Origin: a bacterium
GTDB lineage: Bacteria; JAJVIF01; JAGGVT01
Assembly (NCBI GenBank): GCA_021157815.1
Contig: JAGGVT010000043.1
Span: 1 to 36,194 of the forward strand
DNA: 36,194 nucleotides
Reading direction: 5' to 3'
Position 1 is the stretch's first letter. Each line of letters begins with the position of its first letter. The position numbers were made by a program, and so were the translations under genes. Under the pieces are notes generated by a model. The model was not told the origin of the DNA. It ran no database searches and saw only the letters and a program-made list of their open reading frames with translations. This document shows positions 1 through 36,194 of this stretch, one piece after another.

Positions 1-40
1 AACTTGATTCAGAATCCACGTCTTCCAGGCTTGAAGATGG

Positions 41-61
41 ATTCCGGGTCAAGCCCGGAAT
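41..61. repeat. Perfect inverted repeat ATTCCGGG-TCAAG-CCCGGAAT, REP-like intergenic hairpin
   Basis: 8-bp perfect arms with a 5-nt loop; resembles the dispersed 'ATTCCGGGTCAAGCCCGGAATGACA' intergenic palindromes seen in many bacteria. Confidence 0.6.
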
Positions 62-154
62 GACATTGAATATACTTGATGGTTTTATTATGATTTTCTG
101 GTCTATTAAACCTTTTTCAACAGCCCCGGGACGCCAGCGCTACAAGACATCTCA

Positions 155-474
155 AACCTGTTAACTTTCTAACTTGCTAACTTGCTAACCTGCTAACTTG
201 TTAACTTGCTAACCTGCTAACTTGTTAACTTGCTAACTTGCTAACCTGCTAACTTGTTAACTTGCTAACCTGCTAACCTGTTAACTTGCTAACCTGCTAA
301 CCTGCTAACCTGCTAACTTGCTAACCTGCTAACCTGCTAACTTGCTAACCTGTTAACTTGCTAACCTGCTAACTTGCTAACTTGCTAACCTGCTAACTTG
401 CTAACCTGTTAACTTGCTAACTTGCTAACTTGCTAACTTGTTAACTTGCTAACCTGTTAACTGTCTTACTTGCT
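155..474. repeat. Tandem octamer array, consensus AAC[C/T]TG[C/T]T, 38 in-phase units (155-458) plus two decayed units
   Basis: Read directly: strict 8-bp phase without indels; 17 AACTTGCT, 11 AACCTGCT, 4 AACTTGTT, 5 AACCTGTT, 1 AACTTTCT. Confidence 0.97.
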
Positions 475-525
475 TTTTCACTCTTGCAAATTCTATAATC
501 AAAGCGACTATTCTAGGAGATGACC

Positions 526-1437
526 ATGAACCTCAATGTGCAAATCGGGAGTATGAGCCTGCCGAATCCGTTTATCGCCGCAAGCGGGACATACGGCTAC
601 GGCGTTGAATGGGAGGGATTAAGCACTCCGGATGAATTCGGCGCGATTGTCGGCAAGGGTATTTTCATCGAGCCTAAAACGGGGAATCCCTCTCCAAGAC
701 TGGCGGAGACATCATGCGGACTTATTAATTCAATCGGGCTGGAGGGACCAGGAATCGATAATTTCATAAATGAAATTGTCCCTCAAATGAAACAGCTTGA
801 TGTTTTGTGCATTGCGAATATCAACGGCGATTCAGTTGCAGAGTACGGCGACCTTGCCAGACGGTTGGACAGCGTTGAGGAAATCGCGGCAGTAGAGGTT
901 AATGTCAGCTGTCCCAACCTTGAATCCAGCGGTATGACGTTTGGAATAAATGCATCCAGCGTTTCAGAAATAACAAAAATTGTCAGGAGCAGTTTTACCA
1001 GAACTGTGATTGTCAAACTGACTCCGAATGTAACTGACATTCGCGTTCAGGCGAAAGCCGCTCTGGATGCCGGAGCTGACGCGTTGACAATCGCGAACAC
1101 ATGGGTTGGAATGGCGATTGACGTTCATAAGCGCACAAGCAGGATTGGCCGCGATTTCGGAGGCTATTCAGGAGCGGCGATTAAACCGATTACGTTAAAA
1201 CTTGTTTATGAGGTGTATAAGGAATTCGGATGCACGATTATCGGCAGCGGCGGAATATATGAACTGTTTGACTGCCTTGAGTACTTCATCGCCGGAGCGA
1301 GAGCATTGATGCTGGGTACGGTTAATTTCATCGACCCTATGAGAATGGCTGCGCTCAAGAAAGAGCTGGCTGAATTTCTCGAGAATGAGAAGTTATCGCT
1401 GGATGAGTTGATTGGGAGTTATGGTTCATCTGTATAA
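526..1437 (+). CDS. pyrD: Dihydroorotate dehydrogenase, catalytic subunit (class 1B-like)
   Basis: NPFIAASGTYGYG, NVSCPN, VKLTPNV, GGYSGAAIKPITL, IIGSGGI motifs; AGGAG at 515-519 favours ATG 526 over 520. Confidence 0.93.
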   Translation: MNLNVQIGSMSLPNPFIAASGTYGYGVEWEGLSTPDEFGAIVGKGIFIEPKTGNPSPRLAETSCGLINSIGLEGPGIDNFINEIVPQMKQLDVLCIANINGDSVAEYGDLARRLDSVEEIAAVEVNVSCPNLESSGMTFGINASSVSEITKIVRSSFTRTVIVKLTPNVTDIRVQAKAALDAGADALTIANTWVGMAIDVHKRTSRIGRDFGGYSGAAIKPITLKLVYEVYKEFGCTIIGSGGIYELFDCLEYFIAGARALMLGTVNFIDPMRMAALKKELAEFLENEKLSLDELIGSYGSSV

Positions 1438-1447
1438 CAACAGCCCA

Positions 1448-1915
1448 TTATCCCCACTGATTGCGATATTCCACCAATTTGGATTTGACATTTTCGTTAC
1501 CGCCGGATGCCATTATCTGTGCGGCTAGAATCGCGGCGTTGTCCATTCGACCCACTCCGACTGTCGCCACCGGAATCCCCTCGGGCATCTGGACGATTGA
1601 AAGAAGCGCATCCATGCCGCCAAGTGTTCCAGCCGGAATCGGGACTCCAATCACGGGGATGAGCGTTTGCGATGCTATCACTCCGGGCAGATGAGCCGCG
1701 AGTCCGGCGCCAGCGATTATCGCTTTGACATTCGCTTTCTCAGCGTTCTGAATTATCTCATCCAGTTTATGCAGCTGTCGATGCGCGGAGCAGATATGCG
1801 TTTCATAAGATATCCCAAAACCATCGAGTATCTGTGTCGCTTTGGGAAAATATTCCTCATCGCTCTTGCTGCCAAGAATGATTAAAACGTCAGTGTTTTC
1901 TGTGTCATTTGCCAT
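1448..1915 (-). CDS. purE: N5-carboxyaminoimidazole ribonucleotide mutase
   Basis: [54 protein letters not shown] motifs; convergent with pyrD. Confidence 0.93.
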
Positions 1916-2055
1916 TGTTTGAAATCCTGTTTAAAACATGATTTTATCCAATTCATTCGGATGCAAACGAATCCGATATTAACATTGATGGATAATAGCT
2001 GTGAGACGCCCGAGTGTCAAGCCGGGATGAGTTGAGATCCAACCGGTAAGAATGA

Positions 2056-2083
2056 TTGTTTCACGATTTTAATATGATATAAT
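2056..2083 (+). promoter_or_regulatory. Sigma70-type promoter candidate for the TPR gene
   Basis: TTGTTT (2056-2061), 16 bp, TATAAT (2078-2083). Confidence 0.45.
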
Positions 2084-2179
2084 CATTCGTTTACTCCGAT
2101 ATAGTTCGGATGTTTTAGCTTGAATTGCCTGTTTAGATGAACAAAGATAAACACTGGTGCATTATTTAAAAATCACTTT

Positions 2180-5100
2180 ATGACGCCGTTAAGCAAGATA
2201 TTTGGAAAGACACGCGCTATCGAATCCCTTCTGTCCAAGGGAGATTCCGCTGTTCATAGTGGAAACTACAAGGTTGCGGAGGGTTTTTACGATGATGCCC
2301 TGACCAACCTTGAAAAACTCAAGCCAACTTCTGTAGTTAACCAGCAAATTATCATGTCGCTGGTCGGATTAGCTCAGGCAATCGATGGGCAGGGGCGACG
2401 CGCGGAAGTTTATCAGTATTTTGACAGAGCGCTTGAGATAAAAGGAAACCACGACCAGCTATTCGACATCCTGACAAAAATCATCAAGCCCGATCAGGAA
2501 TTGAATGAAAGCGGGCTGCGTGTTCTTAAAAAGGCGTATGAGAAAAAAAAATCCAACGAGTTTCTATTAAAGATATACGCTCAGGCGTTATGGGATAATC
2601 AGATTTTCGACCAACGTTCATTGGAGATATATGACCGCGCCCATCAGGCTGACCCGAATTTTCCAAAAGCAATCAAGGGATTGGGAAAGGCTCTCATTGA
2701 GAACGCTCGATGGGATGACCGTGCATTGAAAATTCACAGGCGCCTGCAGAAACTGGAACCGGAAAACAAGGAACATCTGAAAAACATCGCGCTTTGCTAT
2801 GCCAATCAAGATCCACCGCCTGATGAATCATACCAGGTGATGCTCAAGGCAAGGGAACTTTATCCTGACGAGGAAGCCATATTCGATGGATTAACCAAGT
2901 ATTATCTTAACAATCAGGAAATGCGCGAGGCTATCTTTGAGCATTTTAAAAAGGCTTATGAGAAAAAGCCTTCCCGTATGATAGCCGAAAAGATGCTTCC
3001 CTACCTGCTTAGAAACCATGACACAAGCGATACGGCAATTAGCGTATATGAACAGCATTTTGCAACTCACCCCAAACGTGAGCAAATTTTGTCAATCCTA
3101 TCTGAGCATTACATAAAGAATAATAAAAGCGATGATCTTGCACTGGAAATTGTTGAAACTCTTTTTAAACTTAATCCTCGCGCCCGCGACAATACTCTCT
3201 ACCTCGCCATGCTTTACGCAAAGGATGGCAAATTCGATGCCACCGCGCTACAGGTGTACGAATCGGTTGTTGATGAGGAAGAGGGTGACACACCGCCTGA
3301 AATAATCAGCGCTCTTGCGAACACATATCTAAAAGAGAATCGCAAGGATTCACACGCGCGAGAGATTTACTTCCGGGAACTCGAGCTTAAACCACACAAT
3401 ACTGAAGTACTTAAGACACTTGGCATAATCGCCCTTTCGAAGAAACATCTCGATGACAGGGATATTAGGGTCCTGACAAAATTATTCAAAGCGCCATCGA
3501 CTCAAAATGAATTTCGGATTAATGTCGCCAATTCACTTGTTCAAGTTCTTACAAAACGCCGGAACGATACAGGATTCGCCCAGGAAGTATTCGGATTCCT
3601 CTGGCAGAAAGGCTCGGAACTGCCATCAGAAGCCGTTATGGAACTTGCGCTGAAGCATGCAAAAAGCAAATCGTCAAATGCGCAGGACATCAGGCTTTTT
3701 GAATCGGCTCTGAAGAATAGATTCAATTCAACAATCGCGTGGGCACTCGCGAAACTATATATTAAAAACAGCCGGGATGATTCCACTGCAAACACTCTGT
3801 ATATGCGTGTTTTGCAGGATGATCCCACAAACAGCAGCATAATCAACTTCCTTGCGCCCAAAATCCTTGACAAAAAGGAAATCAAACCGAAGTATTTCCC
3901 AATAATTCAAGGATTAATAGAAACCAACCCCAAGCTGCTGCTGGAGAAGGTTTCACAGACTCACGGCATGACGCTCTTCATCAAAACCGGCAGGCATCAT
4001 CTGATCCATGGTGATTTCGACAAGGCGTTCAAGGTGCTGAATTTCGCAAATAAAAATTTCAAGGATCCGGTTATTGAATACCTTCTTGGAATCGCGCTTC
4101 TTGAAAAAGGTGATTTGTCCACCGCGAGCCGCGTATTCGAGCATCTTGTAAAAAGCGCGCCACAGAATCCACTATATCAATACCGCCTTGGCCATCTCGC
4201 TCTTCTTGAAAAGAAATTTGACATAGCTGAAAAGGCATTTAAAAAACTCTTTAAATCATATCCGAATCATGAATTGTTAAACGCCCGCATGGGCATGTTA
4301 TATGAAGCTCAAGGCAACTGGAAAAAAGCCGAGACACATTATAAAAAACTTCTTGAATCCAGCGGTGAATTCTCGAATTACGGTTTATTACGCCTTGCCG
4401 TGGAGAATTTCCGCCATAATCGCGATGACAGTTTCGAGGAGAAACTGAAAAAACATATCGATGAATCATATTTCGGGCAGCTTATCGCTCGAACGCTGGC
4501 AAAGAGAAGGTTTGACATTGGAGTCCGCGCTTTCAGAGAGGAGAAACTTCAGGAAGCGGTTCACCATCTTGAACGCGCCGCGAAGTATGTCGATACAGCA
4601 GAACTCAACCGGATTTACGCAGAGGCGCATTATCGTTACGGAATCCAGTTGATGAAGCGCAACGATACTGTCAACGCCGAAAAGCATTTTAAACAAGCTC
4701 AGGAAATTGATCCAAAGTCCGGTGGCCCAAGCCTTCTTCTTGGACTGATGAGCCACATTAACAACAAACCGATCAAAGCGAGAAGTTACTATCAGTACGT
4801 CATCAATAACCACAGTAACCTAAGAGACTATGCTCTTATCTACCTCGGCAAGCTGGAACTGAAAAACAAGAATTACAATCAAGCAAACGAAAATTTCAAC
4901 ATGGCACTGGAATATGAACGTGTTTATCCGGAAGCGCTTCTCGGGCGCATGATTTCGTTCTACATAAACTCCGCTGAGCTGGATACTCCCAGGATACTTG
5001 AAAACCGCGATTTCCTTGAACTGTATGAAAAGAAAATGATAAACCTTCCATTCCTGGGCGTGATTTTTTTCCGGGGCGGCAGATATGACCAAGGCATCAA

Positions 5101-6145
5101 TGTTCTGGAAAAGGGAGTAAAGAAAAACCCGGATGTTGAATCGCTTTTTTTACTGGGACTTTTAAATATTTATAACCAGAAACATAAGATAGCGTTCCAC
5201 TACTGGTCGGATATCCCTTCGCTTCTTGGCAAGAGCAAAATGATGCTGGACAAGAAACTGGAGATTCTCTACGCACTTGGATATTACTACCTTGAAGAAG
5301 AAATGATAGAGAAAGCGACTGAGGTTTTTGATGAAATCAAACGCTTCAGCCCCAAGAGCCTTGATTTGGATATAGCAAAATCGCTTACGTTGATTCATAG
5401 AGGATATCTGGAGGCAAAAGCCAGAAATGTAGATCGCGCGATTAACTCGTGGAAAACCGCTCTTAAATTCAACCAGTCATCACTGATGGCTCTTCAAAAC
5501 CTTTCGCTTGCTTACATCATCAAGACAAAGCCGCAGGAAGCCCTTGACAACTGGACTCACTATTTCGACCTTCTTGAAAGAAAGGTGCAGCGATTCCCGG
5601 ATGAAAATTCCGTTGTCGAATTGAATGAATCTCGGCGAATTCTAAATACGCTTAACATGGTCGCGGGAGATGAGAAAACTTTCTCGCTTGCGGTAAGAAA
5701 AGAAATCCTGATAGACAACATAGAGAGCGTGAACCATTATTACTGGACACTTAACCTTGAGAAAGGCGCGACCGCGGATGATGCGAAGACATCATATTTC
5801 AGGCTGATTCGAACATACACTCCGGAAAAACACGCTGAGGAATTCATGCAAATCGAGGAAGCGTACCAGTTCTTCCTTGATGACGACCGATTTAAAAAAG
5901 CGCAGCCGTTGATCTTTAACGGGTTTAACCTTCATAAAACACTCAGGCTTATTAAACTTCCTTTTAAATGGGGTGTTCCTGAATTACCGTCAATTATGGA
6001 CTCCTGCGATCGATTTATCGACCCCAGGGAATCCATTAGCAATATTAAGTTCCAGTCTTTCTATCATCAGATTTCATTCGACAAGGTTCTTCCTGATTAT
6101 CCTACTCATGAATTTGTCATAGATGATTATCTGACCGACTGGTAA
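2180..6145 (+). CDS. Giant tetratricopeptide-repeat protein with C-terminal degenerate J-like domain
   Basis: 1321-aa ORF with many TPR-like helical repeats (e.g. GMLYEAQGNWKKAETHYKKLLE); C-terminal YYWTLNLEKGATADDAKTSYFRLIRTYTPEKHAEEFMQIEEAYQFF aligns by eye to the DnaJ J domain with HPD replaced by TPE. Confidence 0.9.
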   Translation: MTPLSKIFGKTRAIESLLSKGDSAVHSGNYKVAEGFYDDALTNLEKLKPTSVVNQQIIMSLVGLAQAIDGQGRRAEVYQYFDRALEIKGNHDQLFDILTKIIKPDQELNESGLRVLKKAYEKKKSNEFLLKIYAQALWDNQIFDQRSLEIYDRAHQADPNFPKAIKGLGKALIENARWDDRALKIHRRLQKLEPENKEHLKNIALCYANQDPPPDESYQVMLKARELYPDEEAIFDGLTKYYLNNQEMREAIFEHFKKAYEKKPSRMIAEKMLPYLLRNHDTSDTAISVYEQHFATHPKREQILSILSEHYIKNNKSDDLALEIVETLFKLNPRARDNTLYLAMLYAKDGKFDATALQVYESVVDEEEGDTPPEIISALANTYLKENRKDSHAREIYFRELELKPHNTEVLKTLGIIALSKKHLDDRDIRVLTKLFKAPSTQNEFRINVANSLVQVLTKRRNDTGFAQEVFGFLWQKGSELPSEAVMELALKHAKSKSSNAQDIRLFESALKNRFNSTIAWALAKLYIKNSRDDSTANTLYMRVLQDDPTNSSIINFLAPKILDKKEIKPKYFPIIQGLIETNPKLLLEKVSQTHGMTLFIKTGRHHLIHGDFDKAFKVLNFANKNFKDPVIEYLLGIALLEKGDLSTASRVFEHLVKSAPQNPLYQYRLGHLALLEKKFDIAEKAFKKLFKSYPNHELLNARMGMLYEAQGNWKKAETHYKKLLESSGEFSNYGLLRLAVENFRHNRDDSFEEKLKKHIDESYFGQLIARTLAKRRFDIGVRAFREEKLQEAVHHLERAAKYVDTAELNRIYAEAHYRYGIQLMKRNDTVNAEKHFKQAQEIDPKSGGPSLLLGLMSHINNKPIKARSYYQYVINNHSNLRDYALIYLGKLELKNKNYNQANENFNMALEYERVYPEALLGRMISFYINSAELDTPRILENRDFLELYEKKMINLPFLGVIFFRGGRYDQGINVLEKGVKKNPDVESLFLLGLLNIYNQKHKIAFHYWSDIPSLLGKSKMMLDKKLEILYALGYYYLEEEMIEKATEVFDEIKRFSPKSLDLDIAKSLTLIHRGYLEAKARNVDRAINSWKTALKFNQSSLMALQNLSLAYIIKTKPQEALDNWTHYFDLLERKVQRFPDENSVVELNESRRILNTLNMVAGDEKTFSLAVRKEILIDNIESVNHYYWTLNLEKGATADDAKTSYFRLIRTYTPEKHAEEFMQIEEAYQFFLDDDRFKKAQPLIFNGFNLHKTLRLIKLPFKWGVPELPSIMDSCDRFIDPRESISNIKFQSFYHQISFDKVLPDYPTHEFVIDDYLTDW

Positions 6146-6174
6146 ATTTTATTCATAGACAGGCAATATATACC

Positions 6175-6843
6175 GTGAACGAATTTCTCTTCGACAATAA
6201 ACCGTTTGATATCATGCGTCCTGAAACCTCAGAAGGCACGCAAAAAGACACGGAAAAGCCGTACATCACCGACCTTCTGAAAGAGATTGGTAAAATCCGG
6301 ATTGATGTATTGCGAATGCAGAAACGCATGCAGTCGCAGACAAGACAGGGACCAGGAGGCGCGTCACTGGCATCGTCGGATTTGATAGACCCCAATTCTG
6401 GCCGTGACATGGCACAGGCTTTGAAGTTCCTTGAAATCATTCTACGTGATATTCGCGGGATTAAACCCGAAATTACCAGTCTTCACGATAAAATTAAAAA
6501 CGAAATTACTGATGATATGACCACAAGCTTATTTCAGGTGATTGACGCTTTTCAAAGAGTATTTTTATCGATGAACGAATCGGAGGATGGTCCTCAGATG
6601 TTGGGATGGTTTAAAGGAATCAGGCAGATTTACAATACCATGATGATGACTCTGCAAAAATACGGCATTGAGGAAATTGAGTGTCTTGGAAAAAAGTTTG
6701 ACCCAAAGATTCACGCTGCGGTCGGGACTGTTAAAGACTCATCAAAAGCGAATGGAACAATTGTCAGAGTGGACAGATTGGGATTCATACGAAACAGTAT
6801 CCCGATGAGATTCCCCGAAGTAATAATCGTAAGAAACAACTGA
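6175..6843 (+). CDS. grpE: GrpE-like nucleotide exchange factor (divergent)
   Basis: C-terminal GrpE beta-domain pattern LQKYGIEEIECLGKKFDPKIHAAVGTV...GTIVRVDRLGFIRNSIPMRFPEVIIVRN; GTG start. Confidence 0.8.
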   Translation: MNEFLFDNKPFDIMRPETSEGTQKDTEKPYITDLLKEIGKIRIDVLRMQKRMQSQTRQGPGGASLASSDLIDPNSGRDMAQALKFLEIILRDIRGIKPEITSLHDKIKNEITDDMTTSLFQVIDAFQRVFLSMNESEDGPQMLGWFKGIRQIYNTMMMTLQKYGIEEIECLGKKFDPKIHAAVGTVKDSSKANGTIVRVDRLGFIRNSIPMRFPEVIIVRNN

Positions 6844-6848
6844 TATCC

Positions 6849-6867
6849 AGTGCTGATTATCAGCACT
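6849..6867. repeat. Perfect palindrome AGTGCTGAT-T-ATCAGCACT between grpE and rpsP
   Basis: 9-bp perfect arms, 1-nt centre, no following T-tract. Confidence 0.85.
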
Positions 6868-6969
6868 ACACTACAAAAATAAACAAAAATTCTGTTAGGT
6901 AAAAAAAATCAATCGTGGTATCATGTTTGTTCTTTTTGCGTAAATATTAGTTAAGGTAAATGGTATCAA

Positions 6970-7395
6970 GTGAGTCTAAAGATAAGGTTAAAAAGAATCG
7001 GAATGCGGAAGCAGGCATCATACAAAATTGTGGTTGCGGATGCTCGCAAACCGCGTGACGGCAAAGCTGTCGATATTTTAGGAAGCTATTCACCTCAGAG
7101 GAAAGACAAGCCTCTGACTCTTGACATTAAAAAGGTGGACAAGTGGCTGGCAGTCGGTGCGCAACCCACAGAAGCCGCGAAGAAAATCGTGGACAAGGCA
7201 AGAAAAGCGGCTGAGGAACAAGGCGTAACCAAAGTATCGTTAACCAGCGAGCCTGGGAAGCCAAAGCCCAGTAAAAAACAGATGTTGAAGCAGAAAGAAA
7301 CTGCTGAAAAGGATGAAAAAGCTCCAGCTGAAGCACAACCTGAAACTGAGAAAACCGAACCGGAAGAGTCCGAAACAAAGGAAACCGGTGAATAA
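6970..7395 (+). CDS. rpsP: 30S ribosomal protein S16 with long acidic C-terminal tail
   Basis: [42 protein letters not shown] start; synteny rpsP-khpA-rimM-trmD-rplS. Confidence 0.96.
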
Positions 7396-7525
7396 ATACA
7401 TCTGTTTTTTCCAGTTATCAACCGGATAATTCCGCTGGATGGGGTATAATAAAATAGAAAGTACTATGTGAATCATTCTCGTCTAATGAGATGGGATATG
7501 TTGGAGTCCGAGGAGATTTAGTATC

Positions 7526-7759
7526 ATGCGCGAACTGTTGTTGTCAATTGTCAAGGAACTGGTAGACCATCCGGAGGATGTGGAAGTTCAGGAAGTAGTC
7601 GGTGAAAGAACAACTGTTCTGGAACTGAAAGTACATTCTGATGACATCGGCAAGGTGATTGGTCGAAAGGGGAGAATAATTAATTCTCTCAGAATAATCA
7701 TCAAGTCTGCCGCGGTAAAAGATGGTAAGATTATCACCCTTGAACTGATTTCCCAGTAA
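7526..7759 (+). CDS. khpA: KH-domain RNA-binding protein KhpA (YlqC family)
   Basis: 77 aa; KVIGRKGRIINSLRIIIKSAA KH motif; between rpsP and rimM. Confidence 0.93.
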   Translation: MRELLLSIVKELVDHPEDVEVQEVVGERTTVLELKVHSDDIGKVIGRKGRIINSLRIIIKSAAVKDGKIITLELISQ

Positions 7760-7867
7760 TCCATTATAGCTGGCATGGATTATGGGATAACGAATCTCGT
7801 AGTAAGAAATGACAATTATGTTTCTTATTAGGATATTCGTGTTTTATTGCTTTAGATTATTTTGGGT

Positions 7868-7896
7868 GCGACCCCTCATTTAACGGTCGCTTTTTT
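7868..7896 (+). terminator. Rho-independent terminator candidate between khpA and rimM
   Basis: GCGACC-(11 nt)-GGTCGC followed by TTTTTT. Confidence 0.7.
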
Positions 7897-7955
7897 AATG
7901 ACTACCTTGTGATAGAATTTTACACAAGCAAGCAACGGTAGTGGAGGTGAGTATT

Positions 7956-8480
7956 TTGAATCCTGCTGAAGAGATTAACATCGGTTTGATTCTTGGACCT
8001 TTCGGTGTCAAGGGCGAGTTAAAAATAATGCCCCTGATTAATGATGCCAACAGGCTGTCTGAACTCAAGGATGTTTTAATCGGCAAAGAGAATCAGGATT
8101 CGGAAAGGTATGATATCACCAGAGTCCGCGTCCACAAGACACTGGTGATTATCAAACTTAAGGGAATTAGTTCACGCGAGGATTCAATGTTCCTTAAAAA
8201 CGCGTATCTTCGTATCCCGCGCGACCAGCTTAAAGAGCTTGGTGAGGATCAGTTTTATATTATGGATCTTCAGGGGATAGAAGTATCCACAACCAAAGGT
8301 ATAAAACTTGGAACGCTTGCCGAGGTAATAGAAACTCCCGCTAACGATATTTACCTGATCCAGGGGGATGACAGGAAATATCTAATACCGGCAGTCAAGG
8401 ACATAATTAAAAACGTGGACATAGACAATAAAAAAATGGAAATTGAGCCGATTGAGGGACTTCTGGACCTCGAAGGCTGA
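7956..8480 (+). CDS. rimM: 16S rRNA processing protein RimM
   Basis: INIGLILGPFGVKGELKI, DQFYIMDLQGIEV, YLIPAVKDIIKNVDIDNKKMEIEPIEGLLDL; GGAGGTGAG upstream of TTG 7956 (ORF track starts at 7941). Confidence 0.93.
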   Translation: MNPAEEINIGLILGPFGVKGELKIMPLINDANRLSELKDVLIGKENQDSERYDITRVRVHKTLVIIKLKGISSREDSMFLKNAYLRIPRDQLKELGEDQFYIMDLQGIEVSTTKGIKLGTLAEVIETPANDIYLIQGDDRKYLIPAVKDIIKNVDIDNKKMEIEPIEGLLDLEG

Positions 8481-8491
8481 TATACAGTACC

Positions 8492-9241
8492 TTGCTAATT
8501 GATGTTATAACGCTGTTTCCCGAGTATTACAAATCCCCTCTCGATGTCAGCATCCTGAAAATCGCCATCGAGACAGGATTGATCGAAATTGAACTTCACG
8601 ACTTTCGATCTTTTTCCAAAGGGAAACACAGACAGGTGGATGACTCGCCTTACGGGGGCGGGCCCGGTATGGTTCTCATGCTTCAGCCGATTGTAGATTG
8701 CCTTGAGGAATTAATCGACAGGCGGCTGAAAGAGGATTATCAGCGAACTCGACTGATACTCCTCACATGCGATGGCAAAACGTTCAATCAGGAAACGGCT
8801 TGCAAACTGAGCAATGAAGAACACATCATCCTGGTGTCCGGGCATTATGAGGGATTCGATTCACGCCTTACCCAATTGTTTCCTTTCGAGGAAATCAGCA
8901 TTGGCAATTACGTTCTCTCCGGCGGCGAGGCGGCATCGCTGGTGGTAATCGAATCTATCGCGCGTGAGATACCCGGCGTTCTGGGAAATCCCGAAAGCGC
9001 GCAGGCTGAATCGTTCAGGCATGGATTGCTCGACCATTCATCGTTCACCCGTCCACCAGACTTCAGGGGACTCAAGGTTCCCGACGTGCTGCAAGGCGGA
9101 AACCATAAATTAATAGATGAGTGGCGGCTTAAGGAATCGATAAGGAAAACGATAAAAAAAAGACCGGACTTGCTTAATTCTGATCAGCTGGATGAGAAAT
9201 CACAAAAGATTGTGGATGAGATTAAGAAAGAACTGGAATAG
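8492..9241 (+). CDS. trmD: tRNA (guanine-N1)-methyltransferase
   Basis: IDVITLFPEYYKSPLDVSI, DDSPYGGGPGMV, GHYEGFDSR, SIGNYVLSGGEAASLVVIESI, FRHGLLDHSSFTRP; TTG start. Confidence 0.96.
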   Translation: MLIDVITLFPEYYKSPLDVSILKIAIETGLIEIELHDFRSFSKGKHRQVDDSPYGGGPGMVLMLQPIVDCLEELIDRRLKEDYQRTRLILLTCDGKTFNQETACKLSNEEHIILVSGHYEGFDSRLTQLFPFEEISIGNYVLSGGEAASLVVIESIAREIPGVLGNPESAQAESFRHGLLDHSSFTRPPDFRGLKVPDVLQGGNHKLIDEWRLKESIRKTIKKRPDLLNSDQLDEKSQKIVDEIKKELE

Positions 9242-9294
9242 AATAAGATTATTTTTTTTAGAAAGATTGCATAATCTGATAGAGGTCAGAAATA

Positions 9295-9846
9295 ATGGCT
9301 GACGAAGTAGAAAAAAAAGAAACTGAACAGGCCGACGAGGTTACACAGGAAACCGCGGCTGATGAATCCAAAGTGGAAGAAGCAGCTGTAGAGGAAGCAT
9401 CTACAGAAGCAGAACCTGTAGAACCCGAGCCCGAGACCGTGGCTGAACCGAAAGCGAAGCCATCGAAGGAGACTCTCAAGAAGAAAAAGGTCGCGAAAGT
9501 TAATAAAGTCGAACTTTTCAACAAGAAATATCTCCGTGATGACATCCCTGAATTCAAAGCGGGAGACACTGTCCGTGTTCATTACAGAATCGTCGAGGGC
9601 GACAAAACCCGTATTCAGGCTTACGAGGGTGTCTGCATTGCGCGAAAGCACGGTGGTGTGAACGAAACCTTCAAGGTTCGAAAAATGAGCGGACAGATTG
9701 GAGTCGAGCGTACCTTCTTCCTCCATTCACATCGAATTGAGAAAATCGAGGTAAAGAAGATAGGCAAGGTTCGACGCGCGAAGATTTATTATCTGCGGGG
9801 AAAGGTCGGCAAGCAGGCTCGAATCCGCGAAGCTGGCATTCATTAG
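9295..9846 (+). CDS. rplS: 50S ribosomal protein L19 with acidic N-terminal extension
   Basis: [40 protein letters not shown]...[39 protein letters not shown]. Confidence 0.96.
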
Positions 9847-9871
9847 AGCATCTAAACAATCTGGAACACCA

Positions 9872-9904
9872 AAGAATCTGTTAAATCAACGGGTTCTTTT
9901 TTTC
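9872..9904 (+). terminator. Rho-independent terminator candidate after rplS
   Basis: AAGAATC...GGTTCTT stem (one G-U) running into a T-tract. Confidence 0.65.
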
Positions 9905-9972
9905 TCCCTTTTTTCTTGAGGCTATCATGTAAAAAGAGGATAAAAGCGAAAGGGGCAAAAAAAAGCAAAAAA

Positions 9973-10018
9973 GTGCCAGCCGTGGTGCCAGCCACGGTGC
10001 CAGCCACGGTGCCAGCCC
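9973..10018. repeat. 12-bp tandem repeat GTGCCAGCC(GTG/ACG), about 3.8 copies, self-complementary
   Basis: GTGCCAGCCGTG/GTGCCAGCCACG/GTGCCAGCCACG/GTGCCAGCCC; CCGTGG-TGCCAG-CCACGG hairpin. Confidence 0.9.
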
Positions 10019-10380
10019 ATATCGCATATTATTATTAGAAATTGCTATAAGATGCCTTATTCCAAACACAGCGAAAGACACTCCGGTATTGAAATGTCAA
10101 TATTAAACGAGAAACGCTATTCATCCGGATTTTTCATGCTGATGAAGAAAATCGGCAATAAGTTATCCAAAATATATTCACATTTCCATGCAGGTTTTTA
10201 AAAAGCCGGATAGTATCGTATAAGTATCATGCGCTAAAGTTAGACATTACAACGCAGACTGGCAATGTATTATCAACTCAGGCATATAAACTCTCTACAT
10301 AGCCAAAGTTGTACAAAAATGAATCGCAATGAATAAATTGTGGACAAAGTTGTGAATTACCATTCCGGAATTGCAGTCGA

Positions 10381-11541
10381 TTACATCTTATGCAATTCCT
10401 TGCCATCAAGGTATGTTCTGACACAATGCGACCTTGCATCGAGCGGATGGCCATCGAAAATTGCGATATCCGCATCCTTTCCCTTTTCCAAACTTCCGAT
10501 TCTCTTACCCAAACCGATTATCTGCGCGGGATAAATCGTGATTGCCCTGAGCGCCTCAACCTCGTCCATCCCACCCTTTACTGACATTGCCGCGAGGATT
10601 GGCAGTGTCCATATCGGCGCGACCGGATGATCGGTTGTAATCGACACACGTATTCCAGCCCGGTTGAGAATTCCCGGAAGCGCGATTGAACGCTCTCGCA
10701 GTTCCTGCTTTAACATCGCTGTGTTGATTGGCCCTGTTACGCAATCAATTTTTCTCTTTTTTAGTTCATCCACAATCAGATGTCCCTCGGTTGTGTGCTC
10801 GATTGTAACTTTAAAGTTAAACTCCTTTGCGATTCTCAACGCTGTCAGTATGTCATCAGCCCTGTGGCAATGCCATCTTGCCGGAATTTTGCGATTTAGA
10901 ACAAGCGACAGATTTTCCATTCCCAAATCCTCCTCGAAAACCTCCTTTTTCTTTTTAGCCTTTTTCTTTTTAGCGATATAATCACGGCATTTCATCAATG
11001 CCGCGCGAGTGATCGCCGCGGATCCCATACGGGTTTTGGGGGGCTTTCCCTGATCCTTGCCGTAGAACCTGAAAGGGTTTTCCCCAAGCGCGAATTTCAT
11101 GCCCTCCGGTTCCTTAATAATCATCTCTTCGACAGTCTGCGCGTTCGGATAACACTTAACCACAACGTTCAATCCGCCTATCAGGTTGGCGCTGCCGGGA
11201 TTCGCAACAGCGGTTGTTATCCCGCCTTCGAGAGCGTAACGAAATCCGGGGTCGCGTGGAAAGACAGCATCCATCGCCCGTACCTGCGGCGTGATTGGAT
11301 CCGAACCCTCGTTGTAATGGTATCCCATTATGCCGGCGCCCTCCTCGAAAACACCCAAATGCGAATGAGCCTCGACAAGCCCTGGAATTATATACAATCC
11401 CTTGCAGTCAACTACTTTCGCTTTTGCTGGTTTCTTGATGTTCTTTGAGACATCAACGATTTTCCCGCCTTTTGTCAGTACAGAAAATCCTTTCGTCCAT
11501 CCTTTTGGTGTAAAGGTATTTCCATTTTTTAAAAGAAACAT
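10381..11541 (-). CDS. Amidohydrolase, imidazolonepropionase-like
   Basis: GLYIIPGLVEAHSHLG, GGITTAVANPGSANLIGG, RWHCHRADDI, ITTDHPV, LEKGKDADIAIFDGHPLD. Confidence 0.9.
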   Translation of the reverse strand: MFLLKNGNTFTPKGWTKGFSVLTKGGKIVDVSKNIKKPAKAKVVDCKGLYIIPGLVEAHSHLGVFEEGAGIMGYHYNEGSDPITPQVRAMDAVFPRDPGFRYALEGGITTAVANPGSANLIGGLNVVVKCYPNAQTVEEMIIKEPEGMKFALGENPFRFYGKDQGKPPKTRMGSAAITRAALMKCRDYIAKKKKAKKKKEVFEEDLGMENLSLVLNRKIPARWHCHRADDILTALRIAKEFNFKVTIEHTTEGHLIVDELKKRKIDCVTGPINTAMLKQELRERSIALPGILNRAGIRVSITTDHPVAPIWTLPILAAMSVKGGMDEVEALRAITIYPAQIIGLGKRIGSLEKGKDADIAIFDGHPLDARSHCVRTYLDGKELHKM

Positions 11542-11579
11542 ATCTGGCCTCTCGTATCATATAAATTAGAGAAAATAAT

Positions 11580-12716
11580 TTAGCCGTGTCCCTTGCGAGT
11601 CTTCTGTGTTTTTCGTTTCCTGCGGGTTTCATTCACAATTTTATAATAAATCTCCACTGTCTTTCTCGCATGAACCCCCCAGCTTAGCTGATTCGCGCGA
11701 GCATTTCCCTTTTGAATAAGATCATTACGCATATCCTCATTTGATATTAATTCCAGCATGCTGTCCCCCAGCTGTCGTTCAGCGATTGGGTCGAACAAAA
11801 CCGAGGCTCCTCCGGCGCTTTCGATATGCGCGGGAATTTTGGACGCGATAACCGGAACCCCCATCTCCATCGCCTCGACAACTGGAAGTCCGAAACCCTC
11901 ATCAAAACTGGGACAAACAACCATCATTGAATCGCGATAAGCAACCGCAAGCATCCTGTGCTCCAAATGCCCGGCGAAAACAACCTTGTCGAGAAAACCC
12001 TGGCGGCGCGCCAGATCCCTGATCTTTTCCTGGTAAGCGTTCTTCGTACCGACCAGAACAAGCTGCATGTCAGGATACTCCTGATAAACACGCTTGAACT
12101 GGTTCACAAGAGATTCAATATTCTTGCGGTATTCAAACGATCCAACAAACAGCACGTATGGATTATGCAGTTTGTATCTCAAGTGAAAACTGCTGGCTAT
12201 ATCATTCGGAATTATTTCGCTTCTTGAAACTGTTGGCGCAAGTTCAAGAGCTGTAACTTTATTTTCCGGAATTTTGAGGTACTTTATGACATCGCGTTTT
12301 GTGGTCATGCTGTTGGTGATTATATGATCCGCGTATTTTGCCGACCATGGGATAATCCTGCCGAAATAATACCTGCTGAATCCGCTCATAAATCGCGGGC
12401 GTTTGAGCACAATTAAATCATGAATTGTAATCACTCTTGGAAATTTAAGAATAACAGGAAGGCTGAAGCACGGCGTGTGAAAAACATCCAGCTTATCCTT
12501 CATCGCCTCCATTACAACACCATACTGCTCCCATTTCAGGCGTTGTGATGTTGAGGTGAATCCTTCTTCATATTTTTTCCCCTTTGGCTGGTAGAGCTTT
12601 ACATGAATTTCGCCACCCCATTCATCAAAAGCATCAATCAGGGACTGCGTATATCGCCCAAGACCGGTCGCTCCACCGCCAAGGAGACTTTGTCCATCCA
12701 TACCTACGACAAGCAT
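11580..12716 (-). CDS. Glycosyltransferase family 4 (GT-B fold)
   Basis: GGATGLGRYTQSLI, YVLFVGSFEYRKNIESLVNQF, CPSFDEGFGLPVVEAMEMGVPVIAS; GGAGGA upstream of ATG 12716 supports a shorter start than the ORF track (12809). Confidence 0.9.
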   Translation of the reverse strand: MLVVGMDGQSLLGGGATGLGRYTQSLIDAFDEWGGEIHVKLYQPKGKKYEEGFTSTSQRLKWEQYGVVMEAMKDKLDVFHTPCFSLPVILKFPRVITIHDLIVLKRPRFMSGFSRYYFGRIIPWSAKYADHIITNSMTTKRDVIKYLKIPENKVTALELAPTVSRSEIIPNDIASSFHLRYKLHNPYVLFVGSFEYRKNIESLVNQFKRVYQEYPDMQLVLVGTKNAYQEKIRDLARRQGFLDKVVFAGHLEHRMLAVAYRDSMMVVCPSFDEGFGLPVVEAMEMGVPVIASKIPAHIESAGGASVLFDPIAERQLGDSMLELISNEDMRNDLIQKGNARANQLSWGVHARKTVEIYYKIVNETRRKRKTQKTRKGHG

Positions 12717-12840
12717 TTTCCAGTTCCTCCAGTATTCAATTTCCCGGTGCCTTAATTTTAACCTAAAATCGCTCGTATGTCTTTCAAGTTGTTTAAGTTG
12801 TTTTGGCACTTCAATAAATAATGTGGGTTATTTGTCCCCC

Positions 12841-12959
12841 GTAAAAAAAGGGGACAGTCCACATGAGGCTTCAAATCTGATGTTATCAATATACTATGCT
12901 GTAACCCCCTTATTTATACTGTGTTTATTCACCTGGTTGGGACAGTCCCCTTTTTTTAC
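12841..12959. mobile_element. REP/REPIN-like (MITE-like) element bounded by GTAAAAAAAGGGGACAGTCC inverted termini
   Basis: Left arm 12841-12860 and right arm to 12959 are inverted repeats with one central mismatch; 'AAAAAGGGGACAGTCCCCTTTTT' repeats are common non-autonomous elements. Confidence 0.7.
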
Positions 12960-13034
12960 TCAATCTAAACTGAACCCACACGATTTATTGAAAAGCCGTT
13001 GTTTAAAATTGTAGTCTTTCTTAATCCGGCAGGA

Positions 13035-13040
13035 TATAAT
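13035..13040 (+). promoter_or_regulatory. -10 box TATAAT seven bases before the ATG of the FlhB-like gene
   Basis: GGATATAATTATTACATGG; no clear -35. Confidence 0.4.
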
Positions 13041-13046
13041 TATTAC

Positions 13047-13247
13047 ATGGATGACAAACGTGGAAAAAAGCATGTTGCGGAGATAATAATCGAAAAAGCG
13101 CAGGAGCACGGTGTCCCGATTCGCAAGGATCCTCCTCTCGCGGAACTTCTCGCGACTGTTCCTCCCGACACCAGCATCCCTCAGGAATTGTACGAGGCTG
13201 TTGCTGAAATACTCGCGCAGATTATTTCACTTGACGTGAAAAAATAA
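13047..13247 (+). CDS. Standalone FlhB/EscU C-terminal-like protein (FlhX-like)
   Basis: KHVAEIIIEKAQEHGVPIRKDPPLAELLATVPPDTSIPQELYEAVAEILAQI matches the FlhB cytoplasmic tail pattern; ATG 13047 preferred over 12999. Confidence 0.75.
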   Translation: MDDKRGKKHVAEIIIEKAQEHGVPIRKDPPLAELLATVPPDTSIPQELYEAVAEILAQIISLDVKK

Positions 13248-13263
13248 ATCCTCTCCAAACCCC

Positions 13264-13292
13264 TTATCAAATGCACATTCTAACGATATAAT
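13264..13292 (+). promoter_or_regulatory. Sigma70-type promoter candidate for hflX
   Basis: TTATCA (13264-13269), 17 bp, TATAAT (13287-13292); ATG at 13302. Confidence 0.5.
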
Positions 13293-13301
13293 GCAAATTG
13301 T

Positions 13302-14396
13302 ATGAGTTCCGAACGAATAAAGATCGATTCCGGCAAACCTGAAAAACAATCCGCTATTCTCTACGGATTCATCGGCAAGGGCAAATTATCTGAATATGAT
13401 GAATTCGAGTTTCTTGCGGAATCCGCCGGCGTGGCAATTCTGGAAACACTCGCGCAGCGCGAGGGTACACCACGGCCACGCCACTATATCGCGCCCGGTT
13501 CTGTCAAAGACCTGGCGCATATTGTTGAGCTTGTCAAACCTGACATGGTGATTTTCGACTGCGAGTTGAAAGGTTCACAGCGCAACAACCTTGAGGATGA
13601 CCTTAATGTTCCTGTGCTGGACAGAACTGAATTGATTCTGGACATTTTCGCATCACGCGCTAAAACACGAGAGGGCAAGCTGCAGGTCGAACTCGCGCAG
13701 TTGATGTACCAGCTGCCGCGCCTTGCGGGACTGTGGAAACATTTTGGCGCGCTTGGCGGTGGAATCGGAACAAGGGGCCCCGGTGAAACACAGCTTGAGG
13801 TTGACCGCCGTAGAATTAACCAGCGAATCACTCAACTCAAAAGGCAGATTAAAACGATTGAAAGCCAACGGCGAACTCAACGCAAACAACGCATGAAAAG
13901 CAAGATTCCCAAAATCGCTCTTGTCGGATACACAAACGCGGGCAAAAGCACGCTTATCAACGCTTTAACAAATTCCAACGCGTATTCCGACAACCGCCTG
14001 TTCGCGACACTGGACACATTGACGCGCAAGGGCTTTTTCCCAACAAGCCGCCGCGAATTCCTGATTACCGACACCGTGGGTTTTATCAGGCGAATCCCGA
14101 CACAATTAATCGCGGCATTTCAGGCGACACTTGAGGAAATCAACTACTCGAACCTTCTTCTTATCGTCGTGGATATCACCGATGATGACTTCCAGAATAA
14201 ACTGGAAGTGGTTCATGAAACACTCAATGACATCGGCGCGGGAGAATTGCCAAAGCTGGTGATATATAACAAATCAGATTTGCTGAGTAAATCATTGCGG
14301 CCAATCGCATCATCCGAAATCGCTGTCAGCGCGAAAACCGGCGATGGCCTGGATATACTTGTTGAGAAAATGGATTCCATAACCCTTTATAGATGA
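13302..14396 (+). CDS. hflX: GTPase HflX
   Basis: GGIGTRGPGETQLEVDRRRI, GYTNAGKSTLINAL, FATLDTLTR, DTVGFIRRIPTQLIAAFQATLEE, YNKSD. Confidence 0.96.
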   Translation: MSSERIKIDSGKPEKQSAILYGFIGKGKLSEYDEFEFLAESAGVAILETLAQREGTPRPRHYIAPGSVKDLAHIVELVKPDMVIFDCELKGSQRNNLEDDLNVPVLDRTELILDIFASRAKTREGKLQVELAQLMYQLPRLAGLWKHFGALGGGIGTRGPGETQLEVDRRRINQRITQLKRQIKTIESQRRTQRKQRMKSKIPKIALVGYTNAGKSTLINALTNSNAYSDNRLFATLDTLTRKGFFPTSRREFLITDTVGFIRRIPTQLIAAFQATLEEINYSNLLLIVVDITDDDFQNKLEVVHETLNDIGAGELPKLVIYNKSDLLSKSLRPIASSEIAVSAKTGDGLDILVEKMDSITLYR

Positions 14397-15466
14397 TGAT
14401 TAACACGCGAAATATCAAACTGTTGTTTTTCATCCTTGTCCTGCTGTTATACATGATTCCCGGATGTAACGGCAACTCGGATGATGAGAACAGCAATTCA
14501 AACGATAAAGAAACTGTCGATGATATTCAGCATGAAATATTAAACGTACTAAATCCCGGTGAATTTAAACTTGATACGATAGAGGACGGCGACACTCTTC
14601 GATTGGCGGGGATTCGCAAATCTGTAAGGCTGCTTTGTGTCGATACGGAAGAGGTATTTTCAGGTAAAAAACGGACTGATAAAAAACTTGCTTATGATGA
14701 CTGGGATGCGTATTTGCAAATACACCACAATTCCGGTGAGATAAAGAAATACCCTACGCCATGGGGTGAAGCGGCAGAGGAATTCGCAAAAGAGTTTTTC
14801 GAGAATATCAGCGATGTAATCATTGAGCATGATTCACTCGATCGAACAACAGGTTTTTTCCATCGCCACTTATGCTATGTCATTGTTGAAAAGAACGGCA
14901 GTCGAATTAATTTCAACGTTGAACTTGTTCGGAACGGATTCACCCCCTACTACACCAAATACGGCTATTCATCAAGGTATCACGAGGATTTCATCGCCGC
15001 CGAACATGAAGCGCGAAAAAAGAAAGTTGGAATCTGGAATAAAAAGACACATTGCTATCCTGACTATGATGAAAGAATTTCACTGTGGACTGACAGAGCA
15101 GATGCCATCAGGAATTTCAATAGTTCTTTTTCAAACAACGATGATTACTTCATGCTCGCGAATGAAACCGACTGGAGCCGCCTTAAGGATTACGTTGGAC
15201 AAGAAATAACCGTATTTGGAACCATTGACCAAATCCGTAAAAAGGGGCCGCCATACAGGCTGTTCATGGCTCACAAACAGAGTGAGTTGTTTCTTCTATA
15301 CACTGACGATGCTGATCTGCATAGCATGATAATTCAAAAGCACTTTGACGACAGATTTGTTTATGTCAGTGGAACACTCGAAAAGGATGATAAATACTAC
15401 TCGATGAGAATAATCGATTATGGTCGGATTAAATCGCCAGATATTGAATATAGCAACAATGAATGA
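14393..15466 (+). CDS. Lipoprotein with thermonuclease (SNase-like) domain and C-terminal OB-like region
   Basis: Signal peptide ending MIPGC; IEDGDTLRL, VRLLCVDTEE, DRTTGFFHRHLCYVIV, NVELVRNGF SNase pattern; C-terminal VGQEITVFGTIDQI...FVYVSGTLEK beta-rich; ATGA overlap with hflX. Confidence 0.8.
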   Translation: MMINTRNIKLLFFILVLLLYMIPGCNGNSDDENSNSNDKETVDDIQHEILNVLNPGEFKLDTIEDGDTLRLAGIRKSVRLLCVDTEEVFSGKKRTDKKLAYDDWDAYLQIHHNSGEIKKYPTPWGEAAEEFAKEFFENISDVIIEHDSLDRTTGFFHRHLCYVIVEKNGSRINFNVELVRNGFTPYYTKYGYSSRYHEDFIAAEHEARKKKVGIWNKKTHCYPDYDERISLWTDRADAIRNFNSSFSNNDDYFMLANETDWSRLKDYVGQEITVFGTIDQIRKKGPPYRLFMAHKQSELFLLYTDDADLHSMIIQKHFDDRFVYVSGTLEKDDKYYSMRIIDYGRIKSPDIEYSNNE

Positions 15467-16517
15467 AAAACAAACGGAAGACGCAACCATATCTGTTACT
15501 GTAACCATTGTCGCTTTTTCAGACGGCAAAACCGTTCGTGCGTGCATCGATTCGCTTCTCGCTCAGCGGATAAACAGCGACTCATACGACATCGAATACC
15601 GCGTTCTGATTAACAATCCCAAAGTCATTCCACCTGAATCGCTGTCCGATGATTACCCGGATTTTACAATTATCGTACCGGAGCGAAATATCGGCTACGC
15701 TGGCGCGATTGCACATTGCTGGCGTGACTGCGAGGATGGCTATATTGTAGTAACGAATGATGATTTAGTTTTCATGCCGAACTGGCTTGAGGAAATTCTA
15801 AAACCGTTAGAGGATTCTAGAGTGTTCGCATCGACTTGTTCGATAATCAACGAGGGTGAGCTGGAGGAAACATCAAACGGCACGTTGAATCCAATCGGGA
15901 TTAGAATCCCGGATGTTTTTTCCGACCGCTCCCGAGTGCTTTTCCCATCGGGAGCGGCGTTCGCGTTTCGCAAGGATGATATCGAACCGGTTGACTCAAC
16001 ATACTTCTTATATTTCGAGGATGTCTATCTCGGATTGCTCGCACGGTTTCGAGGGTTTGAAATCGTGATGAATCCCGAATCAAAAGCGAACCATTGCCAC
16101 CAACTCTCGACCAGCAGGATGCCGAAAGGCCAGCTGCATTATTACATGGAGAAAAACCGTATCGCGAATATCCTTCTGTTCTTCAGCGGATGGACTTTGT
16201 TTCGCCTTCTCCCCTACTTCATCGCGGATTTTATTATCCGGCTGTTTTCGATGTTAACTTTCAAACGCCGTCCTGATGCCATCCTGCGAGCGTGGTTTTA
16301 TTATCTTACCCATACCGGCACAACTATTTTCAAACGGTTGAAGGCAGCTGAATCGCGCAAGGCCAGGGATAAGGATATTCTTCCCATGATGAGCGGAAAA
16401 CTGCTGCCGTCTAACAGTGGGATTGCGAGATTTATAAACAGTGTTTTTATCGGTTATTCCCAATTGGTCGGATTGAACTTTGTCGAGACTATTCGAAAAG
16501 ATGCCAACCGAAAGTAA
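15459..16517 (+). CDS. Glycosyltransferase family 2 (rhamnosyltransferase WbbL-like)
   Basis: VTVTIVAFSDGKTVRACIDSLLAQ, PERNIGYAGAI, VVTNDDLVFMPNWLEEIL, FLYFEDVYLGLLARFRGFEI. Confidence 0.88.
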   Translation: MNEKQTEDATISVTVTIVAFSDGKTVRACIDSLLAQRINSDSYDIEYRVLINNPKVIPPESLSDDYPDFTIIVPERNIGYAGAIAHCWRDCEDGYIVVTNDDLVFMPNWLEEILKPLEDSRVFASTCSIINEGELEETSNGTLNPIGIRIPDVFSDRSRVLFPSGAAFAFRKDDIEPVDSTYFLYFEDVYLGLLARFRGFEIVMNPESKANHCHQLSTSRMPKGQLHYYMEKNRIANILLFFSGWTLFRLLPYFIADFIIRLFSMLTFKRRPDAILRAWFYYLTHTGTTIFKRLKAAESRKARDKDILPMMSGKLLPSNSGIARFINSVFIGYSQLVGLNFVETIRKDANRK

Positions 16518-18099
16518 AAAAGAAAAGAAACCATCACGATTTACACTGCCCGTGTTGCTTGTATTAATCGCAGGTCTGGCGGGTTGGATTGGTTTCCTCG
16601 TTCAATATCCCCTCCCTGTCTGGGGAGATGAGTGGTTTACCTATAAAACATCATGCATGATGCTGATAGGAAACACTATCTCGACAGTTCTTAATGATGC
16701 TCACCCGCCTTTATATTGGGCACTAACAAACGCCTTTTATAACTGTTTAGATATATTCAATTTACGGATTTCAGGCATACTCCCGTTTAGAATCATCTCA
16801 GCGTTTTACGGCATATTGGCGATTTATTTCAGCAGTCTGATATCCAAGCGATACAATAACAAATCACCCAATGGCAAAGACGCTCAACTCGCATTTTTGT
16901 TAATCGCGCTTACATCCCCATTCCTGTTTCTGTTTTTCCCGATGGCGCGATACTACTCGCTTTTCGCGCTTCTGGTCTCACTTTCGCTGCTGTTGAAATC
17001 AAAAGGGAAATTCTCGAAACTGGACATAGTCGGAATCATCATCGTTGATACGCTGATGCTCTACACCAATTTCCTCGCCGGACTTGTTCTGATTGGAGGT
17101 TGGATTTACCTTCTCACACGAAAAATAAACAAACCGTCCCGCTCGCAATTAACCACAATGCTCGTTGCACCGTGGATTCTATTCGCTCCAATCCTGCCGA
17201 GTTTATTTTCAGCATTAACTAAAATAAGCGGACAGAATTTCTTCACCGCGGATTTCGGCTCAGGATTGCAGGGATTCATAGTCCGCATCGTATATACATG
17301 GCACGTTTTCTTTTCGGGTGAGTTTATCTATCCGTGGCAGCCATCCGGAATCGTGATATTCCTGCTGGCCGGATATCTTGCATACAGGTTCATAAGATAT
17401 TCATCACCTGAATTCAAGCGGTTAATCGGATGGGCCATCGCACTGCCATTTGTTCTTGTGATAATTTCATCGATTTCACTCTTTTCGCTTGGCATGGAAT
17501 TTGTGCCGCCACGACTCGCATTCGCGCAAATTATTTTCCTGATAGCGATAACGCTTGGAATATTCACAATACGGAACACAAAACTCAGATGTGGAATTAT
17601 TATCCTACTCCTGCTTTCTAATCTTCATGCGGATTACAATCTGGTTAAAAGGGAGAATTTCCTTCATTCGACATACATAATCCCCTATGGAATAATCGCT
17701 AACAAAATCAATGACAGGATGCAATATCCGGATGATCTCATACTGCATGATGATGACTCTTTTATATATGGATTATTCTTCCAGACTGATTTGATCAATC
17801 GCGGAGTTGATATATTACGCAATATATCCGCAGTCGATTTTTCAATCGATGACGTCATTGAGAAAAATCCGCAAGCGCGAATATGGCTTGTTTATTCAAC
17901 TAAAGACCGTACGCCTGACCAGAAATTGAATTCAATTCTTGCACGGCTGAACCAATCCGACTATATAAAACTTGAGCATTATAAATATGTCAGGGAAAGC
18001 GATTCCGCTCTGAAAATGAAAAAACTGCTTCTTGGCAGAGAGGTCGAGAAGTATAAGAAAGAGGTTATCTTGTTTGAACCCGCGCCGCAAAAAGAATAG
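16501..18099 (+). CDS. Multi-pass membrane glycosyltransferase (GT-C, PMT/ArnT-like)
   Basis: WGDEWFTYKTS...NDAHPPLYWALTN GT-C motif followed by multiple hydrophobic segments. Confidence 0.8.
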   Translation: MPTESKKEKKPSRFTLPVLLVLIAGLAGWIGFLVQYPLPVWGDEWFTYKTSCMMLIGNTISTVLNDAHPPLYWALTNAFYNCLDIFNLRISGILPFRIISAFYGILAIYFSSLISKRYNNKSPNGKDAQLAFLLIALTSPFLFLFFPMARYYSLFALLVSLSLLLKSKGKFSKLDIVGIIIVDTLMLYTNFLAGLVLIGGWIYLLTRKINKPSRSQLTTMLVAPWILFAPILPSLFSALTKISGQNFFTADFGSGLQGFIVRIVYTWHVFFSGEFIYPWQPSGIVIFLLAGYLAYRFIRYSSPEFKRLIGWAIALPFVLVIISSISLFSLGMEFVPPRLAFAQIIFLIAITLGIFTIRNTKLRCGIIILLLLSNLHADYNLVKRENFLHSTYIIPYGIIANKINDRMQYPDDLILHDDDSFIYGLFFQTDLINRGVDILRNISAVDFSIDDVIEKNPQARIWLVYSTKDRTPDQKLNSILARLNQSDYIKLEHYKYVRESDSALKMKKLLLGREVEKYKKEVILFEPAPQKE

Positions 18100-18140
18100 C
18101 AGAGGGTTTAAGGAAGTCGGGAAAGTTTGTTTTTATATCT

Positions 18141-18275
18141 CATCCCCCCCTTAATCCCCCGCGAGCGGGGGGAAATGCTTTTTGCATTGGTAAACAAATT
18201 CCCGGTATATTCACCTGCGAAGGAAAGATACAACATTCTCCCTCCCCGCTCGCGGGGAGGGCTGGGGTGGGGGGT
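18141..18275. mobile_element. REPIN-like inverted pair of CCCCGCTCGCGGGG hairpins with G-rich tails
   Basis: Left CATCCCCCCCTTAATCCCCCGCGAGCGGGGGG and right CCTCCCCGCTCGCGGGGAGGGCTGGGGTGGGGGG are inverted copies about 60 bp apart. Confidence 0.75.
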
Positions 18276-18435
18276 AACTTGATTGCTATACATTTCCAGA
18301 CAGCCTATAAACCCTCTGCTATTCTTTAAAACATCGCCAGACTGAAAAATACCTCGTTCTGCAGGTCAAATTCAATTAAAAATAATCAATACTATTAATG
18401 AAAGGAAATCACCTCTCAAGGAGGTTGTTTGACGC

Positions 18436-19041
18436 ATGAAACCATCAGATAGAATTATATATTCGCTTGTCGCGATATTCATCGCGGGTGCATTTCTTAT
18501 GAGTGGGTGCAACGCTCCACCATCCGATGCCGCGACTGACAAAAGTTCAGGGCAGTCGGGATCAAAAACAATTGACAACTCAAAGGTTTTTAAACCCTTG
18601 AAAGACACAATTGAGATGAATGAAATACTGTCTATCTCGATTGTGCGAATTGACGACATGATCGAAAATGATGCTACGCGCAAACGCCAGGTCTATCAGG
18701 AGATTCTCGAGGAATTGACCAAAACCGAGGAATTAAAAGTTATTGAGACTGACAGCAGGGATATCGATGCTTTCTTTGTGCAAAAGGACATCGAACCAAG
18801 CCGTGGACTCAACGCCCAAAGCGCAATCGACCTGGCTACATATCTTAATGTTGATGCGATAATATATGGCACAATCGAAAGTGACAACATCGATGTGAAC
18901 CTGAAGCTTTATACAAAGGAAGATGGCGGATTACTTTTCGCGGAAACATTAAATAATATGAAATTGCCCATGATGATGACGAAGAAAAAGATTCCTGAAT
19001 TCGAAATACCGGAAGGGCTTCTTGAAGACATACCGGAATAG
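18436..19041 (+). CDS. Lipoprotein, CsgG/LpoB-like domain candidate
   Basis: Lipobox FLMSGC; ILSISIVRIDDM... LATYLNVDAIIYGTI resembles CsgG/LpoB-type periplasmic domains. Confidence 0.6.
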   Translation: MKPSDRIIYSLVAIFIAGAFLMSGCNAPPSDAATDKSSGQSGSKTIDNSKVFKPLKDTIEMNEILSISIVRIDDMIENDATRKRQVYQEILEELTKTEELKVIETDSRDIDAFFVQKDIEPSRGLNAQSAIDLATYLNVDAIIYGTIESDNIDVNLKLYTKEDGGLLFAETLNNMKLPMMMTKKKIPEFEIPEGLLEDIPE

Positions 19042-19080
19042 TTGGCCATACCCAAGACACATAGTTTACCAAAAATGAAA

Positions 19081-19110
19081 AACTCCCGGACAATGCCGGG
19101 AGTTCTATTT
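19081..19110. terminator. Bidirectional terminator between the lipoprotein gene and rpsI
   Basis: AACTCCCGG-ACAATG-CCGGGAGTT perfect 9-bp stem; minus-strand T-rich TTTTTCATTTTT follows. Confidence 0.8.
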
Positions 19111-19185
19111 TAGATATCACGTATTCAACAAAACGTACGAGAATGCCTGCTTTCATGAATCGAAGATGCGATTCGCAACAGGAAA

Positions 19186-19581
19186 TTAACGTTTTGAGAA
19201 CTGGAATTTCTTGCGTGCTCGTTTCTGGCCGTATTTTTTACGTTCCTTCTCACGCGGGTCTCGCCTGAGACACCCCTCCACTTTTAAGGAATGGCGCAGT
19301 CCCGGGTCACACTGTTCCAACGCTCGCGCGATACCCAGCTTGAGAGCATCCGCCCATCCTGACAAGCCACCGCCGTTTATCCGCGCCCAGACATCAAACT
19401 GCTTTTCCATGCCAACGATACGCAGTGGCAACAGGATTGCATTCTGGTGCGTTTGGCGAGTGAACAGTTCATCCATCGGTTTCCCGTTGATGACAACCTC
19501 GCCTTTTCCGGGTTTGATACGCACACGCGCGACAGCGCATTTACGGCGTCCGGTTCCAATATATGTTTCAGTTTCAGTCAA
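19186..19581 (-). CDS. rpsI: 30S ribosomal protein S9
   Basis: GTGRRKCAVARVRIKPGKGEVVINGK ... RDPREKERKKYGQKRARKKFQFSKR. Confidence 0.97.
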   Translation of the reverse strand: MTETETYIGTGRRKCAVARVRIKPGKGEVVINGKPMDELFTRQTHQNAILLPLRIVGMEKQFDVWARINGGGLSGWADALKLGIARALEQCDPGLRHSLKVEGCLRRDPREKERKKYGQKRARKKFQFSKR

Positions 19582-19586
19582 GTTTA

Positions 19587-20081
19587 TTATCCTCCGTGGA
19601 TATTTGCCTGTTTATTCAGTGTTCCCTTTGCACGCGGCCCTTGAAATACATATTCCGGGAACGGCTGTGGTTTCTGAGCTTTATGTGGATGATCATCTCC
19701 GCGATAAACCTTTAGTTTCCGCATGTATCTTCGACATAGTTTATTTTGTGGAAGCATGCGTTTGACAGCCAGTTCCACAACTCGCCTTGGATCCTTTTTC
19801 ATCATCTGCTCAAATGTTGTTTCCTTCAGGCCGCCAGGATAACCTGAATGTGAGTAATACATCTTGTTGAATTCCTTCAAACCTGTCAGTTTGACTTTGG
19901 ATGCGTTAATCACGACAACAAAATCGCCGTTGTCATCATAGGGAATAAAATCCGGTTTGTGCTTGCCATTGAGTACCATTGCAATTGCGCTCGCCGCGCG
20001 TCCAAGTGTCATGTTCTCAAGGTCAAGTATATACCAGTCCCTTTTCAGATCGACTTTCTTTGGAAAGTATGTCATTCTCAT
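19587..20081 (-). CDS. rplM: 50S ribosomal protein L13
   Basis: WYILDLENMTLGRAASAIA, DFVVVINASKVKLTG, YYSHSGYPGGLKE, RMLPQNKL. Confidence 0.97.
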   Translation of the reverse strand: MRMTYFPKKVDLKRDWYILDLENMTLGRAASAIAMVLNGKHKPDFIPYDDNGDFVVVINASKVKLTGLKEFNKMYYSHSGYPGGLKETTFEQMMKKDPRRVVELAVKRMLPQNKLCRRYMRKLKVYRGDDHPHKAQKPQPFPEYVFQGPRAKGTLNKQANIHGG

Positions 20082-20087
20082 AGTTTC

Positions 20088-20846
20088 TTACCGTAAATCC
20101 CAACCGTTGTAATGAACTCTATTAAGGATAAGCCCTCTTGCCGGAGCGGCATATCCTGTACCATCAAAACGAAGATTATTAATTAAATCCTCGATATCCT
20201 CAACATTCATATCCCCTTTTGCGAGCGCGACCAAAGCGGCGATAATTCTTCGAACCATCTGATAAAGAAAACCTGATCCGGTTATTTCAATCGCGATAAC
20301 GTTTCCGGTCAGCCTTACTGAGATATCATCGATTCTGCGTATTGTCACATCATCGCGATGAGCGCTTTGCGTTGTAAAGCTTTTAAAATCATGCTCACCC
20401 AGCAGGACCCTCGCGCCGCTTTCAATTAAGGGAATATCCATCTTCTCAGTAATTCCCCAGCTGAAACGACGCCGTATAACCGAGTCATCCCTGTCAATGA
20501 TATACAAATAGGTTTTCCCGGTCGCATCATGGCGAGGGTGGAAATCAATCGATGTTTCAGCCAAATCAACGATTTTCCAATCACCCGCGCAAATGCTGTT
20601 CACGCCACGTATTATATTCTTCAAGGTACGTGATGCCGATGTTTTAAACGCAATAACCTGTCCTGTTGCATGCACACCGGCATCTGTTCTCGACGCCCCA
20701 TTTACTTTAACCTGATGCCCGAGTATTTCCCCGAGCGCTTTTGTTATCTCCCCCTGCACTGTTCTATGGTTCTCCGGTTGAATCTGGAATCCCTCAAAAT
20801 CGGTTCCATCATACTCAACCACGCCCATGATATTCCTATCGGGCAT
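20088..20846 (-). CDS. truA: tRNA pseudouridine(38-40) synthase
   Basis: VEYDGTDFEGFQIQPENHRTVQGE, GASRTDAGVHATGQVIAF, GSGFLYQMVRRI. Confidence 0.96.
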   Translation of the reverse strand: MPDRNIMGVVEYDGTDFEGFQIQPENHRTVQGEITKALGEILGHQVKVNGASRTDAGVHATGQVIAFKTSASRTLKNIIRGVNSICAGDWKIVDLAETSIDFHPRHDATGKTYLYIIDRDDSVIRRRFSWGITEKMDIPLIESGARVLLGEHDFKSFTTQSAHRDDVTIRRIDDISVRLTGNVIAIEITGSGFLYQMVRRIIAALVALAKGDMNVEDIEDLINNLRFDGTGYAAPARGLILNRVHYNGWDLR

Positions 20847-20848
20847 GA

Positions 20849-21217
20849 TTAATCAGCCCGTTCGTAATTAATTGCCACCATCGCCCTTAAAGCGCCATCC
20901 CCTCTTCTGGGCGACATTTTAACGACCTTTGTGTAACCGCCATCAGATTTCCTGGTCAGTTTGGGAACAATTTCGTGTTTCAAACGATAGACCAGCCGTC
21001 TGTCATTAAGGCACGCGTTAACAATCCTGAGGTCCTTAACTTCACCCTTTATCGCTTTGTTAATCATTGTGTCCATATACGGTGACAGCGCTTTCGCCCG
21101 CGCCTGAGTTGTAACAATCTGTCCATGCGTAATTAACTGCTTCGCAAGGTTATTCAGAAGCGCGAGGCGCTGATCTGTCGGACGATTTAGTTTTGCCAGT
21201 TTCTTTTTATGTCTCAT
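20849..21217 (-). CDS. rplQ: 50S ribosomal protein L17
   Basis: MRHKKKLAKLNRPTDQRLALLNNLAKQLITHGQIVTTQARAKAL. Confidence 0.97.
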   Translation of the reverse strand: MRHKKKLAKLNRPTDQRLALLNNLAKQLITHGQIVTTQARAKALSPYMDTMINKAIKGEVKDLRIVNACLNDRRLVYRLKHEIVPKLTRKSDGGYTKVVKMSPRRGDGALRAMVAINYERAD

Positions 21218-21249
21218 TTTTCCAACCTGTTAAATCGATGCCGGTTATT

Positions 21250-22329
21250 TTACTCCGGTCGAGGTTCAAGTTTACTCCCCTTGAGATTCAATCCCAACGG
21301 ATCCAATTTTTCCCTTATTTCGACCAGTGATTTCTCGCCGAAATTCCTTAATTTCAACAATTCCGATTCAGGATAATCGAGAAGTTCACCTATTGTTTTC
21401 ACGCCAATTGATTTCAGGCAGTTGTAAGGGCGAACCGGAAGTTCAAGGTCCTCGAGAGGCCTTGACAGCAGTTCATCCTTTTCATCCTGCTTGCCTGCCA
21501 TCGAGGTAAAATCGCCCTCTTCAAGCGGTACTGTTGAGAAGAGCGAGAAATAGGTGCAAAGAATATTCGCCGCTTCAGTCATGGCATCCTGGCATGTTAT
21601 CGCGGTATTTGTTTTAAGTTCGAGAACCAGTTTGTCCAGCTCTGTGTTCTGCCCGACACGAGTATTTTCAACCTTGTAGCTCACACGTTCAATCGGTGAG
21701 AATTTGCTGTCCAGAACGATTACTCCAAGCGGTGGTTGTTCTTCCGTCCACTCCTCGTTGAGATCACCCGGTTTGACATTCTTATTTTCGGTATAACCGA
21801 TTCCATGCATCACGCCCATCTCAACTTTTAGTTTCGCCTTTGCTGATGTGAGAGTCGCCAAATGCTGCTGCGGATTGAGAATAATAACATCGTTGTGCGG
21901 TGCAATGTCAGCAGCGGTAACCTCACCAACCCCGGATACGTCAAGGTGTAAAACCGCCTGCTTAACGCCGCTTCTAATCGCTATCTTAATAGCCTTGAAA
22001 TTAAGCAGCAGATCTATTCCATCTTCTTTTATCCCCGGAATCACGCTGTATTCATGAAGCGGTTTGGGATCATACTTAATGTAAGATATCGCCGCTCCGG
22101 CAACGGACGCAATCAGAACCCGCCTGAGAGCATTCCCCAGCGTTGTGCCATACCCCTGCGCAAGCGGAGTAATAGTGAAACGTGAATGGAAGCCTTTCTC
22201 ATCGAGACGTTCTTCCTCGATTGTCGGGCGCTCAAGGTTGAGTTCCCTTAATATATCGCTTGCGCGATAAACTCGAGGTTCTTCCATTTCACCCATTTCT
22301 TCGGTGTTATTTCCGTTATCACTTGCCAT
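21250..22329 (-). CDS. rpoA: DNA-directed RNA polymerase subunit alpha
   Basis: FTITPLAQGYGTTLGNALRRVLIASVAGAAI; alpha-CTD LELPVRPYNCLKSIGVKTIGELL...LRNFGEKSLVEIREKL. Confidence 0.98.
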   Translation of the reverse strand: MASDNGNNTEEMGEMEEPRVYRASDILRELNLERPTIEEERLDEKGFHSRFTITPLAQGYGTTLGNALRRVLIASVAGAAISYIKYDPKPLHEYSVIPGIKEDGIDLLLNFKAIKIAIRSGVKQAVLHLDVSGVGEVTAADIAPHNDVIILNPQQHLATLTSAKAKLKVEMGVMHGIGYTENKNVKPGDLNEEWTEEQPPLGVIVLDSKFSPIERVSYKVENTRVGQNTELDKLVLELKTNTAITCQDAMTEAANILCTYFSLFSTVPLEEGDFTSMAGKQDEKDELLSRPLEDLELPVRPYNCLKSIGVKTIGELLDYPESELLKLRNFGEKSLVEIREKLDPLGLNLKGSKLEPRPE

Positions 22330-22366
22330 GTTTAAAATAATCTCCTCCAGGATTGCTCCTGAAAAT

Positions 22367-22390
22367 CAGGCCGTTTATTCTCACGGCCTG
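22367..22390 (-). promoter_or_regulatory. Intercistronic hairpin between rpsD and rpoA
   Basis: CAGGCCGT-(8 nt)-ACGGCCTG perfect 8-bp stem; ATTTT follows on the transcribed strand. Confidence 0.7.
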
Positions 22391-22407
22391 ATACTTACAG
22401 ACTATTC

Positions 22408-23049
22408 CTATCTTGAATAGAACTCGACAATCAGGCTTGGCTGAATCGTATGATCCAATTCCGCAAGTTGTGGTGAGTATTTATAAGTTCCACGCAGATT
22501 CGCGTAATCAGCTTCCAGCCACGAATAACGGCATTCACCACTGGATACATTCAGAAGTTCCCTGAAACTGCCTTTCTTGCGTTTCTGCTCCTTAATCTGG
22601 ATAACATCACCATCGCGCAAAAGTATGCTGGGAATGTTCACCGGCCTTCCGTTCAGGCTGAAATGCCCGTGACAAACAAGCTGTCTCGCATGAGCTCTGG
22701 ATTTTCCATATCCAAGCCGATAAACAACATTATCCAAGCGGCTCTCAAGCAATTGAAAAAGATTATCACCGGTAACGCCTTTCTTGTGCGCCGCTTTTTT
22801 ATAATAGTTGGCAAACTGCTTTTCCGAAACGCAGTAAAACCTTCTGGCTTTCTGTTTTTCACGAAGCTGATTCTTGTAATCGCCCTGCTGTCGGCGGCGT
22901 CCAAAATGCCTCATACCCGGAGGTTCCGGCCGTCGTCCCTCTTCCATTGCGCATTTGGGTGAAAGACACCTGTCACCCTTTAGAAAGAGCTTTTCACCCT
23001 CTCTTCTGCATAATCTGCATACTGGTCCTGTATATCTAGCCAACTTCAC
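22408..23049 (-). CDS. rpsD: 30S ribosomal protein S4 (zinc-type N-terminus)
   Basis: ARYTGPVCRLCRREGEKLFLKGDRCLSPKCAMEEGRRPEPPG; S4 domain LESRLDNVVYRLGYGKSRAHARQLVCHGHFSLNG. Confidence 0.97.
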   Translation of the reverse strand: MKLARYTGPVCRLCRREGEKLFLKGDRCLSPKCAMEEGRRPEPPGMRHFGRRRQQGDYKNQLREKQKARRFYCVSEKQFANYYKKAAHKKGVTGDNLFQLLESRLDNVVYRLGYGKSRAHARQLVCHGHFSLNGRPVNIPSILLRDGDVIQIKEQKRKKGSFRELLNVSSGECRYSWLEADYANLRGTYKYSPQLAELDHTIQPSLIVEFYSR

Positions 23050-23085
23050 TTCTCCTTGTCTTTGCTTTCACAAAAGCCTTAAAAT

Positions 23086-23481
23086 TTATGTCCTTCGCCT
23101 TTTCTTCGGTCTGCAACCGTTATGAGGAATCGGCGAAATGTCTTTAATGTTCGCAATTTCCAGTCCAGCCGCCATAAGAGCTCTAATTGAGGCTTCTCGT
23201 CCACTGCCGGGTCCCTTTGTAAAAATGTCTAATTTCCTGACTCCGAAATCCTGGAGACGTTTCACAATCTGCTGCGCGCTGAGAGTGGCAGCGAAAGGAG
23301 TACTTTTCTTGGAGCCTTTGAATCCCTGGCAGCCGCCGGATGACCACGCAATCACATTGCCATCAGGATCGGAAATCGTGATTATTGTGTTATTAAAAGT
23401 CGATTGAATATGCGCCACACCATAAGGCACACTCTTCTTGACCTTTTTCTTTGCTGTTCTTTTTTTCGGTTGTTTCGCCAT
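23086..23481 (-). CDS. rpsK: 30S ribosomal protein S11
   Basis: [45 protein letters not shown] ... [17 protein letters not shown]. Confidence 0.98.
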
Positions 23482-23511
23482 AATTTCCTCTGATTATCGT
23501 TGAATAATCAT

Positions 23512-23565
23512 TTAATAAAATAACTTCCTGTTATTAAATTACTTCCCGTAATTCAATTACTTCCT
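23512..23565. repeat. Three 18-bp tandem units spanning the rpsM stop codon and the rpsM-rpsK spacer
   Basis: TTAATAAAATAACTTCCT / GTTATTAAATTACTTCCC / GTAATTCAATTACTTCCT (plus strand). Confidence 0.8.
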
Positions 23566-23964
23566 GCCCCTCTTGCCCGCGACTGTTCGCTTGGGCCCTT
23601 TACGCATTCTCGCGTTTGTTTTAGTACGCTGGCCTCGAACGGGAAGTCCCTTTCGATGTCTAAGTCCCCTGTATGTGCCAATCTCCATCAGACGCTTGAT
23701 ATTCTCCGTAACCTCGCGACGCAAATCACCCTCGATTTTGAATAAATCCACGCCGCCATCCTTTTGATTCGGGATTCCGCTTTCAAGGATTTTTCTTATC
23801 GCCGTTGTTTCCTGATCAGTTAAATCCTTGACTCGTTTGGAAAAATCGATTCCAGCGGCTTCAAGAATTTTGCGCGACCGTGTATTGCCTATACCATGGA
23901 TATAGGTCAATCCGATTACTACTCTTTTATCTCGGGGAAGATCTACTCCCGCTATTCGTGCCAC
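23557..23964 (-). CDS. rpsM: 30S ribosomal protein S13
   Basis: [34 protein letters not shown] ... [36 protein letters not shown]. Confidence 0.98.
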
Positions 23965-24010
23965 GTTTCATACCTCTGTGTCAATTGGTTTAAAGGCTAA
24001 ATTCTCCTGC

Positions 24011-24124
24011 CTATCCCTGGCGCTGTTTGTGCCTGGGATTTTCACAGATAACAATAACCCGTCCCTTTCTTTTGATTATCTTGCACTTGTTGCATATTTT
24101 TTTTACGCTTGCTCGTACTTTCAT
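24011..24124 (-). CDS. rpmJ: 50S ribosomal protein L36 (37 aa, not in the supplied ORF track)
   Basis: Translated by hand: [37 protein letters not shown]. Confidence 0.97.
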
Positions 24125-24148
24125 ATTTATCAGCTCCTGCCAATCGAA

Positions 24149-24367
24149 TCATTTCTGTCGATAAACAATTCGACCGCGAGTAAGGTCATACGGGCTCAGT
24201 TCGATTTTTACTCTGTCTCCCGGCAGTATTCGAATAAAGTGCATCCGAATTTTCCCGGAGATGTGGGCAAGGACTTTATGTCCGTTATCCAGTTCGACTC
24301 TGAACATCGCATTGGGCAGAGCTTCAATCACTTTGCCCTCGACCTCTATGGCATCTTCCTTAGTCAT
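24149..24367 (-). CDS. infA: Translation initiation factor IF-1
   Basis: [70 protein letters not shown]. Confidence 0.97.
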
Positions 24368-24383
24368 ATAATCCTGCCATCCT

Positions 24384-25040
24384 TCATGAAATGGCATTTA
24401 CAATGTTGTTAGTAATATTCTCGATGCTACCATCAGCATCGATATTTATAATCGCGCCACGCTCTGAATAATAACCGATAAGCGGCGCAGTCTCATCTTC
24501 GTATGTTTTAAAGCGATTCTGAATGGTCTCAGGTTTGTCATCAGCGCGAACGAACAACTTGCCACCACAGGCATCGCAGACACCCTCGACTTTCGGCGGG
24601 TTCGTTTTTGTGTTGTAAACCGCGGAACAACCGGAGCACATCAGGCGGCTTGTTAATCGCTCAATGATATTTCCCACCGTCACCTGCAAATTCAGAACCA
24701 TGATACCGAGCTCTCTTGATTTCAGGTAATTCTCAAGAGCCCGGGCCTGGTCAAGTGATCTTGGATATCCATCAAGGATATAGCCGTTTTGCGTATCATC
24801 CTGATTCAGCCTTTCCTCAGCCATCGCGATAACGATTTCATTCGGAACCAGTTCACCGACTTCAACAAATCGCTTTGCTTCTACACCGGCTGGTGTTTCA
24901 TTTCTAATCGCGGCGCGAATTGTTGAACCCATGTCGATATGCGGAAGGCCAAGTTTCTCAGCGATTATCTTCGCCTGAGTGCCCTTCCCGCTGCCCGGAG
25001 GCCCGAGAAAAATGTATCTGTTATCGTGATTTCCATCCAT
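24384..25040 (-). CDS. adk: Adenylate kinase (zinc-lid type)
   Basis: [47 protein letters not shown]...CDACGG lid cysteines. Confidence 0.95.
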
Positions 25041-25163
25041 TACTATACACACGCTCCATAATGAAAAGCACAAACTTTAATTTTATCATATTTATATCCC
25101 CTCGAAAAGGGATATTTTTTTCTATATTAAACAAATCTCATTCTACTTAAGCGCCGCTTAACC

Positions 25164-26450
25164 TTACTTAAGCGCACTTTCATATTTCATCATCGTTAAT
25201 CTTGCCTCAAGTTCCCTGACAGTATCAAGCGCGACACCAACGATAATCAGAATACTCGTCCCGGCGATTATATTAAGGCTGGTCAACCCGCCTATCATCT
25301 GGATTATCACTGATGGAAAAACCGCGACTGATGCAAGATAAATCGCTCCGACAAATGTCAGGCGTTCCAGAATTCTCGACAGATAATCCGCTGTCGGTTT
25401 GCCGGGACGTATTCCCGGAATATACCCGCCGTTTTTCTTCAAATTATCCGCCACCTCGGTTGGATTAAACACAACCGCGGTGTAGAAGAACGTGAACAGA
25501 ACAGTGAGGATAAAGTAGGTTACATAGTAATACCATGACCCCGTAAACGCGCTCGCCCAGTTTTGCGCTCCCTGACTAGGCATGAATCCGGCGACTGTCG
25601 CCGGGAACAGCAGTACGGAAATCGCGAAAATGATCGGGATAACTCCCGCCATGTTTACTCTAAGCGGCAGGAAATGGGTAGGTGTGGCATACCTTCCCGG
25701 CCTTGCGTATTTTATTGTTACTCGTCTTTCCGCCAGATGCATAAACACAACAAAAGCAATCATACCAACGAACAGAACCGTGAACATGACAAGCACTTTG
25801 ACAACTTCGTTGTTCTGAACGGCTGTTTGGAGGTCAGCCACGAACGATATTGGCAGTCTGGCGATAATTCCGGCAAAGATTATAAGGCTTACACCGTTGC
25901 CGATACCAAATTCAGTGATAAGTTCACCAAGCCACATAAGGAAACAAGTACCAGCCGTCAGTGTCAGGATAATGAAGATGTAGCTGAACGGAGATGGATT
26001 CAACAGGATGGAAGCTCCGCCACCAGACGGATTTGAGAATATCATCATCATACCGGTAGCCTGTATTATCGCTAATACAACTGTTAGATATTTGGTCCAC
26101 TGGCCGATTTTCTTACGCCCCGCCTCGCCCTCTTTTTGAAGTTCCTGCAGTTGTGGAAACACAATCACAAGCAGGTTAAAGATAATCGACGCGTTGATGT
26201 AGGGCATGATTCCCAGTGCGAAAATCGATACTCGTTTAAGGGAGCCGCCGCTCATCATATCCAGAATACCCAGTACTCCTCCTCCACCGCCACCGGTATC
26301 GAAAATCCTCGCCAAAGCCTCGGGATTTGTTCCCGGAACCGGAATGTGGGAACCAAGCACAAAGACACCGAACATGTAAATAATGAACATTATCCTTTTT
26401 CGAAGGTCTTCATGTCCCCATGCGTTTATGAAGGTAGTGAATATTGTCAT
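25164..26450 (-). CDS. secY: Preprotein translocase subunit SecY
   Basis: FGVFVLGSHIPVPG, LGIMPYINASIIFNLL, MWLGELITEFGIGNGVSLIIFAGI, LKKNGGYIPGIRPGKPTADYLSRIL. Confidence 0.98.
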   Translation of the reverse strand: MTIFTTFINAWGHEDLRKRIMFIIYMFGVFVLGSHIPVPGTNPEALARIFDTGGGGGGVLGILDMMSGGSLKRVSIFALGIMPYINASIIFNLLVIVFPQLQELQKEGEAGRKKIGQWTKYLTVVLAIIQATGMMMIFSNPSGGGASILLNPSPFSYIFIILTLTAGTCFLMWLGELITEFGIGNGVSLIIFAGIIARLPISFVADLQTAVQNNEVVKVLVMFTVLFVGMIAFVVFMHLAERRVTIKYARPGRYATPTHFLPLRVNMAGVIPIIFAISVLLFPATVAGFMPSQGAQNWASAFTGSWYYYVTYFILTVLFTFFYTAVVFNPTEVADNLKKNGGYIPGIRPGKPTADYLSRILERLTFVGAIYLASVAVFPSVIIQMIGGLTSLNIIAGTSILIIVGVALDTVRELEARLTMMKYESALK

Positions 26451-26902
26451 TCAGATTCTCCGATGATTTCAAGTTTTGCGTCCGCAGCTTCAATCTTTTC
26501 ACGTGCCGATTTGCTTGCCGCGTGTACTTTTATTGTCATCGAGCGTGTCAGTTCACCCTCACCAAGTAATTTAACCGGTAATTTATCGTTTCGAACCAGC
26601 CCTTCCTCAATCAGCAAACCGATAGTTATCTCGGTATCCTGTGGAAAGCGTCTCTCCAGGTCTCTCAGGTTAACAGTCGCGTATTCCTTTGGATTGAGGC
26701 TTCTGAATCCCTTAAGCATCGGAATCTTGCGGAAAGTCGGCAGATTGCCGCCCTCGAAATGACGGCTCTTGGTTCGACCTGACCGGCTTTGCTGCCCGTT
26801 CATGCCAAAACCGCAGTATCTGCCATGCGATGCCGCGCCGCGTCCGCGACGTATCTTTCGCTTTGTATTGCCTTTTATTTTAGGAAGATTTGAAAGCTTC
26901 AT
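26447..26902 (-). CDS. rplO: 50S ribosomal protein L15
   Basis: MKLSNLPKIKGNTKRKIRRGRGAASHGRYCGFGMNGQQSRSG; GGAG upstream of ATG 26902. Confidence 0.97.
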   Translation of the reverse strand: MKLSNLPKIKGNTKRKIRRGRGAASHGRYCGFGMNGQQSRSGRTKSRHFEGGNLPTFRKIPMLKGFRSLNPKEYATVNLRDLERRFPQDTEITIGLLIEEGLVRNDKLPVKLLGEGELTRSMTIKVHAASKSAREKIEAADAKLEIIGESE

Positions 26903-26923
26903 TTCATTCTCCAGCCGCACTAA

Positions 26924-27532
26924 CTAGTTGTAATTTTCAACCGTGCGTTTTCGTTTCTCCATGATTTCTTCAGGCCAGCGCATCGACTTTAACGCCTCGA
27001 AAGTCGCTCTCGCCACGTTGATATGATTTTTCGACCCGATCGATTTCGCAAGCACATTTTTCACACCGGCTGTTTCGAGTATCGCGCGCATGGGACCACC
27101 GGCGATTACGCCTGTCCCCTTGCTTGCCGGTTTCATAAATATTTTCGCCGCGCCGTATTTATATGTCATTTCATACACAAGCGTGTCATTGAGCAGCGGG
27201 ATTTCAACCATGTTCTTGTTCGCCTGGTCAACACCTTTTTTGATCGCTCCCTGGACATCATTCGCCTTGCCGTATCCAAGCCCTACCATTCCGTTGCGAT
27301 TTCCCACTGTAACAAGCGCGGTGAATCCGAATTTACGGCCGCCCTTGATAACCTTGGCAACACGATTGATGTGGATGACCTTCTCCTCTATCGGAAGAGG
27401 TTCAACCACTTCCTCTATCTCGACACCCTCTTCAGTTTCGTCAAAAGCCTCTTCCTCGGGTGTAACAACATCATCACCCCTGGTGGGCTCCTGCGGTGTC
27501 TCTTTAGTTATTTCTTTTTCCTCATCAGCCAT
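26924..27532 (-). CDS. rpsE: 30S ribosomal protein S5 with acidic N-terminal extension
   Basis: HINRVAKVIKGGRKFGFTALVTVGNRNGMVGLGYGKANDV...KPASKGTGVIAGGPMRAILE. Confidence 0.97.
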   Translation of the reverse strand: MADEEKEITKETPQEPTRGDDVVTPEEEAFDETEEGVEIEEVVEPLPIEEKVIHINRVAKVIKGGRKFGFTALVTVGNRNGMVGLGYGKANDVQGAIKKGVDQANKNMVEIPLLNDTLVYEMTYKYGAAKIFMKPASKGTGVIAGGPMRAILETAGVKNVLAKSIGSKNHINVARATFEALKSMRWPEEIMEKRKRTVENYN

Positions 27533-27543
27533 TCAGCGCACCT

Positions 27544-27909
27544 CTAGAATTTCAAACCCGATTTACGGGCTTTTTCTGCGAATTGTTTAATATTGCCCAG
27601 ATAACCAAATCCACCATGATCAAACACAACCTGCTTGATTTTCTTTTCTTTTGCTTTGGCGGCAATCAGTTCACCGACTTTTCCCGCCGCTTCGGAATCA
27701 CCGGTTTTCTCAAGCGATGATTTCAACTCAGGGGACAGCGTCGATGCAGATGCCAGCGTATGTGCCAGGTCATCATCGATTATCTGCGCGTAAAAATGTT
27801 TCGCACTCTTGAAAACGACAAGTCGAGGCCTGTCCTGCGTACCGGACACCTTCTTGCGAAGACGGGCGTGCCTTTTCAGTCTCAATTTGCGTTTCTTTTT
27901 TGTTTCCAT
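27544..27909 (-). CDS. rplR: 50S ribosomal protein L18
   Basis: [31 protein letters not shown] ... [30 protein letters not shown]. Confidence 0.97.
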
Positions 27910-27933
27910 TTATCTAACCTCAGCTTTAACTTC

Positions 27934-28473
27934 CTAAACAGTCTTTCCACTCTTTCTTCGAACTCGTTCACCTTTATAACGAAATCCCTTGCCTTTATAC
28001 GGCTCCGGCGGCCTAAGCTTTCGAACATCCGCGCAGTATTGGCCGACTTTTTGCTTGTCAACTCCCATTACGCTTATGATGTTATTCGTTTTGTCCACTT
28101 CAGCCGTTATTCCCTCGGGAAATTCCATGAATATCGGATGCGAAAATCCAAGCGCGAAATCAAGCCCGCTTTTCTTCAAATCAACCTTGTAACCAACACC
28201 GTAAAGTTCAAGCACCTTTACAAATCCCTCTGAGACACCGGTTACGGCATTCGCGAGCAGGCTTCTAATAAGCCCGTGCCGCGCTGTGTAAAGTTTTACG
28301 CCCGGGTGGCTGTTTATTACAAGAATCTGATTATCTTTTTCATCGATCTCAATACCATCAAGAATCTCGACCTGAAGAGCGCCTTTGGGGCCCTTGACGT
28401 CAACAATGTTACCCTTATGAGTAAAGGTAACGCCTGATGGCAATGGTATCGGTTTCTTTCCTATACGAGACAA
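27934..28473 (-). CDS. rplF: 50S ribosomal protein L6
   Basis: (M)SRIGKKPIPLPSGV ... KLRPPEPYKGKGFRYKGERVRRKSGKTV; GGAGGT 7 nt before TTG 28473 supports a shorter start than the ORF track. Confidence 0.96.
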   Translation of the reverse strand: MSRIGKKPIPLPSGVTFTHKGNIVDVKGPKGALQVEILDGIEIDEKDNQILVINSHPGVKLYTARHGLIRSLLANAVTGVSEGFVKVLELYGVGYKVDLKKSGLDFALGFSHPIFMEFPEGITAEVDKTNNIISVMGVDKQKVGQYCADVRKLRPPEPYKGKGFRYKGERVRRKSGKTV

Positions 28474-28493
28474 GGTTACAACCTCCGAAATTA

Positions 28494-28892
28494 TCAATAC
28501 ACCGTAAACAGCAGTTCGCCGCCAACGCCTTTTTCTCTTGCTTTCTGGCCGCTCATGATTCCAGCGGATGTTGACAGAATGGCAACACCGTTCCCACTGC
28601 GAACCAGTGGAACTTCATCACGAGTTACATAATGTCGGCATCCGGGTTTTGATTCCCTTTTGATGCACTCGATGATTGGTGTTTTTTCATCGATATATTT
28701 AAGATAAACACGAATGCACTTTTTGCCGTTCATAAGACGTCTGTCGAAACCATATATGTATCCCTCCTGCCGAAGGACACTGGCAATCGCCCACTTGTAC
28801 TTTGAATGTGGAACATCGCATGTTTTCTTGAGCGCCTTTTGGGCGTTTCTAATTCGAGTTATCATATCCGCTATCGGATCTGTCATTACCAT
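28494..28892 (-). CDS. rpsH: 30S ribosomal protein S8
   Basis: MTDPIADMITRIRNAQKA ... VRSGNGVAILSTSAGIMSGQKAREKGVGGELLFTVY; TAGGAG before ATG 28892. Confidence 0.97.
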   Translation of the reverse strand: MVMTDPIADMITRIRNAQKALKKTCDVPHSKYKWAIASVLRQEGYIYGFDRRLMNGKKCIRVYLKYIDEKTPIIECIKRESKPGCRHYVTRDEVPLVRSGNGVAILSTSAGIMSGQKAREKGVGGELLFTVY

Positions 28893-28903
28893 TTTATGAG
28901 CTC

Positions 28904-29089
28904 CTACCAGCTTGCCTTTTTCACGCCGGGGATGACTCCCTGATGAGCAAGTAATCTGAAACAGATTCGGCACATGCCGAATTTCCTCAGGTATCCACGA
29001 GGACGGCCACAGATCTTACATCTGTTGCGATGCCGAATTTTAAACTTCTTTGGCTTTAAATTCTTGATATATAGCGCTTTTCTAGTCAT
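28904..29089 (-). CDS. rpsZ: 30S ribosomal protein S14, zinc-binding type Z
   Basis: 61 aa with [40 protein letters not shown]. Confidence 0.97.
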
Positions 29090-29117
29090 TGATTATCCTT
29101 ACCTTATACTCTCGTAT

Positions 29118-29717
29118 TTATTTCTCCCGAATAGGACACCCAAGTTGTTTAAGCAAGACTGTCGCTTCTGCATCATTATCAGCCGATGTAACTATCGAAA
29201 TATCAAAACCCCGCACCTTGGATATCTCATCATAACTGATCTCGGGAAATACTATCTGCTCACGAATTCCCATCGTGTAATTGCCATGGCCGTCAAAGCT
29301 GTTCGGGCTTAATCCCTGGAAGTCTCTTACGCGCGGAAGCGCGACAGTGAAAAGCTTCTCCAGGAAGTGATACATCATCTCGCCGCGAATGGTGACCATC
29401 AGCCCGACAGGCATTCCGGCTCGTATCTTGAACTGTGCGACTGACTTCCTTGCCCTTGTGATAACCGGCTTCTGTCCGGAAATGACCATAAAATCATTTA
29501 TCGCCGCTTCGATGAGCTTGAAATCACGAGAACCTTCGCCGACCCCCATGTTCATTACAACTTTTTCAAGCCGGGGAACCTGGTGCGGATTTTTCCAGCC
29601 AAATTCCTTCATCATGTCCGGGATGATCTTGTCGCGATAATGCTTTCGCAATCGCGATTCCATCTTGGGTATCTTCCCGTCCGACTGAACTGCTTTTTCT
29701 TTCTTTTTCTTCGCCAT
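29118..29717 (-). CDS. rplE: 50S ribosomal protein L5
   Basis: [72 protein letters not shown]. Confidence 0.97.
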
Positions 29718-29765
29718 CTTTGTTTCCGTATTATTCTCAGGCTTTAAACCTGGTCATATCAATAA

Positions 29766-30101
29766 TTAAACCTGATCAATATACTCCTTGCATAATTTGC
29801 AACGCCTTACAAGTTTCCCCTTCACTTCCTCACGTGAGAACTTTGTTGCTTTGTTGCATCTCGGACAAACAAGCCTGACATTTGAAATATCAATCGGCAA
29901 CGGTGTTTTGATGATACCTGTTTCACCGCGTTGTCCGCTCGTCTGCTTTTTGTGCTGCGTGGCTACCATTATGCCTTCAACAGTCACTTTGCCTTTCACA
30001 CGATTGATATTCAGAACACGACCCTGTTTGCCCTTATCCTTGCCTGTCAGGACAAAAACCGTGTCATTTTCCTTTATGTGTATTTTCATGATGCTTTTCA
30101 T
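29766..30101 (-). CDS. rplX: 50S ribosomal protein L24
   Basis: MKIHIKENDTVFVLTGKDKGKQGRVLNINRVKGKVTVEGIMVATQHKKQ; the start may be internal (MKIHIKEND). Confidence 0.95.
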   Translation of the reverse strand: MKSIMKIHIKENDTVFVLTGKDKGKQGRVLNINRVKGKVTVEGIMVATQHKKQTSGQRGETGIIKTPLPIDISNVRLVCPRCNKATKFSREEVKGKLVRRCKLCKEYIDQV

Positions 30102-30135
30102 CAGTTTAAACCTTCCGTCATGGCCCTTTTGAGTA

Positions 30136-30513
30136 TTAAAGCACTTCAGGCGCTAGTGATACGATTTTCATAAACTTTTTAAACCGCAGTTCCCTGCCCA
30201 CCGGACCGAAAACACGAGTTCCAATCGGATTCTTATCCTTTGGGTCCTGTGCGATTATTACTGCCGCGTTGTCATCGAATCTGATACGGCTGCCATCCGA
30301 CCGACCGAGTTCCTTTTTAGTTCGGACAATAACCGCTTTGACTTTCTCACCTTTTTTGACAGCACCGTTCGGTATCGCTTTCTTCACAGTTGCAACGACA
30401 ATATCGCCGATATGTCCATAGCGTCGCTTTGAGCCGCCAAGCACTCGTATTACCAGTATCTCTTTGGCGCCGGAATTATCCGCTACTTTTAAACGTGATT
30501 CCTGCTGAATCAT
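30136..30513 (-). CDS. rplN: 50S ribosomal protein L14
   Basis: [44 protein letters not shown]. Confidence 0.98.
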
Positions 30514-30531
30514 TTGCCTGTATCCTTTGCG

Positions 30532-30585
30532 ACTGATTTATATCAGTTAACTGATTTTAACCAGTAAACTGGCTTCGGTCAGTTA
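30532..30585. repeat. Three 18-bp tandem palindromic units ending exactly at the rpsQ stop codon
   Basis: ACTGATTTATATCAGTTA / ACTGATTTTAACCAGTAA / ACTGGCTTCGGTCAGTTA (plus strand). Confidence 0.85.
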
Positions 30586-30864
30586 CTTCGCTTTCTCAAT
30601 AATTTCCTTCACACGCCATCGCTTCGTTTTGGAAAGCGGACGTGTGGCAATGATACTTATAAAATCCCCCCGGGTTGCAATCTCCTTCTCGTCATGCGCA
30701 TGATATTTCTTCGCCATCTTCACGACTTTCTGATAAAGAGGATGGCGTTTCTTTCGTTCGATTTTCACCACGACTGTTTTATCCATCTTCGTGGAAATGA
30801 CAGTGCCTTTGAGCACTCTTTGTCTTCCCTGTATCTTAACTGTCTCTTCTGCGTTTTTCGCCAT
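30583..30864 (-). CDS. rpsQ: 30S ribosomal protein S17
   Basis: RQRVLKGTVISTKMDKTVVVKIERKKRHPLYQKVVKMAKKYHAHDEKE. Confidence 0.97.
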   Translation of the reverse strand: MAKNAEETVKIQGRQRVLKGTVISTKMDKTVVVKIERKKRHPLYQKVVKMAKKYHAHDEKEIATRGDFISIIATRPLSKTKRWRVKEIIEKAK

Positions 30865-30897
30865 TTTCCTTTATCCTTTTCCCATCGAGGGAATATT

Positions 30898-31098
30898 TCA
30901 TCGAACGTTCTCAAAGCCTTTCTGCCGGGCATACGTGAGAAGGCGTGCAATTTCTCTTTTAACCTTCTTGATCTTCGAGTAATTGGTCAGCTGACCTGTA
31001 CCCGACTGGAATCGTAAATCGAAGAATTCCTTCTTCAGTTCCACATACCGGGCTTTTACCTGATCTATGTTCCAATCTTTGTAATCTTCAAGCGACAT
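30898..31098 (-). CDS. rpmC: 50S ribosomal protein L29
   Basis: [41 protein letters not shown]. Confidence 0.95.
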
Positions 31099-31125
31099 TT
31101 CAACTAACCTCGATAATTCTGATAA

Positions 31126-31539
31126 TTATACTTTTTCCCTCTTGACAAATTTGCACTTGATTGGCAGTTTATGCATCGCCAGCCGCATTGCCTCTTTCGC
31201 GACCGGTTCATCCACTCCGGAGAGTTCAAACATCACGCAACCCTCTTTGACAATCGCGACCCAGTGGTCCGGCGCGCCTTTACCCTTGCCCATTCTGGTT
31301 TCAAGCGGTTTTTTGGTTATCTGCTGATGCGGGAAGATGCGAATCCATATCTTGCCGCTTCTTTTCACGTGACGAGTTATCGCGATTCGCGCGGCCTCAA
31401 TCTGGCGTGCCGTGATGCGAGTTCCGCTAAGCGCTTTTAATCCATAATCGCCAAACGCCACCGTATTGCCTTTATAGGCAAATCCTTTTGTTGTCAGACG
31501 GTGCGTCCTGCGCCATTTTGTTTTTTTCGGTTGAAGCAT
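31126..31539 (-). CDS. rplP: 50S ribosomal protein L16
   Basis: [14 protein letters not shown] ... [12 protein letters not shown] ... [28 protein letters not shown]. Confidence 0.98.
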
Positions 31540-31574
31540 TATTCAGCTCCGCATTTCTCCAATGTGTTGTTCAA

Positions 31575-32207
31575 TCAGAAATCCGGGAAATTTCCCCTGT
31601 AAATCCAAACTGTGACTCCGATGTTGCCGTATGTTGTGCGTGCTTCATCGAAACCGTAATCTATATCAGCCCTGAGTGTGTGCAACGGAACCTGTCCTTC
31701 GAGATTCCATTCCATTCGTGCCATTTCCGCGCCATCCAGCCGACCTTTCACGCGAACTTTCACACCTTTCGCTCCGTTTTTCATTACACGGCTTACAGTC
31801 TGCTTAAGCACCCTGCGAAATCTCTTTCTGTCCTCAAGTTGCCTTGCAATTGACTGAGCCACAAGCGATGCTGAAAGATCGGGTTTGTTCACTGATTGTA
31901 TATTGAGCAGAACCTCACTTTTGACCTGGGTCTGCAGATATTTCCTGAGTTTCTCAATGTTCTGTCCACCGGATCCAATGATAATACCCGGCTTTGATGA
32001 GAAGATAACGACCTTCACACGGCCCGGGTCCCGCTCTATAACAATCCTGTCAATACCGGCATGCTTGTATTCCTTCTTTATCTCACGCCTGAGAAGAAGA
32101 TCCTCATGGAGGCATCGCCTGTATTCCTCACCCTCTGCAAACCAGCTGGCTAGCCACTTTTTCGAGATACCTGTTCTAAATCCGGTTGGGTTTACTTTCT
32201 GTCCCAT
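31575..32207 (-). CDS. rpsC: 30S ribosomal protein S3
   Basis: MGQKVNPTGFRTGISKKWLASWFAEG, GIIIGSGGQNIEKLRKYLQ, KGRLDGAEMARMEWNLEGQVPLHTLRADIDYG. Confidence 0.98.
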   Translation of the reverse strand: MGQKVNPTGFRTGISKKWLASWFAEGEEYRRCLHEDLLLRREIKKEYKHAGIDRIVIERDPGRVKVVIFSSKPGIIIGSGGQNIEKLRKYLQTQVKSEVLLNIQSVNKPDLSASLVAQSIARQLEDRKRFRRVLKQTVSRVMKNGAKGVKVRVKGRLDGAEMARMEWNLEGQVPLHTLRADIDYGFDEARTTYGNIGVTVWIYRGNFPDF

Positions 32208-32554
32208 TATTCAACACCACCTTTCGGTTCAAGCCCTACGGTGATATGGCTATATCGTTTTCTAATAAAGAACGCTCGACCTCTTGCTCTGGGACGAATT
32301 CGCCGCAGTGTTGGCCCGGCGACATCGACCCGCATTTCAGTCAGATAAAGGTTATCAGCGCTCAAATCAAAATTATTCTCCGCGTTCGCGATTGCTGAAC
32401 GAATAACTTTACGCACTTTCTTCGCATTCGGGCTTGAATAGAGGCTGAGAATTTCAACCGCTTCTTCAGCGCGTTTGCCCTTGAGCACCTTTGCGTATCG
32501 CCTTAATTTCCAGTGTGATCCGCGTACTTTCTTTAGCTTTGCTGTTACCTTCAT
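32207..32554 (-). CDS. rplV: 50S ribosomal protein L22
   Basis: RSAIANAENNFDLSADNLYLTEMRVDVAGPTLRRIRPRARGRAFFIRKRYSHITV. Confidence 0.97.
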   Translation of the reverse strand: MKVTAKLKKVRGSHWKLRRYAKVLKGKRAEEAVEILSLYSSPNAKKVRKVIRSAIANAENNFDLSADNLYLTEMRVDVAGPTLRRIRPRARGRAFFIRKRYSHITVGLEPKGGVE

Positions 32555-32578
32555 TTAACCTTACCTTCCAGATGCTGG

Positions 32579-32866
32579 CTACTTCTTCAATACTGATTTC
32601 CTCGCCATCTTTCCACCATGTGATCTGAATAATCGTGTCGGCGCGAATTCACCCAGGCGATAGCCAACCATCGCTTCCGTTATGTAAATCGGCATATGCC
32701 TTTTGCCATCATGAACCGCTATTGTGTGCCCAACCATTTCTGGAACTATCACGCACGGCCTTGACCATGTTTTGATAACACGCTTCTCATTCTTCTCATT
32801 CAGAGCAATGATCTTCTTGAGAAGTTTCATATTAACAAATGGACCTTTTTTTGATGATCTTGACAT
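32579..32866 (-). CDS. rpsS: 30S ribosomal protein S19
   Basis: [19 protein letters not shown] ... [46 protein letters not shown]. Confidence 0.98.
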
Positions 32867-32903
32867 ATCCTTTTCACCTTATAGCCAAAAAATAAAAATC
32901 TAT

Positions 32904-33734
32904 TTACTTTTTCTTCCTTCGACGAACAATAAGTTTGTCGCTTTGTTTTTTCTTTCTTGTTTTATATCCCTTTGCGGGAACTCCCCAGGGTGAGCTTGGA
33001 GGCCGTCCTGAATTCGATTTACCCTCGCCGCCGCCATGTGGATGGTCGCACGGATTCATGACCGTTCCTCGCGTATGACCCCTGCGTCCCTGCCACCTGC
33101 TCGCTCCCGCCTTGCCGAGTTTGCGATTCTCATGCTGAATGTTGCCAATCTGTCCTACTGTTGCAAAACAATCCAGTGGGAAATTACGAACTTCACCGGA
33201 CGGCAGTCTCAGCTGTGCGTATTTTCCTTCTTTCGCGAGAATCTGAGCTGAAGAGCCAGCGCCTCGACACACTTTCCCACCGTTACCGGGCGTGAACTCA
33301 ATGTTATGCACCTGTGTACCCAGCGGAATGTTTTTAAGCGGAAGAGCGTTGCCCGGATGAACCGGAGCATTTTCCGCTGACATTACCTTATCCCCTACTT
33401 TGATGCCAAAAGGAGCAAGGATATATCGCTTTTCACCATCCGCGTAATGAATCAGCGCCAGGTTAGCGCTTCGTGCCGGGTCATACTGCACGGCATGAAC
33501 CTTGCCGGGAATGTCATATTTATTGCGCTTGAAATCAATCACACGTATTTTCTTTTTATTTCCGCCACCACGGAAACGAAGAGTTACCCGTCCCTGGTTA
33601 TTTCGTCCACCGGTTCGAGGTTTCGGCTTGAGCAGTCTCTTCTCAGGCGTCTTCGGACCGTCAATATCGGGATCTTTTACAATCGCGATAAACCGCCGTG
33701 AAGGGGTGTATGGTTTATATTTCTTTATAGGCAT
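32904..33734 (-). CDS. rplB: 50S ribosomal protein L2
   Basis: [30 protein letters not shown] ... [52 protein letters not shown]. Confidence 0.98.
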
Positions 33735-33800
33735 AAGAATAACCTCTTTTCTTTTTCCTGATCCGGTTTTAGATAACCCGAATCAATTCCCCCAGCCTTA

Positions 33801-34100
33801 TCAGACAGATTCGCTCAGTTCGGGAATACTCTGCCCTTCTTTCAGTGTGACAATCGCCTTCTTGCGTCTTGGACCCTTGCCGCGGATTCGTCGCATCTTT
33901 GTCCAGCTTGTGCCTGTGCGTCCGCGCATGTTAATAGTATTGACCGAAATCACTTTCACACCGAAAAACTTCTCAACCGCTTCCTTAATTTGCACCTTGT
34001 TCGCTTTTATACTGACAACAAAAGTGTATTTGCCATATGTCGTCGCCATGTGAGACTTTTCGGAAATCCATGGCTCTATTATTACATCATGAATATCCAT
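33801..34100 (-). CDS. rplW: 50S ribosomal protein L23
   Basis: DVIIEPWISEKSHMATTYGKYTFVVSIKANKVQIKEAVEKFFGVKVISVNTINMRG. Confidence 0.96.
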   Translation of the reverse strand: MDIHDVIIEPWISEKSHMATTYGKYTFVVSIKANKVQIKEAVEKFFGVKVISVNTINMRGRTGTSWTKMRRIRGKGPRRKKAIVTLKEGQSIPELSESV

Positions 34101-34729
34101 CAGCTTAACCAGACCTCCTTTATATATTCATACGCACCGGATGTCGCCAGGACTTTGTCGTTCCTGATAAGTGAAAATCCATTCACTCTATCAGCCGGCA
34201 GGCATTCGACCTTTTGTATGTTGCGAAAACCTAAAAACAGATTGTCATCATCCCGATCCGCAAGAAATAATGTTTTCCCTTCATTTAGAGAAAGGTTATT
34301 GAGTAATCCGATGCATTCTTTTGTTGACGGTTTATCACGTTCCAATCCAGCCACCACAATGAAATTCTCATCGAGGATTTTACTCATCAAACCAACCTGC
34401 ATCGCACGCCTGCGTTCCTTTTTGTTCATGCTCTCGGTGAAATTTCGGTTTCTCGGCCCGAAAGTAACGCCGCCGCCTTTCCAGATCGGGCTTCGCGATG
34501 AACCATGCCTTGCCCGGCCGGTACCCTTCTGCCGCCACGGTTTCACCCCGCCTCCGCGAACTTCACCGCGGAGTTTTGTATGTGCGTAATTCCGTCGAGC
34601 GTTCGCAAGCTGCCTTTTGATAGCTCTCGCGAGAAGGTCCATGTCACTCGGTTTTGGCTCAAAAGAGAATGGAACCTCCTGCTCGCTGATTACTTTTCCT
34701 TTTATGTCGTAGAACTTTACAATAGCCAT
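34100..34729 (-). CDS. rplD: 50S ribosomal protein L4
   Basis: ANARRNYAHTKLRGEVRGGGVKPWRQKGTGRARHGSSRSPIWKGGGVTFGPRNR. Confidence 0.97.
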   Translation of the reverse strand: MAIVKFYDIKGKVISEQEVPFSFEPKPSDMDLLARAIKRQLANARRNYAHTKLRGEVRGGGVKPWRQKGTGRARHGSSRSPIWKGGGVTFGPRNRNFTESMNKKERRRAMQVGLMSKILDENFIVVAGLERDKPSTKECIGLLNNLSLNEGKTLFLADRDDDNLFLGFRNIQKVECLPADRVNGFSLIRNDKVLATSGAYEYIKEVWLS

Positions 34730-34758
34730 TGTTCAATACGCCTCACGCCTGAATCGGG

Positions 34759-35439
34759 CTAGTGGCCTGTCCCCCTTGCCGGTGATATGACAATCTCTCC
34801 ACCATTTGGACCCGGTACCGTACCCTTTATTGCAAACAGGTTGAGTTCACTGTCAATTTTGATAACTTTAAGATTCTTCTGAGTGTATCTCGCATTCCCC
34901 ATGCGTCCCGGACCGCGTTTGCCCTTGAAAACACGCGCGGCATCAGTTGAGCCGCCACTCATTGGTTTTCTATGAGTTCGGCTGGTGCCATGCGAACCCG
35001 GGGCGCCGCGGAAATGATATCGTTTCATCGCTCCCGCAAATCCCTTGCCTTTTGTAATTCCCATCGCATCAACCAATATGCCTTCAGTGATAAAATCGAT
35101 GGAAACAACCTGCCCTATCTCGAAATCCATGGGAGAATCCACTCTGAACTCTTTTAGTTTCGAAAATGGCCCACCCTCATGATAAATGATGTCCTTGATT
35201 TTACCCGATTCATCCCGCTTGATTTCCTTCGCCTGATGAACCTTCTCAGCTCGAGTGAGTTTGAAATCACGAGTCGGGTTATATGCGACCTGAATCGCGT
35301 TATACTTGTCCGTGGCATCAGTTTTTATCTGAACCACAATCATGGGAACATACTCCACGAGTGTAACCGGCTGGCTCTCGCCATCGTCGGTCAGAATTGT
35401 GGTCATTCCACGTTTGTATGTAACAACACCCAGAGTCAT
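34759..35439 (-). CDS. rplC: 50S ribosomal protein L3
   Basis: GITKGKGFAGAMKRYHFRGAPGSHGTSRTHRKPMSGGSTDAARVFKGKRGPGRMGNARYT. Confidence 0.97.
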   Translation of the reverse strand: MTLGVVTYKRGMTTILTDDGESQPVTLVEYVPMIVVQIKTDATDKYNAIQVAYNPTRDFKLTRAEKVHQAKEIKRDESGKIKDIIYHEGGPFSKLKEFRVDSPMDFEIGQVVSIDFITEGILVDAMGITKGKGFAGAMKRYHFRGAPGSHGTSRTHRKPMSGGSTDAARVFKGKRGPGRMGNARYTQKNLKVIKIDSELNLFAIKGTVPGPNGGEIVISPARGTGH

Positions 35440-35464
35440 TGTTCTTTCCTTTTACAAACCGATA

Positions 35465-35782
35465 TTATGATGTCTTGATCTCGGCATCGACACCGCTTGG
35501 CAATTCCAGACCCATCAGCGCATCAACTGTGTTCTGAGTCGGTTTTGTAATATCAATCACGCGCTTGTGAGTTTTAATCTGAAAATGCTCACGTGATTTC
35601 TTGTCGATGAAAGGGCTTCTTAACACGCAAATAAGATGATTCTTCACCGGCAGAGGTATCGGACCTGAAACCTCAGCACCGCTTCTTTTTGCCGTTTCAA
35701 CAATCTTTCTTGCCGAGGCATCCAGTAATGTCACATCGTATGCCTTTAGCTTAATCCTTATTTTCTGCTTATCCTTTGCCAC
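35465..35782 (-). CDS. rpsJ: 30S ribosomal protein S10
   Basis: [72 protein letters not shown]. Confidence 0.98.
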
Positions 35783-35855
35783 TTATCAATCTCCATACAT
35801 CGGTTTTCAAGGTACTAAATCGTACAGAATAAACTTCATATCGCGTATAACGCTC

Positions 35856-36014
35856 TTACTTCGTCTGCTTGTGAATCGTGTGCTTCTTATCCCACTTGCA
35901 GTACTTTTTCAGTTCAAGCTTCGGCGTCTTGCGGTGTTTAATCGTGCTGTAATTGCGCCTTTTGCACACTTCACATGCCAGATGAACTACTTCTCTTTTA
36001 TCGCTTTTTGCCAT
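35856..36014 (-). CDS. rpmG: 50S ribosomal protein L33 (52 aa, not in the supplied ORF track)
   Basis: Translated by hand: [52 protein letters not shown]. Confidence 0.95.
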
Positions 36015-36071
36015 ATATCATCAACCTCAATCCGTGTGTTCATGCGTTTCAACACGGTTTGGTTTACTCCA

Positions 36072-36194
36072 TTACTCGTAGATTTTAGTAACGACGCCTG
36101 CGCCGACTGTTCTGCCACCCTCGCGAATCGCGAATCGAAGCCCTTCCTCCATCGCGATTGGCATGATAAGCGCTACATCCATCGTAATGTTATC
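36072..36194 (-). CDS. tuf: Elongation factor Tu, C-terminal fragment (truncated by window edge)
   Basis: Translated by hand: [40 protein letters not shown]. Confidence 0.97.

Follow-up and report, generated by a model that had tools for sequence, protein, structure and literature searches.

Which Hsp70, if any, is served by a GrpE protein whose gene directly follows that of a giant TPR protein? This question is raised by a locus in a 36,194-nucleotide stretch of bacterial DNA (the window), which is one entire contig, so genes past its ends lie outside view. The initial annotation proposed a dedicated co-chaperone module working with an Hsp70 encoded elsewhere, and the comparisons below support this proposal. 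We estimate a probability of about 75% that the two proteins, here called TPR-J and GrpE2, act as J-protein and nucleotide exchange factor, respectively, in a dedicated Hsp70 machine that is partly insulated and is built around DnaK2, an Hsp70 encoded on another contig (C43) of the same genome. The features of the locus are given below.

2180..6145, + strand: TPR-J, TPR superhelix protein with a C-terminal J-like domain (ORF; Pfam TPRs and DnaJ; AlphaFold2; Foldseek; orthologues)
5738..5890, + strand: J-like domain, TPR-J aa 1187–1237 (Pfam DnaJ; J-fold recovered by structure)
5819..5827, + strand: TPE replacing HPD, TPR-J aa 1214–1216 (alignments; xPE in all orthologues)
6122..6142, + strand: C-terminal tail DDYLTDW of TPR-J (alignment; the orthologue tails PDYLASW, VDFLATW and IPDWTIL are similar)
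6175..6843, + strand: GrpE2, divergent nucleotide exchange factor with a GTG start (Pfam GrpE, 1.3e-23; PDB GrpE structures 4ani and 1dkg; second of the genome's two GrpE genes)
6184..6204, + strand: FLFDNKP, N-terminal motif of GrpE2 (regex across module and ordinary GrpEs)
6448..6831, + strand: GrpE core domain, GrpE2 aa 92–219 (Pfam; GrpE search of the genome)

Both ORFs were confirmed as first described: TPR-J has 1321 aa and GrpE2 has 222 aa, and the 29 bp between them revealed neither a strong promoter nor a strong terminator. Many TPR repeats were recognized in TPR-J by Pfam, and AlphaFold2 modelled aa 122–1321 as a helical superhelix of ∼60 helices (mean pLDDT 80), to which the closest PDB structures found by Foldseek are the large TPR proteins Ctr9, TTC21B and Ski3. 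Orthologues of TPR-J occur at six loci (L070, L071, L072, L047, L115 and L116), and the conserved tail is a possible docking motif. The Pfam DnaJ score of the J-like domain is 28.4 bits, just over the cut-off of 27.8. This region was modelled with a pLDDT of 81–90, and its Foldseek matches in the PDB were J-domains with a probability of ∼1.00 and a best fit of 1.7–2.1 Å, with no E-value <0.001. The claim that TPR-J ends in a J-like domain therefore stands; the replacement of HPD described below was not part of it. GrpE2 was likewise correctly read as a divergent member of the GrpE family. An FLFDNKP-type motif was matched in 11 of the 16 module GrpEs and in none of the 31 ordinary GrpEs, using a regex that was drawn up after the sequences had been inspected.

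The genes that usually accompany grpE in the heat-shock operon are absent from the window, as had been noted. Whole-genome searches for Hsp70, J-domain and HrcA sequences returned just one match within the window, TPR-J, and all others lay on other contigs; HrcA is encoded on contig C211, and no CIRCE element was found upstream in the window. The contig also carries translation genes, namely rpsP-rimM-trmD-rplS directly downstream of the pair (6970–9846) and, on the opposite strand at 19600–35800, the genes for L3, L2, secY, S4, rpoA and truA. The source genome is a 3.2 Mb MAG that is 91% complete. GrpE2 is not its sole GrpE, because an ordinary GrpE adjoins the ordinary DnaK (DnaK1) on contig C187. 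A second full-length Hsp70, the 584-aa DnaK2, is encoded at C43:18772-20487 beside an rlmN-like gene, and two further J-domain genes were found, both with HPD.

We compared this arrangement with those of other genomes. TPR-J, GrpE2 and DnaK2 are all present in 3/3 class relatives: in G001 and G003, GrpE2 is followed directly by DnaK2 and TPR-J lies elsewhere, and in G002 the three genes are dispersed, whereas in the source genome TPR-J and GrpE2 stand together and DnaK2 apart. The expected conservation of the TPR-J–GrpE2 adjacency thus failed in all three class relatives but held in other lineages, where the same pair stands directly before DnaK2. A contiguous operon of a J-like protein, GrpE and DnaK2 was found in 13 genomes beyond the class. 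In G019, G305 and G166, TPR-J (1322–1331 aa), GrpE, DnaK2 and a zinc-ribbon protein lie in one row, and a smaller J-like protein takes the first place in ten genomes (G015, G302, G163, G268, G131, G146, G283, G139, G037 and G204). G305, the one close relative located by a scan of named genomes with DnaK2 alone, is the MAG Zod_Metabat.1143 (contig JAFGCY010000036.1, exact sequence match). Additionally, GrpE and DnaK2 are paired in G085, which encodes its TPE J-like protein at another site, and G107 encodes DnaK2 and xPE J-like proteins at unlinked loci. Chance adjacency of TPR-J and GrpE2 was rejected because the linkage recurs across these other lineages.

In the sample of 385 genomes, 17 genomes from 12 families, and G204 in addition, had a J-like domain with xPE (once PNE) as the top match; ordinary DnaJ also scores with the short J profile in almost every genome, and these counts are of top matches checked for the motif. 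Nine loci (new or repeated) were examined with a clean J-domain profile. A module DnaK was present in 18 genomes, each of which also has a separate ordinary DnaK, and most module operons have no second J-protein.

Several further observations were made at these loci. The zinc-ribbon protein, which follows DnaK2 in several operons (L115 5812-6423, L122 12360-14012 and L124 13698-15302), may be a fourth component of the module. In G268 (L120) and G131 (L122), only a few genes separate the operon from ffh and trmD, and in L122 also from rpsP and rplS (genes identified by eye), an arrangement that resembles the position of the window pair beside rpsP; this shared neighbourhood may reflect chance or one shared event. 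At L164 and L165 (G015 and G163), ORFs of 1159 and 1207 aa begin with DnaK sequence and continue into a part that, by eye, resembles a Ser/Thr protein kinase, and G302 has a comparable 1207-aa ORF. Finally, the GrpE domain lies within larger proteins in G002 (L045 9318-11006, 562 aa, with a long C-terminal extension) and G037 (L048 6101-7813, 570 aa, with ∼450 aa preceding the domain).

In a DnaK tree without HscA and HscC, a branch with 100/99 support split the 18 module DnaKs from 21 others, which include divergent non-module paralogues. When E. coli HscA and HscC were added, the module DnaKs no longer formed one side of a branch, and HscC joined the DnaK of G107 at 78/84. We dropped a single origin of all module DnaKs because of this join, although it is weak and involves long branches. 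In the GrpE tree, the module proteins fell into the same two groups and were separate from the ordinary GrpEs, with the long-branched G037 as the exception.

To our knowledge, HPD is held to be the sole indispensable motif of J-domain proteins. It is missing from every module J-like protein: TPR-J has TPE at this position, and the relatives have NPE, DPE, SPE, PPE or, once, PNE. Across the family, including the HPE-bearing DjlB and DjlC of E. coli, the acid of the motif never varies and the P hardly ever does. TPR-J thus combines a J-fold with a non-conservatively replaced HPD, as type IV or pseudo-JDPs are defined.

In E. coli, DnaJ residues R22, K26, R27, K48 and K51 face DnaK residues E206, D211, E217 and D477, and within the HPD motif H33 contacts the linker residue L391, P34 packs against P419, and both R167 and Q378 are bound by D35 (PMC8215388; PMC13012618). 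When these contacts were transferred by homology onto our alignments, on which the following counts rest, both sides of the J-site differed in the module. The TPR-J group has K/Q/E22, F26, R27, M48 and E51, so that K26, K48 and K51 of E. coli DnaJ are replaced by F, M and E, and its DnaK2 has Q/K/R206, K217, D477 and the linker [LI]V[VI]VD. A second group, of seven short-J pairs, has DnaK2 with Q217, K/R477, D170 and H393. R167, Q378 and P419, the contacts of the P and the acid of the motif, are retained in all module DnaKs. Among the 18 module DnaKs, 15 have a non-acidic residue 217; none of the 26 others does, a set that includes divergent non-module paralogues, HscA and HscC (Fisher 3.5e-9, a p-value that ignores shared descent); because the changes are shared by descent, they represent few independent events. 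The summed contact charges shift together across subtypes: −1 to +1 (J) and 0 to +1 (DnaK2) in TPR-J pairs, +3/+4 and −3/−2 in three other module pairs, and +4/+5 and −3 in ordinary pairs. These paired changes argue for an interaction of TPR-J with an Hsp70. The GrpE-binding loop (276–302) is present in module DnaKs and is shortened in E. coli HscA.

The pair is assigned to a dedicated machine on the basis of its linkage with DnaK2, the separate lineages of GrpE2 and DnaK2, and the paired interface changes. In the cycle that we propose, the TPR superhelix would gather client or partner proteins and the J-like domain would dock on DnaK2 at the usual J-site. The xPE acid would pair with R167 of DnaK2, leading to ATP hydrolysis and client capture, and GrpE2 would then exchange ADP for ATP and so release the client. 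With the charges altered on either face of the J-site, DnaK2 would be kept apart from ordinary DnaJ, and TPR-J from ordinary DnaK.

Triggering by xPE faces the objection that even conservative replacements within HPD (H to Q or D to N) abolished stimulation in all the systems tested (PMC8215388), and xPE could be inactive as well. The principal rival to active triggering is that the J-like domain is a true pseudo-J of the Pam16 kind: it would bind DnaK2 or another J-protein solely to position or restrain its partner, and the ATPase of DnaK2 would be driven by an ordinary J-protein with HPD. An HPD-less J partner has a precedent in Pam16 (PMC13254874), no module member has HPD, and the source genome has two ordinary J proteins that might take this part. 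Moreover, an ordinary HPD DnaJ is encoded inside the same operon in G019 and G305; it could serve DnaK2, which counts against the pairing of DnaK2 with TPR-J. However, a dead motif would not need the near-uniformity of xPE seen even in DjlB and DjlC; DnaK2 retains R167, Q378 and P419, the charges are altered on both sides, and most operons lack a second J-protein. We consider this rival unlikely, and active triggering of DnaK2 by xPE is favoured because the acid is invariant, the P nearly so, and R167 is kept. That GrpE2 and TPR-J are accessory factors of DnaK1, their distribution reflecting gene duplication and no separate machine, is very improbable: both GrpE proteins of Myxococcus xanthus do bind MxDnaK1 (PMC11019930) and GrpE2 is unlinked to DnaK2 in the source genome, but linkage and tree congruence point to DnaK2, DnaK1 has its own adjoining GrpE, and the acidic residues that DnaK1 retains at the J-site are no longer matched by TPR-J.

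Among known systems, the nearest kind is E. coli HscC with DjlB and DjlC, similarly a second Hsp70 with its own J-proteins, whose motif also ends in PE and is followed by the same short loop. Their HPE has been called the only tolerated variant of HPD (2026 review, PMC13254874), whereas the window has TPE and the histidine is absent from the module J-like proteins. HscC also differs in retaining E206 and E217 and in having no GrpE-binding loop; it is thought to be GrpE-independent, whereas the module keeps the loop, and the dedicated GrpE linked in most module genomes speaks against an HscC-like, GrpE-free mode of working. Unlike DjlB and DjlC, the J-domain in the window sits on a giant TPR protein. 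In M. xanthus, a dedicated GrpE adjoins a second DnaK, which has clients of its own (MXAN_6672-MXAN_6671, GrpE-MxDnaK2; PMC11019930); by arrangement and description this resembles the adjoining GrpE2 and DnaK2 of G001 and G003, but no J-like partner is reported there. The order hrcA-dnaJ-[TPR-J]-grpE2-dnaK2 in G019 and G305 recalls the hrcA-dnaJ-grpE-dnaK heat-shock operon, although their GrpE and DnaK are of the module types and the ordinary DnaK lies elsewhere, and the window pair stands outside any such operon. Pam16/Tim16 and type IV J-domain proteins share a recognizable J-fold without HPD, but in the module xPE is uniform and is accompanied by its own Hsp70 and GrpE, with the J-site of the Hsp70 changed alongside.

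No description of the module was found in the literature searched, which did not extend to Barriot et al. (2020, J Mol Biol), reportedly a survey of bacterial J-proteins. Judged from the sequences compared here, the module appears to be a second Hsp70 machine, separate from the ordinary one, in scattered bacteria. More tentatively, and at somewhat less than even odds, it may work in bacteria as an Hsp70/J/GrpE machine that is insulated from DnaK/DnaJ and can dispense with the HPD histidine, xPE triggering its own Hsp70 through an electrostatically rewired J-site. If so, HscC-DjlB/DjlC would belong to the same lineage as a reduced branch without GrpE. A uniform xPE family with its own Hsp70, GrpE and matching J-site changes would show how Hsp70 machines become insulated, and the module offers naturally occurring pairs in which the J-domain residues truly required for triggering ATP hydrolysis could be identified.
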